From an uncultured Fidelibacterota bacterium (lineage in GTDB: Bacteria; Fidelibacterota; Marinisomatia; Marinisomatales; UBA1611): a stretch of DNA of 64,000 nucleotides. Positions 1 through 64,000 of the stretch are shown here, piece after piece (position 1 is the stretch's first letter; each line of letters begins with the position of its first letter). Below the pieces are notes generated by a model. The model was not told the origin of the DNA and made no database searches. It was given only the letters and a program-made list of their open reading frames with translations. The stretch spans positions 1 to 64,000 of the forward strand of contig CAJWLO010000011.1 of NCBI GenBank assembly GCA_913043235.1, read 5' to 3'. A program made the position numbers and the translations under genes.

Positions 1-752
1 ATTGCCCCCAGATTAGCATTGCCGCAACGTTCTCCAACACCATTCATGGTCCCCTGAACATGACTAACACCTGCAACCACAGCCATTATTGTATTTGCTA
101 CAGCTAAGCCGCTATCGTTATGAGCATGAATCCCAATATTTTTATCAAATTGTTTTACAACATCTTCGGTTGTTTCCCTGATAGTTTCTGGCAAAGATCC
201 ACCATTTGTATCACATAGTACCAATGTATCCGCACCACCATTTTGAGCAGCTTTTAGCATTGTAATGGCAAACGAAGGTGATGCTTTATATCCATCAAAA
301 AAATGCTCTGCATCAAAAATAACACGTTTACCTTCTTTCACCAAAAGGGCAACAGAATGTTCAATTAGTTCAGCATTTTCTTCTTCATCCAACCCAAGTC
401 CTTTTTCAGAATGAAGCTGCCAGGTTTTTCCAAAAAGCGAAACTACAGGAGTTTCAGCTTTAAGCAGTGCGTTCAAGTTTGCATCAGATTGAATTTTATC
501 CGGCCACCGAGCTGTCGATCCAAATGCGCAAATTTTTGCCTGTTTCAGCTTTAATTCCTTTGAACGTTTAAAGAATTCCTGGTCTCTGGGATTACTTCCA
601 GGCCACCCGCCTTCAATGATATTAATACCAAATTTATCTAGTTTTACAGCAATCCGCAGTTTATCATCAACAGATAAATTCACCCCTTCTCCCTGCGTTC
701 CATCACGCAGTGTTGTATCAAACAATTCAATCAATTTTTGTTTTCCTTTCAT
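1..752 (-). CDS. cimA: (R)-citramalate synthase, N-terminal part
   Basis: The gene runs off the window start; about 250 codons are visible. It would condense pyruvate with acetyl-CoA to citramalate, the first step of the threonine-independent route to 2-oxobutyrate and isoleucine. The HMG-CoA-lyase-like TIM-barrel start [18 protein letters not shown] is clear, followed by [17 protein letters not shown] and later [10 protein letters not shown] and [12 protein letters not shown], which carry the metal and substrate residues. The [10 protein letters not shown] block is typical of CimA rather than LeuA, and a true LeuA lies in the same operon. The start ATG overlaps the leuD stop as ATGA, so the two are probably translationally coupled. 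It is the last visible gene of the ilv-leu operon. Confidence 0.9.
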
Positions 753-1393
753 AATGATGTAAACAGCCATGGCTGTAACTGCTGGTGGTTTGCTTCAAAT
801 GATTTAATATCCGCACTTTTGGATAGTGTTATTCCAATCTCATCCAATCCATTTAACAGCGCATCTTTTCTGAACCCTTCCAGTTTGAATTTTGTCTTCT
901 TTCCTTTAGGGTCTGTTAAAGTTGCATCTTTCAAATTCACCAATAATGCAAACTCATTTCCCTGTGTAGTTTTTTTATAAAGAGATTGAATTTCATTTTT
1001 AGTAAGTGTGATGGGCAAAATACCATTCTTGAAACAATTATTATAAAATATATCAGCAAAACTCTCTGCAATTATAGTCTTAAACCCATAATCGACCAGG
1101 GCCCAGGGAGCATGCTCCCGACTTGATCCACAACCAAAATTTTTCCCAGTCAATAAAATGGTTGCATTTTTATATTTATCTTGATTTAAAACAAAATCTG
1201 GATTCAACGGACGGTTACTACAATCTTTTCCTGGTTCTCCGTAATCAAGATATCGCCATTCATCGAACAAATTGGGGCCAAAACCAGTGCGGTGAATGGA
1301 TTTTAAAAATTGTTTTGGTATGATAGCATCTGTATCAATATTGTCACGATCCAAAGGTGCAACTAGTCCGGTAAATGTTTGAAATTTTTTCAC
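749..1393 (-). CDS. leuD: 3-isopropylmalate dehydratase small subunit
   Basis: Swivel-domain subunit (214 aa, a normal length) of isopropylmalate isomerase, which converts 2- to 3-isopropylmalate together with LeuC. Visible marks are the N-terminal [20 protein letters not shown] and the substrate loop [20 protein letters not shown]. It starts one base after leuC ends and overlaps cimA by four bases, so it sits inside a tightly packed operon. Because CimA makes citramalate, this dehydratase may also process citramalate to methylmalate, as LeuCD is known to do in citramalate-pathway organisms; that is inference here. Confidence 0.95.
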
Positions 1394-1394
1394 C

Positions 1395-2786
1395 TTAATT
1401 GTACCAATCAGTTGTCACATTAACAAAATGACCTTTTATAGCTGCCGCTGCCGCCATGGCAGGGCTTACCAGATGTGTTCTCCCGCCCCTGCCCTGTCGT
1501 CCTTCGAAATTGCGGTTTGATGTAGAAGCACAACGTTCTCCTGAATCCAGTTGATCAGCATTCATTGCAAGACACATGGAACAGCCAGGTTCCCGCCATT
1601 CAAACCCTGAATTCAGAAATATTTGATCCAACCCTTCTTTCTCGGCCTGATGTTTAACAGGACCTGACCCAGGAACTACCATGGCCAGCTTTATTGACTT
1701 AGCAACTTTTTTGCCTTTTACAATATGGGCTGCTTCACGCAAATCTTCTATTCTTGAGTTCGTACAGGACCCTATAAAAATTTTATCCAATGCAATATCA
1801 TTGATGACTGTTCCTTGTTCTAAACCCATATAATCCAACGCTGATTGAATAGATCCATTTTGTGAATAAGGGATTCTACTATCTATATCTATAACCATCT
1901 CTGGCGAAGTCCCCCAAGTAACCATTGGATTGATTTCTTCTGCGTTTATTTTCACAATTTTATCAAAAACTGCATTATCATCACTCTGTAGTGACTCCCA
2001 ATAATCACTTGCTTTATACCACAAATCACCTTTTGGAGCAAAAGGTTTTCCGCAAACATATTTCAATGTTGTATCATCGACTGATATCATGCTGGCACGT
2101 GCTCCCGCTTCGATGGACATATTGCAAATAGTCATTCTACCTTCCATCGATAAAGATCGAATTGCCTCCCCGGAAAATTCAATTACATAACCTGTTCCGC
2201 CCGCTGTACCAATTTGTCCAATAATCCTCAATATCATGTCCTTTGCTGTCACACCTGGTTTCAATTGACCATTTACCTCGATCAACATATTCTTTGATTT
2301 TTTCTGGATTAGACATTGGGTAGCTAATACATGTTCAACTTCCGATGTGCCAATACCAAAAGCCAAAGCACCCAAGGCACCATGGGTTGATGTATGGGAA
2401 TCTCCACAAACAATAGTCATCCCTGGAAGTGTCAAACCCTGCTCAGGCCCTATAACATGTACAATGCCCTGGTTTGGGTTCTCCATATTGAACTCCTTGA
2501 TCTGAAAGGAATCACAATTAAGGCCTAAAGTATCAACCTGCAATTTTGAAATAGGGTCGGTAATGCCTTTTTCTCGATCTTTTGTGGGGATGTTATGGTC
2601 TGGAACAGCTATATTTGTTTCAGTTCGCCATGGTTTTCTTCCTGCTAATCGCAACCCTTCAAATGCCTGGGGAGACGTTACTTCATGAATGAGATGGCGG
2701 TCTATATAAAGTAAACTTGTACCATCTTCATTTTCTCGAATTAGGTGGCTCTCCCAAAGTTTATCGTATAATGTTTTTCCGGTCAT
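1395..2786 (-). CDS. leuC: 3-isopropylmalate dehydratase large subunit
   Basis: Aconitase-family subunit (463 aa) carrying the 4Fe-4S cluster of isopropylmalate isomerase. The cluster cysteines are in [13 protein letters not shown] (first) and [11 protein letters not shown] (second and third). [21 protein letters not shown] and the late [22 protein letters not shown] are the family signatures. Full length, with leuD directly downstream and leuA 12 bp upstream. Part of the single ilv-leu transcription unit; no separate promoter is evident. Confidence 0.96.
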
Positions 2787-2798
2787 AATTATATTCTA

Positions 2799-4376
2799 TT
2801 ATACTGTCTCACTGATCGTTTCAAAAACTTCATTCATATCTTTCATGGCTTCATAATGATTCAATGCCTGAAGGTACGATTTTGCACTAGCCTTGATTGT
2901 ATCTGTAGATACACCTTTTCCTGTATAAGCGCTTCCATTAATTTTTAAACGAACAGTGACTTCTCCTTGGGCACCTTTTCCCGCTGTGACGGAACGAACC
3001 TGGTAATGTTCTAATCTCGTCTGGCTCTGGAAATCAATAGCACGATTGATCGCTCTGAAGCAAGCATCCACAGGACCATCACCAGTGGCAGATTCCTCAT
3101 AGGTTTTTCCTTCACTTTCAATACGTACAGTGGCCGTGGCAATAGTTGCTGTGCCTAGATTAACATGAAGATAATCTAAAGTGTAAAATCCCTGCTCGCT
3201 TTCAGCTTTATCCCCCATCAATATTCGCAGATCTTCATCATAAATCTCTTTTTTCTTATCGGCTAGGTCTAGGAAACGTTCATAATAATAATCCATTTTA
3301 TCCTCGGTCACTTCATAACCTAATGCCTTAAACCTTACAGAAAGTCCGTGACGCCCTGAATGGCGGCCTAGAACAATTTTATTATTCCTTATTCCAACAG
3401 ATTCCGGAGTCATAATTTCGTAGGTATCTCGGTTTTTTAGCATTCCGTCTTGATGGATTCCAGATTCATGAGCAAAAGCATTCTCTCCAACTATCGCTTT
3501 ATTTGGCTGAACTAGCATTCCAGTAAATCCTGAAACCATTCGGCTAGTATTATATATTTCTTCAGTTTTGATATTGGTATAATAATTCCAGTAATTGGAT
3601 CTTACATCGAGCGCCATAACAATTTCTTCCATGCTGGCATTGCCGGCACGCTCTCCAATTCCATTAATGGTGCATTCTACTTGACGGGCACCGTTGGCGA
3701 TGGCATTGAGCGAATTGGCCACAGCGAGTCCAAGGTCATTATGGCAATGAACACTGATTACAGCCTGGTCAATATTTATTACCCTTTTTCTTAATTCTGC
3801 AATTTTTGCGCCAAATTCTTCCGGCATAGTGTATCCGGTTGTATCTGGAATATTTATTGTTGTGGCACCAGCGCTTATAACGGCTTCCACAACTTCAGCC
3901 AGATACCCAATATCGGTACGCCCAGCATCTTCCGGAGAAAATTCTACATCATCAGTAAATGTCTTTGAATACTGCACCGCCTCGCAGGCCATATTTAAAA
4001 TAGTGTTCCTCTTTTTTTCTAATGATTTTCCATATCGATCTGCTCCAAACTTACCCTTAAGATGAATATCTGAAGTGCCAATAAAGGTATGGATTCTGAA
4101 ACGATCCGCACCATTCAGTGCTCTTTGGCAAGAATCTATATCGGCATCTACTGTGCGAGCTAGGCCGGTAACAATCATATTTACAGAATCGGCAATACGT
4201 TGAACCGCTTCAAACTGCGCTTGGGATGAAACCGGAAAACCTGCTTCAATTACGTCCACATTTAAACGTTCCATTTGTTTAGCAATTTCCACTTTTTCAA
4301 ACACATTTAAAGATGCACCTGGCGCTTGTTCTCCATCTCTAAGTGTTGTATCAAAAATGGTAACTTTTTCATTCAT
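2799..4376 (-). CDS. leuA: 2-isopropylmalate synthase
   Basis: Condenses 2-oxoisovalerate with acetyl-CoA, the committed step of leucine synthesis. The N-terminal catalytic TIM barrel is shown by [18 protein letters not shown] (residues 6-23), EAGFPVSS and the metal-binding HCHNDLGLAVANSL. The C-terminal third, with YHVNLGTATIATATVRI, GDGPVDACFRAINRAI and the final segment, is the LeuA dimer domain that binds leucine for feedback inhibition. 525 aa is the usual bacterial length. It differs from the cimA product at the operon end in having AGFPVSS in place of GGWPGSN. Confidence 0.95.
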   Translation of the reverse strand: MNEKVTIFDTTLRDGEQAPGASLNVFEKVEIAKQMERLNVDVIEAGFPVSSQAQFEAVQRIADSVNMIVTGLARTVDADIDSCQRALNGADRFRIHTFIGTSDIHLKGKFGADRYGKSLEKKRNTILNMACEAVQYSKTFTDDVEFSPEDAGRTDIGYLAEVVEAVISAGATTINIPDTTGYTMPEEFGAKIAELRKRVINIDQAVISVHCHNDLGLAVANSLNAIANGARQVECTINGIGERAGNASMEEIVMALDVRSNYWNYYTNIKTEEIYNTSRMVSGFTGMLVQPNKAIVGENAFAHESGIHQDGMLKNRDTYEIMTPESVGIRNNKIVLGRHSGRHGLSVRFKALGYEVTEDKMDYYYERFLDLADKKKEIYDEDLRILMGDKAESEQGFYTLDYLHVNLGTATIATATVRIESEGKTYEESATGDGPVDACFRAINRAIDFQSQTRLEHYQVRSVTAGKGAQGEVTVRLKINGSAYTGKGVSTDTIKASAKSYLQALNHYEAMKDMNEVFETISETV

Positions 4377-4378
4377 AA

Positions 4379-5491
4379 TTATTCCTTCACTGTTTCCTCT
4401 ACGATCGATGGTTCACTATAGTCCACATTTTCCTTAAAACTTTCAATAATGCAATCTCGCATTTCAGACGTGCTAACTGCCGTTGAATCATGATGTACAA
4501 TATCAGCTGTCCTGATACCCGCATTTAGAACTGTATCAATGGCTGTATTTATTTGTTTTGCCGCCTGAGGAAAATTCAATGTGATCTCCAGCATCATTGC
4601 CACAGAACTAATCATAGCAATAGGGTTTGCTATATTCTGGCCTGCAATTTCAGGTGCTGTTCCATGAACTGGTTCATAAAGGGCATGATTTTCCCCAATA
4701 CTGGCGGAAGGAAGCATGCCCAGACTACCGGTAATCATGGCTGCAATATCACTCAGTATATCCCCAAACATGTTTTGGGTTAAAATGACATCAAACTGTT
4801 TTGGATCTCGAACCAGTTGCATCGCAGCATTATCAATATACATATCTGTAAGGGGAATATGGCTATATTGCATATGCACATCATGTACTATGTTCCGCCA
4901 AAATTGGGAACTGTCTAAAACATTAGCTTTATCAACAGAGGTAACATGACCATTGCGTTTATCTGCTAATTGAAAAGCAACATGGGCAATTCGTTGTACT
5001 TCGTTTTTTCTATAACGAAGAGTGTTATAACCTTCCTTGTTGTTGTATCCTCGTGGTTCACCAAAATAAATACCTCCAGTCAATTCCCTGACTACAAGCA
5101 CGTCTGAACCAACAATCACATTCTTTTTTAATGAAGAAGCATCAGCCAATGGTTCAAATATAATAGCTGGGCGAAGATTTGAAAAAAGGCCGAGAGACTC
5201 TCGAAGTCTTAATAGCCCCTTTTCGGGCTTTTTTTCTTGTGGAAGATTATCCCATTTTTGGCCTCCTACCGCACCTAAAAGTACCGCGTCTGACCTTTTA
5301 CATTTTTCTAAAACAGCATCAGTTATAGGTTCTCCATAGACATCTAATGAAGCACCGCCAACTAATTCCTTCTGCAGCTCGAATTCCAGATTAAATTGAT
5401 TGCCCACAACATCTAATATGGCCAAAGCAGCATCAATTACTTCAGGACCAATACCATCACCTGGAAGAATCGTTAATTTGGTCTTGTGCAT
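4379..5491 (-). CDS. leuB: 3-isopropylmalate dehydrogenase
   Basis: Oxidative decarboxylation of 3-isopropylmalate to 2-oxoisocaproate with NAD. Family marks: LPGDGIGPEVIDAALAIL at the start, LRESLGLFSNLRPAI (substrate arginines), RELTGGIYFGEPRGY, DKANVLDSSQFWR, and the Mg/nucleotide region MFGDILSDIAAMITGSLGMLPSAS followed by EPVHGTAPEIAGQ. 370 aa including a short acidic C-terminal tail. It ends 2 bp before leuA begins. Confidence 0.95.
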   Translation of the reverse strand: MHKTKLTILPGDGIGPEVIDAALAILDVVGNQFNLEFELQKELVGGASLDVYGEPITDAVLEKCKRSDAVLLGAVGGQKWDNLPQEKKPEKGLLRLRESLGLFSNLRPAIIFEPLADASSLKKNVIVGSDVLVVRELTGGIYFGEPRGYNNKEGYNTLRYRKNEVQRIAHVAFQLADKRNGHVTSVDKANVLDSSQFWRNIVHDVHMQYSHIPLTDMYIDNAAMQLVRDPKQFDVILTQNMFGDILSDIAAMITGSLGMLPSASIGENHALYEPVHGTAPEIAGQNIANPIAMISSVAMMLEITLNFPQAAKQINTAIDTVLNAGIRTADIVHHDSTAVSTSEMRDCIIESFKENVDYSEPSIVEETVKE

Positions 5492-5509
5492 TGTACTTTT
5501 TCAAATAAT

Positions 5510-6553
5510 CTAAAGATTTTCCGGCCGCAATTGGCGTAACTGTTTACCAGCAACCCACATTTCTTGGTTATTCACCGCTGCCAACTCTTTTTCCAGTGTA
5601 TACCGGTAATCCGACTTTGAATTGGATTCGATAGCACGTTTAGCTTCTGCACCGCTGATTACCTTTTGATAGCATTCTTCAATGACTGGTTTTAACGTAT
5701 CTTTAAATTTAGGAGCCCAGTCCAGTGCCCCCCGCTGAGCCGTAGTTGAACAGTTGGCATACATCCAATCCATCCCTTTTTCCGATACAAGAGGATATAA
5801 ACTCTGTAATGCTTCTTCTATAGTTTCATTATAGGCTTCCGATGGTGAATGACCATGCTCTCGCAAAACTTCATATTGTGCTAGAAATGCACCCTGGAGT
5901 AAACCCATTAACACACATCTCTCACCAGTTAAGTCACTATGCACTTCTTTTGCAAATGTGGTTTCAAACAAATGGCCAGAGCCAATCGCAAAGGCTGTTG
6001 CTATACATCGTTCTCTGGCTTTACCGGTAAAATCTTGGTGCACAGCAAAAGAAGCGTTAATACCACGACCGGCCTGAAAATGAGTACGAACCGTTAATCC
6101 ACTACCTTTAGGAGCTACCAGAATAACATCAATACCATCTGGGGGGACAATTCCTGTATCATCATTGAAAATAACACCGAATCCATGTGAAAAATATAGA
6201 GCATCACCTTTATGTAAATTCTCTTTTACCATAGGCCAAGATTGTATTTGTCCCGCATCTGACAAAAGGAATTGAATAATGGTTCCTCTTGCAGTTGCTT
6301 CTTTAATCGAAAATAAATTTTCTCCTTCAACCCAACCGTCTTTTAGGGCTTTCTCCCAACTAATTCCTTTTCTAAGACCCAATATTACATCGAAACCTTG
6401 GTCCCGCATATTTAGCCCTTGTCCACAACCTTGCGGTCCATATCCTAAAATGGCCGTAGTTTCATTTTTTAGAATCTCTTTACATGTTTCAAAAGGATAA
6501 TCAGATCGTTCAATTATTGTTTCTTTGTATCCATTAATGTTGAGTTCTTTCAT
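5510..6553 (-). CDS. ilvC: Ketol-acid reductoisomerase, Bacteroidetes-like form
   Basis: Isomerises and reduces acetolactate or acetohydroxybutyrate, the second common BCAA step. 347 aa, short like class I enzymes. The Rossmann motif is ILGYGPQGCGQGLNMRDQGF (residues 36-55) with GLRKG following, and the knotted C-terminal domain carries the metal ligands in EVHSDLTGERCVLMG and ANCSTTAQRGALDW. GINASFAVHQDFTGKARER resembles the Bacteroidetes and plant sequences more than proteobacterial or Gram-positive class I enzymes. Lies between the regulatory-subunit pair and leuB. The cofactor preference is not decided here. Confidence 0.93.
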   Translation of the reverse strand: MKELNINGYKETIIERSDYPFETCKEILKNETTAILGYGPQGCGQGLNMRDQGFDVILGLRKGISWEKALKDGWVEGENLFSIKEATARGTIIQFLLSDAGQIQSWPMVKENLHKGDALYFSHGFGVIFNDDTGIVPPDGIDVILVAPKGSGLTVRTHFQAGRGINASFAVHQDFTGKARERCIATAFAIGSGHLFETTFAKEVHSDLTGERCVLMGLLQGAFLAQYEVLREHGHSPSEAYNETIEEALQSLYPLVSEKGMDWMYANCSTTAQRGALDWAPKFKDTLKPVIEECYQKVISGAEAKRAIESNSKSDYRYTLEKELAAVNNQEMWVAGKQLRQLRPENL

Positions 6554-6577
6554 TTTTTTCCTATTGATTAATGATGA

Positions 6578-7138
6578 TTAAAATAAAGCATCGCTTATTT
6601 GCTGCGTTGCCCAACTTTTTTGCCTACTGATTTCTTCTAAGTCAACTCGGTGTTCATCTTGACCTGATTCTACCATAGCCATTTTTCCAGAACGCATGAT
6701 TTCCATAATATTGAACTTTTTAAGTTTTTTAATTAGATTTTCTACTTCTTTCACATCTCCAGTCGCTTCTACAATGTAGATTGAGTCACAATTATCAATA
6801 ATTTTTGATCCACTAGATTCTATTAATTTTGTTAAAGCTATAAAATCATCAGGCTCAGATTTTACTTTTAACAAAGCATATTCCCTTATCACACTTGGTA
6901 TATTTGTAATATCCTTTACTTCAGAAACACAATCTAATTCAATGAGATTTTCTATTATAAGCGACTGATTATAATGGTCTGTGTGATTACAGACAATTGT
7001 AACTCTTGTTATACCCCTGACTTCGCTGTTACCTGCTGTAATACTTTCAATATTATAATTTAGTCTATAAAAAAGTCGAGAAATTTGGTTTAACACACCT
7101 GGCTCATCTTTCAAATATGCAATAACTGTTTGTTTCAT
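6578..7138 (-). CDS. Acetolactate synthase regulatory subunit, second copy
   Basis: ACT-domain protein of 186 aa. The N-terminal ACT domain opens with MKQTVIAYLKDEPGVLNQIS and contains the SITAGNSEVRGITRVTIVCN strand; the second half ends in EIMRSGKMAMVES, typical of IlvN/IlvH C-terminal domains. It is a paralog of the next gene upstream, sharing the MKQT start, DEPGVLN, GITR and MRSGKMAMV. About 60 bp separate the two. It probably binds valine, leucine or isoleucine and tunes IlvB. Whether the two subunits form a heteromeric regulator or respond to different ligands cannot be told. Confidence 0.9.
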   Translation of the reverse strand: MKQTVIAYLKDEPGVLNQISRLFYRLNYNIESITAGNSEVRGITRVTIVCNHTDHYNQSLIIENLIELDCVSEVKDITNIPSVIREYALLKVKSEPDDFIALTKLIESSGSKIIDNCDSIYIVEATGDVKEVENLIKKLKKFNIMEIMRSGKMAMVESGQDEHRVDLEEISRQKSWATQQISDALF

Positions 7139-7198
7139 TTTTAACTCTTTAATTAATTTTCAATATTCAAATTTTATCATGATAAAAACTCATTAGAT

Positions 7199-7744
7199 CT
7201 AGTTTTCAACTAATCTTTTTTTAGTCCAGTCTGGATCTGATTTTGTCAAATCCGGTTGATGATTTTGATTACTACCTGCTACCATAGCCATTTTCCCAGA
7301 ACGCATCACTTCAATTACATTATGTGAATCAAATCTGCTTATCATTTCTTCAACTTTGGTCTCATTTCCAGACAACTCAAGGATCATAGTGTCTTCTCCT
7401 TCTTCGAGAATTCTACAGTTATTGCTTTTGACCACAGTTTTGAAATCATTAGATCCTTCAATAATTTTTATTTTTATTAGAGCATATTCTCGTAAGTGAC
7501 ACTCAATATCCGTCGCATCGACCACATCATAAACATCAATTAATTTTTTTAAATTATTCACAACTATTTTTTGTTTGGTCTTATCTGGTTCATTTAATAC
7601 AATTGTCATACGAGTAATACCCGATTTATCTGTTCTTCCTGCAACCAAGCTATCAATATTAAAATTCCGTTTACGGATCATACTGGATACTCGATTTAGT
7701 ACTCCAGGTTCATCTTGAACATAAACAATTAATGTCTGTTTCAT
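7199..7744 (-). CDS. ilvN: Acetolactate synthase regulatory subunit, first copy
   Basis: ACT-domain regulatory subunit (181 aa) directly downstream of the catalytic ilvB, 11 bp away. N-terminal ACT domain with VQDEPGVLNRVSSMIRKRNF and SLVAGRTDKSGITRMTIVLN, then the C-terminal ACT-like domain ending EVMRSGKMAMVAGS. Of the two tandem paralogs this one has the usual ilvB-ilvN position, so it is the likely ancestral subunit. It would confer BCAA feedback on acetohydroxyacid synthase. Confidence 0.9.
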   Translation of the reverse strand: MKQTLIVYVQDEPGVLNRVSSMIRKRNFNIDSLVAGRTDKSGITRMTIVLNEPDKTKQKIVVNNLKKLIDVYDVVDATDIECHLREYALIKIKIIEGSNDFKTVVKSNNCRILEEGEDTMILELSGNETKVEEMISRFDSHNVIEVMRSGKMAMVAGSNQNHQPDLTKSDPDWTKKRLVEN

Positions 7745-7755
7745 TGTAGGCTCAC

Positions 7756-9483
7756 TTACATTTCTGATTCTTGGAATTGATTATGTACTGGTCTACTAAT
7801 CATTTCATTAAGATCAGCACCTGCTGGAACCATTGGATAAACCATGTCATGCTGCTCCACAACAAATTCAATTAAAGCTGGACCATTAACCTTTTTTACT
7901 TCTTGAACAGTGCTGGATATCTCGGATCTCATTTTGACTCGGAAGCCTGGAAGGCCATAAGCATCTGCAATTTTCATATAATCCGGACTACTTATAGGCG
8001 TCTCTTTATACCTTGCATCGTAAAACAGCTGTTGCCATTGCCTCACCATTCCTAGATAACCATTATTAATTATAGCAATCTTAATATCAGCATTTTCTTG
8101 AACTGCTGTTGCTAACTCGGTAATAGTCATTTGTATAGAGCCATCTCCAACAATTACCCAGATTTCCTTATCCGTTTTTGAAAAACTTGCACCAATCGCA
8201 GCCGGTAAACTGAATCCCATTGTCCCTAGGCCACCAGAGGTTAATAATGTATTTGGTTCTTCATGCTGAAAATACTGCGCTTCAAGCATCTGATGCTGTC
8301 CAACATCTGAAACAACGATAGCATCACCTTGAGTTTCCTTCCAAAGATCATAAATTACCTGCGCACCATAAAGAATATCTGACTGGGTGTTAATAATATC
8401 CCTTTCTAATGATTCGCTTTGCCAAGCCGTTATCTTTTTTAACCATTTATCGTTTTTCTTTTTATTTAGCATTGGGATAAGTTGCTTTAGCACAGAACGT
8501 AAATCGCCGAAAATTCCAACATCAACACGCACATTTTTATTGATTTCTGCAGGATCTATTTCAATATGGATCTTTTTGGATGAAGGAGAATATGTTTTAA
8601 CATTTCCTGTTACTCGGTCATCAAATCTCATGCCGCAAGCAATAAGAAGGTCTGCTTTTTGGATAGCATTGTTGACAGCAAATTCACCATGCATACCCAT
8701 CATGCCCATATTCAATGGATGACTGGCAGGGACAGCACCTGAGCCTAGCAAGGTCCACCCAATTGGTATATCACAAATTTCCGCTAATTCAATTATTTCC
8801 TTTGATGCGCCGGAAAGCAAAATGCCATGACCAGCAAGAATAACAGGTTTATTGGCTTGTTGGATCAAATTTACTGCTTGTTTTAGATCTTTTAACTCTG
8901 CTTTTTGAAGAAAATTATTTCCAGGGATAGTTATAGGATTCTGAGGATATTTAAATTTAATTATCTGCGTTTGTATATCTTTTGGAATATCAACTAGTAC
9001 AGGACCTGGACGGCCAGACCGAGCAACAGCAAATGCCTCTTTAATGGTAGATGCCAAGTTATGAATATCCATGACCAAATAGCTGTGCTTGGCAACAGGA
9101 ATAACGACACCTGCAATATCAGTTTCCTGAAACGCATCACTTCCAATCGCAGCCCGGGGCACCTGACCCGTAATGCACACTATGGGAACAGAATCCATCA
9201 TTGCAGTGGCTATCCCAGTTACCATGTTGGCAGCCCCAGGTCCAGAAGTGGCCATAGCAACGCCTACCTTTCCACTGGATCTTGCATACCCATCTGCCAT
9301 ATGGGTAGCTCCCTGTTCATGCCGGACTAGTACATGGTGTATTTTATCACCATATTTATTCAGTGCATCATATGCGGGTAATATGGCACCTCCGGGATAA
9401 CCGAATACCACATCCACACCTTCTTGAATAAGGCATTCCCAGATAATTTCTGCACCGGTTAACTCTTTTTGTAATTTGCCCAT
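7756..9483 (-). CDS. ilvB: Acetohydroxyacid synthase large subunit
   Basis: TPP-, FAD- and Mg-dependent enzyme that makes acetolactate or acetohydroxybutyrate. N-terminal TPP-pyrimidine domain with GVDVVFGYPGGAILPAYDAL and the catalytic glutamate in LVRHEQGATHMADGYAR; central FAD/Rossmann domain around residues 190-350; C-terminal TPP-pyrophosphate domain with the GDGSIQMTITELATAV to IINNGYLGMVRQWQ motif. 575 aa is standard. It is the second gene of the operon, 12 bp after ilvD. Confidence 0.96.
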   Translation of the reverse strand: MGKLQKELTGAEIIWECLIQEGVDVVFGYPGGAILPAYDALNKYGDKIHHVLVRHEQGATHMADGYARSSGKVGVAMATSGPGAANMVTGIATAMMDSVPIVCITGQVPRAAIGSDAFQETDIAGVVIPVAKHSYLVMDIHNLASTIKEAFAVARSGRPGPVLVDIPKDIQTQIIKFKYPQNPITIPGNNFLQKAELKDLKQAVNLIQQANKPVILAGHGILLSGASKEIIELAEICDIPIGWTLLGSGAVPASHPLNMGMMGMHGEFAVNNAIQKADLLIACGMRFDDRVTGNVKTYSPSSKKIHIEIDPAEINKNVRVDVGIFGDLRSVLKQLIPMLNKKKNDKWLKKITAWQSESLERDIINTQSDILYGAQVIYDLWKETQGDAIVVSDVGQHQMLEAQYFQHEEPNTLLTSGGLGTMGFSLPAAIGASFSKTDKEIWVIVGDGSIQMTITELATAVQENADIKIAIINNGYLGMVRQWQQLFYDARYKETPISSPDYMKIADAYGLPGFRVKMRSEISSTVQEVKKVNGPALIEFVVEQHDMVYPMVPAGADLNEMISRPVHNQFQESEM

Positions 9484-9495
9484 AAAAATTCCTTT

Positions 9496-11166
9496 TTATT
9501 CTAATACAGCTCCCCTGTTTGCCGAAGTAACCATCCGGGAATAACGGCCTAGATACCCATAGGTTATTTTCGGTATAAAAGGTAGTAGATTTTTTAAGCG
9601 ATCCTGTATTTCCTCATCGCTCAAATCCACATCCAATGATTTTTCAGGAATGTTGATTTTGATCTTATCACCTTGTTGAAGAATAGCAATAGGTCCTCCA
9701 TCTGCTGCTTCTGGAGATATATGTCCAATGCAAGCTCCTCTTGTCCCACCTGAGAATCGGCCATCGGTTATTAAAGCAACCTTATCACCCAATCCCATAC
9801 CCATAATAGCACTTGTTGGGGAAAGCATCTCGGGCATTCCAGGACCTCCTTTTGGCCCTTCTGTACGGATCACAACTACATCACCTGGTTGTACTTCATG
9901 GCTTAAAATACCATCCAATGCTTCTTCCTGTGATTCATAGATTCGGGCAGGTCCAGAATGAACCAGCATTGATTTATCCAAAGCAGCAGTTTTCACTACT
10001 GATCCATTTGGGGCTAGGTTGCCAAACAATATTGCTAGTCCTCCTTGCTCAGAATAGGGATCTTCAAGTGTCCGAATTACAGTTTGATCTTTAATTAAAG
10101 CACCTTCGATATTTTGTCCAATTGATTGTCCTGTTACCGTTAAACAACTCAAATTCAGAAGATCATTCTTTTTTGATAATTCATTCAAGATTGCGGAAAT
10201 ACCGCCTGCACGATCCACATCTTCCATATGAACATTCTTAGTAGCAGGGCTAACCTTGCATATGTACGGTGTTTTATCAGATAAATTATTTAATTCTTCG
10301 AGTTCAAAATCTATTCCTGCTTCCACAGCAATAGCCAGTGTATGTAAAACTGTGTTTGTGCTGCCTCCCATGGCCATATCAAGGACAAAAGCATTTCGAA
10401 TAGTTTCCGTTGTAATGATATCAAGTGGTTTAATATCCTGATGAACCAAGTCTACAATTCGATTTCCTGCTTCTTTAACCAATTCCATGCGTCCTTCATC
10501 TATAGCAAGTATAGAACCATTTCCAGGAAGCGCAATACCAAGGGCTTCCATTAAACAATTCATGGAATTGGCTGTAAACATTCCAGAACAGGAACCACAT
10601 GTAGGGCATCCTTCCTTTTCAATTTCGGTTAAATCATCTTCTGAAATCATACCACTCTTAACCTGACCTACCCCTTCAAAAACAGATATTAAATCTACTT
10701 TTTCCCCATTTAACAAGCCTGCTTTCATCGGTCCTCCTGATACAAAAATAGTCGGGATATTCAAGCGCACTGCAGCCATAAGCATTCCTGGCACAATTTT
10801 GTCACAGTTTGTTATACACATTAGGCCATCTAGTCTGTGTGCTTCTACTACCGTTTCAACACTATCAGCAATTAGTTCCCTGCTGGCCAAAGAATAACGC
10901 ATTCCAATGTGCCCCATAGCAATACCATCATCTACACCGATTGTATTGAATTCAAAGGGCACACCGCCAGCTTCACGTATAACATCTTTGGCTATTTTCC
11001 CAAATCCTTGTAGGTGTACATGGCCGGGGATTAAATCAGTGTACGAATTGGCAATACCAATAAATGGTTTCTGAAAGTCTTCATCAGACTGAATTGCACC
11101 CGTAGCCCGAAGCAGGCTCCGGTGAGGGGCATGTTCATATCCTTTTTTTACCTGGTCTGATCTCAT
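9496..11166 (-). CDS. ilvD: Dihydroxyacid dehydratase
   Basis: Fe-S dehydratase producing 2-oxoacids for valine, leucine and isoleucine. Cluster cysteines are visible in [11 protein letters not shown] and [38 protein letters not shown] and [20 protein letters not shown] are further signatures. I place the start at the ATG at 11166 (556 aa, [14 protein letters not shown]) because an AAGGA ribosome-binding site sits 6 bases upstream and family members begin here. The open frame continues upstream to a GTG at 11274, but those 36 codons are not DHAD-like and overlap the regulatory leader. First enzyme gene of the ilv-leu-cimA operon. Confidence 0.95.
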
Positions 11167-11238
11167 CAGATTCCTTTTTTTAGATGATAATGAATACCAT
11201 GAAAATATTTCTGCCAATCTTGCTGCCGGTTCAGATGT

Positions 11239-11365
11239 TTCAGGGGTGGAATAAATGATTGAGGAGAGTCTCACTCACCATTCTCACCGCCTGAATATTT
11301 TTAGTTCTTTCTAGGCGACCAGAATGGCGACAGTAATAATTAGTACTAGAATTAAAATATTCAGG
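11239..11365 (-). promoter_or_regulatory. Candidate ilv attenuator: mutually exclusive stems
   Basis: On the transcript, three segments can pair in two exclusive ways. Segment 1 (11354-11365, CCTGAATATTTT) lies inside the leader ORF and is perfectly complementary over 12 bases to segment 2 (11290-11301), just after the leader stop. Segment 2 also overlaps 11285-11295, TTCAGGCGGTG on the transcript, which pairs with segment 3 (11239-11248, CACCCCTGAA) with one bulged C. A ribosome stalled on the Ile/Leu/Val codons downstream of segment 1 would free segment 2 for segment 3. I do not see a U-run after either stem, so a classic intrinsic terminator is not evident; control by translation or Rho is possible. 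Pairing is seen; function is inferred. Confidence 0.5.
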
Positions 11366-11478
11366 TACTCAATAATAGATGCTAAAAGAATAGCCGGTGA
11401 ATAAACAATTAAATTGCTAAAAATCCCAGAGGGATGTATTCCAGCGACGCTGTAGTTGTCTTTTCTTTTTTTATCCAT
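11311..11478 (-). CDS. Putative ilv leader peptide, 55 aa
   Basis: A short ORF between the operon promoter and ilvD. It begins MDKKRKDNYSVAGIHPSG and ends with EYLNILILVLIITVAILVA, in which 13 of 19 residues are Ile, Leu or Val. Position and composition match leader peptides of BCAA attenuators. There is no good Shine-Dalgarno site before the ATG, and the hydrophobic end would also suit a single membrane helix, so a small membrane protein remains an alternative. Its codons include one arm of the exclusive stems described at 11239-11365. Confidence 0.5.
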   Translation of the reverse strand: MDKKRKDNYSVAGIHPSGIFSNLIVYSPAILLASIIEYLNILILVLIITVAILVA

Positions 11479-11485
11479 TATTTCG

Positions 11486-11511
11486 TACCGGGCTTTAATG
11501 AAAACCCGGTA
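11486..11511 (-). other. Strong hairpin ahead of the ilv leader ORF
   Basis: TACCGGG and CCCGGTA arms with a further G-U pair and three A-U pairs give an 11-bp stem closing a CATT loop on the transcript. It lies between the predicted transcription start and the leader ORF, 7 bases before its ATG. On the plus strand the hairpin is followed by ATTTTTATTATT, so it could terminate transcription arriving from the left on that strand; on the minus strand there is no U-run. It may instead protect or fold the 5' end of the ilv mRNA. Confidence 0.55.
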
Positions 11512-11533
11512 TTTTTATTATTGTGTATCCTTG

Positions 11534-11561
11534 ATAGTAAACATTTAATATATTCTGTCAA
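11534..11561 (-). promoter_or_regulatory. Predicted sigma-70-like promoter of the ilv-leu-cimA operon
   Basis: On the minus strand a perfect TTGACA (-35, 11556-11561) is followed after 16 bases by TACTAT (-10, 11534-11539). Transcription would start near 11527, just ahead of the 11-bp hairpin and leader ORF. The placement between asnB and the leader makes it the natural start of the operon. Confidence 0.55.
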
Positions 11562-11604
11562 ACACTAAACTTGTTTAATTATAATATTAAATTTGTTTAA
11601 TATA

Positions 11605-13194
11605 TTATTCTTTGTAATCTGTCAACTCCCTTGCCGAAGGGTCTAACACATTTGTCCATCTGGGCATCCAAAAATGGGGAATCAATTCCCCATTGTCCCC
11701 AAAAAATTCTTGAAACACCTTTCGATAATAATAACTCTCTTTTAATTGCGGGGTACAATGTCTAAATAATCTCCTTTCACGAAAAAATTCATCATCGCTG
11801 ATTCTTTGATCAACAAAAGTTTGAATGATTTTATGCCATGATTTTTTTTGAGAGCTGACCCCATCTGAAAAAGCACATTTACGCCTCCATAGTACTTCAT
11901 CAGGTAATAGATCCTGGTGGTCAAACGCTTTCCTGAGCAGGTGTTTCTCTAATCTTTGCTCTCCATCAAACACTTTCATCTCGGCAGGAATCGATAAATA
12001 ATATTTAACAAAGGCCTTATCCAAAAAGGGGGTTCGTGCTTCCAAACCATTGGAGCTAATACTACGATCCGATCTTAAAACATCAAAATAGTGCAATTCT
12101 TCTACGAGGCGTTCACTTTCGCTTTGTAGCACTTCCAGTGAGGGGGCATTTTTTAAATATACATATCCGCAACAAACTTCATCACTACCATCACCATTGA
12201 AGATTACTTTGCAGTTGGTATTTATACTTATATATTTAGAAACTAGATAATTCCCCACACTAGCTCTAACTGTAGTCGTATCGTAGGATTCAATATTATA
12301 AATAACAGTATCAATGGCATCTAGGAAATCTTTTTCGGAAATTGTAATCTGGTGATGCTTTGTGCCTAGGAAATCAGCCACGATTTGTGCATACTCCAAA
12401 TCAACACTGCCTGGCATCCCGATTGAAAATGTATTTAACTTCTGTCCATTATTGTAACGAGAAACCAGACTCGTTATTAGACTTGAATCTAATCCTCCAG
12501 ATAATAAACAACCGATCTCTCTTTCCGACATAAGACGTTTTTTCACAGCATTGATGATCAAAATTCTAATCTGATCGCAAATAACATCTTCATTCTTATC
12601 CTGAATCACAGCGCCATTGTAGGTAAAATAACGGTTAAATGTCTCTGGCACATCGGAGCACCACCAGGTCCCAGGAGGGAAAGGCAATATAGTATCACAG
12701 AATTGGATTAGAGGTTTTGCTTCAGAAGCAATAAATATTTCTTCTTTAATTCTTCCCATAAACCCTGGGCGAACTCCAATAGGATCTCTGGATGCAAATA
12801 ACAGATTGGATGATGCATCATGTAGCACAAACATAAATACACCATCAAGTGCATTAACCGTCTTTTCTATACCAAATTTTCTATACATATATAGAATAAT
12901 TTCACAGTCTGATCCAGTTGTTAAACTGAATCCATACTTTTCAGCAAGATCCTTATAATTATATATTTCCCCATTACAAATCAAAGTTAAGGAATCATCC
13001 AGGGGATGTTTCATAGGCTGATTACCAGACTCGGTGGTACCTACGATTGCCAATCGGTGAAAAGCAAATAATACATCATCAGCGATTTTATTATAATGGG
13101 TATTATCTGGTCCCCGATAACCAATCAGATTAACTGCATCCTGCAAGTCTGACCAAGCATGAGTTCTTCCTTTATAGGAAAATATACCGCACAT
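11605..13194 (-). CDS. asnB: Asparagine synthase (glutamine-hydrolysing)
   Basis: Class II glutamine amidotransferase fused to an ATP-dependent synthetase; makes asparagine from aspartate and glutamine. The catalytic Cys2 is exposed by the MCGIFSYKG start, with YRGPDNTHY and FHRLAIVG in the glutaminase domain. The synthetase domain has the PP-loop LLSGGLDSSLITSL (about residue 235), FSIGMPGSVDLEYA and NGDGSDEVCCGY. 529 aa, close to AsnB of E. coli (554). It is separated from the ilv leader by 126 bp and probably has its own promoter upstream of 13194. Confidence 0.93.
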   Translation of the reverse strand: MCGIFSYKGRTHAWSDLQDAVNLIGYRGPDNTHYNKIADDVLFAFHRLAIVGTTESGNQPMKHPLDDSLTLICNGEIYNYKDLAEKYGFSLTTGSDCEIILYMYRKFGIEKTVNALDGVFMFVLHDASSNLLFASRDPIGVRPGFMGRIKEEIFIASEAKPLIQFCDTILPFPPGTWWCSDVPETFNRYFTYNGAVIQDKNEDVICDQIRILIINAVKKRLMSEREIGCLLSGGLDSSLITSLVSRYNNGQKLNTFSIGMPGSVDLEYAQIVADFLGTKHHQITISEKDFLDAIDTVIYNIESYDTTTVRASVGNYLVSKYISINTNCKVIFNGDGSDEVCCGYVYLKNAPSLEVLQSESERLVEELHYFDVLRSDRSISSNGLEARTPFLDKAFVKYYLSIPAEMKVFDGEQRLEKHLLRKAFDHQDLLPDEVLWRRKCAFSDGVSSQKKSWHKIIQTFVDQRISDDEFFRERRLFRHCTPQLKESYYYRKVFQEFFGDNGELIPHFWMPRWTNVLDPSARELTDYKE

Positions 13195-13582
13195 CTATTT
13201 TATCTACTTTCATTTTCATTTAATAGGCACAGGTTCGCAATCTTCAAGGACTTTAATAAAGCTATATAATGCTGTTAGAAAATTTTACTAATTCTTATCA
13301 ATTGATGGGTACATTGAAACTAAAAAAAGTATCTTCAAGAAAAACAGTCATTAGATACTATAAGATCCGTATCTATTGCAATAATACACAAGTCTTGTTT
13401 GTACCCATGCTAAATCATCTAATCCATATAATTTAATATTTTAAGTATATTCCTTACAATATAAATGAATTTGAATACAAATTCACATAATTATATAAAT
13501 ATTAAATTCCCTATATAATCTTTCGACTTGACTTTATTAATGCTTATTCAATAGTATAAGTACCTTCTATTGTTATTTGAAA
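13195..13582 (-). other. asnB upstream region with nested inverted repeats
   Basis: AT-rich, no ORF. Two nested inverted repeats are visible: ATGGGTACA (13305-13313) with TGTACCCAT (13400-13408), and inside them AGTATCT (13328-13334) with AGATACT (13353-13359). On the asnB transcript this could fold as a long arm capped by a small hairpin. I see no tRNA, T-box AGGGTGG motif or known riboswitch core. It could be asnB 5' leader structure or chance in AT-rich DNA. Confidence 0.3.
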
Positions 13583-13725
13583 ATTCAGCACAGGATTTTA
13601 TCCAGAAAGGTTGAGGGCACAGGCCCCATGATACCTTAGCAACCAGGAAAATATTTCCAAGGTGCTAATTCCTGCCTTGGCGTATAGCCGAGGAAAGATA
13701 AGAGCATGCAATGCTGAATCTTATC
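13583..13725 (+). promoter_or_regulatory. SAM-I (S-box) riboswitch
   Basis: Classic S-box core: TTATCCAGAAAGGTTGAGGG (13598 on), GGCCCC, TTAGCAACC (13636-13644), AAGGTGCTAATTCC (13659-13672) and GAAAGATAAG. The P1 helix forms between TTATC (13598-13602) and GATAA (13697-13701), and can be lengthened by ATTCAGCA (13583-13590) with TGCTGAAT (13712-13719). A competing hairpin pairs GATAAG (13697-13702) with CTTATC (13720-13725) around AGCAT/ATGCT, which offers the switch. Without a strong U-run the platform is uncertain. Expected action is repression of met genes at high S-adenosylmethionine. Confidence 0.93.
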
Positions 13726-13759
13726 CTAAATTTAATTCTCCCACATTTTCATAGATTGA

Positions 13760-15142
<1,383 letters not shown>

Positions 15143-15161
15143 TAAGAATATTACGATATAG

Positions 15162-15200
15162 GGATAGTGCTATCAAGGCCTAGCCTTGATAGCACTATCC
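15162..15200 (+). repeat. 18-bp perfect inverted repeat between metY and metA
   Basis: GGATAGTGCTATCAAGGC (15162-15179) and its exact reverse complement (15183-15200) flank a 3-base CTA loop, so RNA would form a very stable 18-bp hairpin. It begins 19 bp after the metY stop and ends 4 bp before the metA ribosome-binding site (GGAG, 15205-15208). There is no U-run, so it is unlikely to be a simple terminator. An mRNA-processing or stability element, or a partial translation block on metA, would fit. Confidence 0.85.
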
Positions 15201-15214
15201 AAATGGAGCGGTTC

Positions 15215-16015
15215 ATGAAAATTGCTGTCTTAAACCTCATGCCAAATAAAGTGGAGACAGAAAATCATTTGCAAAAAAGCCTGGGTCAAAATGATTATGA
15301 TATAGAATATACGTTTCTCCGGACTGCTACCTATCAATCCAAAAACTCTGACCCTGCATACCTAGAAGCTAATTATAAGATTATTGATGATATCATCTCA
15401 GAAAAATATCATGGATTTATCTGTACAGGTGCTCCCGTAGAAACCCTTCCTTTTGAATCAGTGATATATATTGATGAGTTAACTCAAATTATACAATGGG
15501 CTCGAAATAAAACATACTCATCCTACTACATATGCTGGGGTGCGAACGTGGCACTATATCATTTCTACGGAATTGAAAAAATTCTGCACGAAAAGAAATT
15601 TTCAGGGATTTATGACCATGATATTATTGCTCCTGGTGCAAATCTAATGAATGGTTTAAATGGTATAATCAAAATACCAGTCTCTAGATTTGCAGGAGTA
15701 AGAAGGGCTGATATTGATGCAGAACCGGATTTAGAATTACTATTGTATTCGGAGGAATCGGGTCCATGCCTTATTTCCAGTAAAGCACATAATGAATATT
15801 ACAATTTTAATCATTTTGAATATGATGCAGATACCTTGTCTAAAGAATATCATCGTGATATAAAAAATGGAATGGAAATAGATATGCCTGTAAATTATTT
15901 TCCAAATAATAATCCTCAAAATGAACCCGTTAAATGCTGGGGAATCCATGGAACCCTATTTTTTAATAATTGGTTACAGAATATGTATATTTATTCAAAT
16001 TCAAAAAAAGCATAA
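15215..16015 (+). CDS. metA: Homoserine O-acetyltransferase, MetA family, short form
   Basis: Acylates homoserine to feed MetY. The glutamine-amidotransferase-like fold shows LNLMPNKVETENH near the N-terminus, the catalytic cysteine in YICWGANVALYHF, the late catalytic histidine in NFNHFEYDADTL (usually GHPEYD), and MPVNYFPNNNPQNEPV. CTGAPVETLPF has Glu at the position that is Glu in acetyl-CoA-using and Gly in succinyl-CoA-using MetA, so acetyl transfer is predicted and matches MetY. I choose ATG 15215 (266 aa) for its GGAG site 6 bases upstream; ATG 15203 and GTG 15167 are alternatives. The usual first ~35 residues of MetA are missing. Confidence 0.87.
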   Translation: MKIAVLNLMPNKVETENHLQKSLGQNDYDIEYTFLRTATYQSKNSDPAYLEANYKIIDDIISEKYHGFICTGAPVETLPFESVIYIDELTQIIQWARNKTYSSYYICWGANVALYHFYGIEKILHEKKFSGIYDHDIIAPGANLMNGLNGIIKIPVSRFAGVRRADIDAEPDLELLLYSEESGPCLISSKAHNEYYNFNHFEYDADTLSKEYHRDIKNGMEIDMPVNYFPNNNPQNEPVKCWGIHGTLFFNNWLQNMYIYSNSKKA

Positions 16016-16145
16016 TAGAAGTCTGTATCGAATTTGCTTTAGGAAAAAGTATCTTTCTTACCTTAATTCTGAACTGATTTACAATATATAGAATACTTAA
16101 TTTTAAGATATAATATATATATTCGAATATTTAGAGAGGTTACAG

Positions 16146-18569
16146 TTGGCATTAGAAATATTAAAATTCGGTGGATCATCTATCGCAGATGCAGAAAAAA
16201 TTCGCCAAGTGGCCAATATTATCCGGGATAAGAAAAGTAGGGGCGAGATAGTCATTGTGATATCTGCTTTTGGTGGTGTCACAGATACATTGAAAGATCT
16301 AGCCGATAAAGCTGCTTCCGGCAAACCCAGAGATCAAATGTATGATTTACTGATCAAAAGACATAGGGAATGCATACATGATTTGAATTCACAAATCAAT
16401 AATGATTACCAATATCATCTTGATGAATATTTTATACAATTGGAATCAGATCTTTCATCGATCGCAAAAGCAAAACAAATCTCATCCCAATCGCAGGACA
16501 AAATCCTATCCTATGGAGAATTGTTATCTACAACAATTTTAGCGCAGTATTTATATCAAATAGGAATCCCTGCTGAACAATTAGATGCAAGAAAAGTCAT
16601 ATTAACCGATAACAATTTTGGGCATGCATACGTGCATTACCAAAAATCATACGACCGAATAAAGACTTATTACAAAGAGTGTACCAAAGTCCAGATAGTC
16701 ACCGGTTTCTTAGGAGCCACTGAAAATGAAATAACAACTACACTAGGAAGAAATGGTTCAGATTATACTGCTTCTATCTTTGGTGCAGCATTGAATGCAA
16801 AAGTGATTGAAATCTGGACCGATGTTGACGGAATTCTTTCCGCGGATCCTAATATTATAAAAAAAGCAAAAGCTATTCCCAGCATGACTTATGAGGAAGC
16901 AATGGAATTGGCGCATGCTGGAGCAAAAGTCATTTTTCCCCCTTCCATGATACCAGCCCTTTATAAAAATATACCCATTTTTATCAAAAATACATTTGAC
17001 CCAGAACAATCAGGTACAAGAATAGGAAAAGACCGTGCAGTTTTAGATGAGATTGTTGTGGGAATATCATCCTTATCCAATATCTCGCTAGTACTGCTTC
17101 AAGGAGCGGGTTTGGTAAGTCTAAAAGGTACTATAGGACGTATATTCTCAACTTTAGCAAAAGAAAACATTAATATAATTCTGATCTCAATGGCATTCAG
17201 TGAACATTCTGTCTGCTTCGCCATAAAACCAAAGTATAATACTGTTGCATTGAGAGCTTTAAAAACTGAGTTCGAAACTGAGATTAAACAGAAAAAAATT
17301 GATAGAATCAAATTAGAAAAAAGTTTATCACTTGTTGCTGTCGTAGGCGAAGGCATGCGCCAAAATCCGGGAGTTTCTGGTCGGGTCTTCTCAACTCTTG
17401 GCAGCCATGATATCAGTATCATCGCTATAGCTCAAGGATCATCAGAGCGAAATATATCTTTCATTGTAGATGATGCTGACGTATCTAATACCTTAAGGAT
17501 TTTGCATAATGAATTTTTTGAAAAAAAAGAAGATTTTCTGGATATCTACCTAGTGGGTACGGGCACCATTGGTAGTGAATTATTAAATATCATCAGTCAG
17601 CATAATATGAATAACATACGAATTTGTGCTCTTGGTAATAGCAAAAAAATGCTCCTTGGTAATGCTGCAATTAATCCTGTCACTGCAATAGATAATTTAA
17701 AAAAAGCTTCTGATCAATTTGTTTTAGATAAGTTCCTAAAACATAAAAATTTTGGATTAAACAGTAAAGTTTTTGTTGATTGTACTGCCAGTGAAACCAT
17801 CGCGAAACAATATGCGGATATACTAAACAATGGTTTCTCAGTGGTTGCAGCAAATAAAATCGCAAATACTTTGGGTTATGATTACTACCGTGCTATGCGA
17901 AAATCTGCCAAAGAAAGAAACGTTCATTTTCGGTATGAAACCAATGTAGGTGCAGGTTTGCCTATTATTAATACGCTAAAAGGGTTGCTGGTAGCAGGGG
18001 ATGAAATACTCGAGATCCAGGGTATATTGTCTGGCACATTAAGTTATTTATTTAATAGTTTTGATGGTCAAACTCTTTTCAGTTCATTAGTCAGTTCTGC
18101 TAGGGATAAAGGGTTTACTGAGCCGGACCCTAGGGAAGATTTAAATGGCATGGACGTGGCCAGAAAAATGCTAATATTAGTTCGAGAAACAGGCGCTAAG
18201 TTGGACCTGGATGATGTTTCTGTGGAAAGTTTGATACCGGAAGCATTGGGTCCAGACTTACCTGTGGCGGAATTTTTAAATCAATTTTCCAATTTTGATT
18301 CATTTTTCCTTGATCGTCTTAATAAAGCAAAAACTGAACAGAAAGTACTGCGTTACTTAGGAACTTGGGATGGAAGCAAGATTAGAGCTGGACTAGAAGC
18401 CGTGGATCAAAAAAGCCCGTTTTATCATCAGTACGGTAGTGAGAATCTTATCATGTTTAAAACTAGAAGATACCATGATGTACCCCTGGTTATCAAAGGA
18501 TACGGTGCCGGTGCCGGCGTTACCGCCACAGGAGTACTTCAAGATATTCAAGCATGTATCAAGAATTAA
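16146..18569 (+). CDS. thrA: Bifunctional aspartokinase / homoserine dehydrogenase
   Basis: 807-aa fusion that phosphorylates aspartate and reduces aspartate semialdehyde to homoserine. The kinase starts with LKFGGSSIADAEKIRQVA; GRNGSDYTASIFGAAL and EIWTDVDGILSADPN follow. A double ACT region lies near residues 315-455 (LVSLKGTIGRIFSTL, LVAVVGEGMRQNPGVSGRVF). The dehydrogenase has YLVGTGTIGSELL (about residue 470) and GLPIINTLKGLLVAGDEI. The start is a TTG at 16146 with GAGAGG about 7 bases upstream. A TATAAT-like box near 16109 may give an extra promoter. Threonine feedback is expected. Confidence 0.95.
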   Translation: MALEILKFGGSSIADAEKIRQVANIIRDKKSRGEIVIVISAFGGVTDTLKDLADKAASGKPRDQMYDLLIKRHRECIHDLNSQINNDYQYHLDEYFIQLESDLSSIAKAKQISSQSQDKILSYGELLSTTILAQYLYQIGIPAEQLDARKVILTDNNFGHAYVHYQKSYDRIKTYYKECTKVQIVTGFLGATENEITTTLGRNGSDYTASIFGAALNAKVIEIWTDVDGILSADPNIIKKAKAIPSMTYEEAMELAHAGAKVIFPPSMIPALYKNIPIFIKNTFDPEQSGTRIGKDRAVLDEIVVGISSLSNISLVLLQGAGLVSLKGTIGRIFSTLAKENINIILISMAFSEHSVCFAIKPKYNTVALRALKTEFETEIKQKKIDRIKLEKSLSLVAVVGEGMRQNPGVSGRVFSTLGSHDISIIAIAQGSSERNISFIVDDADVSNTLRILHNEFFEKKEDFLDIYLVGTGTIGSELLNIISQHNMNNIRICALGNSKKMLLGNAAINPVTAIDNLKKASDQFVLDKFLKHKNFGLNSKVFVDCTASETIAKQYADILNNGFSVVAANKIANTLGYDYYRAMRKSAKERNVHFRYETNVGAGLPIINTLKGLLVAGDEILEIQGILSGTLSYLFNSFDGQTLFSSLVSSARDKGFTEPDPREDLNGMDVARKMLILVRETGAKLDLDDVSVESLIPEALGPDLPVAEFLNQFSNFDSFFLDRLNKAKTEQKVLRYLGTWDGSKIRAGLEAVDQKSPFYHQYGSENLIMFKTRRYHDVPLVIKGYGAGAGVTATGVLQDIQACIKN

Positions 18570-18570
18570 C

Positions 18571-19668
18571 ATGAATCGAAAAATTCAAGTAAGCATCTTG
18601 GGAGCTACTGGGATGGTTGGACAGAATTATATACGCTTACTGGAGAATCATCCCTGGTTCCAGATAGTTGACGTGGCTGCTTCTCCTCGTTCAGCTGGAA
18701 AAACATATTCTGTCGCAGTCGGCCAAAACTGGCTCATGCCAGATCCAATACCTGTATCTGTTTCTAATTTGGTTATTCGGGATGTGCGAGATTTTGATTC
18801 TATTCCAAAAAATTTAAATTGTGTTTTTTCTGCCATGGATCTGCTAGAGAAGGAAAAAACTAGAAATTTGGAATTTGATTATGCGAAAGCCGGATTTCCC
18901 CTAATCAGCAATAGTTCGGCTAACCGGTGGACTAATGATGTGCCCATGATTATCCCGGAAATCAACCCTGATCATATAGATGTTATCCCAATTCAACAAT
19001 CCGGACGCGGGTTGCCACCTAATGGATTTGTAGCAGTCAAGCCTAACTGTTCCATTCAATCCTATCTGGTTGGACTGCATGCTTTGGAAGAAGCGGGTTT
19101 TCCTGTGGACCAAGTGCAAGTTACTACATTGCAAGCTCTTTCTGGCGGCGGACATGCCACAATTTCTAGCCCTGAAATGGTAAAGAATGTTATTCCCTAC
19201 ATTAAAGGAGAAGAAAAAAAAACTGAAAATGAGCCGCTAAAAATACTAGGCCACATAACAAATGAAGGCATTAAAAATACGGGCAGGATAAATATATCAG
19301 CTACCTGTACTAGAGTTCCTGTCATTGATGGACATATGGCTGTAGTTTATATTCGATTCAAGGATAAAAAAACATCTATTGATAGAATCAAATCCATCTG
19401 GAGAAAATACAAGGGAATACCACAGATTGAGAACCTCCCTACAGGTCCAGAGAAACCAATCATTTATATCGAAGAGGAAAATCGTCCCCAGCCTAAATTG
19501 GACCGAGATTTGGAAAATGGTATGGCTGTTACAATTGGCCGATTAACCCAAGATAAAATTTTCGATTTTCGATTTGTAGCTCTTTCTCATAATACAGTTA
19601 GAGGTGCTGCCGGCGGTGCTATTCTAATGGCAGAATTGCTGGTAAAAAAAGGATATATCCATGCTTAA
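18571..19668 (+). CDS. asd: Aspartate-semialdehyde dehydrogenase, archaeal/fungal-like type
   Basis: Reduces aspartyl phosphate to the semialdehyde, between the two ThrA activities. 365 aa from ATG 18571, directly after the thrA stop; the frame is open further upstream but only inside thrA. Rossmann motif SILGATGMVGQNYIRLL, catalytic cysteine in AVKPNCSIQSYLVGL, and ALSGGGHATISSPEM are typical of the branch found in archaea and fungi rather than the E. coli type. The end overlaps thrB by 8 bases. Confidence 0.93.
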   Translation: MNRKIQVSILGATGMVGQNYIRLLENHPWFQIVDVAASPRSAGKTYSVAVGQNWLMPDPIPVSVSNLVIRDVRDFDSIPKNLNCVFSAMDLLEKEKTRNLEFDYAKAGFPLISNSSANRWTNDVPMIIPEINPDHIDVIPIQQSGRGLPPNGFVAVKPNCSIQSYLVGLHALEEAGFPVDQVQVTTLQALSGGGHATISSPEMVKNVIPYIKGEEKKTENEPLKILGHITNEGIKNTGRINISATCTRVPVIDGHMAVVYIRFKDKKTSIDRIKSIWRKYKGIPQIENLPTGPEKPIIYIEEENRPQPKLDRDLENGMAVTIGRLTQDKIFDFRFVALSHNTVRGAAGGAILMAELLVKKGYIHA

Positions 19669-20596
19669 AAAATCAATTAGAGTTCGTGCAACCGCTTCTG
19701 TAGCAAATGTTTCCTGCGGCTTTGACTGCATTGGTTATGCAATTGCCGAACCATCAGATGTTATAACAATAACAACAAAGAATAAACCTGGAATTGAAAT
19801 AATCATATCTGGACCTAAAACAGATTCCATTCCAACCAAACCTGAAAAAAATACCGCAGGTAAAGCTGTTTTATCGTACTTAAACTCAATCAATCAGGAG
19901 CAGGGATGCGCAATAGAAATAGAAAAAGGAATACCTCCTGGTAGTGGAATTGGCTCTAGTGCCGCCAGTGCTGCTGCTGCAGTGGTTGGAATTAATGAAC
20001 TGATGGGTAACCCTCTGACGCTGGATGACCTTCTGGTCCATGGCATGGCTGGAGAAGCAGTAGCATCAGGAGGTTTTCATGCAGATAATATTGCACCCGC
20101 TTTATTTGGTGGAATGATCCTGATCCGTAGCTATGACCCTCTTGATATCCTGAATTTACCTGTACCGGAAGATTTATTCAGTACTGCAGTATTGCCAGAC
20201 TTTGTAGTTAATACCAAAGATGCTCGGAGAATGCTGCCAAAACGAGTACCTCTAAAATCTGCTGTTGCACAGGCTGGCAATCTGGCAGGTTTTACCCTGG
20301 GATTGCAAAAAGCTGATTTCGATTTGCTGGGCCGATCTATGGTAGATCTTTTCGCTGAACCAGTACGTGCCGAACTAATTCCTGCCTTCCATATTGTCCA
20401 GAAGGCAGCTATGGATAATGGCGCTATCGGCTGTGGAATATCTGGTTCAGGGCCAGCATTATTCGCTTTATCTGAATCCGAAGATGCATCCAGGAAAGTT
20501 GGTACTGCGATGGTGGACGCTTTTAAAAAAAATGGTCTAAACAGTATCGCATATTCATCACCTATCCATAAAAAGCACCCGGAAATACTAGACTAA
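19661..20596 (+). CDS. thrB: Homoserine kinase
   Basis: GHMP kinase of 311 aa that makes O-phosphohomoserine. N-terminal VRATASVANVSCGFDCIGYA, ATP loop GIPPGSGIGSSAASAAAAVV (about residues 88-107) and the C-terminal CGISGSGPALFALSES are clear. It overlaps asd by 8 bases and precedes thrC by 4, so the genes are likely co-translated. Confidence 0.95.
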   Translation: MLKKSIRVRATASVANVSCGFDCIGYAIAEPSDVITITTKNKPGIEIIISGPKTDSIPTKPEKNTAGKAVLSYLNSINQEQGCAIEIEKGIPPGSGIGSSAASAAAAVVGINELMGNPLTLDDLLVHGMAGEAVASGGFHADNIAPALFGGMILIRSYDPLDILNLPVPEDLFSTAVLPDFVVNTKDARRMLPKRVPLKSAVAQAGNLAGFTLGLQKADFDLLGRSMVDLFAEPVRAELIPAFHIVQKAAMDNGAIGCGISGSGPALFALSESEDASRKVGTAMVDAFKKNGLNSIAYSSPIHKKHPEILD

Positions 20597-20600
20597 ATCT

Positions 20601-21884
20601 ATGCGGTATTTTAGTACCAACCGACAAAGCACTGCTGTTGGTTTTAGGGAAGCGCTATTCCAAGGTTTAGCACCTGATAGAGGGTTATATCTTCCAGAAT
20701 CATTCCCTGAGTTTAACCGTACTTTTTACCAAAAAAAAATGACCTATATTGAACTGGCTTCTGAAATGATCCAGCCTTTTGTATCTGAAAATATTTCTTC
20801 AGGGAAGCTCTTAGATATTTGTAGGGCTGCTTTTACCTTCGATATACCTTTGGTTTACTTAATCGATAATATTTTTGTGCTGGAGTTATTTCATGGACCA
20901 ACCATGGCTTTCAAAGACTTCGCCGCCAGGTTCATGGCCCGCTGCATGGAATATTTATTATCAGATGAAATCACAATACTGGTTGCCACATCTGGCGATA
21001 CTGGTAGTGCTGTAGCAAACGGATTTTTTGGCCTGGATGGAATTCAGGTTGTAATCCTTTATCCTTCAGGTCGAGTAAGTGCAATTCAGGAACAGCAATT
21101 AACCACCTATGGCGGCAATATAACCGCCCTAGAAGTAGAGGGTACTTTTGATGATTGTCAGCAAATGGTAAAAGAAGCATTCCTTGACCAAAACCTCAAT
21201 CAACAATGCTCACTGAGTTCTGCTAATTCTATCAATATTGCCCGTCTTCTACCCCAATCTGTTTATTATGCCTGGGCCTGGAAACAGATTGGAACTGATC
21301 AATCAATTGTCTTTAGTGTGCCCAGCGGAAATTTTGGTAATCTTACTGGAGGCATCATTGCTAAACATATGGGACTACCTGTAGAAAAATTTATCGCCGC
21401 GACAAATGCGAATGATGTTTTCCCTAAATATTTAGAAACTGGTGAATTTAATGCTATGCCATCCAAACAGACTATATCCAATGCCATGGATGTTGGCATG
21501 CCCAGTAATTTTGATCGTATCCTGAAAATCTATAATGAAAATGTGAACAAACTTCGACGCGATCTTACAAGTTGGAGTTTCCAAGATAATGAAACGAAAT
21601 ATGCCATAAAATACACAAAGGATAAATTAAATTATCTTGCGGATCCGCACACAGCTGTAGGACTATCTGGTATAGAAAAATACAGACAGGAAGTAAATAA
21701 AAATCTCACGGGTATAGCCCTGGCCACAGCACACCCTGGTAAATTCCCCCAGGTGGTCGAACCAGTTATTAATGAAAAAATTGTCATCCCTAAACAACTT
21801 CAAAAATCAATGGAAAAAGAAAAAAATAGCATTATTATCCCTGCTCATTATTCTTACTTAAAAGAATTTTTAATTCACAATTAG
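20601..21884 (+). CDS. thrC: Threonine synthase
   Basis: PLP enzyme converting O-phosphohomoserine to threonine. The PLP lysine is in FHGPTMAFKDFAARFMARC, followed by ILVATSGDTGSAVANGFFGL and SVPSGNFGNLTGG. The N-terminal MRYFSTNRQSTAVGFREALF is typical of the 430-residue bacterial and yeast-like class; 427 aa here. It lies 8 bp before the next PLP enzyme. Confidence 0.95.
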   Translation: MRYFSTNRQSTAVGFREALFQGLAPDRGLYLPESFPEFNRTFYQKKMTYIELASEMIQPFVSENISSGKLLDICRAAFTFDIPLVYLIDNIFVLELFHGPTMAFKDFAARFMARCMEYLLSDEITILVATSGDTGSAVANGFFGLDGIQVVILYPSGRVSAIQEQQLTTYGGNITALEVEGTFDDCQQMVKEAFLDQNLNQQCSLSSANSINIARLLPQSVYYAWAWKQIGTDQSIVFSVPSGNFGNLTGGIIAKHMGLPVEKFIAATNANDVFPKYLETGEFNAMPSKQTISNAMDVGMPSNFDRILKIYNENVNKLRRDLTSWSFQDNETKYAIKYTKDKLNYLADPHTAVGLSGIEKYRQEVNKNLTGIALATAHPGKFPQVVEPVINEKIVIPKQLQKSMEKEKNSIIIPAHYSYLKEFLIHN

Positions 21885-21891
21885 GAAAAAA

Positions 21892-23034
21892 ATGAAATTT
21901 GAAACAAAAGTACTTCATGCTGCAATTAAACCAGATCCAATTACTGGTTCCATCCTACCGCCACTACACCAGACTGCTACTTACGTTCTCGAAGAAGTTG
22001 GAAAAGATAAAGGTTTCGATTACACACGTTCAGCCAATCCTACACGGCAAATGATGGAAGAACATCTGGCTGCACTTGATAGCGGAAGATATGGAGTTGC
22101 ATATTCCAGCGGCATGGCTGCTGTAGATAGTTGTTTGAAGTTATTAAAAGCTGGCGACCATGTGATCTGCTCTGATGATGTCTACGGCGGTGTATCGAGG
22201 CATTTCAACCAAATTTTGGTTAATTATGATTTACACTTCACCTATGTAGATACATCTTTTCCTGAGAATATTGAAGCTGCAATCCAACCAGAAACAAAAA
22301 TGATATGGGCGGAAACGCCCACCAATCCCCTGCTCAAAGTCACTGATCTGGAAGCAGTGGCAAAGATTGCTAAAAATCATGATCTGATTTTTGGAATAGA
22401 TTCTACTTTTGCGACACCGGTATTCCTCCGTCCTCTAGAATATGGTGCCGATTTGGTAATGCACAGTACCACAAAATATCTGAGTGGACATAATCAATTA
22501 ATTGGTGGAATAGTTATTACCAATAGGGATGATCTTTCTGATCAGCTCAAATTCGTCCAGAAAACCATTGGTGCTGTACCAAGCCCTTTTGACTGCTGGC
22601 TCACTTTATTGGGTATTAAGACCCTGGATTTACGTATGAAAAAGCACGCGGAGAATGCTCAAGCCGTTGCTGAATATTTAGAAAACCATCCGAAAGTATC
22701 TAAAGTAAGCTACCCAGGACTCCCATCTCATTCGATGCATCATGTTGCCAAAGAACAAATGAGCGGTTTCAGTGGCATGATCTCTTTTGAATTGACTGGT
22801 GGTATACCAGCAGGGAGAACATTAATGAATTCTGTTCAGTTGGCACAGTTGGCGGAAAGCCTGGGTTCAGTGGAAACTATGATCACCCATCCAGCAACAA
22901 TGACCCATGCTGAAGTACCAAAAGATGAACGCCTGGCAAGAGGCCTTACTGATGGTTTGGTTCGTATATCTGTGGGAATCGAAAATATGGATGATATAAT
23001 CTATGATCTTGAAACAGCGCTGGAGAAATCATAG
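21892..23034 (+). CDS. Cystathionine gamma-synthase / lyase family PLP enzyme
   Basis: 380-aa Cys/Met-metabolism PLP enzyme. FDYTRSANPTRQMMEEHLAA binds the cofactor phosphate of the partner subunit, and the PLP lysine is in MHSTTKYLSGHNQLIGG. It could act as MetB, MetC or a cystathionine gamma-lyase; these cannot be separated by eye. Since metY already gives direct sulfhydrylation, this enzyme may provide a second, cystathionine-based route or reverse transsulfuration. It is the last gene of the met-thr block. Confidence 0.88.
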   Translation: MKFETKVLHAAIKPDPITGSILPPLHQTATYVLEEVGKDKGFDYTRSANPTRQMMEEHLAALDSGRYGVAYSSGMAAVDSCLKLLKAGDHVICSDDVYGGVSRHFNQILVNYDLHFTYVDTSFPENIEAAIQPETKMIWAETPTNPLLKVTDLEAVAKIAKNHDLIFGIDSTFATPVFLRPLEYGADLVMHSTTKYLSGHNQLIGGIVITNRDDLSDQLKFVQKTIGAVPSPFDCWLTLLGIKTLDLRMKKHAENAQAVAEYLENHPKVSKVSYPGLPSHSMHHVAKEQMSGFSGMISFELTGGIPAGRTLMNSVQLAQLAESLGSVETMITHPATMTHAEVPKDERLARGLTDGLVRISVGIENMDDIIYDLETALEKS

Positions 23035-23099
23035 TTGTAAGATTACTTAGCAGGTTGGTTCTTGACTGAAGTCATATCATGAAATGATGCAGTTATTAT

Positions 23100-23306
23100 T
23101 TAATCTATATAATCAATGTTATGATACTCAGTACATTGTACACGATGGCATGAAATACAGCAATTACCAAAAAATTCTAAACTATATGGTTGGTAGATAC
23201 CATTACCAATCACCCAATAAGGGAATGTTGCGATCCCTATTAATGGGATAGTAGTTTCATTTAAATTATTAGAATTCGATATTTGATCTTTATTGAATGT
23301 GTAAAA
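23100..23306 (-). pseudogene. Possible decayed small CxxCH protein in an intergenic gap
   Basis: The gap 23035-23476 has no intact gene. On the minus strand one frame is open for 68 codons with no ATG start; it reads ETTIPLIGIATFPYWVIG in the middle and EFFGNCCISCHRVQC near the end. CISCH fits the CxxCH haem c motif. An ATG just upstream in another frame begins MIYLILHIQ and then stops, as if a signal peptide had been frameshifted off. The composition looks coding-like, but the case is weak without homologs. The rest of the gap shows nothing I can support. Confidence 0.3.
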
Positions 23307-23476
23307 TTAAATAGATCATTAAAAACTGATTAAGATCAATAGCACTCCAATCCTTTTATGATACTCAGTTATTTTTTTCAACCATAAATTATCTTTACGG
23401 TGAATGGAGATTAGATTACATTACCTATTTAAGATTTCACCTTTTAACTTTTCTTGATAGCTTGGGTCAAATCCCA

Positions 23477-24016
23477 ATGAACATTAATTATAATCTAATT
23501 CATATAATATTCCTCATAATATTAATACCAGGATGCTTTGAAAAAAATATTGTTTCCTTATCTTTAATAATCACCAATAAAGGAATTGCTTACTTTGATA
23601 AATACCCATTCACTGGAATAGGTACTGATAGTTATAATAATAATCAAAAAAAGATACAGATTATTTATAAAAATGGTAAAAAGCATGGGAAAAGTTATTC
23701 TTGGTATCCTAATGGTCAGATCAAAGAAAAAGGCACATATAAAAAAGGTAAAAAGATTGGGACACATCTTGGGTTCTGGCCAAATGGAAGTCTAAGGTTT
23801 AAAAAGAATTATACGATAGGACTTTTAAATGGTGAACAAAAACAGTGGCATAAAAATGGGATATTAGCACGCCTATCAAGTTACAAGGAAGGTAAAGAAC
23901 AAGGGCAACAAAAAGGTTGGCGTAATAATGGTGATTTAAGATATAATTACCAAATTATCAATAATAAAAGATATGGATTCATGGGTTCAAAAACATGTGT
24001 TCCAGTAGAGATGTAA
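23477..24016 (+). CDS. YwqK/MORN-repeat lipoprotein
   Basis: 179 aa from ATG 23477. An N-terminal hydrophobic segment ends in IILIPGCFEKN, a lipobox with Cys near residue 20, so it is likely a lipoprotein. From about residue 65 there are tandem MORN-like units: KNGKKHGKSYSWYPNGQIKE, then KKGKKIGTHLGFWPNGSLRF, NGEQKQWHKNGILARL and KEQGQQKGWRNNGDLRY. The end KRYGFMGSKTCVPVEM is a recurrent tail in this family. Function unknown; the YwqK antitoxin label is only a family name. It is contiguous with SCO and YHYH genes. Confidence 0.8.
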   Translation: MNINYNLIHIIFLIILIPGCFEKNIVSLSLIITNKGIAYFDKYPFTGIGTDSYNNNQKKIQIIYKNGKKHGKSYSWYPNGQIKEKGTYKKGKKIGTHLGFWPNGSLRFKKNYTIGLLNGEQKQWHKNGILARLSSYKEGKEQGQQKGWRNNGDLRYNYQIINNKRYGFMGSKTCVPVEM

Positions 24017-24661
24017 GTGAATTATTATTTTATTGTTATTGTTGTTATTTTTTTATCATGCTCCAATGAGAATAAAGAGACATTTCATCTACCGATCTAT
24101 ACGCCTAATGACCTAGACCCCAATTGGATAGATAGTTCATTACATGGTTCAAAATCTTCCCATTTTGTTCCAGAATTTTCATTTACAAATCAATTAGGTA
24201 ATATTATTGATTCAGAAGCAGTTAAAGGGAAGATAATTGCAGTTAATTATTTCTTTACAACTTGTCCAAGTATCTGCCCCACATTAACTGAAAATATGAA
24301 ACGAATTCAGGAAAAGTTTTTAAACGATATGGATATAATGATTTTATCTCATACGGTATACCCTGAGCATGATTCTCCGAGTGTCTTAAATGCATACGCT
24401 GATTTATATGATATTAGATCGGAGAAGTGGTATTTGTTAACCGGTGATAAGAGAAAAATATATGATATGGCCAGAAAAGGACATTTTGCGCTAAAAGGTG
24501 ATTCAAGTGATGATTTAGATGCGTTTATTCATACCGAAAATTTTGTCTTAGTAGATAAGAAATCAAGGATCAGAGGTTTTTACAATGGTACCAATCCTCA
24601 TGAGGTAAATAGAATGATAGAGGATATTTTTCTTCTCAAAAAAGAGACTGCAACATTTTAA
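24017..24661 (+). CDS. SCO1/SenC family lipoprotein
   Basis: 214 aa; starts with a GTG immediately after the previous stop codon. Signal MNYYFIVIVVIFLSC gives a lipid-attachment Cys at about residue 15. The thioredoxin-like fold has the copper/redox motif TTCPSICPTLTENM (CxxxC) and a late histidine in FIHTENFVLVD, the third copper ligand of SCO proteins. SCO proteins deliver copper to cytochrome oxidase or act as thiol reductases. No oxidase subunit is present here, so the partner may be the YHYH protein next door. Confidence 0.9.
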   Translation: MNYYFIVIVVIFLSCSNENKETFHLPIYTPNDLDPNWIDSSLHGSKSSHFVPEFSFTNQLGNIIDSEAVKGKIIAVNYFFTTCPSICPTLTENMKRIQEKFLNDMDIMILSHTVYPEHDSPSVLNAYADLYDIRSEKWYLLTGDKRKIYDMARKGHFALKGDSSDDLDAFIHTENFVLVDKKSRIRGFYNGTNPHEVNRMIEDIFLLKKETATF

Positions 24662-24690
24662 ACCAAATATATTTATAATAGGAAAAAAGA

Positions 24691-26235
24691 ATGAAAGCAA
24701 TATTTAAAATATTACTCTTGATCATAACAATCCTAAATGCGCAGAACGACATGACAGTTCTATTCCAATATTTTGATGAATCAGTTGATATATATGTAGA
24801 AGAAGATGAAATTGTAATTAGCGCTGATGGTGTCCCATCTCATTTAAGCCCTTATTTTCCTGAAACATATAATAATAGTGAAAATGGGTTATATTATTTT
24901 GAAGATCAAAATAATGATGGTATCAACGATTGGTATATAGACCCTCATAACGGAATGAATGTTAACCCTAACCAGATTGGTCTTCAGAATTATGAATTTC
25001 GTATCCCTCTCAATCCAGTTATAAATCCTCAAGGTCCAACTGATACATTTCTAGGCGCAATAGGTGTATCTCTGAATGGTGTACCCTTATACAACGAATA
25101 TGAAGGACCTGTAAATCAACTTGACCCACAAACTATTCTTAGTTTTGACCTTGCTCAAGGTCATCCTGCTCCTGGAGGAGTATACCACTATCATTTTCCA
25201 CCTGAGTCGCTTTTTGTAGAAACTGAAGATAATTTTATTGGTTTTGCGGCAGATGGTTTTCCCGTTTATGGTCCAAAGAATATGGATGGATATAATGTAG
25301 ATAATCTAGATGATTATCATGCTGAATTTGGACCCACACCCGATTTTCCAGATAGTATTTATCATTACCATACCAACTATATTTCTCCGTACATAGTTGG
25401 TGCATTTGCCGGATCTATTGGTACTGGATTTGGTGCTGGCGGTGGTGGCGGTGGTGGCGGTGGAATTGTTGATTGCGGGGATGTCCCGCCAGGCATACCT
25501 TGTTGTGGTGATGGTATATGCGAAGGGCCCGAAAATGATAATAATTGTCCGGTGGATTGTGCCACACTAAATGAAGGGCCATCCCTACTAAATTTTTCTA
25601 TTGATGCAGATACTGTAAATACAAGCCAAGATTCAGTTAGCGTTGGATATATATTAGAAGCTGAAGATAATGAAAACTACTTATTGAACTATAGCCTTCG
25701 TTTAATTATCAATGGAGGTATTGTAAATGGTGGAGAAATGATAGAAAGTGCTGGTGATTTTATTGATAGTTTAATGTCTTCATCTATATCTGGTACAATA
25801 GAAATTCCTATGGGATCAACAGAAGGTGATTGGAATATTAGAATAATATTAAGAAATGATCTTGGTACTGTTACCAATATTGGACCAAATCAACTTGAAA
25901 ACCAATATTTTCAAAATTATATCCATATTAATAATGCAGAGCTTGGTCAAGATACATTCCATAGTATTCCAAAAGAATTTTACCTAAATCAAAATTATCC
26001 AAATCCTTTTAATCCTTTGACAACAATCAACTTTTCAGTCGCAACCCAATCAGAGGTTAAATTAACCATTTATAATATCATGGGTGTCGAGGTAGCTATT
26101 ATATTAAATGATGCGGTCTCAATTGGTACTCATTCTGCTTCTTGGGATGCAAAAGACCAATCTAGCGGAATTTATTTTATACATATGCAAACTGATGTAT
26201 ACAGTTCATATAAAAAAATAATGCTTATAAAATAA
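24691..26235 (+). CDS. Secreted YHYH-domain protein with T9SS sorting tail
   Basis: 514 aa. A signal peptide (about 1-18) is followed by a YHYH domain with two copies of its motif, GVYHYHFPPE and SIYHYHTNYI, and GFAADGFPVYGP between them. Then come a run of nine glycines, a disulfide-rich CCGDGICEGPENDNNCPVDC module, a beta-rich region and a C-terminal type A sorting domain (YPNPFNPLTTINFSV to the final lysine-rich KKIMLIK). The His clusters suggest metal binding. Export by the type IX system is inferred from the tail. It ends the trio with YwqK and SCO genes. Confidence 0.88.
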   Translation: MKAIFKILLLIITILNAQNDMTVLFQYFDESVDIYVEEDEIVISADGVPSHLSPYFPETYNNSENGLYYFEDQNNDGINDWYIDPHNGMNVNPNQIGLQNYEFRIPLNPVINPQGPTDTFLGAIGVSLNGVPLYNEYEGPVNQLDPQTILSFDLAQGHPAPGGVYHYHFPPESLFVETEDNFIGFAADGFPVYGPKNMDGYNVDNLDDYHAEFGPTPDFPDSIYHYHTNYISPYIVGAFAGSIGTGFGAGGGGGGGGGIVDCGDVPPGIPCCGDGICEGPENDNNCPVDCATLNEGPSLLNFSIDADTVNTSQDSVSVGYILEAEDNENYLLNYSLRLIINGGIVNGGEMIESAGDFIDSLMSSSISGTIEIPMGSTEGDWNIRIILRNDLGTVTNIGPNQLENQYFQNYIHINNAELGQDTFHSIPKEFYLNQNYPNPFNPLTTINFSVATQSEVKLTIYNIMGVEVAIILNDAVSIGTHSASWDAKDQSSGIYFIHMQTDVYSSYKKIMLIK

Positions 26236-26254
26236 ATTATTATAGTTGTGAGTA

Positions 26255-26851
26255 TTAATCTATCTGGACCATTATTTCATTATGTCTAAAAGGTGGAAGT
26301 ATCCAGGGAGAATTATATTGGGCGACCATAAAATTTCCCTTCAAATTATAATTTTCTTTTACTACCCACTCTTCTAATTTATTATGATATCGTTCCACTC
26401 TGGATTTAGTTGCCCAGCCACCAAATGATATAACGGCGACCTGTCCCAAATTTCGCTCCAATACCTGAACATTTGAGTTATCTGGCTCTGGTAGGATTTC
26501 TATCTTGTGAGACTTTGGCATCACAAAGGCTATCTCATAAGAATCTTTTACATCAATCGGGCTATTTGAAATTACAGGTGCTGTCATCGCAATCTCTATT
26601 CTCTTACTATTCCCACCAAATATATAGTTTGCCACTCTTCTAAATCCTGTAGATGTCGCTTCTTTAAAATCAGCATCAACCAATGTTCTAGCAATAACCA
26701 TCGGTGCATATTCACGTACCTCAAAAGAACCAGATTTCTTTAAAAGTTTATATTCAGGAGTTTCTAGTTTTGTATTAGATAAACCTCTTATCATATTCAT
26801 GCAAAAAAGGGCAACCACTAATAAAATAATTGTAATAGCAATTTTGTCCAT
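26255..26851 (-). CDS. SOUL family haem-binding protein
   Basis: 198 aa with an N-terminal membrane helix (about residues 4-22), probably anchoring it outside the cytoplasm. The SOUL/HBP fold shows YKLLKKSGSFEVREYAPMVI, GFRRVANYIFGGN and IAMTAPVI, then FVMPKSHKIEILPEPDN. The family binds haem or related tetrapyrroles; the role in bacteria is not established. It is convergent with the YHYH gene. Confidence 0.88.
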   Translation of the reverse strand: MDKIAITIILLVVALFCMNMIRGLSNTKLETPEYKLLKKSGSFEVREYAPMVIARTLVDADFKEATSTGFRRVANYIFGGNSKRIEIAMTAPVISNSPIDVKDSYEIAFVMPKSHKIEILPEPDNSNVQVLERNLGQVAVISFGGWATKSRVERYHNKLEEWVVKENYNLKGNFMVAQYNSPWILPPFRHNEIMVQID

Positions 26852-27074
26852 ACTATAAATGTAACAAGATTAACAATTAATTACGTTGCTTTAATCGTTT
26901 GAGAATTTTCCGTAGTGATACCTAAGCCGTAATTTTGCACACACATACGTCAATTAGCATCGATGAATCTTTACTTATGATTGTGATTTGTGATAGCCTG
27001 TACAATCTTATCTGCACCAAGGATCGTTATATTTTTTATTTGATTTTTTTCAAATATAAGCTTTATACAATTAC

Positions 27075-27101
27075 AAAAAAGGCGTTATTGGACGCTTTTT
27101 T
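27075..27101 (-). terminator. Terminator after the glutamine synthetase gene
   Basis: A-rich and T-rich runs flank GGCGT and ACGC arms around TATTGG, with one bulged base. On the minus strand it follows the glnA stop by about 24 bases and ends in a U-run. The short GC core makes it moderate. The gap on to 26852 shows nothing else clear. Confidence 0.6.
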
Positions 27102-27124
27102 ATTTTTCTATTTCCTTTTTTAAT

Positions 27125-28135
27125 TTAATCGCAGGTAGTTTCAATCAATGCAGCACAGACTTGATAAGGATCCATATTTGCTGCAGGGCGGCGATCTTCC
27201 AAATATCCATAACCATCATTGGCAGTACCCATAGGAATACGAATGGAAGCTCCTCGATCACTCACACCATATCGAAACTCGTGGATTGAACAAGTTTCAT
27301 GAAGTCCGGTCAAACGCTCTTCATTATGTGCACCGTAAATAGCAACATGGGCATCATGGTTTTTACCCAATGCTTCACAAGCCGCTTCAATTAATTTTAT
27401 TCCTCCCTCTTCACGCATTGCTTTGGTGCTGAAATTCGTATGTGCTCCAGCTCCATTCCAATCGCCCTTAACGGGCTTAGGATGTAGTGTCGCACTTACA
27501 CCATAGTCTTCTGCAATACGGTACAAAAGCCAGCGACTTATCCATAATTGATCAGAAACATCGAGCGGACCTAAGGGGCCTACTTGGTATTCCCACTGTC
27601 CAGGCATCACTTCTGCATTAATACCTGAAATTTCTAAGCCCGCATCAATACAAAGCTCTAAATGTTCTTCGACAATATCACGGCCGTATACTTCATCTGC
27701 ACCTACACCACAGTAAAAAGGGCCCTGTGGAGCAGGGTAACCACCCTCAGGCCATCCTAGGGGGACACGCCCCTGAAAGAAAGTATATTCTTGTTCAATG
27801 CCAAACCAAGATTCCTGATCTGCATATTTTTCTGCAACACCACGCAGATGAGCACGGGTATTTGATTCGTGAATTGAACCATCAGGATTCATAACTTCAC
27901 ACATTGCCAGCAGATTATCTCCTCCACGGATTGGATCCTGTATATAGGAAACAGGTTTCAACATACAGTCACTGTTTTCTCCAGCGGCCTGCATTGTGCT
28001 GGATCCATCAAAACCCCAATCAGAAATATCAGAAAGGGAACTTATCGGGCCTTCAATTATTTTAGTTTTGGACCTAAGTTTCTGTGTTGGTTGGTGACCA
28101 TCCATCCAGATATATTCAACTTTAATTTTGCTCAC
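27125..28135 (-). CDS. glnII: Glutamine synthetase, GSII (eukaryote-like) type
   Basis: 336 aa, the length of GSII rather than the ~470-residue GSI. Makes glutamine from glutamate and ammonia. Marks include DISDWGFDGSSTMQAAGENS, WFGIEQEYTFFQGRVPLGWP, INAEVMPGQWEYQVGP, NGAGAHTNFSTKAMR and RGASIRIPMGTANDGYGYLE. There is no adenylylation-site tail of the GSI type. The start is a GTG at 28135 with an AGGA site about 8 bases upstream. It lies 32 bp downstream of an Lrp-family regulator and is probably cotranscribed with it. Confidence 0.94.
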   Translation of the reverse strand: MSKIKVEYIWMDGHQPTQKLRSKTKIIEGPISSLSDISDWGFDGSSTMQAAGENSDCMLKPVSYIQDPIRGGDNLLAMCEVMNPDGSIHESNTRAHLRGVAEKYADQESWFGIEQEYTFFQGRVPLGWPEGGYPAPQGPFYCGVGADEVYGRDIVEEHLELCIDAGLEISGINAEVMPGQWEYQVGPLGPLDVSDQLWISRWLLYRIAEDYGVSATLHPKPVKGDWNGAGAHTNFSTKAMREEGGIKLIEAACEALGKNHDAHVAIYGAHNEERLTGLHETCSIHEFRYGVSDRGASIRIPMGTANDGYGYLEDRRPAANMDPYQVCAALIETTCD

Positions 28136-28167
28136 TTTATTTTCCTCTCCATTTCCTTTAATTTGGT

Positions 28168-28623
28168 TTAGGTTAAGACTGGAATGTTCTGAATTAATTT
28201 ATACGAGGACAGAATAATCTGTGTTTCTGTACGTGCAACACCAGGCCAGCTTTGAATATCGCGTAATAATTCCTCAAGCGTTTGGGAATTACGGGTAACC
28301 ACCAACAAGGTATGAGATCCTTTCCCGGTTGTGCTGAAACACTGCACAACTTCCGGAGTTTGATCAGCCGCATCTGTAAATTTCTGGTAATTAACCGATG
28401 ATTCAGATACAACTGTAATGAGCGCTGAAACATCCAGATCCAACTTCTTAGGATCTAAAACAGCATGGATGCCCTGAATAATACCTGATTCCTGTAATTT
28501 CTTTATTCGTTCAGTCACTGTTGGGATAGAGATATCCAATTCATCTGCTATATGACTAGCTGCAATACGGCCATCTTCCTGCAATAATTCTAAAATTTTC
28601 CGATCTGTATTATCAATTTTCAT
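28168..28623 (-). CDS. Lrp/AsnC family regulator, upstream of glnII
   Basis: 151 aa from ATG 28623, with a GGGA site about 6 bases upstream (a GTG at 28635 is possible). N-terminal winged helix-turn-helix (DRKILELLQEDGRIAASHIA, SIPTVTERIKKLQ) and C-terminal RAM/ligand domain ending SWPGVARTETQIILSSY. It resembles the second regulator upstream very closely. Probable control of glnII by an amino acid, perhaps glutamine; this is inferred from position only. Confidence 0.92.
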   Translation of the reverse strand: MKIDNTDRKILELLQEDGRIAASHIADELDISIPTVTERIKKLQESGIIQGIHAVLDPKKLDLDVSALITVVSESSVNYQKFTDAADQTPEVVQCFSTTGKGSHTLLVVTRNSQTLEELLRDIQSWPGVARTETQIILSSYKLIQNIPVLT

Positions 28624-28689
28624 TAAAAATCCCACATGGGACCTTTCATATTATTAATTATAATACAATAATAATAATAATATTTTATT

Positions 28690-28705
28690 ATATATTTAAA
28701 TATAT
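28690..28705. promoter_or_regulatory. AT-only palindrome in a regulator intergenic region
   Basis: ATATATTTAAATATAT is a perfect 16-bp palindrome within an almost pure A/T stretch (about 28650-28770) upstream of the first Lrp-family gene. Lrp-type proteins favour AT-rich, curved palindromic sites, so it is a plausible autoregulatory operator, but the low complexity makes chance palindromes likely. Confidence 0.25.
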
Positions 28706-28846
28706 TTTATTATTATTAATAAATATATACTATTATTTTCATATTATTCAAAATTATATTTATTAATTTAGGGAATATATGATTTTTATATAGTAGCTGT
28801 TGTAATCAGGTTAACCAAAACATTATTCCTTGGAACTAATGAAAGC

Positions 28847-29299
28847 TTACTTTATAGGTAATTGGTGTCTGGTCTTATAGGCAGATAAAATTACCTGAGT
28901 CTCTGTACGAGTTACATTAGGCCAGCTTTGGATTTTACGTAATAATTCTTCCAGAGTTTGTGAATTTTCTGTGGCAACCCAAAGCATTAGCGAGCCCATT
29001 CCTGTAGTGCTGAAGCATTGGATCACTTCCGGAGTTTCTTTCACTTTTTCAATCACATTTTTGTATTTATCAGATGAAGATGAAATTACCGTGATGATTG
29101 CTGTTACATCCAGTCCAACAGATCTAGGATCTATGATGGCCTGAAAGGCCTTAATAACAGATCCATCCTGTAGCTTGCGAATTCTTTCCGTAATGGTAGG
29201 AACAGTTAAATTTAATTCATTGGCGATTTGGCTGGCTGTTTTCCGACCTTCCTGCTGCAGACTAATTAAAATCTGTCGGTCAATATCATCAATAGTCAT
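28847..29299 (-). CDS. Lrp/AsnC family regulator, second paralog
   Basis: 150 aa, start MTIDDIDRQILISLQQEGRK. Winged HTH with LTVPTITERIRKLQDGSVI and a RAM domain with EVIQCFSTTGMGSLMLWVAT, ending SWPNVTRTETQVILSAY. It is clearly paralogous to the regulator at 28168, with the same QCFSTTG and TRTETQ blocks. The 211 bp between the two genes is extremely AT-rich. Lrp proteins form dimers to octamers, so mixed oligomers are possible. Confidence 0.92.
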   Translation of the reverse strand: MTIDDIDRQILISLQQEGRKTASQIANELNLTVPTITERIRKLQDGSVIKAFQAIIDPRSVGLDVTAIITVISSSSDKYKNVIEKVKETPEVIQCFSTTGMGSLMLWVATENSQTLEELLRKIQSWPNVTRTETQVILSAYKTRHQLPIK

Positions 29300-29421
29300 A
29301 CATATATTAGTAGTTGGAGCACTCTTTTAATTTAATCTGGATTTTAAATAGATAAAACATTGATCTGAAAAATATCAAATATATGTCTTATCTAAATCAG
29401 AGTTGACAGGTTTATCCGAAA

Positions 29422-29667
29422 TTAATTGTTTTCTGTTTCATGCACATTGCAATCACTATGGACTTCTGATTTCAATGGCTTAAAATGTATGTGTTCATCT
29501 GGAATAAAGAAGCTTGCCAATATTTCAAGGATAAGAAATAACAGGGCAATTATCGCCGTAACATAAGCATCTTCACTTATTGCCGATACTACTTCAATCA
29601 GATGTCCAGCACCATGAAGTCTCAAAACCCAGCGCAGGATATTTAAAAAGTGTTTTTTGATAACCAT
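29422..29667 (-). CDS. Small membrane protein of unknown function
   Basis: 81 aa, unrecognised. A basic start (MVIKKHFLNILRWVLRLHG) with an amphipathic look precedes one or two hydrophobic stretches, the clearest being AYVTAIIALLFLILEILASFF (residues ~34-54). The tail is His- and Cys-containing (HIHFKPLKSEVHSDCNVHE). It follows the DUF3501 gene by 67 bp and could be the last member of the peroxide-defence cluster. No competing frame looks better. Confidence 0.55.
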   Translation of the reverse strand: MVIKKHFLNILRWVLRLHGAGHLIEVVSAISEDAYVTAIIALLFLILEILASFFIPDEHIHFKPLKSEVHSDCNVHETENN

Positions 29668-29734
29668 TTGTAGTTAAAATTTTAATCTTTTGGTGTTACC
29701 AAGAAGGTATATCCATTGAGGACAGTTAATTAGT

Positions 29735-30322
29735 TCAAGAAGATGTCAAATCTTCGCAAATGGAAGCAATCATTTTCGAAGGTAGTTTTACATTATAATT
29801 GTATTCGTTATAATCTATGATTAATTCAACCGGGGCCCCTTCATCAAAAAAAGAATTTTTATCACTTTTATTAAAATGAAATTGAATATAGTGTACTGCA
29901 CTTATTCTATCTTCTTCCTCGCGGCCATCTTCAAACTGTGCATAGATTTTTAGATCGCCTTTTTTTATTAACATATTTTTTCCAGTTGTAAGACCAATGA
30001 ATTGATTCAACATTGGTCGGATATTTTTCGCCTCCCTAATCTCTATAAATAGTGTAGCACTTAAACTATTCTTTTGAGGCAGTAAAGGGTTATAGATATC
30101 TAGTTCACTCTGAATCTGTTGACTCTTAACCATTCTCTCAGTACGCATCATTTCTTGAATATGGAACTTAATGGTTTTGCGATTCTCAAAGGTAATAGTA
30201 ATATTTGGGCCAAGTGCAATTCGACGATGCTTTTTATACTCAATTAATTTTTTTCGATATTCATCTCTGATTTTTTCATATTCAATAATATTTAATAAAT
30301 CATTTTTTTCTAATATTTTCAT
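29735..30322 (-). CDS. DUF3501 family protein
   Basis: 195 aa, matching the family's length. It opens with DLLNIIEYEKIRDEYRKKLI and includes RRIALGPNITITFENRKTIK, QIQEMMRTER-like HIQEMMRTERM and a C-terminal VHYIQFHF strand. DUF3501 genes usually sit beside a rubrerythrin and a CCG-type Fe-S protein, exactly as here. The role is unknown; it is probably an accessory of that peroxide-reducing system. It starts 8 bp after the Fe-S gene ends. Confidence 0.85.
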   Translation of the reverse strand: MKILEKNDLLNIIEYEKIRDEYRKKLIEYKKHRRIALGPNITITFENRKTIKFHIQEMMRTERMVKSQQIQSELDIYNPLLPQKNSLSATLFIEIREAKNIRPMLNQFIGLTTGKNMLIKKGDLKIYAQFEDGREEEDRISAVHYIQFHFNKSDKNSFFDEGAPVELIIDYNEYNYNVKLPSKMIASICEDLTSS

Positions 30323-30330
30323 CGTTTCCT

Positions 30331-31758
30331 CTAATTGTTATCGAATCCATAAGCTTTATATAGCTCCAATATGGGATGACTTAGTGCCAATTCGCCATCT
30401 CCAGCCTGTTTTAGCTGATGAATAGCAAGAGTACAATCTGAACATACCTTGTCCGCTTCTTTTTGTTGAAGGTCTTTAACACAACGTTCAGCTAATTCCA
30501 TGGATTCTTCAAAAAATTCTGATTTCATACCCCATCCACCATCCATACCGCTGCAGCGGTTGACTAAGTTGACTTGGGTCTCAGGTACAAGTCGCAAAAC
30601 ATCACGTCCTTTAAACCCCATCTGCTGAGCTTTCAGATGGCAGCTTACATGGTAATTAACTGTACCGATGGGATTCTTAAAATCGGTTTTAAGTTTCCCC
30701 TTTTTATTTAAATAAACCAGATATTCAGAAATATCATACGTGTTCTCAGATATTTTTTTTATCTGCTCTTTCAACCCAAGATAATCAGGATATTCTTTCT
30801 TCAAAGTCAGGCTGCATGTAGGAGGCCCGGTCACAATTACTTTGTATCCATTATCTACCCAACGGCTTAATTCTTTAATATTTGGTTCTGCCTGATTTTT
30901 AAATCCCTCAAAATCACCAGGACTAAGGTATGGTGCTCCGCAACACTGTTGGAACGGATATTTACATTCCACTCCACTATGTTCTAATATCTTAACAGAG
31001 GCTTTTCCCAGTTCCACATCATGAGCATTTGTAAAGCAAGTTCCAAATATCACTACTTTGTCAACAGGGTCTTTTATAGTGGATTGATGATTATCAAACC
31101 ATTTACTTAGTGTAATTATCTGGTACTCCGGTAATATTCGCTCCCTGTGAATACCAATAATCTTTTCCATAATAATTCGTAATAATCTGATTTGATTTAA
31201 TAAATTGATCACTGGACCAAAAACCGAGCCCAGCTTACCAATAAAATCTGTACTGGAAAGAAATTTATCATTTACTTTAATGCCTTGTTCTTTAGAGCGT
31301 ATGGCTTGAGCACGGGTCATGAGTTTAGGAAAATCAAGTTGAAACTCGTGTTCTTTCCCTGGAGTGTACGGGCACACCGGATCACAGAGTTTACATTGGT
31401 AACACAGATCTACCACTGTCCATCGCTGCCGATCGGTAAGATCTGAAATTTCACCTCGAAATTCCACCTCCACACTGGCTTCTACTCCATGTTCTCCTTC
31501 AGGGAGAGATAAATAGTCTTTCTTAGAAATTTGTTCACCTATTCTACCTTCCCCTACTGCACGAATTCGTTTTTCATCGCCAGCTTGATCAATAGCATCA
31601 AAAAGTGCTGGAAATGAAGAACAAAGGTTAAAACAAAGTCTGCAGCCTACACAAATATCATAAACACGGTCTAATTCTCGATCAAATGAATCTCTATCCC
31701 AGTATAATGGATTATCAATATTATATATCGTTTGACGGGTATCGGAATGATTGATCAC
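30331..31758 (-). CDS. Fe-S / CCG-domain oxidoreductase (HdrD/GlpC-like)
   Basis: 475 aa. Two 4Fe-4S ferredoxin-type motifs lie in the first third: CVGCRLCFNLCSSF and CYQCKLCDPVCPYTPG. Two CCG (cysteine-rich) domains follow: FQQCCGAPYLSPGDF with an earlier FGTCFTNAHD, and YHVSCHLKAQQMGFKG with NRCSGMDGGWGM. Such proteins pass electrons from a quinone or thiol pool. Context with rubrerythrin and DUF3501 suggests it donates electrons to rubrerythrin, which here lacks its own rubredoxin domain. Confidence 0.88.
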   Translation of the reverse strand: MINHSDTRQTIYNIDNPLYWDRDSFDRELDRVYDICVGCRLCFNLCSSFPALFDAIDQAGDEKRIRAVGEGRIGEQISKKDYLSLPEGEHGVEASVEVEFRGEISDLTDRQRWTVVDLCYQCKLCDPVCPYTPGKEHEFQLDFPKLMTRAQAIRSKEQGIKVNDKFLSSTDFIGKLGSVFGPVINLLNQIRLLRIIMEKIIGIHRERILPEYQIITLSKWFDNHQSTIKDPVDKVVIFGTCFTNAHDVELGKASVKILEHSGVECKYPFQQCCGAPYLSPGDFEGFKNQAEPNIKELSRWVDNGYKVIVTGPPTCSLTLKKEYPDYLGLKEQIKKISENTYDISEYLVYLNKKGKLKTDFKNPIGTVNYHVSCHLKAQQMGFKGRDVLRLVPETQVNLVNRCSGMDGGWGMKSEFFEESMELAERCVKDLQQKEADKVCSDCTLAIHQLKQAGDGELALSHPILELYKAYGFDNN

Positions 31759-31787
31759 AGATTAAAATAAATAAAAGTTATAAATAA

Positions 31788-31823
31788 TTGGATTCCAGTC
31801 TCTGACAGGAAACTGGAATCCAA
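31788..31823 (-). terminator. Intercistronic 12-bp hairpin after rubrerythrin
   Basis: On the minus strand TTGGATTCCAGT and ACTGGAATCCAA form a perfect 12-bp stem with a 12-base loop, followed by TTATTTATAACTTTTATTT. It lies 9 bp after the rubrerythrin stop and before the Fe-S gene. It probably acts as a partial terminator, giving more rubrerythrin transcript than of the downstream genes. Confidence 0.65.
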
Positions 31824-31832
31824 CTGGTTATT

Positions 31833-32252
31833 TTAAAGCGAATCTAGGGTCTCCTGAAACTTTCCAGCATGGGATTTTTCAGCCCGCGCCAGTGTCTCAA
31901 ACCATTCAGCTACTTCATCAAACCCTTCATCACGTGCCGTAGCAGCAAAACCGGGATACATTTCCGTATATTCATACGTTTCTCCAGCAACGGCAGCTTT
32001 TAAGTTCTCGGCTGTTTCACCAATTGGTAATCCAGTACCAGGATCTCCAGCACCACCTTTTTCCATGAATTCCATATGTCCAAATGCATGTCCAGTTTCA
32101 CCATCAGCAGTATTTTTAAATACACCGGCAGCTTCTGGATAGCCTTCTATGTCTGCCTGGCGGGCAAAATACAAGTAGCGACGGTTCGCCTGTGATTCTC
32201 CTGCAAAAGCGGCTTTCAGATTTTCATGGGTTTTACTTCCATCCAAGGACAT
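31833..32252 (-). CDS. rbr: Rubrerythrin, diiron domain only
   Basis: 139 aa: the ferritin-like four-helix domain without the C-terminal rubredoxin domain. Diiron ligands are visible in [28 protein letters not shown] (ExxH), [14 protein letters not shown] and [12 protein letters not shown] (ExxH). It reduces hydrogen peroxide in the cytoplasm and needs an outside electron donor. It sits 11 bp downstream of the PerR-like regulator, in one operon. Confidence 0.93.
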
Positions 32253-32263
32253 TATTAACTCCT

Positions 32264-32632
32264 TTATTTAGCGTGTTTTTTACATGTGCCAATGATGGTC
32301 ATTTCTACATCATCAGCTTCAAACTTATATTTTTTCTTAACTATTTTACGTAATTCATCATCAAATAGCTGTACATCAATAAGATCACCACAAACCTTGC
32401 ATCTAAGATGATCATGTCTGTCCTTATTACAGTCGTATCTAGCAATGCCCCCATCATGGATGGTACGAATACTTCCTTCATCTGAAAGCTGTTTTAGGTT
32501 CCGATATACAGTTCCTAAACTAATATTGGGTATATATTTTTTCGCCTTATTAAAAACCCAATCAGCAGTCGGATGAATATTTGTACTATTCATAATTCTA
32601 CGTATTGTTTCTTTTTGCTGACTATATCTCAC
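32264..32632 (-). CDS. PerR-like Fur family regulator
   Basis: 122 aa. The winged helix includes NIHPTADWVFNKAKKYIPNI and LGTVYRNLKQLSDEGSI. The regulatory metal site has ARYDCNKDRHDHLRCKVCGD, with His-x-His and the zinc CxxC, and LIDVQ carries Asp as in PerR. The C-terminal second zinc pair is reduced to CKKH. Gene context (rubrerythrin) supports peroxide sensing over iron control. It is probably autoregulated through the palindrome just upstream. Confidence 0.88.
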   Translation of the reverse strand: MRYSQQKETIRRIMNSTNIHPTADWVFNKAKKYIPNISLGTVYRNLKQLSDEGSIRTIHDGGIARYDCNKDRHDHLRCKVCGDLIDVQLFDDELRKIVKKKYKFEADDVEMTIIGTCKKHAK

Positions 32633-32647
32633 TATTTATAATAATAA

Positions 32648-32676
32648 TTAATAGTAATAATTCCTATTACTATTAA
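32648..32676. promoter_or_regulatory. 29-bp palindromic operator between perR and the Cys-rich gene
   Basis: TTAATAGTAATA (32648-32659) and TATTACTATTAA (32665-32676) are perfect 12-bp arms around ATTCC. It sits 15 bp upstream of the regulator start and 74 bp upstream of the divergent small gene. The AT-rich dyad is in keeping with Fur/PerR boxes. It is the obvious candidate site for the PerR-like protein to control both directions. Confidence 0.7.
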
Positions 32677-32750
32677 AATATTTTCTATTTTGATAAATTA
32701 TAGTAATTTAGTGACATAATTATTAACTAAATATTAGAGAGGGTAAATAA

Positions 32751-32963
32751 ATGTCAAATTATGTATGTGAGCATTGTGGCATGGGTGTTACAGATATGAA
32801 ATGTGCTAAATGCGGTAAGGGCCTTGTGCATGATCATATTACAAAAGATGATGGTACTCAGGTTGCAGTTTCAAAATGTCCTGACGGTTGTGGTAAAATT
32901 AAATCACCTATGTGCTGTGGACATGACATGAGTTGTGAAATTGATAGTGGAAATAACTCCTGA
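32751..32963 (+). CDS. Small Cys-rich desulforedoxin-like protein
   Basis: 70 aa with nine cysteines at 6, 9, 18, 21, 43, 47, 55, 56 and 62. YVCEHCG near the start and PMCCGHDMSCEI near the end recall the CxxC plus CC iron site of desulforedoxin and of the N-terminal desulfoferrodoxin domain. A second CxxC (KCAKCG) and CPDGC are inserted between. It has a good GAGAGGG site and is divergent from the PerR-like regulator. A small redox or metal protein in peroxide defence is likely, for instance an electron donor to rubrerythrin; this is inference. Confidence 0.7.
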   Translation: MSNYVCEHCGMGVTDMKCAKCGKGLVHDHITKDDGTQVAVSKCPDGCGKIKSPMCCGHDMSCEIDSGNNS

Positions 32964-32981
32964 AATATACTTAGCCAAATT

Positions 32982-33011
32982 AAAAAGCCCTGACGGATGT
33001 CAGGGCTTTTT
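32982..33011. terminator. Bidirectional terminator
   Basis: AAAAAGCCCTGAC, a GGAT loop and GTCAGGGCTTTTT form a 13-bp stem with A and T runs on either side, so it works in both directions. It serves the 70-aa gene on the plus strand and the EamA transporter, whose stop codon overlaps the hairpin. Confidence 0.92.
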
Positions 33012-33827
33012 AATTTGTAATACACCACGACCAATCACTCCCATCAGTACTAGCGCGCCACCTATATATGCAAAAAACTGTAATGTTTCTCCTAGGAATA
33101 CATAGGCAAATATAGGGTTGAAGATGGGCTCGATTACTGGGTAGATCACAGCATCTAGCGCTGTTACATGTTTAATTACAATTGTAAATAATATATAGGC
33201 AAGTCCTAATTGTATGATACCCAAAAATACTATTTTCAGCCAGATACTAGCTTCGAATGTTACATCTTGAAATATAAAAGGGGTACAGATACAAAATGTA
33301 AGTAGATTTCCCATTAATACAGAATCAATGGGCCGTCCTTGCTTTTGTTTTCGTAAGAAAAGAATTAGTCCTGAAAACCCAAAACTAGAAAAGATGGCAG
33401 CTATATTTCCCCACAAGCTGGTTGCGCTTAAATCATCCAGAAAAAATAAAAGCAATCCAAAAAGTATAAATAAAATAGTGATCCAATCTATTAAGCCCAC
33501 TCTCTCCTGAAGAAAAGAGAAACCGATAAGAGCAACATAAACCGGGGCAGTATACTGGATTAAGATTGTATTCCCAGCTGTAGTTAGTTTATTTGCCAGA
33601 ACAAAAAATATTACCATCACTGCATAAGCTACTGCTCCTCCAAGGGTATACTTACCAACAGGGAGTTTTTTCGGACGATTATAAAGGTAAATAACAAATG
33701 CTGCAACCCCGCTCCTAAGTCCTGCAATCACCAGCGGTGGCCAAGGGATCAGTTTTATCATGAACCCACCGGTACTCCAAATCACTCCAGTGAGCACAAG
33801 CAATCCAACAGCTGATCTGCGTTTCAA
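33000..33827 (-). CDS. EamA/DMT superfamily transporter
   Basis: 275 aa, about ten hydrophobic helices arranged as two EamA repeats. The first repeat shows TGVIWSTGGFMIKLIPWPPL and QYTAPVYVALIGFSFLQERV; the second has YPVIEPIFNPIFAYVFLGET, the usual DMT signature. Likely exports a metabolite or amino acid; the substrate cannot be told. It overlaps the upstream HPP gene by 4 bases (ATGA). Confidence 0.9.
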   Translation of the reverse strand: MKRRSAVGLLVLTGVIWSTGGFMIKLIPWPPLVIAGLRSGVAAFVIYLYNRPKKLPVGKYTLGGAVAYAVMVIFFVLANKLTTAGNTILIQYTAPVYVALIGFSFLQERVGLIDWITILFILFGLLLFFLDDLSATSLWGNIAAIFSSFGFSGLILFLRKQKQGRPIDSVLMGNLLTFCICTPFIFQDVTFEASIWLKIVFLGIIQLGLAYILFTIVIKHVTALDAVIYPVIEPIFNPIFAYVFLGETLQFFAYIGGALVLMGVIGRGVLQIKKP

Positions 33828-34294
33828 ACGAGGTCCCGAAGGAATGGTTTTGCTACGTAACTAATAAACGCCAAAAGAAAAACACTAATAGAGACTTTAT
33901 ACAATGAATAACTGTTATATCCAATCAATGTCATCCCAAGTGCTGTCCCCGCCGCAGGTGGATGTTCCAAATCAAATACGACCATGATAAATACCGTTAT
34001 TCCAACGGATAATGAATGCCAAATTGCTGCAAAAAAGATATAGTCGCTAAGGGGAAATACATAGAAACAAGATCCTATAATAAATCCTGACAAATGTGCA
34101 CCAATAATTCTTTTTGGCTGAGATGTGATACTCTTCGACATAGCGAAAACAACAAATGCCGTCGATACGATGCTAGCAATCAAAACAGGGTTATCATTTA
34201 AAATTAAAGTAAGAATAAAAATAGAGATTGACGCATAAATACTCTGTAATACATAATGTTTATGGTATTTTAGATATTTTGGGTCAATTCTCAT
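33824..34294 (-). CDS. HPP family membrane protein
   Basis: 156 aa with four or five transmembrane helices. FDLEHPPAAGTALGMTLIGY holds the HPP motif that names the family. Some HPP proteins in plants and cyanobacteria carry nitrite across membranes; no function can be assigned here. Translationally coupled to the EamA transporter. Confidence 0.85.
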   Translation of the reverse strand: MRIDPKYLKYHKHYVLQSIYASISIFILTLILNDNPVLIASIVSTAFVVFAMSKSITSQPKRIIGAHLSGFIIGSCFYVFPLSDYIFFAAIWHSLSVGITVFIMVVFDLEHPPAAGTALGMTLIGYNSYSLYKVSISVFLLAFISYVAKPFLRDLV

Positions 34295-34322
34295 TTTAAT
34301 ATCGAAAAAAATAGAAAAAAAT

Positions 34323-34362
34323 AAAAACTAAAAACCCCCAAAACTGGGGGTTTTTAGTTTTT
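34323..34362. terminator. Bidirectional terminator
   Basis: AAAAACTAAAAACCCCC and its exact complement flank a 6-base AAAACT loop (17-bp stem), giving U-runs both ways. On the minus strand it ends the PuuD-like gene transcript. Confidence 0.9.
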
Positions 34363-34378
34363 ATTTTGTATTTGGAAA

Positions 34379-35185
34379 TTAAAAACCTTTGATGGTAGCT
34401 GATTTTTTATATATCTGCCAAACGACATGCCAACCTAATGCAACCATAATCACAAGTACCAGCCAGTTTGTAGAGTCAGTTATCCCAAACTGACCGCCAG
34501 CAAAAGGAGTAGTATGCTGATTTATCATTGTCCAAATAAGTGGGACACTCATATAGGTATTATGTTTTGAACGCAAACCCGCTAACGCAACTAAATCACC
34601 ATCTGGTGCATCACCATTTTTAATAGCCGTAATAATTTTTTGTTGGGCAGGCCAAATTCTAAACCAGACATTAAAAGCCATATTTATTCCAAATAGAGTG
34701 CCCAAATGGATGTTAAAAGCGCGATAACTGAACCCCCCATAAAATTTCATTAAATAAATAATCCCAGCTATGAGAAGAAAACTGATTACTGTCATGATAC
34801 GAACATCTTTAATTAGCCCACTTCCATAAAGATAGTCATAAATGAAAAAAGCAAATAAAGAAAACAATATCAAAACATGAGCAAAGGATGTGACATCCGT
34901 TCCTGTTTCGAACATTACATTACCTGCGGATTCACCCATTGAAAGCGCTCCATCCCAGAAAATTACGTACAGTAATACAATTCCTGTAATCAATGTGTAA
35001 AATGCTCCCCAACGAAACCAGTACAATGCTCGCGGCATTAATTCTGGTACTACTTTCTGCTTTGAATCTGCATCCATTGTTCCCGCAACATGTCCATTGA
35101 TCCAATTAAAAAAATACAGTAAACCAATCCAAGTGATCCCTGCAATAATATGTAGCCACTTAAAAACTGGATGAATTAGTTCCAT
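34379..35185 (-). CDS. PuuD-like integral membrane protein
   Basis: 268 aa with about seven or eight membrane helices. The start HPVFKWLHIIAGITWIGLLY and later MPRALYWFRWGAFYTLITGI match the membrane domain of urate hydroxylase PuuD. PuuD proper carries an additional C-terminal cytochrome c domain, which is lacking here, and no purine genes are near. Conserved histidines in the helices suggest haem binding. Urate oxidation should not be assumed. Confidence 0.75.
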   Translation of the reverse strand: MELIHPVFKWLHIIAGITWIGLLYFFNWINGHVAGTMDADSKQKVVPELMPRALYWFRWGAFYTLITGIVLLYVIFWDGALSMGESAGNVMFETGTDVTSFAHVLILFSLFAFFIYDYLYGSGLIKDVRIMTVISFLLIAGIIYLMKFYGGFSYRAFNIHLGTLFGINMAFNVWFRIWPAQQKIITAIKNGDAPDGDLVALAGLRSKHNTYMSVPLIWTMINQHTTPFAGGQFGITDSTNWLVLVIMVALGWHVVWQIYKKSATIKGF

Positions 35186-35262
35186 TGACCCTCCTTAATA
35201 GAATATTATTTAAGTCTCTCGGCACCTAATTTAGATGCATTATTTATTAACAGTCAAAGAAT

Positions 35263-36809
35263 CTACGAATCTGGGTAAGGAAATATTTCTTCCAAGGATG
35301 TAACCTTCCCAAATTGATCCCGATACATCACATGATTCCAGTTAAAAGCATTATATGACTCAATCCCTGCTGCTGCCGCAAGGGTGTGCAACCCATTTCT
35401 AAGAGTAACCACATAGTTCAACACCCGCCATTTTTTTTCATCCACAACCAATGCTTTTTGGTGATCTTTATCTGTTGTCGCAGCTCCTACAGGGCATTTA
35501 TTAGTGTGGCATTTTTGGGCTCCGATACAGCCAACCGAAATCATCATACCCCGAGCAATATTAACTAAGTCCGATCCCAATGCCAGTGAAATAGCAATTT
35601 TATCGGGACTAAATAACTTTCCACTAGAAAATATTATTACTTTGTCTCTCACTCCAAATTTTCTCAATGCATTGTCGCAATAAATCAATCCAGAGTTAAT
35701 AGGTAGACCCATACTGTCTGCCATCTCCTGGTAGGTAGCACCTGATCCGCCTTCGCCACCATCCACAGTTATAAAATCAGGCCCTCGGCCAGTTTTAGCC
35801 ATGGCCTCTGCCAATTCATCTGCAGAATCAGGCCCACCCATCACAATTTTAATGCCTACAGGCTTTCCACCTTGGGTTCGCATTTCATCTATAAAGTCTA
35901 GAAGACTGGGAATATCATGAAACTGGTGATGTCGATTGGGGGAATCCACTGTTTTCCAGGGTGTTACCCATCGAATGGCAGCGATCTCCTTATTAACTTT
36001 GCTCCCTGGGCTAGCTTGATTTCAAAACAACGTCAATGAGGATTTGCTGCTTTTTCTTTGAATTTTTCCCAGCTGAAGGATCCATCTTCATTGCGTACCC
36101 CAAAAATTCCAGATCCGATCTGCATAATCACATCGCCACCGCCAACTGTGTGGTATGGCGCTAAGCCACCTTCCCCGGTATGCACCCAGGACCCCGTGGC
36201 CATTCCCAATCCATAACTAATGGAACTAATAGCATTCTCTCCCAGGGCTCCATAGCTCATAGCACTCATACCTACAGGTCCCCGTACTTTCCAGGGTTTT
36301 TTGCAGTCTGGGCCAATGATGATCGCATCCTTATCCGGAACAGTCCAAGGAGAAACTTCCACTTCCTCTAGGTGTTCTTTTCTTGAAAAAAGGCCTTCAG
36401 TCCCCACATATCGTTTAGTTCGTATTTTTGGAGAAATCATCACTCTCATTTCTTCCTTCTGTTTTGGAAACATTGAATTTCGAATGTAAAAGCCTGGTTT
36501 TTCAAAATCTCGCTTAGAACCAAATCCAATAACAGTTTTTAAATATTTTCCTTTGATAACAATATTAGAGAAATCAACTCTACTAAATGGTCGCCCTTCG
36601 TCATCAGCATCAAACATATATTGTCTTAACTCAGGTCCCATCATCTCCAGAAAATATCGTACTCGACCCAAGAGAGGAAAATTCCTTAGTACAGAGTGCT
36701 GACTTTGTCTCCTGTCATGGACATACCAGATTAAGAACAAAATGGGAGGTACTGATATCATGATCAGTACCAAACTGGTTAGAACAGTTAATCCAATATC
36801 TTGGAACAT
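35263..36809 (-). pseudogene. FMN-binding glutamate synthase-like protein, disrupted
   Basis: A single gltB-domain protein of roughly 515 aa is split. The first part (36809-36033) starts with a membrane helix and has KKPWKVRGPVGMSAMSYGAL and MATGSWVHTGEGGLAPYHTV. It ends at a TGA (36035-36033) in place of one residue; reading on in the same frame gives RCFEIKLAQGAK. A one-base loss at the T-run 35998-36000 then shifts the frame, after which VNKEIAAIRWVTPWK and the C-terminal part (GGPDSADELAEAM, VDGGEGGSGATYQEM, KCHTNKCPVGAAT) continue. Two lesions within 40 bases mean a pseudogene or a local sequence error. Confidence 0.85.
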
Positions 36810-36827
36810 AGGGTACTCCTATTTTAA

Positions 36828-37712
36828 TTATTTCACTATCAGAATTGGGCAGTCACAAGCTTCCATGACATTTAACGGTTTACTTCCCTTAAAAAATTTT
36901 GTGATGGGTGATCGAGTGGATGCACCCATAATAATAATATGATCATTTCCTGCTTCTTCCACAATCGTTTTTACAGGATTTCCAACTTTGAAAACATTTT
37001 TTGCTTCAATCCCACTTCTTCTCATTAACTTTGCCGCACGAGCCGCAGCTTGCTTATATCCTTCCCCAAAATTATCTTTTTTACTTATTGTTAGTAAATT
37101 AATAGGAATGTTAAATGCTTGGGCAACACGAACACCGAATTTCACAGCCTTTTTTGTACCAGGTGAATCATCTACAGCCAATAGAACACGATAATCCTTT
37201 TTAGGATCAAACTTTTTTGCTACAAAAATTGAACTATCGATATATTGAATTAAATCATGAGCCATGTTTCGTTTTTTACTTCCACCAATGATTGTCACAT
37301 CATATTTACCTGTTTGAACTTCATCACGTAATTCAGTAATTATATCACCATTCCTCAAAATCAGATTTAGATTTTCAACTAATGCACCTTTCATATATAG
37401 TTCTGCCCTTTTAGAAACTGTTTCTACTAAAGTATTTTTATGGAATCCAGATTTGATAGATTTTGGATCAATAAAATTATTTTCTGCAAGATAAGAATAG
37501 GCCCATTCTAATACATCCACCCCTGGACGGTCAAAGTCCCAGGACTCAATCATTTCATTTACCATTCCAACTTCTTTTACACTGAATTCACTGATTTTTT
37601 TTCCAACATCTACAATAGTTGTTGAAGCATTGAGAGCTTGAGAAATATTCATTCCTGCACTAAGAGTTGGGCCTGAATATTCTTTACTGCTGATTGCAAT
37701 TAAAATTTTCAT
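36828..37712 (-). CDS. Universal stress protein, two-domain
   Basis: 294 aa from ATG 37712, which overlaps the stop of the upstream SLC13 gene as ATGA; the longer frame to 37781 lies inside that gene. The N-terminal half starts MKILIAISSKEYSGPTLSAG. The C-terminal Usp domain is clear: YRVLLAVDDSPGTKKAVKFG, then HIIIMGASTRSPITKFFKGS with the ATP-binding Gly/Ser pattern and ACDCPILIVK at the end. Coupling to the permease suggests it regulates transport, as USP domains do in some transporters. Confidence 0.88.
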   Translation of the reverse strand: MKILIAISSKEYSGPTLSAGMNISQALNASTTIVDVGKKISEFSVKEVGMVNEMIESWDFDRPGVDVLEWAYSYLAENNFIDPKSIKSGFHKNTLVETVSKRAELYMKGALVENLNLILRNGDIITELRDEVQTGKYDVTIIGGSKKRNMAHDLIQYIDSSIFVAKKFDPKKDYRVLLAVDDSPGTKKAVKFGVRVAQAFNIPINLLTISKKDNFGEGYKQAAARAAKLMRRSGIEAKNVFKVGNPVKTIVEEAGNDHIIIMGASTRSPITKFFKGSKPLNVMEACDCPILIVK

Positions 37713-39124
37713 AATAGTATAGACCAATAAAAAGTTGAGATTAATAAAAGTAATACAATCGACATAATAAAGAGTTTCCATCCTGCTTTTAAATAATCAC
37801 CGGAAGTAATAAGGCCTGTGGAATGTATAATCATACAGGTAGGTGAAGCCACAATTGTTAAGTAGGAAAATGCCGATGCAATAGATGTCATAATCCCAGT
37901 TATCACCGGATTTCCACCCATATCCAAAACAATAGGACCAAAAATGGCAACAGTTGCTGCATTACTCAAAAGGTTGGTGAATAATCCAGTCATAACAACT
38001 GACACGAACCAACGCACAATACTCTCATCCTGAAAAATAATTTCTAGATATTGCAGGGTCCGTTCTGCAACCCAGAATGCTGCGCCCGTTTCTCTCATTT
38101 GAATTCCCAAGGATATTGCAGAACCAAACAATAAAATAACACTCCAGTTGGTATTATTACTAATCTCCTGCCAGTCAATTAATCCGAATGTCAAATATAG
38201 AAAAACACCAATCAAGGCAACAATTCCTAGTCCGATAAAAGGGCTCAAAAAAATCCATCCCAAAAAAACAATAAAAAATATTACAATTGCCATAATTTGA
38301 TTCACTGTCATTTTTCCTGTTTTTGCAACTTGGACTTTCAGTTTTCTCACCGAAGAATCCATTATTTTTTGTTCGGGAGTAAAGGTATACCATAAAATCA
38401 ATGCCGCAATGGGAATTTGTAATACCAGCATAGGGTAAGCGAATTTCATCCAATCCAAATATGAAATTTCAGCTATACCAAAATCGGACAAGTATCCAAT
38501 CATTATTACGTTTCTTCCTCCTCCGGATGGGGTCCCAATCGAACCTATCGCACACCCGTAGGCAATCGAAAAAAGAAGGATGGTAGATAGTTTCGTAGCC
38601 TTTCGGGTATCCATACCAGCATTACGAATTAGCGCCAGCGCAACAGGTAGCATCATTGCTGCCACAGTATGCTCACCTATAAAAGATGATAAAAGTGCAG
38701 AAATTGTCAAGAACCCCAATACAATACGCCAGGTTTTATTTCCGGTAATGTTAATTACACCTAGTGCCAGTCGCTTGTCCAGGCCTTGGTAGACAATTGC
38801 CACAGCAAGCATTAGAGATCCCATGATAAAAAATACTGCATCGCTCATGAAAGATGATGCGACACCATCTGCAGTATCAACACCAAGAATTACTTCCATT
38901 ATCAAAATCAAAATAGCAACAGCTGGTAAGGGAATGGATTCGCTAATAATCAAAGTTAAGGCCACCAGAACAATGATTAAGGTACGATGGGCTTCAGAAC
39001 CCAATCCTTCAGGAGAAGGTAAATAAAATAACAGAATACTTAATACAAAAGAGACTATGAGCCACTTTTTCCGCGTAACCCAAAAGAGAAAATTAGTTAA
39101 GGAACGTTGCGAAATAGTCGCCAT
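37709..39124 (-). CDS. SLC13/DASS family anion permease
   Basis: 471 aa, about 11-12 membrane helices. The two DASS sodium/substrate motifs are visible as IGTPSGGGRNVIMIG and LLSNAATVAIFGPIVLDMG, with SFIGEHTVAAMMLPVALALI before the first. Family members move sulfate or dicarboxylates with sodium. It lies 89 bp downstream of the molybdopterin enzyme gene, so sulfate or sulfite handling is a reasonable guess. Confidence 0.88.
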   Translation of the reverse strand: MATISQRSLTNFLFWVTRKKWLIVSFVLSILLFYLPSPEGLGSEAHRTLIIVLVALTLIISESIPLPAVAILILIMEVILGVDTADGVASSFMSDAVFFIMGSLMLAVAIVYQGLDKRLALGVINITGNKTWRIVLGFLTISALLSSFIGEHTVAAMMLPVALALIRNAGMDTRKATKLSTILLFSIAYGCAIGSIGTPSGGGRNVIMIGYLSDFGIAEISYLDWMKFAYPMLVLQIPIAALILWYTFTPEQKIMDSSVRKLKVQVAKTGKMTVNQIMAIVIFFIVFLGWIFLSPFIGLGIVALIGVFLYLTFGLIDWQEISNNTNWSVILLFGSAISLGIQMRETGAAFWVAERTLQYLEIIFQDESIVRWFVSVVMTGLFTNLLSNAATVAIFGPIVLDMGGNPVITGIMTSIASAFSYLTIVASPTCMIIHSTGLITSGDYLKAGWKLFIMSIVLLLLISTFYWSILL

Positions 39125-39213
39125 TGTTAGAAAGAATTTAGAATATTAATATTGAGATTAGATTCATATATAAACGGTTAAATATTTTTTTCATTTATTG
39201 GAAATTATAATGG

Positions 39214-42063
39214 CTAATCATCGATATAGAATTGATCTTTTTTCGGTGTCAATGGTCTAGTCATCCATAGTGGTCGTCTTAATCTATTGGGATGTTTTTC
39301 ACGTTCTTTGGCCCATTCATTCCATTTTTTAAAATGCTCAAAGGATTTATTCGTATCCACAAAAATATCACCGTATTTCTCATCAGAATTTGGTCTAGAA
39401 ATACTCACTTTCTGAAGCCAACAATGGGCACCGGATATGGGATCCGGATTAACTGCATGAGTGATATTTTGGTGTACACCACCATCACGCCACCAAACAC
39501 GATTCGTATCAGGATCTTCGGTTTTCCAAGGTTCAATACCAGATAATGTTTCCATTTTCCACTTCCCATCGCCCATATTTTTAATTTCAACCGTATTGGT
39601 CATAAATCGATTGCCGTCATCCTGCTGGCGTCGCCATCTTCCAATATGATGCGAGCAAGCTACCACGCCGGGCTTAATGGCTTCTGTTACCCAAACTTTA
39701 TCCACAAACCAGCCAATAGGTGTGGTTATTTTGAGTAAATCTCCATTATCCACGCCAATTCGATCCGCATCTTTCGTATGAATCCAAATTGGATTTTTAT
39801 GGGCAATTTCCGTCAACCATTTTGCATTGGCAGATCGAGAGTGAATATGGGTAGGTAATCTGAAATTGGGTAACAATACACATTCATTTTTGCTCATATC
39901 CATTTCGTTGGGGTGAACATGACTTTTTATCCGATATCCCGGCGTTGCATGTTCCGGGTAACCGAATTCCACCATGGTTTGAGAATAAATTTCCTGACGT
40001 TTGGATGGTGTAGGAAATCCACTAAAATTCTTTCCATTTACTTGAACGCCAACGATATTACTATCTTTTACAATTTGGCCATTCTCTTTAACGGTAGCCC
40101 CATTCATGGTGTCTTCATTTACAGTATCTTCATTTTTCATGTACACTTCTGAGTCCACCAAGAATGCGCCATATTTCCGCATGTATTCTAATGCAGATAA
40201 TCCTTCTTTCTTCGCCACTTCCGGCAAACGATTCGTATGTTCAAAAATGTATTGATAATATTCGTCTATATTAATTTTTTTACCATCGCGATAGGGACTC
40301 ATAAAATGTTTTCGAATTCCCAAATCTCCGTCTTTGTCGATTCTCCAGGAAAGTTCAATCCAAAATTCATCTTCTTCCCATACTTCGCCGGGATTTACTT
40401 CGTATGTGAATTCCACTTCTTTTCCGTCACGGCGCGCTTTTTCTCTTAATACAGGTTGGCGAAAAGCGATCCAAACACCGGATTGCGTTTCGTAAGAATT
40501 AATATCATGTCTTTCAGCAGAATGTCCCATGGGCAATACATAATCAGCAAAAAAGGCCGTCTCATTCCATGTGGGTGTCAAAGCAATATGGCATCCTACT
40601 TTTTCTGCATCAGACAACATTTCAATCCAGGAAAACCCATCGGGATAGGTCCATACTGGATTAAAAACACGGGTGAAATACACATCCAATGATCCACGAC
40701 CATTCTTGATGAGATGGGGTAAAATCTGACTCATTTCATAATGAGCTAATGTGTATTCTTTGGGCCAGCTTAATTCATTCCAAGCACTGGGTCCCGGGGG
40801 AGAATCAAAAAATTTTGGATGAAATTTATTCCATGCACTTGGTGAAGTTCCACCTTCTGTCCCCACTGAACCAGTAAGTACATTCAACAAATGAAGCGTA
40901 CGGGCTACCTGCCAACCGCCTAGATTGCCAATGGATGCACCGCGCCACACATGGGTGGATAATCTGCTGCCGGCCTTTCCAATCAGTCTAGCTACATTTA
41001 CAATCTGGTCGGCATCGATCTGTGCTTCTTTTGCAGCAAATTCCGGTGTGTATTTCGCCCATTCTTCAATCAATCTTTTGATAAATTGATCAAATTTGAT
41101 AGGGTCATCTGGATGTAGATTTTTCAGATATTCATCCCAATTCACCCAATTTTCTAAATAGTGTTGGTCATAAAGTTCTTCATCCAAAATAATCTTAGCC
41201 ATAGCCATAAACACAGCCGGTTCCGAACCTGGATAAGTGGGCATCCATTCATCTGCCATTGATGCTGTATTGGATAGGCGTGGATCCATTACGATTAATT
41301 TGGCGCCCTTCATCATGCCTTCCATTATTCGTTGGGCATGTGGATTAAAATAATGACCCGTTTCCAAGTGAGAAGACGCTAATAAAATGACTTCTGCATT
41401 GGTATGATCCGGACTGGGTCTATCATATTTATGCCACATGGCATAGCCGGCACGAGCGCCAGCAGAGCAAATATTTGTATGGGAATTATGTCCATCCACA
41501 CCCCACGCTTTTAATACACGCTCCGCATAGCCTTCATGTCCCGGACGACCCACATGATAGACCACCTTTTCTTTACTTTTTCGCAAAGATATAGAAATTT
41601 TTTCTGAAATTTCATTTAATGCTTGATCCCAAGTGATGCGCTCCCACTTTCCTTCTCCACGCTTCCCAACCCGTTTCAGTGGATATAAAATTCGTTCCGT
41701 ATCATTGATCTGGTTGATGGTGGCGGGACCTTTTGCACAATTCCGTCCACGGCTTCCAGGGTGATGGGGATTCCCTTCAAACTTCCGGATCTTATTGGAA
41801 TCTTTATCAATATAGGCTAATAGGCCACATGCCGATTCACAGTTGAAGCACGTTGTGGGGATGATAGAATAATGGCGCTCCTTTTTTTCCGGCCATGCCA
41901 ATGCATCAAATTCTGTGAAATCATCCCATTCGCTAGGGTCGGGATATTTATACAATTCCCGCGGACCTTCCATTGCAAATTCTTCGGACCAATCCGGTCG
42001 GTCTGATATTTTAGGGATGAGCCCAAATGATTCAGAAAATGTTTCTATCCAACTACGTTTCAT
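39214..42063 (-). CDS. Molybdopterin oxidoreductase catalytic subunit (SoeA/PsrA-like)
   Basis: 949 aa from ATG 42063; the extra 25 codons upstream lie inside the neighbour. The N-terminal 4Fe-4S motif is TTCFNCESACGL with the last cysteine in RGRNCAKGPATI. HTNICSAGARAGYAMW may hold the Mo ligand. Bis-MGD binding regions follow, and the C-terminal MopB domain has KITTPIGWFVDKVWVTEAI. There is no twin-arginine signal, so the protein should face the cytoplasm, as SoeA (sulfite dehydrogenase) does. A repetitive KNEDTVNEDTMNGATVKEN insert lies near residues 680-700. A sulfur-compound substrate is inferred from the operon. Confidence 0.85.
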   Translation of the reverse strand: MKRSWIETFSESFGLIPKISDRPDWSEEFAMEGPRELYKYPDPSEWDDFTEFDALAWPEKKERHYSIIPTTCFNCESACGLLAYIDKDSNKIRKFEGNPHHPGSRGRNCAKGPATINQINDTERILYPLKRVGKRGEGKWERITWDQALNEISEKISISLRKSKEKVVYHVGRPGHEGYAERVLKAWGVDGHNSHTNICSAGARAGYAMWHKYDRPSPDHTNAEVILLASSHLETGHYFNPHAQRIMEGMMKGAKLIVMDPRLSNTASMADEWMPTYPGSEPAVFMAMAKIILDEELYDQHYLENWVNWDEYLKNLHPDDPIKFDQFIKRLIEEWAKYTPEFAAKEAQIDADQIVNVARLIGKAGSRLSTHVWRGASIGNLGGWQVARTLHLLNVLTGSVGTEGGTSPSAWNKFHPKFFDSPPGPSAWNELSWPKEYTLAHYEMSQILPHLIKNGRGSLDVYFTRVFNPVWTYPDGFSWIEMLSDAEKVGCHIALTPTWNETAFFADYVLPMGHSAERHDINSYETQSGVWIAFRQPVLREKARRDGKEVEFTYEVNPGEVWEEDEFWIELSWRIDKDGDLGIRKHFMSPYRDGKKINIDEYYQYIFEHTNRLPEVAKKEGLSALEYMRKYGAFLVDSEVYMKNEDTVNEDTMNGATVKENGQIVKDSNIVGVQVNGKNFSGFPTPSKRQEIYSQTMVEFGYPEHATPGYRIKSHVHPNEMDMSKNECVLLPNFRLPTHIHSRSANAKWLTEIAHKNPIWIHTKDADRIGVDNGDLLKITTPIGWFVDKVWVTEAIKPGVVACSHHIGRWRRQQDDGNRFMTNTVEIKNMGDGKWKMETLSGIEPWKTEDPDTNRVWWRDGGVHQNITHAVNPDPISGAHCWLQKVSISRPNSDEKYGDIFVDTNKSFEHFKKWNEWAKEREKHPNRLRRPLWMTRPLTPKKDQFYIDD

Positions 42064-42065
42064 AT

Positions 42066-43673
42066 TTAACTCAAAGGTATCATTTGCGGCACACGAATCC
42101 TCACAAATTCTGTTAAAAAGATTCCAATCAAAGCACATCCACCGGCAATTAGCACAAAGTCTGGATATGCACTGAGCATTATAATGGGAGTCACACTTCC
42201 AATCACCACACCTAACCAGAAATATTTGGAATAATATCCTGTCGTCATGAGTTTAATAGCTTTATTGGTGTCATGTGTATCATAGGGCATTAAAATTTCT
42301 TTTGCGATCATGATCATATTCGCCATGATTCCCCAGAATAAGAGATTCTTCATCCAATGAAAAGATTCCGGTGCGATCAACATCATAACAACCGATCCTG
42401 AAATAACAGAATGAACCAACATATGAATCGCTGATTGAATTGGCGTTTGCCATAAATCTCTTGCCCGAGCTTGGTTAAACAAAAATGCTGTATAGACTGC
42501 ACCTAATCCAGCAAAAACTATTCCCGGAATCCATAACCATTCGAATCCAAGTTGAAAATAAATATCCAATAATTTCAAGGAAACCAATCCGCCAAATCCT
42601 GTAATGATATAGGCACCACGAACGAGCCATGACTTCCATTGAGGTCGAAATAATACATATAAGAATCGGTCTGGTCGATCAATATCTTTCACCAACAATC
42701 CACCCGTTAATCCCATAAATATAAGTGTTGTTATGAGTCCAGCCATTTCAGATGATGTATTTAATCCATCATTGAAATAATGCCATACCGCCATCATCAA
42801 AAATGTACCCGTAGCAATGGATTTTGTCCACACATAGGCCGGAACTTCCCAGCCCCAAAGTACACCTTTACTTGGAGAATCATACACACGCCGCGTTTGT
42901 TGCGTATCCACATCTTGTTGGATTTCTTTCGCCACATTATCAATAGCACGTTGATCAATAGGTTTTCCAATTCTAGCTGAATTTTCCATAGCCAATTGAA
43001 CCAATAAATTTTCAGTGTCTGATTCAGCCAATCGTCGATCGGCATATTTTGCATAATGTCCTACACCCGCTTCTTGCTCTGACCATAAATATTTTCCATC
43101 TCTTTCTGTGGCATTGGGGTCCAACATTTCATTTGTGCCATTCACATAATATAAATTGGGGTCGGTCATTTTTTCCGGCTTCCGGGTCATGGTATCTTCA
43201 TTGGCCACCAGTTGAGCAATCTTGGAATTTGTATCATCCAAATCACCGGACACAATGGCTTCTACAGGACAAACCACCACGCACGCCGGTTCGTATCCAG
43301 AATCTATACGGTGAGCACAGTAATTACATTTCGCTGCGGTATTGGTATCTGGATCGATGTATAAAGCATCATATGGACAGGCCTGCATACAGGATTTACA
43401 TCCAATACAACGGTCATTGTCAAAATCTACAATACCATCTGCTCGCGTATAGAGCGCTGTTGTGGGACAAATTTCTACACAAGGCGCATCGGCACAATGA
43501 TTACACCGATGAACAGAAAACTCCCGCGTGCTTTTTGGAAATTCACCCTTTTCGATATATTTTACATGGGTGCGGTTTACGCCAATAGGAACTTCAAATT
43601 CACTTTTACAGGCCACCGTGCAGGCATGGCAACCAATGCACATTCTATTATCAATAACAAAACCGTAGTTCAA
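42066..43673 (-). CDS. Fused 4Fe-4S ferredoxin / NrfD membrane subunit
   Basis: 535 aa that join two subunits normally encoded separately. Residues 1-190 carry four cluster motifs: CIGCHACTVAC, CNHCADAPCVEICP, CIGCKSCMQACP and CNYCAHRIDSGYEPACVVVC. From about residue 265 on there are eight or nine hydrophobic helices of the NrfD/PsrC type, starting VYDSPSKGVLWGWEVPAYVW. It would carry electrons between the molybdopterin subunit and the quinone pool. It starts inside the upstream gene (ATGA) and ends 2 bp before the catalytic gene. Confidence 0.9.
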   Translation of the reverse strand: MNYGFVIDNRMCIGCHACTVACKSEFEVPIGVNRTHVKYIEKGEFPKSTREFSVHRCNHCADAPCVEICPTTALYTRADGIVDFDNDRCIGCKSCMQACPYDALYIDPDTNTAAKCNYCAHRIDSGYEPACVVVCPVEAIVSGDLDDTNSKIAQLVANEDTMTRKPEKMTDPNLYYVNGTNEMLDPNATERDGKYLWSEQEAGVGHYAKYADRRLAESDTENLLVQLAMENSARIGKPIDQRAIDNVAKEIQQDVDTQQTRRVYDSPSKGVLWGWEVPAYVWTKSIATGTFLMMAVWHYFNDGLNTSSEMAGLITTLIFMGLTGGLLVKDIDRPDRFLYVLFRPQWKSWLVRGAYIITGFGGLVSLKLLDIYFQLGFEWLWIPGIVFAGLGAVYTAFLFNQARARDLWQTPIQSAIHMLVHSVISGSVVMMLIAPESFHWMKNLLFWGIMANMIMIAKEILMPYDTHDTNKAIKLMTTGYYSKYFWLGVVIGSVTPIIMLSAYPDFVLIAGGCALIGIFLTEFVRIRVPQMIPLS

Positions 43674-44836
43674 TCTAATCCTTTCGTATTAGCATATGCT
43701 GTAGCAGCACATTCATTTTTTCCTAAATCCATTACATCTGCTTCATCGTTATCAACATCAAACCACCCTGTATTTACTTTTCGAATTTCATTATAAATAT
43801 CGGGGGATTTTTTCATATTGTCTTGAATATATTCTGTGAATTTTTCCGGAGACTCAATAGCATAAACACTTGCATTATTTTGAATCACCTTTTCTAATTT
43901 TTCTGAAATTAATAATTCTTTATTTGCTTCCGTCCAATCCATAAAATGTCCCGGTAATACATTAATATTTTTATCAAGATTTTGTACTTTGTTTATCAAT
44001 GTATCATAAAGCATTACTGCCCATTCTGTTGCTTTTCCACCAAGATCCGGACGACCCACAGATTGTAAAAATACAGTGTCACCGGAAATAAAATATGTAT
44101 CATCAATAATATAGCTGGTACTTCCCGGCGTATGTCCTGGTGAATGCATAATTTTCACCACCGGGCCATCGCCCCCCATGGCAAATGATTCACCATCATG
44201 TACTTGGCTGTATTGAAAAGATGCTTCAATAAAATCACCACTATGAGCAAGGATTTCCGCGCCGGTTGCATTGGCAATTTGCTTACTCCCACTAATATAA
44301 TCTGCTTGAAGATGGGTTTCACATGCTCGAATAATTTTCGAATGATGACGATCGGCAAATGATTGATAGAATTCAAAATTTCTACTGGGATCAAAGATAA
44401 CCATCTCTCCATGATAAATCAGACCATAATTACAAGATGCTTTCCCAGGGCGGATGAATTGATAAAGCACATAATCATCCGACTCGGGATTAATGCGTTT
44501 TGGCATAAGTAAATTTCCCCAAGTTTTTATTCCACCCTCGAGATATGCCACATCTTCAAATCCGTGGGCTACTAAAATTTCACCCACGTATTGGGCAGAT
44601 CCTTCTTTTGCGCAAACAACTTTTATTGGTTTCTCACGAGATACTTTTGCTACAGTTTCGTTTTCTTCTTCCATGAAATCGAAGTAAGGCATGTTGGCCA
44701 TTTCAAATGGGAATGGACCTTCTACATTAAACCGACCAAAGTCTTCTACATTACGTACATCTAGCACAAGTATATCTTCTTTATTTAATAAAAACTCAAA
44801 TAACTTATTTGCGGTATAGGATTGTAATGATGACAT
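43670..44836 (-). CDS. Rhodanese / MBL-fold persulfide dioxygenase-like protein
   Basis: 388 aa. An N-terminal rhodanese domain (1-115) has VLDVRNVEDFGRFNVEGPFP and the sulfur-accepting cysteine in KVVCAKEGSAQYVGE. The metallo-beta-lactamase fold follows: the HxHxDH motif is altered to THLQADYISGS, but the ETHE1-type iron ligands remain as His in THLQAD, His in HSPGHTPGS and Asp in FISGDTVFLQSVGRPDLGG. A persulfide dioxygenase making sulfite is the best guess. A C-terminal extension of ~60 residues is unrecognised. Overlaps the ferredoxin/NrfD gene by 4 bases. Confidence 0.85.
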   Translation of the reverse strand: MSSLQSYTANKLFEFLLNKEDILVLDVRNVEDFGRFNVEGPFPFEMANMPYFDFMEEENETVAKVSREKPIKVVCAKEGSAQYVGEILVAHGFEDVAYLEGGIKTWGNLLMPKRINPESDDYVLYQFIRPGKASCNYGLIYHGEMVIFDPSRNFEFYQSFADRHHSKIIRACETHLQADYISGSKQIANATGAEILAHSGDFIEASFQYSQVHDGESFAMGGDGPVVKIMHSPGHTPGSTSYIIDDTYFISGDTVFLQSVGRPDLGGKATEWAVMLYDTLINKVQNLDKNINVLPGHFMDWTEANKELLISEKLEKVIQNNASVYAIESPEKFTEYIQDNMKKSPDIYNEIRKVNTGWFDVDNDEADVMDLGKNECAATAYANTKGLD

Positions 44837-44847
44837 ATTATCCCGTT

Positions 44848-45058
44848 TTATCGATTCTTTGTAATGTAGGTATGTTTCATATTTTGTCCAGTTTCTATCT
44901 TTAGGATTTCATGTTTAGATGACCTGCACCAGGTTTTTAAATCAGGTTCTGTTGATGGATGAACAATGGATGTTTTTAGAACCCTACCAATTTAAATTAT
45001 TTTGAGCTCTTGCCATGATCGAATAATCTGCATCCCAATGCTATTTGATGATCGAATT
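44848..45058 (-). pseudogene. Decayed TusA-family sulfur carrier gene
   Basis: No intact ORF is present, but one frame aligns without gaps to the intact TusA encoded at 45629. GRVLKTSIVHPS then DLKTWCRSSKHEIL matches GQVLKMESTDPG and DVNAWTRKTGNDLL, and the end is HTYITKNR. The frame is cut by an in-frame TAA at 44992-44994, before which reads MQIIRSWQELKII, with the CPxP motif replaced by IGMQ. It lies between the DsrE-like gene and the rhodanese gene, 11 bp before the latter. A second sulfur carrier was probably lost here. Confidence 0.6.
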
Positions 45059-45062
45059 TCAA

Positions 45063-45572
45063 TTATACAAATAAAGTAATATCCGATTCTGCAGCAAATT
45101 CTAAAAATGTGGCTGCACCTCCTATATCGACGCCATCTACAAAGTCATCTTTTTCAAATCCAAATACATCCATAGTCATTTGGCATCCGATTAGTTTCAC
45201 ATCTGATTCAAGACAAATATCCCGCAGTTCTTCAATTGTCGCAACTCCTTTCTTTTTAAAGGTTTGTTTCATCAAAGATGTCGCCATTGTCTCAAAACCG
45301 GGAATATTTCCCATTAGAATATTTGGCATAGGCCATTCGAAATCCTGGAAACCTTTTGGACCAAACGGCATTTTCATGGGCATTGCTGGATTAGATGCTG
45401 GCGCTACTTTTACCTTTATATCTTTTTTTAAAAGGGTTAGCCCATAAAAAGTAAAAAAAACAGCAACTTCCATTTCCATTGCTGCAGCGGTTGAAGCCAA
45501 AATAAATGGCGGATAAGCCCAGTCTAAGGTACCCTTAGAAGCAATAAGGGCCATTTTTTTTGGTTCATTCAT
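45063..45572 (-). CDS. DsrE/DsrF/DrsH-like sulfur-trafficking protein
   Basis: 169 aa of the DsrE2-like group. It opens with KKMALIASKGTLDWAYPPFI, has AAAMEMEVAVFFTFYGLTLL and the conserved cysteine in KLIGCQMTMDVFGF, with GGAATFLEFAAESDITLFV at the end. DsrE proteins pass persulfide sulfur to TusA and rhodaneses. It lies between tusA and the decayed tusA copy in the sulfur operon. Confidence 0.9.
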   Translation of the reverse strand: MNEPKKMALIASKGTLDWAYPPFILASTAAAMEMEVAVFFTFYGLTLLKKDIKVKVAPASNPAMPMKMPFGPKGFQDFEWPMPNILMGNIPGFETMATSLMKQTFKKKGVATIEELRDICLESDVKLIGCQMTMDVFGFEKDDFVDGVDIGGAATFLEFAAESDITLFV

Positions 45573-45628
45573 AGTTTTTTTCCCATGTTTTATAATTGTA
45601 GTTATTTATGAATAAATGCTAAAGAAAA

Positions 45629-45865
45629 TCAAACTTTCTTTATATAAAAAATATAGGTGCCACCTTCTTCTGAATTTGCGAGTAAATCATTCCCTGTTTT
45701 CCGAGTCCATGCATTAACATCATTAACAGAACCTGGGTCGGTTGATTCCATTTTAAGTACCTGACCTGATTCCATTTTATCCATTTGTTTTTTTGTTTTT
45801 AAGATAGGTAATGGACAGTTTAGTCCCTTACAATCCAATTCTTGTTCATGCAACATATCATTCAT
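45629..45865 (-). CDS. tusA: TusA family sulfur carrier
   Basis: 78 aa. LDCKGLNCPLPILKTKKQM holds the sulfur-carrying cysteine in the CPxP motif, and DVNAWTRKTGNDLL is the usual second half. It carries persulfide between enzymes in the cytoplasm. The start ATG overlaps the ArsR-type gene stop (ATGA), so both are coexpressed. Here its partners are the DsrE-like and rhodanese proteins of the same operon, rather than tRNA thiolation genes. Confidence 0.94.
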   Translation of the reverse strand: MNDMLHEQELDCKGLNCPLPILKTKKQMDKMESGQVLKMESTDPGSVNDVNAWTRKTGNDLLANSEEGGTYIFYIKKV

Positions 45866-46224
45866 ACCGATTCCTTTTTATGTTCTATTTTACTAAAGCC
45901 AAAATCCCATTCTCCTGAATCTAATTTTTCTTGAACTTCACTCATGCAATCTAGGATTTTTATAATAAAGTTATTAGCCAAAGAATAAAAATAGCTTGTT
46001 CCTTCCTGCCTAAAAGTGACAATATCACGCTCGTACATCACCTTAAGATGTTGGCTAGTGACCGGTTGTAGTAGGTTAAACTCCCGTTGAATCTGCCCTA
46101 CAGTTTTTTCACCGCTTTCAAGAAATTCGACAATTTTAATGCGGTCGGGATGACCCATAGTTTTTAATATACGGGCAGCCATTTGTATAAATTCCGGTGA
46201 AATAGATTTTATCATTTTAACCAT
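45862..46224 (-). CDS. ArsR-family regulator of the sulfur operon
   Basis: 120 aa winged helix: ILKTMGHPDRIKIVEFLESG, VGQIQREFNLLQPVTSQHLK and the wing IVTFRQEGTSYFYSL. It is first in the operon and likely autoregulatory. It has only one cysteine (ILDCMSEV), whereas the known persulfide sensors SqrR and BigR use a pair, so the sensing chemistry would differ. Start could be MIKS three codons later. Confidence 0.9.
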   Translation of the reverse strand: MVKMIKSISPEFIQMAARILKTMGHPDRIKIVEFLESGEKTVGQIQREFNLLQPVTSQHLKVMYERDIVTFRQEGTSYFYSLANNFIIKILDCMSEVQEKLDSGEWDFGFSKIEHKKESV

Positions 46225-46307
46225 TCCAAAGCTTAGATTAATTCTATATTACAGTTCCTATATATAAAACTTTTCCTATATTTATTGCAAGTATAATTAT
46301 AAATAAG

Positions 46308-46880
46308 ATGATGAAAAAAATAATTCAAGCTACAGCATTTATTCTTATTGGTGGAAAAAGCGAACGATTTGGACGACCAAAATGGCGCGTTGTTATTGAT
46401 GACAAAAACATTTTAGATAGAATGTGGAAATCATGCGAGCATTTTAGATACCGTTATGTAATTGGGAAAAATCAACCTAATCGTCTTGATAAACCATTTT
46501 TAAGTGACATACTGAAATTCCAGGCTCCTATTAATGGCCTATATACTGCTCTTAATTATGCTAATACCGATTGGGTAATGCTTTTATCTTGCGATCTACC
46601 TCTCATTAATGCTGATATATTTATTAAACTTTGGGAAACAAAAGAGAAAACTATGGATGCTATCATTCCTTTTGCAAATAATAGACACCAGGTAACATGT
46701 GCATTCTATCATAAACGAGTGCTACCGAATGTATTAACTGCAATTCAAGCTAACGATTACAGTTTATATAAATTATTGGATAATTTAAATTCAACTGATG
46801 TTATATTTAATGATGATATTCGATTCTGGAATATGAATACAGAGCAGGATTTTCAGGACATACTAAATTCCATTACTTAA
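46308..46880 (+). CDS. mobA: Molybdenum cofactor guanylyltransferase-like protein
   Basis: 190 aa. The nucleotidyltransferase P-loop-like start is FILIGGKSERFGRPKW, followed by APINGLYTALNYANTDWVML and the metal-binding LLSCDLPLI, matching MobA. It attaches GMP to molybdopterin, giving the MGD cofactor the neighbouring oxidoreductase needs. Divergent from the sulfur operon, so both may be controlled from the 46225-46307 gap. Confidence 0.88.
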   Translation: MMKKIIQATAFILIGGKSERFGRPKWRVVIDDKNILDRMWKSCEHFRYRYVIGKNQPNRLDKPFLSDILKFQAPINGLYTALNYANTDWVMLLSCDLPLINADIFIKLWETKEKTMDAIIPFANNRHQVTCAFYHKRVLPNVLTAIQANDYSLYKLLDNLNSTDVIFNDDIRFWNMNTEQDFQDILNSIT

Positions 46881-46918
46881 TCTTTTAATCATAATTAGTT
46901 TTTTATCGGAAAAATTGA

Positions 46919-48403
46919 ATGACAGATATAATACAATCTGAAAATGCATTACTTAAAAAAATCAAGAATGATTTTATTGGTCTTGATACCGTTTATACAC
47001 TGGCAGACGGGCGAAAAACTACCCGGGTCTATTTGGATTCGACAGCATCAACATTAATGATGGGACCAGCATATGATATTTTAGAAGAATTTCTAGATCA
47101 TTATGCTAATTCACACAGCGTATTACACTTTTCTGCAAAGATTACAACCAGTCAATACGAATGGGCACATCAGCGTGTACTTTCCTTTCTGGGGGCAGAT
47201 CCAGAAAAATACACCTGTTTTTTTACTGGTAGCGGGACAACTGCAGGAATCAACCGGCTTGCACGAGTATTAAGGGACTATCGTAAAGAAAAGGATATTG
47301 TATTGATTTCCATTATGGAGCACCATTCTAATGATTTACCTCATCGAAAACATGCCGGTAAAGTAATTCATATTTCTTTAGATAATAGTGCTCAAGGCCA
47401 GCCCGGGTGTTTGGATATTAGGGCATTGGAAAAAAACCTAGACAAATATAAAGATCGTGTTAACTATGTATCTATCACCGGTATTAGTAATGTTACTGGA
47501 ATTATTAACCCTATCTATGATATTGCAGAACTAGCACATAGCTATGGAGCACTTATCCTGATTGATGGGGCCCAAACAGCAGCGCATATGCCAGTACAGA
47601 TGTCTGGACATTCTAATCCAGACAGGGATCTTGATGCTTTTATTTTTTCCGGTCATAAAACCTATGTACCCGGATCCCCTGGCGTTGTTGTTTGTCGAAA
47701 AGATATCTTGCTATCTATTGAACCTGAAGAATTAGGTGGTGGAATGGTTGATGATGTATTTATTGATAAATACATCATCAAAGACAATTTCCCTGATAGA
47801 GAAGAAGCAGGAACCCCTAATATCCCTGGCGCTATTGCTCTAGCAGCAGCAATCGAAGTAATGGATAAAATAGGTATGGATATTATTTATCATGAAGAAG
47901 ATGAATTAGTGAAAAACACAATGGAACGAATGAAAACAATTCAAGACATTGCTATATATGGTGAGACAGATATTAGTAAATGTTCACGTGCTGGATCTAT
48001 TTCTTTCAATATCAAAGGTATGGACCATGGTTTGGTGGCTTCAGTGTTAAATGATTATTTTAATATAGCTGTTCGAAATGAATGTTTCTGCGCACATCCC
48101 TATGTTAAAGAACTTATTCTTGATGATTTGCTTGAAGCTGTTACGGATATTCCAGATAACGAACTAGAATCAAAATACAAATTAATAGCAGGAATGGTCC
48201 GGGCATCTTTTGGGATCTATAATAAACACGAAGATGTTGATGCTCTAATCAGTGCTTTGAAACAGATCGTAACTCAAAAAAACGAATTCAAACAATTATA
48301 TCATGTTGATGAAACTGGAAACTATGTTCACAATACATTTAAAATAGATATCGAAAATAATTTTTCCGTTTCTAATGCAATAAATTCTTTGCTTAATATA
48401 TAA
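46919..48403 (+). CDS. Class V aminotransferase, cysteine desulfurase-like
   Basis: 494 aa PLP protein. The N-terminal VYLDSTASTLMMGPAYDIL and ANSHSVLHFSAKITTSQYEW resemble SufS/CsdA. The histidine/PLP region is SIMEHHSNDLPHR, the PLP lysine is in FIFSGHKTYVPGSPGVVVCR, and RNECFCAHPYVK holds a candidate catalytic cysteine. About 80 residues longer than SufS. It may supply persulfide or be a selenocysteine-lyase-like enzyme. 38 bp after mobA. Confidence 0.85.
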   Translation: MTDIIQSENALLKKIKNDFIGLDTVYTLADGRKTTRVYLDSTASTLMMGPAYDILEEFLDHYANSHSVLHFSAKITTSQYEWAHQRVLSFLGADPEKYTCFFTGSGTTAGINRLARVLRDYRKEKDIVLISIMEHHSNDLPHRKHAGKVIHISLDNSAQGQPGCLDIRALEKNLDKYKDRVNYVSITGISNVTGIINPIYDIAELAHSYGALILIDGAQTAAHMPVQMSGHSNPDRDLDAFIFSGHKTYVPGSPGVVVCRKDILLSIEPEELGGGMVDDVFIDKYIIKDNFPDREEAGTPNIPGAIALAAAIEVMDKIGMDIIYHEEDELVKNTMERMKTIQDIAIYGETDISKCSRAGSISFNIKGMDHGLVASVLNDYFNIAVRNECFCAHPYVKELILDDLLEAVTDIPDNELESKYKLIAGMVRASFGIYNKHEDVDALISALKQIVTQKNEFKQLYHVDETGNYVHNTFKIDIENNFSVSNAINSLLNI

Positions 48404-48487
48404 GCTTTAGTAATATAGTCGCTTCTGTTTTAAAAGAAGATTATTAAGTACCCAAAAGGGCATTAAAAATTTATAGGAGGGTTTAAT

Positions 48488-50278
48488 ATGTCTATACATC
48501 AGCAATCTATATCTCAAAATAAGAGCAACGATCTCAACAAACCAGAAAACGGAGAGGCGACAAGTCCAGAGATTAATGAATATATTGAGATCCAAATGGA
48601 AAAGGAAAGAATGCGACTCGAAAGAGAAGCAGGGATTACTTCAAGCAATATACAGCATTTTTCAGCACCCACTGAAAATCTATTTACAGCGGATCAGCGT
48701 GGGAGCACAACACTTTTATTCGGTGGTTTAACCTGGGGGCACGAGCACCTGATAGAGGGTGCTTTTAGAGGTTTAGGTTATAAAACCACTGCTATTCCTA
48801 CTCCAGACGTCGAATCTTTTCAACTAGGCAAAGAATACGGTAATAACGGCCAATGCAATCCAACCTATTTCACTGTTGGAAATCTTGTTCAATACCTTCA
48901 GGGCCTCAAGAAGAATGGAATGAGTACAGAAGAAATTATTGATAAGCATGTTTTTGTTACAGCTGGTGCCTGTGGTCCCTGTAGGTTTGGTATGTACGAA
49001 GCTGAATATAGACTTGCTCTCCGTAATTCCGGTTTTGATGGATTCAGGGTAATCCTCTTTCAACAAACAGGAGGATTAAATCAAGCAGAAATGGAAGCTG
49101 GTCTTGAAATGAATATGGACTTTTCGCTAGCAATTATCAATGCCTTCAATATGGGGGATATGTTTAATGGAGTAGGTTACCAGATTCGTCCTTATGAAGT
49201 GGTGCCCGGTAAGACTGATGAAATAATGGCTAAAAACCTCGATCTAATGCATGATATTATGCGTGATAAGAGCCGTTACGAGACAAATGGAACCTGGAAA
49301 CGTATTCTTTCCATGGCAAAGCTAGATGGCACAGTAAATTACATGGGAAAATTTTACGATCAGCTCTTTGGTAAAGATTATACTCATGGTCTCAATGAAG
49401 TACGGGATAAATTTAACGAAATTGAAGTTGACAGATTCCGCGTAAAACCGGTAGTAAAAATCACTGGTGAATTCTGGGCCCAGCTAACAGAAGGTGATGG
49501 TAATTTTAATATGTTCCGTTTCCTGGAAGGAGAAAATGCAGAAGTGCTCGTTGAACCTGTAGGGACCTGGATTCAATACATAATGTGGCAGTACAAAGCG
49601 GCCATCAAAGATAGGAAGGCAGTTGGTGAAGGTGAGTTTGATTTACCTGCATGGAGACTGGATAAAAAACTTGCAATTGAATTGAGCTATTGGAAAAAAG
49701 TTGCAACAATGACTGTTGCCGAAAAAATATTCGAAAGAGAATATAATCGTTTCCAAAATGCACTTGGTGGCACACTACATGAACTTGTGGATCAATATGA
49801 ACTACAGAGACTCGGACATCCTCATTATAACACCGCAGCTGGTGGCGGGGAAGGACACCTAGAAGTAGCTAAAAATATTTACTACACTAGTAAAAATTTA
49901 GCACACATGGTGTTGAGCCTGAAACCATTTGGCTGTATGCCCAGTGCTCAATCTGATGGCGCCCAAGCGGCAGTTGTGGAGCAGTATAAAGATATGATCT
50001 TTCTGCCAATTGAAACATCTGGCGAAGGAGAAGTGAATGCCCACAGTCGAGTGCAAATGGCTCTTGGGGGTGCCCGCGTTAAAGCCAAGGAAGAGTTTAA
50101 GTTGACCCTGGAAAAAACAGGAAAATCACTGGATGAGTTAAAAGCCTATGTTGCAGAGCACCCCGAACTGAAGAAGCCAATGTACAAAGTACCTCATGTA
50201 GAAGGAATTATAGGAACAGCAGCTACCTTTGTGCTTCATGTTTCAGACCTTATTGATGGAAAAATCGGAACTGCGTAA
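48488..50278 (+). CDS. HgdB-like partner of CoA-dehydratase activase
   Basis: 596 aa, preceded by a strong AGGAGGG site. It matches the protein fused to the C-terminal end of large 2-hydroxyacyl-CoA-dehydratase-activase relatives (COG3581 type). Cysteines lie in NNGQCNPTYFTVGNLVQYLQ, TAGACGPCRFGMYEAEYRLA and LKPFGCMPSAQSDGAQAAVV, a plausible set of ligands for a low-potential Fe-S cluster such as a double cubane. It is 18 bp before the activase gene and surely forms a unit with it. The substrate is unknown. Confidence 0.85.
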   Translation: MSIHQQSISQNKSNDLNKPENGEATSPEINEYIEIQMEKERMRLEREAGITSSNIQHFSAPTENLFTADQRGSTTLLFGGLTWGHEHLIEGAFRGLGYKTTAIPTPDVESFQLGKEYGNNGQCNPTYFTVGNLVQYLQGLKKNGMSTEEIIDKHVFVTAGACGPCRFGMYEAEYRLALRNSGFDGFRVILFQQTGGLNQAEMEAGLEMNMDFSLAIINAFNMGDMFNGVGYQIRPYEVVPGKTDEIMAKNLDLMHDIMRDKSRYETNGTWKRILSMAKLDGTVNYMGKFYDQLFGKDYTHGLNEVRDKFNEIEVDRFRVKPVVKITGEFWAQLTEGDGNFNMFRFLEGENAEVLVEPVGTWIQYIMWQYKAAIKDRKAVGEGEFDLPAWRLDKKLAIELSYWKKVATMTVAEKIFEREYNRFQNALGGTLHELVDQYELQRLGHPHYNTAAGGGEGHLEVAKNIYYTSKNLAHMVLSLKPFGCMPSAQSDGAQAAVVEQYKDMIFLPIETSGEGEVNAHSRVQMALGGARVKAKEEFKLTLEKTGKSLDELKAYVAEHPELKKPMYKVPHVEGIIGTAATFVLHVSDLIDGKIGTA

Positions 50279-50296
50279 ATAAAAGAAGGTTATCTA

Positions 50297-53200
50297 ATGG
50301 ATACAAATAATACCGAAAGACGATATTTTTTAGGGATGGATGTTGGCTCTACCACCGTTAAAATGGTTGTGGTCGATACAAAAACAGATGAAATTCTCTG
50401 GCAAGACTACCAACGTCATGAAACAAAACAACCTGAGAAATGCCTAGAGTTCCTAAAACGGATTGATACTGATTTACCCAATGTAAATAGTGAAAACACC
50501 AGGGCTTTTATTACTGGAAGCGGAGGCAAAAATGTAGGTAGACATATTGGTGCCAAATTTGTTCAGGAAGTGAATGCTGTCTGTCTTGCCGTAGAAAAAC
50601 TGTATCCTGAAGCAGGTTCAGTGATTGAATTAGGTGGCCAGGATGCCAAAATCATTGTCTTTAAAGAAGATCCTGAGACAGGTCGAAAAAAGAAAATCCC
50701 AAGTATGAATGATAAGTGCGCTGGAGGGACTGGAGCAGTTATTGATAAAATTAATGCCAAGCTCCGTATTCCTGCTGATGAGCTTTGCGAGCAAGGTTAT
50801 AATGGAATAAAACTCCATCATGTCGCTGGGAAATGTGGAGTTTTTGCAGAAACAGACATTAATAGCTTACAGAAACAGGGCATTCCCAATGATGAGCTCA
50901 TGGCTAGTCTCTTTGAAGCAATTATTGGCCAAAATCTTTCTGTACTAACCAGGGGCCACACCCTTAGGCCGCATGTACTTCTTCTTGGTGGCCCTAATTG
51001 TTATGTCCGTGGAATGCGAGAAGCATGGGAAGAAAATATCCCATTGGTCTGGAAAGAGCGGGAGTTCCCGCTACCTGAAGGTGTAGATCCGAAATCACTT
51101 ATTAAAGTACCAGATAATGCTCAATATTTTGCTGCAATAGGTTCTGTAGAATATGGCCTTGACGAAGATGATGATGTAGGTTTTTATACAGGTTACAACG
51201 ATCTAGAACAGTATATTAATTTTGGAAGACTTGAAGAAAAAAAAGGTACAGGGTTTGGCCTCACAGAATCTCAAGAAGAGCTGGACACATTTATTAAAAA
51301 GTATACCAAAGAACCATTTATCCCCGCAACATTCCATGAAGGACAGTTGGTCCAAGGATTTGTAGGCCTTGATGGAGGCTCCACATCGACAAAGGGAGTT
51401 CTGCTTGATAAGGATAAAAATATTCTTGTTAAATCCTATCAGCTCTCCAAAGGAAATCCCATAGAAGATACAAAAGATATTATGGAAAAACTTAGAGAGC
51501 AGGTTGAGCTCCAAGGTGCAAAATTAGAGATTCTAGGTATTGGTACAACCGGATATGCAAAAGATGTACTCAAGGATGTTTTGGGAGCTGATGCTGCAAT
51601 CGTTGAAACTGTTGCACACACGGAGTCAGCCCTGCATTTCTACGATAATGTCGATGTAATCTGTGATGTAGGTGGGCAAGATATAAAAATCATGATCCTA
51701 AATAATGGTAAGGTAAAAGATTTTAAACTAAACACACAGTGTTCTGCCGGTAATGGTTACTTTCTTCAGAGTACTGCGAACGACTTTGGTGTACAAGTAG
51801 AAGATTATGCGGATACAGCATTCGGAGCAGAGTCTATGCCTGAGTTTGGTTATGGTTGTGCTGTTTTTATGCAGTCAGATATTGTTGATTTCCAGAGGCA
51901 GGGTTGGAAAAAAGAAGAAATTATGGCGGGTTTAGCTAATGTATTGCCTAAAAATATTTGGTTATATGTTTCCCAAATTCCGAATCTATCAAAATTAGGT
52001 ACTAAGTTTATCTTACAGGGTGGGACACAGCATAATCTTGCTGCTGTAAAAGCACAGGTAGATTTTATTGAATCTAGATACCATGGAAAAGGTCAGAAAC
52101 CTAATGTGATTGTTCATGATCACTGTGGTGAGAGTGGTGCTATTGGGGCTGGAATCGAAGCCGCCCGTCTCTGGCATAATGGTAGGGAATCTACGTTTAT
52201 TGGGCTTGATAAAGTAAAAGATATCACCTACAAGTCTACCACTAATGAGGATACTCGCTGCTATTTCTGTAAGAACAAATGCCTTAGGACATTTATCGAT
52301 GTAAAGGCAAACAATACTCCCGAAAAAGAAATAGTCAAAGCAGCTCCTCCTGAGCCCAAAAAATTTAAATCTAAGGTTGCATTAGAAGCAGGGGCCCGAA
52401 GATTAATAGTAGGAAATTCCTGTGAAAAAGGTTTGGTAGAAGATGTAAACGATATGCGTGTTATCAAAAAAGATCTAGATGCAAAATTGGGAGCCAGTCC
52501 AAATTTGGTTGAAGAATCTGCGAATGATGTTTTCAAAAGTTTTAAACCAGAACTAATTGCTGACAGCATGCCCAAGCTTATGCTTACATCCACTGCCAAG
52601 CAGCGTGCTTCAAAAATGGCAGCTCGATCTGAGATCAGGATCGGTATGCCTCGGGTACTAAATATGTATGCCCTAACTCCATTATTTTCTGGATATTTTG
52701 AAAGCCTCGGCATTCTTCCCAAAAACCTCGTTTATTCAAAATTCACTAATGAAAAGCTCTATAAAGAAGGTGCAAAACGCGGCTCAATAGACCCTTGTTT
52801 CCCCAGTAAGTTAGGTATACCTCATGTTCATAACCTGATATACGAAAAACACGAGAAAAAGCCGCTAGATATTATATTTTTCCCAATGATTGATAATATG
52901 CCAACCGATTTGGTTGAGACACAAGGTTGCCGAGCGTGCCCTACCATAACCACGACTCCAGAAGCTGTGAAAGCTGCGTTCACAAAGGAAGGTGATATTT
53001 TCTCAGACAAGAGTATAAAATACCTAGATACGTTTGTGCATACTGCTGAGAAAGGACTATTTGCAAAAGAAATGTATAAAGAGTTTAAAGACATATTTGG
53101 GCTTTCTTGGAAAGAGAATATGCGGGCCGTTGAAGCAGGCTATGTCGCTCTTAAAAAGTACGATGACTCTATGCGCCGGCGTGCGAGAGAAGTAATAGAT

Positions 53201-53845
53201 CAGCTCGAAGATGAAAAACGCTTCGGGATCGTTCTATTGGGTCGGAACTACCATAATGATCCCGGAATTAACCATGAAATTATGGTAGAGTTTCAGAAAC
53301 TTGGTTATCCTGTTTTTACACAGGAAAGCCTACCTCTCGATGAAGATATACTTGAAAAATTATTTTCTGATGAAATAGAAAAAGGTATTATCTCAAGCGC
53401 TATGGATATAAGAGATGTTTGGAAAAACTCATATAGTGAAAATACAAACCGAAAGGTATGGGGAGCAAAGTACACAGCTCGACATCCAAACCTTATCGCT
53501 CTGGAGTTATCCAATTTTAAATGTGGACACGATGCACCAATCTATGCGGTTATAGAAGAGATTGTAGAAAATTCTGGCACACCATACTTTAATTTTAAAG
53601 ATCTTGATGAAAATAAACCATCCGGTTCCATAAAAATCAGAGTAGAAACAATTCACTATTTTCTAACTAGATATCGTGAGGATATGCTTAACGAAGATAA
53701 GAAAAAAGGTGATGTTGAACAGAAATTAAAAGAGTATCGTTTGGAACTCGAGAAAAAGGTAATGGTTGAAGACTTTAAAATGCCTGCTCAATCTAATGGA
53801 GCTTCAATGATCCATAATACTGCACTGTCACCCAAAGAGAACTAA
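50297..53845 (+). CDS. Double-ASKHA CoA-dehydratase activase-like ATPase, 1182 aa
   Basis: Two BcrA/D-BadF/G-type ATPase domains in tandem: the first begins YFLGMDVGSTTVKMVVVDT, with VIELGGQDAKIIVF and NDKCAGGTGAVIDKI; the second begins VGLDGGSTSTKGVLLDKD (about residue 355), with DVGGQDIKIMIL and NTQCSAGNGYFLQSTANDFG. The Cys between ATPase motifs of each are the cluster ligands of such activases. The C-terminal third is DUF2229-like and has CYFCKNKCLRTF, GSIDPCFPSKLGIPH, TQGCRACPTI and NFKCGHDAP. It should use ATP to drive electrons to a low-potential site; the acceptor is unknown. Confidence 0.88.
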   Translation: MDTNNTERRYFLGMDVGSTTVKMVVVDTKTDEILWQDYQRHETKQPEKCLEFLKRIDTDLPNVNSENTRAFITGSGGKNVGRHIGAKFVQEVNAVCLAVEKLYPEAGSVIELGGQDAKIIVFKEDPETGRKKKIPSMNDKCAGGTGAVIDKINAKLRIPADELCEQGYNGIKLHHVAGKCGVFAETDINSLQKQGIPNDELMASLFEAIIGQNLSVLTRGHTLRPHVLLLGGPNCYVRGMREAWEENIPLVWKEREFPLPEGVDPKSLIKVPDNAQYFAAIGSVEYGLDEDDDVGFYTGYNDLEQYINFGRLEEKKGTGFGLTESQEELDTFIKKYTKEPFIPATFHEGQLVQGFVGLDGGSTSTKGVLLDKDKNILVKSYQLSKGNPIEDTKDIMEKLREQVELQGAKLEILGIGTTGYAKDVLKDVLGADAAIVETVAHTESALHFYDNVDVICDVGGQDIKIMILNNGKVKDFKLNTQCSAGNGYFLQSTANDFGVQVEDYADTAFGAESMPEFGYGCAVFMQSDIVDFQRQGWKKEEIMAGLANVLPKNIWLYVSQIPNLSKLGTKFILQGGTQHNLAAVKAQVDFIESRYHGKGQKPNVIVHDHCGESGAIGAGIEAARLWHNGRESTFIGLDKVKDITYKSTTNEDTRCYFCKNKCLRTFIDVKANNTPEKEIVKAAPPEPKKFKSKVALEAGARRLIVGNSCEKGLVEDVNDMRVIKKDLDAKLGASPNLVEESANDVFKSFKPELIADSMPKLMLTSTAKQRASKMAARSEIRIGMPRVLNMYALTPLFSGYFESLGILPKNLVYSKFTNEKLYKEGAKRGSIDPCFPSKLGIPHVHNLIYEKHEKKPLDIIFFPMIDNMPTDLVETQGCRACPTITTTPEAVKAAFTKEGDIFSDKSIKYLDTFVHTAEKGLFAKEMYKEFKDIFGLSWKENMRAVEAGYVALKKYDDSMRRRAREVIDQLEDEKRFGIVLLGRNYHNDPGINHEIMVEFQKLGYPVFTQESLPLDEDILEKLFSDEIEKGIISSAMDIRDVWKNSYSENTNRKVWGAKYTARHPNLIALELSNFKCGHDAPIYAVIEEIVENSGTPYFNFKDLDENKPSGSIKIRVETIHYFLTRYREDMLNEDKKKGDVEQKLKEYRLELEKKVMVEDFKMPAQSNGASMIHNTALSPKEN

Positions 53846-53865
53846 TTTGGACTAAATAAATTCTT

Positions 53866-54159
53866 ATGACAGGTGGCATTAATAGCTTCAAAGATAAGAT
53901 TATGTTCGAGATCTATAAGGCGAATGACTATTCTAATGAATATCGCGTAGTATATTTTTCAGAGTTGGACGATCATAATAGAGATAAGGAAATAGATCGT
54001 GCCATGAAAGGTGATCATTATTTTGATGGGTTTATATTTACCTTAAAAAAAGAACGTGCCATGAAACAAATACAGAATATAATTGATAGACTGAATGAGG
54101 GGGAATCCTTGAATAGCGAGCATTTAGAAAAACAACTAGAAGAGTTTTTGGCAAATTAA
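53866..54159 (+). CDS. Small acidic protein of the activase system
   Basis: 97 aa, unrecognised. The strongest part begins MFEIYKANDYSNEYRVVYF (ATG 53902 is a second possible start), then HNRDKEIDRAMKGDHYFDGF and a helical, acidic tail LNEGESLNSEHLEKQLEEF. No cysteines or membrane segments. It lies 20 bp after the activase gene and 2 bp before the DUF1858 gene, so it is probably cotranscribed. Confidence 0.6.
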   Translation: MTGGINSFKDKIMFEIYKANDYSNEYRVVYFSELDDHNRDKEIDRAMKGDHYFDGFIFTLKKERAMKQIQNIIDRLNEGESLNSEHLEKQLEEFLAN

Positions 54160-54161
54160 TT

Positions 54162-54578
54162 ATGGAAATCAGTATTATTCTATTATCAATATTATCAGTA
54201 TTTGCTGTCGTCCTTTCTATTCTATCTTATATTAGTTTACAAAAATTGCGATCAGATGTTAAAACAGCGCAAAAAGAAATGATAGATCTTCGGAATCATG
54301 TGAATCTTTCTATTAAAGAACTTAGTAATAAAACATCTGTATCCTGCTCAGACGAAAAAAAAGGGTTCTCAACTGATATGAGCGTTGGCGAAGTATTAGC
54401 TTTGCATCCAGCTGCAAAAAATATACTTACTATGTTTCATCTTGGTGCATGTTCATCCTGCTCCGTGACAGATGATCACAATTTTGGAGAAGCAATTAAA
54501 GAGTATGATATAGATCAAAAAGCTATCTTGAATGCATTGAATGATTTGTTAGAAGGCTCTAATCCAGCTTTCAGTTAA
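54162..54578 (+). CDS. Membrane-anchored DUF1858 protein
   Basis: 138 aa. An N-terminal helix (residues ~4-26) anchors it, followed by a coiled-coil-like linker (LRSDVKTAQKEMIDLRNHVN) and a DUF1858 domain from about residue 72: DMSVGEVLALHPAAKNILTM then LGACSSCSVTDDHNFGEAI. The CxxC pair is the redox motif of these domains, which are often found with hybrid-cluster and sulfur proteins. It could link the activase pair to membrane redox carriers. The membrane anchor is uncommon for DUF1858. Confidence 0.8.
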   Translation: MEISIILLSILSVFAVVLSILSYISLQKLRSDVKTAQKEMIDLRNHVNLSIKELSNKTSVSCSDEKKGFSTDMSVGEVLALHPAAKNILTMFHLGACSSCSVTDDHNFGEAIKEYDIDQKAILNALNDLLEGSNPAFS

Positions 54579-54599
54579 TCCATAAAATAAATTTTGAAT

Positions 54600-55037
54600 T
54601 TATATATCTAATTTGTCAATACGCCTCTGGTGTCGTCCACCCTCGAAAGGTTTATCCAACCAAGTTTCAATTACCTCATAAATTACCTGCTCTGAAATAA
54701 ATCGTGCTCCCAGGGATAAAACATTGGCATTGTTGTGTCCCCGGGATAATTGGACAATCTCCTTTTCCGATCCATAATACACAGCGGCTCGGACACCTCT
54801 AACGCGATTAGCTGCCATGGCTTCCCCTTGGCCAGATCCGCCTAAAATAATTCCGCGGCTTTCAGGATCTGCCGCCACTGCCTTGGCGCAGGGAAAAATA
54901 TAATCGGGATAGTCATCCTGTGCATCATATTCATGAGCACCATGATCGGTAACATCTTGGCCTTTTGAAATCAAATAATCTTTGATGTTGTTTTTCAATT
55001 CAAGACCGGCATGGTCAGTTGCCAGATGTATTTTCAT
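54600..55037 (-). CDS. rpiB: Ribose-5-phosphate isomerase B
   Basis: 145 aa; interconverts ribose 5-phosphate and ribulose 5-phosphate. DHAGLELKNNIKDYL and ILGGSGQGEAMAANRVRGVR are visible. The latter has Gly where E. coli RpiB has its catalytic cysteine and Glu two residues on, as in the mycobacterial subtype that uses glutamate. Convergent with the DUF1858 gene and 4 bp after transketolase. Confidence 0.93.
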   Translation of the reverse strand: MKIHLATDHAGLELKNNIKDYLISKGQDVTDHGAHEYDAQDDYPDYIFPCAKAVAADPESRGIILGGSGQGEAMAANRVRGVRAAVYYGSEKEIVQLSRGHNNANVLSLGARFISEQVIYEVIETWLDKPFEGGRHQRRIDKLDI

Positions 55038-55041
55038 ATAT

Positions 55042-57066
55042 TTAAAGTAATTTTTCTAAATGTTCTCTAATTTTTATTTCCACTTTTACAGGAGTGAAAC
55101 CAAATTCTTCGGCTAAATCTTTATTGGGAGCAGAAGCACCAAAATGATCTAATCCGATGGAAAGTCCAGCCGGTCCAACAAAGCGTTCCCATCCAAGAGT
55201 AACTCCTGCTTCCATAGAAATTTTCATGCAGCCTCTTATCGGAATAACATCATTTCTATATTCCATTGATTGTTCCATAAATAACTCCCAACATGGTAAA
55301 CTTACAATGCGAATGTGTTTATCACTCATTCGTTCTGCAGTATCAACTGCCAATGAAAGTTCAGAACCAGTGGCTATAAAGATCAATTCCGGTTGTTTTT
55401 CACAATCTTTATAAATATAACCACCTCTAGCAACACCAACTTTGATTTCATCCAAAGATTTTTCCGAAATCGGAATGCCTTGGCGAGTCAAAAGTAATGC
55501 TGATGGAGAATCTTTTAGTTGTAGCGCTTTTTCAAAACAAATGACTGTTTCTTTTGCATCTCCTGGCCGGAACACATAAAATCCAGGAATCGTCCGGAGT
55601 GCCATAGCATGTTCTACAGGCTGATGTGTAGGACCATCCTCCCCCACAAAAAAGGAATCATGCGTGAATTCATGGATAACTCTAACACTTTGGATTGCAG
55701 CTAGACGCAAAGCGGGTCGCTCATAATCTGCGAATACTAAAAAAGTGCCTCCAAATGGAATCACTCCGCCATGGAGTGACATCCCATTCATCATGGAAGC
55801 CATGGGAAATTCCCTTACACCAAAAGCAATATTTCGGCCGCTTTTGTTATCTTTTTGAAAATCAGAATATTGAGCAGCGAAGTTTCCTGTATAATTCGAA
55901 GGTTCAAGATCGGCTGATCCACCCATGATACTTGGAAGTTGTACAGCAAAATGATCCAGTGTAGCGCCGAATGCCTTTCGGGTCGCCAAGGACACGCCAG
56001 ATTCAAATTCAGGGTAAGTTAATACAGGAAGATTATCATCAATCGAAATTGACCAGAATGCATCCACATCTTTATTCTTACGACATTTCTCCAATTTTGT
56101 TTTCCAGTTGATAGTATTTTTATGTAATTCTTCAAATCTGGATTGGAAGTAAGTTTTGACTTTTTCAGGCAATTTAAATGACTCAGGCATTAACCCTAAA
56201 TTTTCTTTTGTAGCATCAATTTCAACCTGTGGCAAAGGTGCACCATGTGTATTATGATCTCCTTCCATACCAACGCTACCTTTTGCTATGATTGTTTCAC
56301 CAATAATGATACTGGGTTGATCCATAACTTTCGCTTTTTCAATAGCGATCCGAATCGATTTGTGATCGTGGCCATTGATCTCCTGCACATGCCATCCAAA
56401 TCCATCAAAAACCTTGGCGTAATCCGTGGAATCAGAACGGGTTACTTTTCCAGAAATTTGAATCATATTAGAATCATAATAGAGAATCAACCTGGATAAT
56501 CCTAAATGGCCTGCTAGTGATGCAGATCCAAGAGTAACTGGTTCTTGCATATCGCCGTCACTGGCTAAAACATATGTAAAATGATCCACCAGGTTTTCTG
56601 CATCCTTCGATATACTTGTAAACGTATGTCGTAAAAATGTCTCTGCAATAGCCATGCCTACAGCCATGGAAAACCCCTGCCCTAGAGGCCCTGTAGTACA
56701 TTCTACACCAGGTATCTCCACTTCTGGATGTCCAGGTGTTTTGCTATGTAGTTGGCGAAAATTCTTCAAGTCATCTAGACTTAACCAATCAATTAAGTGA
56801 AGCAATACATAAACTAAAGCCGACTCATGACCTGCTGATAAAATAAATCTATCTCGATTAAACCAATCAGGGTCGTAAGGATCAAACTTAAAATAATCTT
56901 TAAATAGAATATATATAAAATCAGCTGATGACATAGGCCCTCCAGTATGGCCTGAGTTGGCATGTCTTACGGTATCCATTACCAAACCTTTAATCACAGA
57001 TACGGTATACTTATCTTTATCTTTTTGATCCCAAGAAGAAAAATTTTCTAAACTTATATATTTCAT
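55042..57066 (-). CDS. tkt: Transketolase
   Basis: 674 aa TPP enzyme of the non-oxidative pentose phosphate pathway. RHANSGHTGGPMSSADFIYI and GPLGQGFSMAVGMAIAE mark the first domain, ASDGDMQEPVTLGSASLAGH the TPP/Mg site, and HDSFFVGEDGPTHQPVEHAM the second domain, ending in the C-terminal domain (FGFTPVKVEIKIREHL). Middle gene of rpe-tkt-rpiB. Confidence 0.95.
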   Translation of the reverse strand: MKYISLENFSSWDQKDKDKYTVSVIKGLVMDTVRHANSGHTGGPMSSADFIYILFKDYFKFDPYDPDWFNRDRFILSAGHESALVYVLLHLIDWLSLDDLKNFRQLHSKTPGHPEVEIPGVECTTGPLGQGFSMAVGMAIAETFLRHTFTSISKDAENLVDHFTYVLASDGDMQEPVTLGSASLAGHLGLSRLILYYDSNMIQISGKVTRSDSTDYAKVFDGFGWHVQEINGHDHKSIRIAIEKAKVMDQPSIIIGETIIAKGSVGMEGDHNTHGAPLPQVEIDATKENLGLMPESFKLPEKVKTYFQSRFEELHKNTINWKTKLEKCRKNKDVDAFWSISIDDNLPVLTYPEFESGVSLATRKAFGATLDHFAVQLPSIMGGSADLEPSNYTGNFAAQYSDFQKDNKSGRNIAFGVREFPMASMMNGMSLHGGVIPFGGTFLVFADYERPALRLAAIQSVRVIHEFTHDSFFVGEDGPTHQPVEHAMALRTIPGFYVFRPGDAKETVICFEKALQLKDSPSALLLTRQGIPISEKSLDEIKVGVARGGYIYKDCEKQPELIFIATGSELSLAVDTAERMSDKHIRIVSLPCWELFMEQSMEYRNDVIPIRGCMKISMEAGVTLGWERFVGPAGLSIGLDHFGASAPNKDLAEEFGFTPVKVEIKIREHLEKLL

Positions 57067-57076
57067 GATTATTTTA

Positions 57077-57742
57077 TTACTCCACAGTTAAACAAAATTC
57101 TTGGATGGTTTGAACGGGGTCATCTGCTTTAAATATTTCCGACCCTGCTACGATTACATCTGCTCCAGAATCCAAGACTTTACTTACATTATGTAGCTTG
57201 ATACCACCGTCTACTTCAATCAAAACACGGTCCAGACAATTATCATTTAAATATTGTTTGGTCTGGGAGATTCTTTCATTAGAATCAGGTAGATAGCTTT
57301 GCCCACCAAACCCAGGTTCTACACTCATAATGAGAACCAAATCCACTTTATCCAAAATAGGATAAATATCTGACAATAGAGTTTTCGGTTTGACAGACAC
57401 ACCTGCCTTACAACCACATGATTTAATAAACTCAATGATTCCTTCTGGATCATCTGTAGCCTCTATATGAAATGTAATATTATCTGCCCCGGCCCTCGCG
57501 AATGGTTCTACCAATTTTTCAGGATTAATCACCATCATATGTACATCTATGAATTTTTTTGTTTTGTGTCGGATTGATTTTACGATTGGAGGGCCAACGG
57601 TCAGATTTGGAACAAACTGATTATCCATTACATCTACATGGATCCAATGAGCACCTCCTTCATCACATTGTTTTAAGGCTGTTTTTAAATCCGAAAAATC
57701 TGCAGATAATATCGATGGTGCTAGCTTGAATCTCGGTATCAT
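57077..57742 (-). CDS. rpe: Ribulose-phosphate 3-epimerase
   Basis: 221 aa TIM barrel. LAPSILSADFSDLKTALKQC, WIHVDVMDNQFVPNLTVGPP, VHMMVINPEKLVEPFARAGA and LIMSVEPGFGGQSYLPDS are the signatures with metal-binding His and Asp residues. First gene of the pentose phosphate trio. Confidence 0.95.
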   Translation of the reverse strand: MIPRFKLAPSILSADFSDLKTALKQCDEGGAHWIHVDVMDNQFVPNLTVGPPIVKSIRHKTKKFIDVHMMVINPEKLVEPFARAGADNITFHIEATDDPEGIIEFIKSCGCKAGVSVKPKTLLSDIYPILDKVDLVLIMSVEPGFGGQSYLPDSNERISQTKQYLNDNCLDRVLIEVDGGIKLHNVSKVLDSGADVIVAGSEIFKADDPVQTIQEFCLTVE

Positions 57743-57792
57743 TTTAAGGCTAAGAAGTTATGAATAACGGCAGAATCATAAAATAAAATGAC

Positions 57793-59070
57793 CTATCTCA
57801 TCTTTCCAGAAACACTTCTAAATAGAGCTTGTTCGAAATATTCGTTCGATTTATAACACCTTCCCATCACTGACTGCCATAATTTTTTTTCTTCCATGCA
57901 TAAATAAAAAAATACATCATCATGCCAAGAAGAAAATGTATTATAAATTCCACTGAATATCTTTTTCTTTATTTCAAAAGGGTACGATTCTTTCCCGGAA
58001 GCATTTGACATAGGCATCTGCAATACTTTACTAGGGATTCCGAGTTTTCGTAAATTTTTAATGGCCGGTTTAATAAATGTGAGTGTCCCCATTGAAATCA
58101 TTCCCACATTTTCAGGCTCAAACTGGCCCATTACCTGCTCTACAACCTGATTATAATCATTTTCCCAGCCGTTATAATAAACAATCGGATGAAAATGGAA
58201 TCCCACAATTATCCCGGCTTCAACCATCTTACGGGCAGCACTTATCCGTTGATCTAAAGAAGCGGTAAAATGTTCTTCATGATCAATAATAACCTGAGGA
58301 TTTAATGACCAGGAGATGAAAATATTTGGTGGAAGTTCATGGGTAAGAAAATAATCTATTTCTTTTGATTTTGTTTTGAACTCCAATATAATATTGGTGT
58401 TTTTCCTGGCAAATTCTACTTGAGCATCCAGTACTCCACCACGATTACCCAAAGCCAGTGAGTCTGATGACTGGCCTGACCCTATATGATAATTCTGTTT
58501 CGGATTTAGTTGTATTTGGTCCAATTTTTCTGCGAGATTAGACTCCACAGATACTGCACCATCTTTATAAAACGTCTGTATACTACAGTAACTGCAGCCA
58601 AGGCTACAGCCTTGAATTGCATCGATGGTAATAAGATTACAACAGACCGTTTTCTCCGATGCTACTGGACACGGGCCAAATACTTCATTATCGCCTGTAT
58701 TGTTTGTGACTTTCCTAACAACACTTTTAACTTTGGGTGCCTTTGGACCATAATTGGATGGATTATTTTTCAGAGTATTCCAATGGTCCTGAAACTCCTT
58801 TAAAATATGTTTTTTAGAATTGTGATTTGATTCAGGAAAATGGGATGCTATTCGATTTAATCGATCAACTACAAAATTATCTCCCCACATTTTTAAATCG
58901 ATGGATATTTCTGAAACCTGCCGTAATTCCTGATAGCTGAGATTCCAAGCACTACCAAACTCAAAAATAAAATCTTGCAGGTCTCTATCCAAACTCTGAA
59001 ATAATGTTTCCTGGCTGAAAGCACTTAGTTTAGTGGAATAACTGTTTTTTATTTTTGATAAATCCATCAT
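57793..59070 (-). CDS. SPL-family radical SAM protein
   Basis: 425 aa. CSLGCSYCSIQTFY is a CxxxCxxC cluster of the spore photoproduct lyase kind, after ECPV-like FGPCPVASEKTVCCNLITI. IILEFKTKSKEIDYFL and HELPPNIFISWSLNPQVII follow, with RISAARKMVEAGIIVGFHFH later, all found in SplB relatives. No sporulation gene is seen here, so it may repair another photoproduct or modify nucleic acid or protein. The N-terminal 115 residues are unassigned. It may be cotranscribed with rpe (50 bp apart). Confidence 0.83.
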   Translation of the reverse strand: MMDLSKIKNSYSTKLSAFSQETLFQSLDRDLQDFIFEFGSAWNLSYQELRQVSEISIDLKMWGDNFVVDRLNRIASHFPESNHNSKKHILKEFQDHWNTLKNNPSNYGPKAPKVKSVVRKVTNNTGDNEVFGPCPVASEKTVCCNLITIDAIQGCSLGCSYCSIQTFYKDGAVSVESNLAEKLDQIQLNPKQNYHIGSGQSSDSLALGNRGGVLDAQVEFARKNTNIILEFKTKSKEIDYFLTHELPPNIFISWSLNPQVIIDHEEHFTASLDQRISAARKMVEAGIIVGFHFHPIVYYNGWENDYNQVVEQVMGQFEPENVGMISMGTLTFIKPAIKNLRKLGIPSKVLQMPMSNASGKESYPFEIKKKIFSGIYNTFSSWHDDVFFYLCMEEKKLWQSVMGRCYKSNEYFEQALFRSVSGKMR

Positions 59071-59106
59071 TAGCTTATAGATATTTTTTCAAGGCATAAA
59101 ATGATT

Positions 59107-60297
59107 TTAATAGTGGGCCACATCCTTAAAAACACGTTTAAAATTCCCGCCGAGTATTTTTTTGATATCTCTTTGATGATATCCTCTTTCAATCAGTTTT
59201 TTTGTTAAGCTGGGCAGTTTGGCTATATTTTCTATTCCCACAGGAAGAACTTCCACACCATCCCAGTCAGCACCCAACCCCACATGATCGGCACCAATCA
59301 AATTTACGATATAATCAATATGGTCAATCACATTATCCAGATCAGGAGCAACAGCACTCAAATATGGTTCCAGAAGGGTATTTTCCGCATACCATAAATC
59401 ATTGCTTTCAGGTTCATATATATCGGCCAATGAATCTAGTTGTGGCTGAAACTGCTGGCGAATCTTTTTTCCCTTTTTAGAAAAGTTTGAGTCAATATAC
59501 GCAGGGTAAAAGTTGACAAATACAACTCCTTTATTTTTTTCCAAAGCCAATAATTGTTCATCTTTTAGATTGCGAAAATGGGGACAAAGCGAATAAACGG
59601 ATGAATGTGAAGCAATAATGGGTTTTGTGGTAATCTCCAAAACGTCCCAGAAGGTCTGTTCACCAGCATGAGAAACATCAATCATTATGCCCAAGTTATT
59701 ACATCTACGAACCACTTGCTGACCAAAATTTGTCAAACCCGAAAATATAAGATTGTCCTTATTCTCCGTTTCATCTTTAGCAGAAGTGGCCCAGTCTGTG
59801 GAATTATTCCAGGTCAGGCTCAGATAGCGCATGCCTCGGTTGTATAATGTGTCCAGTTTTGAGAGGTCATTCTCAATCACATGCCCACCCTCCACGCCGA
59901 TCATGCAGGACAAAATATCATGCTGGTCATTGTAAAGAATATCTTGATAATTATACGGAATCGACCATTGATCCGGAACACGGGAACAGAGATACTCTAG
60001 TTGACTAATCATCGTATTGGCATAATTATAATACTCTTCTGGATCGATCGTACTAGGAGATACCCAGACTGAAAATACCTGAAGATCCACCCCTCCATTT
60101 TGAAATTTGACCAGATCCGAGTGACTTTCAGGAAGATCTATGAGGATGTTTCGCCCCATCATAGAGCGCAATAAAACATCATTATGGGTATCAGCGACAA
60201 AGGCCTGATGGTGTATATCGTTAGCATTCCTGTTATACGTTTTTTGTGCAAAGATGACCAAAAATATGATAACTAATAATATACTATATTTATTCAT
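59107..60297 (-). CDS. Membrane dipeptidase (M19 family)
   Basis: 396 aa with a signal sequence (MNKYSILLVIIFLVIFAQ). Zinc ligands of the M19 dizinc site are visible: FVADTHNDVLLRS, CMIGVEGGHVIEN, IMIDVSHAGEQTF, PIIASHSSVYSLCPHFRN and the late HVGLGADWDGVEVLPVGIEN. It cleaves dipeptides or beta-lactams outside the cytoplasm. 3 bp after the lipoprotein gene. Confidence 0.92.
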   Translation of the reverse strand: MNKYSILLVIIFLVIFAQKTYNRNANDIHHQAFVADTHNDVLLRSMMGRNILIDLPESHSDLVKFQNGGVDLQVFSVWVSPSTIDPEEYYNYANTMISQLEYLCSRVPDQWSIPYNYQDILYNDQHDILSCMIGVEGGHVIENDLSKLDTLYNRGMRYLSLTWNNSTDWATSAKDETENKDNLIFSGLTNFGQQVVRRCNNLGIMIDVSHAGEQTFWDVLEITTKPIIASHSSVYSLCPHFRNLKDEQLLALEKNKGVVFVNFYPAYIDSNFSKKGKKIRQQFQPQLDSLADIYEPESNDLWYAENTLLEPYLSAVAPDLDNVIDHIDYIVNLIGADHVGLGADWDGVEVLPVGIENIAKLPSLTKKLIERGYHQRDIKKILGGNFKRVFKDVAHY

Positions 60298-60300
60298 GAT

Positions 60301-60720
60301 TTAATCCCATTCAAAACCGGAAACGCTGTCTGTCTTTGTACTGATTTCAATAATGTTGTAGTCCTGCATTTCCGAAATAAAATAATATAAAAATTTCGTC
60401 TTTTCCTCATCATCAATCCAGACAGAATCTGGCAGACCAAATGTTCCCAGGACATCTGTTTCAGCCGGCTGCTCCCTTAGAAACTCCCATATATCATAAC
60501 CGGTTAAATATCCTCGAGAATATACGGTCTCCTGTACGAGGTCTGGGCGGGAATATTTTGTAGGAGGCAGTGTAATAGGAAGTGATGGTAATGGTTCCTG
60601 TTTAGGTTGTTTTAATGTTTCTTTTTCTGCCTGGTTTACTTTAACACCTTGTACGCTTGGCGGTGGCGGAGAAGCGCAGGTAAAAAAGAATAAACTGCAA
60701 ATGATAATTCTAATGAACAT
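60301..60720 (-). CDS. Predicted lipoprotein of unknown function
   Basis: 139 aa from ATG 60720. Signal MFIRIIICSLFFFTCASPPP has a lipobox-like FFTC, then a Pro-rich linker (EPLPSLPITLPPTKYSRPDL). The globular part, YLTGYDIWEFLREQPAETDV then GTFGLPDSVWIDDEEKTKFL, recalls small lipoproteins such as SmpA/BamE-like folds that begin with a Gly-x-Pro turn, but this is a guess. Upstream Met at 60762 is less likely. Confidence 0.7.
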   Translation of the reverse strand: MFIRIIICSLFFFTCASPPPPSVQGVKVNQAEKETLKQPKQEPLPSLPITLPPTKYSRPDLVQETVYSRGYLTGYDIWEFLREQPAETDVLGTFGLPDSVWIDDEEKTKFLYYFISEMQDYNIIEISTKTDSVSGFEWD

Positions 60721-60868
60721 CCCAAAAAATACTTTTATTAAAAACGTGCAAACAACATCCAAATACTGGTAAATATTAATGAACTAATGATCAATATAAT
60801 AATTCTAACATTGGCGGAGATCAAAATTGTCTTAATTTCTGTACTATTTATTTGTAAGGATATATTTT

Positions 60869-61681
60869 ATGTCAGATACGATAACCAAAGACCGCTTTTA
60901 TTTTGACCCGGAATTCGTGGGCAGCCCCGATGGCCGAACTATTAGAATTATGTCCGAGTATTACGGTCCTCTAAGGCGTCTGCGTAGAAAAAAAGTTTAC
61001 GATACTATTGTATTTTTCGGTTCGGCCCGCATCAAATCAAGAGCCGATGCTCAGCAGGCTCTTGATAACGCATCTAATCATAAAAAAGACGTATCTATTA
61101 ATCGCCTAAAAAAAGATTTGGAAATGGCGCAGTATTATGAAGATGCAAGAGCTCTATCCGGGGAATTCACTAAATGGAGCAAAGGACTTAAGGACGCGAA
61201 ACACCGCTACATCATTTGTTCTGGCGGAGGTCCCGGAATTATGGAAGCTTCCAATCGTGGAGCTAATGAAGCTGGTGGAATATCTGTGGGGCTAACCATT
61301 TCCCTTCCTGAAGAAAAATCAGGTAATCCCTGGATTACAGATGGTCTTGATCTCAAATTTCATTACTTTTTCATGCGTAAATTTTGGTTTCTCTATTTGG
61401 CCAAAGCTTTGGTCGTATGGCCCGGCGGGTTTGGAACTTTAGATGAACTGATGGAATTACTAACCTTGATTCAAACAGAAAAGATCAAGAAACGAGTACC
61501 TATTGTGCTATATGGAAAAGAATTCTGGGAAAACGTAATCAACTGGGATTATTTATTGGAGATGGGTACTATTTCGAATGATGATCTGGAATTATTTCAC
61601 ATCTCCAACAGTAAAAAAGATACCTTTAATTATGTAACTTCCTTTATTGAGAAACACCACTTAAAAGGTCCCAATTTTTGA
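60869..61681 (+). CDS. LOG family (cytokinin riboside monophosphate phosphoribohydrolase-like)
   Basis: 270 aa Rossmann-like protein. SGGGPGIMEASNRGANEAGG and PGGFGTLDELMELLTLIQTE carry the PGGxGTxxE motif that defines the family. Hydrolyses nucleoside monophosphates to free bases. A longer N-terminus (to ~80) is typical of the larger group. Shine-Dalgarno TAAGGA is 9 bases before the ATG. The stop codon overlaps the next start. Confidence 0.92.
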   Translation: MSDTITKDRFYFDPEFVGSPDGRTIRIMSEYYGPLRRLRRKKVYDTIVFFGSARIKSRADAQQALDNASNHKKDVSINRLKKDLEMAQYYEDARALSGEFTKWSKGLKDAKHRYIICSGGGPGIMEASNRGANEAGGISVGLTISLPEEKSGNPWITDGLDLKFHYFFMRKFWFLYLAKALVVWPGGFGTLDELMELLTLIQTEKIKKRVPIVLYGKEFWENVINWDYLLEMGTISNDDLELFHISNSKKDTFNYVTSFIEKHHLKGPNF

Positions 61682-64000
61682 AGCCATTCGTTATTTCATT
61701 ATTATTTTTTCTGCAAACTTTGCTGGCCCAAATCGAGCCGGTGGAAGATATTCATATAAATAAACCCCGTGTCTGGGCACTGACCCATGGTATGATCCAT
61801 ACCGAACCGGGAGATTTCATAAAAGATGGTACAATTGTTATCCGGGACGGTAAGATCGAAAAGGTGGGTCGCTATATCAAGGTACCACTGGATGCCTATG
61901 AAGTTAACCTTGAAGGCGCCCACGTCTATGCCGGATTTATTGATAGTTGGCTTACGGTAAAACAGGATGAAAAAACAACAAGCCCCAACCAGCACTGGAA
62001 TTCAAAAATCCGTGCCAATTACCGTGCCATGGATGACCTTAAAATCAAAGAAAAAGATCTGAAAGCTCTTCACTCTTTGGGAATGACCGCGGCGCACGTG
62101 GTCCCGGAAAAAGGAATCATCAAAGGTCAATCTGATCTAGTAGTTTTATCAAATACGCCTGTTTCTGTTTCTGAGTCAGTGGCTCAGGTATTGGAATTTA
62201 AAGCAAGCGACTGGAGCGATCGTGAATATCCGAATTCATTGCTGGGAACCATTGCCCTTATTCGCCAGACCATAATCGATGCTGAATGGTATCAAAAAGC
62301 ACGCGCTATAGCCAAAAAATTTCCAACTGATAATGAACCTGTGAAATACAATGCGTCCCTGGAAACCCTAGAAAAATTCAGAGCCAATCGACTACCAATG
62401 CTGTTCATGACCAATCATGAACATACAGCTATACGGGCTTTAAATATCTGTGATGAATTTAATCTGAATCCCTGGCTTTTGGGCAGCGGGTTTGAATATC
62501 GCCGCCTGGATGAACTAGAAAAACTCAAACCTTTCATCATTCTACCCTTAGATTTTCCTGCCAAACCCCGGGTTACAGATGCTTTTACAGCGCTCCAATA
62601 TGATACTGAACAATTAAAACACTGGGATCTGGCACCAGATAACATTTTCAGGATTCAAGATAAGGGACTGTTTTTTAGTTTATCCTCCCACGGCCTTAAG
62701 AAAAAATCTCAATTTAGGACCAATCTGCAGAGAATCATTGACCGGGGATTTTCCAAGGATGTGGCTCTGGCCGCCATTACCACCTACCCGGCAGAAGCAA
62801 TGGGTGTTGACAAAATCCTAGGTAAAATCCAACCTGGCTATATGGCCAATCTAGTTATTGTGGATGGAGATTATTTCAACTCAAAATCTAGGATCACTTC
62901 TGTCTGGGTTGAAGGTGATGAATATTTTGTGGCAACTAAAAAGTCATACAGTTTAAAAGGGAAATGGAAACTTTCTATTGGCAATGAAAAATACGACCTA
63001 GAGTTCACCACTCCTTCCCTGGATAAGGATCCCCTGGCTTATACCTACCCACCAGAAAAAATCAATTCGTATCTGATGGGTATTGTACAGGTTGATAATA
63101 AAAAATATACTCTTCGGGATATTAAAGTATTTGAGCAAAATTTTTCATATACTGCGGATGGTATCGCTTTTGGAATGGACGGTAGTATTTCTTTTAATTC
63201 CACAGTTGCTAAAGATAAATTTTCAGGAACTGCTAGTGATGGTGTTGATTTAATTATTCCTTTTACTGCACAACGATCTACACCTGTGAAAACAGTTAAG
63301 CGCATCCAGGAAAGTAAAAGTGATCTGACAGTTCATTACCCAGAAGGAGCCTATGGTATAGCAATAAAGCGAACCCTGCCCAATGCGGTCTTATTCAGTG
63401 ATGCCACTCTCTGGACCAGCGGCCCGAAAGGGATTCTGGAAGATTGGGATATTCTATTTGTAGACGGTAGAATTGACAAAGTAGCGCCTGATATTTCTGT
63501 CCCCAGAGGTAGCGCAATGGTCATCGATGCCAGTGGAAAACATATCACCCCGGGACTCATCGACTGCCATAGCCATTCGGCTGCCGCTTCTATCAATGAA
63601 GGTGCACAATCCGTAACAGCAGAAGTGCGAATACGAGATGTTCTTAATGCCGATGATATTAACATTTACCGACAGCTTGGTGGCGGCCTAACCTGTGCCA
63701 ATATTCTTCATGGATCTGCTAATTCTATTGGCGGTCAGAATGCAGTCATTAAACTGCGCTGGGGTCTAGGACCCAACGAATTGTTGTTTAAAAAAGCACC
63801 ACAAGGGATCAAATTTGCCCTGGGTGAAAATGTTAAACAGGCCAATTGGGCAGGCACCAACCGATACCCGCAGACCCGTATGGGTGTAGAACAGGTGATC
63901 CGGGATGCATTTAAGGCTGCCCAAGATTATGCTCACCGCTGGGATACCTACCAGAAAAGTGCTAAAATGCAACGCGTCAAGGTTCCACCCAGAAGGGATC
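61678..64000 (+). CDS. Secreted tandem amidohydrolase, N-terminal part
   Basis: 774 codons are visible and the frame is open to the window end; total length probably near 1000. It starts at TTG 61678, overlapping the LOG stop as TTGA, with a signal peptide KPFVISLLFFLQTLLAQ. The first module (to ~430) has amidohydrolase-like DGTIVIRDGKIEKVG and AGFIDSW but lacks the HxH metal ligands. The second, from ~590, has WDILFVDGRIDKVAPD and ITPGLIDCHSHSAA with the HxH pair. Such paired proteins are common in FCB bacteria. The substrate is unknown. Confidence 0.88.
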   Translation, partial: MKPFVISLLFFLQTLLAQIEPVEDIHINKPRVWALTHGMIHTEPGDFIKDGTIVIRDGKIEKVGRYIKVPLDAYEVNLEGAHVYAGFIDSWLTVKQDEKTTSPNQHWNSKIRANYRAMDDLKIKEKDLKALHSLGMTAAHVVPEKGIIKGQSDLVVLSNTPVSVSESVAQVLEFKASDWSDREYPNSLLGTIALIRQTIIDAEWYQKARAIAKKFPTDNEPVKYNASLETLEKFRANRLPMLFMTNHEHTAIRALNICDEFNLNPWLLGSGFEYRRLDELEKLKPFIILPLDFPAKPRVTDAFTALQYDTEQLKHWDLAPDNIFRIQDKGLFFSLSSHGLKKKSQFRTNLQRIIDRGFSKDVALAAITTYPAEAMGVDKILGKIQPGYMANLVIVDGDYFNSKSRITSVWVEGDEYFVATKKSYSLKGKWKLSIGNEKYDLEFTTPSLDKDPLAYTYPPEKINSYLMGIVQVDNKKYTLRDIKVFEQNFSYTADGIAFGMDGSISFNSTVAKDKFSGTASDGVDLIIPFTAQRSTPVKTVKRIQESKSDLTVHYPEGAYGIAIKRTLPNAVLFSDATLWTSGPKGILEDWDILFVDGRIDKVAPDISVPRGSAMVIDASGKHITPGLIDCHSHSAAASINEGAQSVTAEVRIRDVLNADDINIYRQLGGGLTCANILHGSANSIGGQNAVIKLRWGLGPNELLFKKAPQGIKFALGENVKQANWAGTNRYPQTRMGVEQVIRDAFKAAQDYAHRWDTYQKSAKMQRVKVPPRRD

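Follow-up and report, generated by a model that had tools for sequence, protein, structure and literature searches.

The window, a 64,000-nt stretch of DNA from a marine Fidelibacterota bacterium, carries on its minus strand a ten-gene BCAA operon that begins with ilvD, ends with a citramalate-synthase-like ORF, and is preceded by a short leader ORF and a series of potential RNA helices, all of them on the same strand (Table 1). The first-pass annotation of this DNA had described a ten-gene operon, and all ten genes are accounted for, with the two ACT small subunits and the last ORF identified by eye; an NCBIfam search of the two ACT subunits gave no match at the 1e-40 cut-off. The start of ilvD is most likely the ATG at 11166 (protein MRSDQVKKG, Shine-Dalgarno (SD) sequence AAGGA), because relatives align at MRSD; the mechanically called GTG at 11274 is not favoured on the same alignment. 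The untranslated gap between the leader stop codon and ilvD measures 144 nt.

Table 1. Features of the ilvD leader and operon (window positions).
Feature	Position	Strand	Remarks
Candidate promoter, TTGACA-16-TACTAT	11534-11561	-	TTGACA 11561-11556, 16-nt spacer, TACTAT ending at 11534
5' UTR hairpin, 11 bp	11486-11511	-	TACCGGGTTTT / AAAGCCCGGTA, one G-U pair; 5' of the leader ORF
Leader ORF, 55 codons	11311-11478	-	MDKKRKDNYSVAGIHPSGIFSNLIVYSPAILLASIIEYLNILILVLIITVAILVA; equal length in L003
12-bp stem of the first-pass annotation, 5' strand	11354-11365	-	CCUGAAUAUUUU; partner 11290-11301
P1 (a+b), 5' strand	11313-11330	-	UCGCCAUUCUGGUCGCCU; last six leader codons into the UAG stop; covaries with 11275-11292
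P2, 5' strand	11285-11295	-	UUCAGGCGGUG; covariation in relatives
P1, 3' strand	11275-11292	-	AGGCGGUGAGAAUGGUGA; overlaps P2 5' strand
P2, 3' strand	11239-11248	-	CACCCCUGAA; second stem of the first-pass annotation
ilvD Shine-Dalgarno, AAGGA	11172-11176	-	Predicted open at every ribosome position tested
Hairpin UCUGAU-GAG-AUCAGA	11156-11170	-	ilvD start codon inside; partly kept in L003
ilvD, dihydroxy-acid dehydratase	9496-11166	-	First gene of operon; TIGR00110, 8.7e-243; start shared with relatives
Rest of operon, nine ORFs	3-9483	-	After ilvD
ilvB	7756-9483	-
ACT small subunits, two tandem, acetolactate synthase type	7199-7744 and 6578-7138	-	Named by eye
ilvC	5510-6553	-
leuB	4379-5491	-
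leuA	2799-4376	-
leuC	1395-2786	-
leuD	749-1393	-
Citramalate-synthase-like ORF	3-770	-	By eye; ORF cut by window end

The perfect TTGACA of the candidate promoter described earlier is present, and the same TTGACA/TACTAT hexamer pair recurs in L003, which together with the window makes up the genus in our collection; matches to the consensus promoter occur in this stretch at chance level (three seen, 2.3 expected). The 11-bp hairpin that was said to follow the promoter likewise exists, and by eye L003 has a hairpin with compensated bases at this 5' UTR position. Taken whole, the leader (361 nt) has a folding energy of -95.9 kcal/mol, compared with -68.7 kcal/mol (sd 5.4) for shuffled sequences (z = -5.0). 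The leader ORF agrees with its first description as 55 codons ending in a tail in which 13 of the last 19 residues are Ile, Leu or Val (I/L/V), and in 3000 dinucleotide shuffles no ORF of 30 aa or more had such a tail, only 16 reaching 10 of 19. Between the window and L003 the tail has undergone five synonymous and three nonsynonymous changes, two of these being exchanges of I and V, and the head five synonymous and 19 nonsynonymous changes; a conserved tail behind a divergent head therefore points to selection on the I/L/V stretch.

Regions upstream of ilvD were gathered from the family, order, class and phylum of the window and from other phyla; the nearest relatives that carry a name belong to Candidatus Neomarinimicrobiota (now Fidelibacterota). 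An I/L/V-rich ORF lies 5' of ilvD in nearly all relatives collected, spanning three phyla, and the leaders can be divided into three anatomies: class A (the order of the window together with f16 and f30), class B (f20, Calditrichota and Ignavibacteria) and class C (the Fidelibacterota families f23 and f26-f29). Leaders of classes A and B have a longer ORF with I/L/V codons almost up to the stop codon; a curated set of 62, from Fidelibacterota, Calditrichota and Ignavibacteria, contains no terminator, and in every one the ORF ends 96-163 nt before ilvD. Class C leaders have a short ORF followed by a GC-rich hairpin and U-tract that passes a strict terminator test in 19 of 22 cases, encode distinct peptides that are shorter and hydrophilic at the end, and show the textbook antiterminator arrangement, in which the end of the ORF (e.g., GAAGGGG) pairs with the 5' strand of the terminator. 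The window, which was first described as having no visible U-tract terminator, indeed has none between the leader stop and ilvD, and so lacks what defines a transcription attenuator of the trp/ilv type. An Rfam search at gathering score linked the leader to no catalogued leader RNA, T-box and ppGpp types included, and membership in any riboswitch, T-box or ilv RNA family already known was therefore rejected.

Several further observations concern these upstream regions. Just past the leader stop in Calditrichota and Ignavibacteria, the stem of class B, GGUCAAUCCC / GGGAUUGACC, hardly varies between phyla, a conservation that seems to go beyond what pairing alone needs, and a motif like UAUCUGAAG recurs about 45 nt 5' of ilvD, between this stem and the gene (L029 and L142-L168, Calditrichota/Ignavibacteria). 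Two genomes, G163 (L106, L116) and G161 (L107, L117), have two ilvD copies apiece, each with its own class B leader. Short ORFs rich in V/I/L also occur 5' of ilvD in Chlorobia (L035, L036, L039, L040) and in Chloroflexi, among Anaerolineae MAGs (L047, L048, L052, L056).

The segment just 3' of the leader ORF can pair either with the 3' end of the ORF, forming P1 (11330-11313 with 11292-11275), or with 11239-11248, forming P2 (a bulged 10-bp helix of 11295-11285 with 11248-11239); the P2 pairing is exact in the window, and the two helices are mutually exclusive. Within P1, helix a involves eight bases of the leader ORF, located 20 to 13 before the end of the stop codon, and a partner segment 28-38 bases past the stop codon in most class A sequences; this 3' segment and the one before it also build the downstream hairpin, composed of P2 and an inner stem. 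Genus g7 is shifted, in that the leader stop of L004 and L006 falls 9 nt earlier relative to helix a, with the helix retained. Covariant P1 pairs include AUUC/GAAU in the window, GUUC/GAAC in L003, GUC/GAC in f12, GCUGUC/GACAGC in L007, GUCGUC/GACGAC in L004 and GCUAUU/AAUAGC in L008, and P2 appears in relatives as UUCAGG/CCUGAA, AACAGG/CCUGUU, AUCAGG/CCUGAU or GGUAGG/CCUACC. Between the two species of the window's genus, helix a contains a compensated A-U/G-C change.

For helix a and P2 over 17 sequences, with arms picked by eye at nearly constant positions, 95.8% of cells are paired, eight of 14 pairs show changes on both sides, and the covariation score is 0.423, against 0.196 (sd 0.019) for shuffled data and at most 0.176 for slid registers. 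Cognate partners outscored permuted ones in 20000/20000 permutations for helix a and P2 alike. A corresponding permutation test of P3, the outer stem of sister genera, is not relied on because its hand-picked registers bias it. In every class, the ORF and downstream sequence are more complementary than in synonymous recodings (Fisher: A, 3e-7; f20 of class B, 0.005; other class B, 0.003; C, 3.6e-6), these group statistics counting related sequences as independent; in the window alone the complementarity is not above synonymous recodings (p = 0.22). The locus combines two features of a general amino acid leader-peptide attenuator, namely a conserved short ORF rich in product codons upstream of the operon and exclusive RNA structures conserved by covariation, one of which includes the leader ORF.

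The first-pass annotation had set a different stem against P2, a 12-bp pairing of 11365-11354 with 11301-11290. This pairing is exact in the window and has three mismatches in L003, the only other genome of the genus, and was rejected as the conserved antagonist. Its proposal of exclusive stems therefore stands for the second stem, which is a conserved, covarying competitor, but not for the 12-bp stem, which is specific to the window; the alignment across relatives that it had called for likewise upheld the ORF composition and the covariation of the second stem only. As judged from the alignments, the conserved P2 antagonist is the more ORF-terminal pairing, P1.

The effect of ribosome position on these structures was modelled with approximate footprints and equilibrium folding, which ignores kinetics. 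In the full window leader P2 is favoured at equilibrium wherever the ribosome is placed, whereas helix a has a probability of 0.96 until the 3' strand of P2 is transcribed, and a P1/P2 switch in the window would therefore be kinetic. The same model predicts that L013 and L014 give up helix a (about 0.9) in favour of P2 (above 0.95) when the ribosome moves forward, that L003 switches only partly, and that L016 does not switch. Opening of the ilvD start site is predicted to cost more with a ribosome at the stop codon than with one stalled upstream in f12 with g6, f5, f30, f20 and Calditrichota/Ignavibacteria, where the group mean, not every member, lies above 40/40 shuffles; in the terminator-type class C leaders this closing is absent and the trend opposite. 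Translational attenuation is therefore predicted in those families. In f12, f20, f30 and f5 the ilvD start site can form a sequestor duplex, stronger than in shuffles, with leader sequence containing the freed 3' strand, and in several relative families the output most likely consists in this strand masking the start site or leaving it exposed.

The window and L003 behave differently, with a start-site switch that is absent or reversed (mean -1.5 kcal/mol; 38/40 shuffles as high) and no start-site sequestor duplex found in their genus (p = 0.33); g7 and f10 are likewise without a switch in the folding model. The SD sequence of the window is open in all states, at a predicted opening cost of 1.1-1.5 kcal/mol, and the start-codon hairpin is unresponsive to ribosome position. 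Start-site switching in the window is not supported across several start-site windows and ribosome positions, and the ribosome-dependent start-site access that defines a translational attenuator was not found in its genus. The initial suggestion that ilvD translation could be the output consequently fits several relative families but not the genus from which it was made.

Comparison among relatives establishes the leader ORF with its I/L/V tail, and shows that the predicted helices P1 and P2 are conserved and exclude each other. With a probability of roughly 0.75, we read the leader as an attenuator of the leader-peptide type, in which ribosome stalling would report the supply of charged Ile/Leu/Val tRNA to the ilvD operon. 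A ribosome that stalls near the beginning of the I/L/V stretch would leave the 3' end and stop codon of the ORF free to pair with the downstream segment as P1, while one reaching the stop codon would cover the 5' strand of P1 and allow the downstream segment to form the P2 hairpin; starvation would thereby switch the operon on, by an output that is not an intrinsic terminator. The translational-stall logic first proposed for this locus gains strong support from the conserved ORF and tail, the covarying second stem, and complementarity beyond synonymous choice. A broader and more tentative proposal, to which we give a little less than even odds, is that throughout Fidelibacterota, Calditrichota and Ignavibacteria the leader of ilvD acts by translational attenuation on trp-style logic, with other classes of the same phylum using a terminator by exchange of the output module. 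The chain of pairings would run from ORF to 5' strand, from 5' strand to 3' strand, and from 3' strand to the ilvD start site. If true, this would represent an evolutionary swap of output module behind one ribosome-stall sensor, at the same gene and within the same phylum.

Translational attenuation may operate in the window's genus too, if the equilibrium model overlooks certain pairings or kinetic effects, candidates being the start-codon hairpin and, in L003, a pairing between the SD and UCCC of the 3' strand of P2. The architecture equals that of families with a predicted start-site switch, pairing of the L003 SD with that strand is possible (-20.6 kcal/mol, p = 0.19), and the ilvD AUG sits in a hairpin; the constantly open SD of the window and the insensitivity of the AUG hairpin speak against it, and we regard this reading as plausible, with the odds somewhat against it. 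Transcription attenuation without an intrinsic terminator, in which P2 or ribosome position would gate Rho access to the 144-nt gap, is rather unlikely. It would accord with the terminator-less state of all 62 class A/B leaders, with the presence of Rho in the window's genome and in all 12 relatives searched, and with the missing start-site switch in the window's genus, but the gap has no obvious C-rich stretch by eye, and other terminator-less families have a start-site sequestor instead.

That the attenuator has decayed and is non-functional in the window's genus is improbable: the outer stem and start-site sequestor of sister genera are missing there together with the start-site switch, yet the I/L/V tail is kept between its two species and the change in helix a is compensated. 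Still less credible is a small membrane protein with incidental RNA pairings, which the basic N-terminus and the hydrophobic tail, similar to a transmembrane helix, would suit. The ORF has no Pfam match, its N-terminal half diverges freely while the tail is kept, its codons covary with non-coding downstream bases, and the peptides of terminator-type relatives are of another kind.

Attenuation of BCAA operons is textbook knowledge for Enterobacteria and Actinobacteria. The leaders described here were compared with the classical set of E. coli ilv/trp, the ilvB leaders of Corynebacterium and Mycobacterium tuberculosis, and the ilvB-II, ilvB-OMG and ilvB motifs, the terminator-type BCAA leaders being well described (PMC10272879; PMC13236596; PMC1262725). 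Common to both are an I/L/V-rich leader peptide before a BCAA operon, exclusive stems, and the blocking of one stem by a ribosome at the stop codon, and the class C relatives possess all classical parts, terminator included. Unlike classical attenuators, the leaders of the window, its class, and Calditrichota/Ignavibacteria have no intrinsic terminator, their I/L/V codons almost reach the stop, their target is ilvD, they have no Rfam match, and their length is about 50 codons, against the 15-17 usual for the ilvB-II motif.

A terminator-less Cys leader-peptide system is reportedly the subject of Canestrari et al. in 2020. Mycobacterial Cys leaders are terminator-less and without conserved terminator-like hairpins (PMC1262725); they share with the present leaders an amino-acid-specific peptide with regulatory codons beside the stop, and differ in responding to cysteine rather than BCAA and in the covarying alternative stems found here. 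The anti-TRAP (rtpA) leader peptide of B. subtilis, according to the passage that cites it in PMC11255114, senses uncharged tRNA-Trp translationally. On that account it, too, couples uncharged tRNA to the initiation of translation at the following gene, but it acts with a T-box on a regulator, whereas the present leader controls a biosynthetic operon and no T-box was found in it. Actinobacterial ileS T-boxes have SD-sequestering hairpins (PMC1262725) and thus join a normally terminator-based sensor to an SD sequestor, the output proposed for f12, f20, f30 and f5; their sensor is a tRNA-binding RNA, and here it would be ribosome stalling in an ORF.

The statement that no such leader had been described in this group agrees with our incomplete search of the open-access literature, which yielded no report of leader peptides in Marinimicrobia. 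Attenuators in Bacteroidetes/Chlorobi were reportedly predicted by Vitreschak et al. in 2004. The present results place BCAA attenuation in phyla that are largely uncultured, where it takes two forms distinguished chiefly by their output module; since both stand on one orthologous operon, when and how the change from terminator-based to terminator-less control took place is testable. Long and strongly structured, the leaders have no match in Rfam, and a new family could therefore be built from them.

Elsewhere in the window, a SAM riboswitch (RF00162, 13595-13704 on the plus strand, 85.6 bits) is the only Rfam match and is unrelated to the leader; 3' of it, on the plus strand, lies a cluster of methionine/threonine genes, identified by eye (13829-23034). 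The protein encoded at 24691-26235 on the plus strand has a C-terminal tail that by eye resembles a type IX secretion sorting signal (YPNPFNP).
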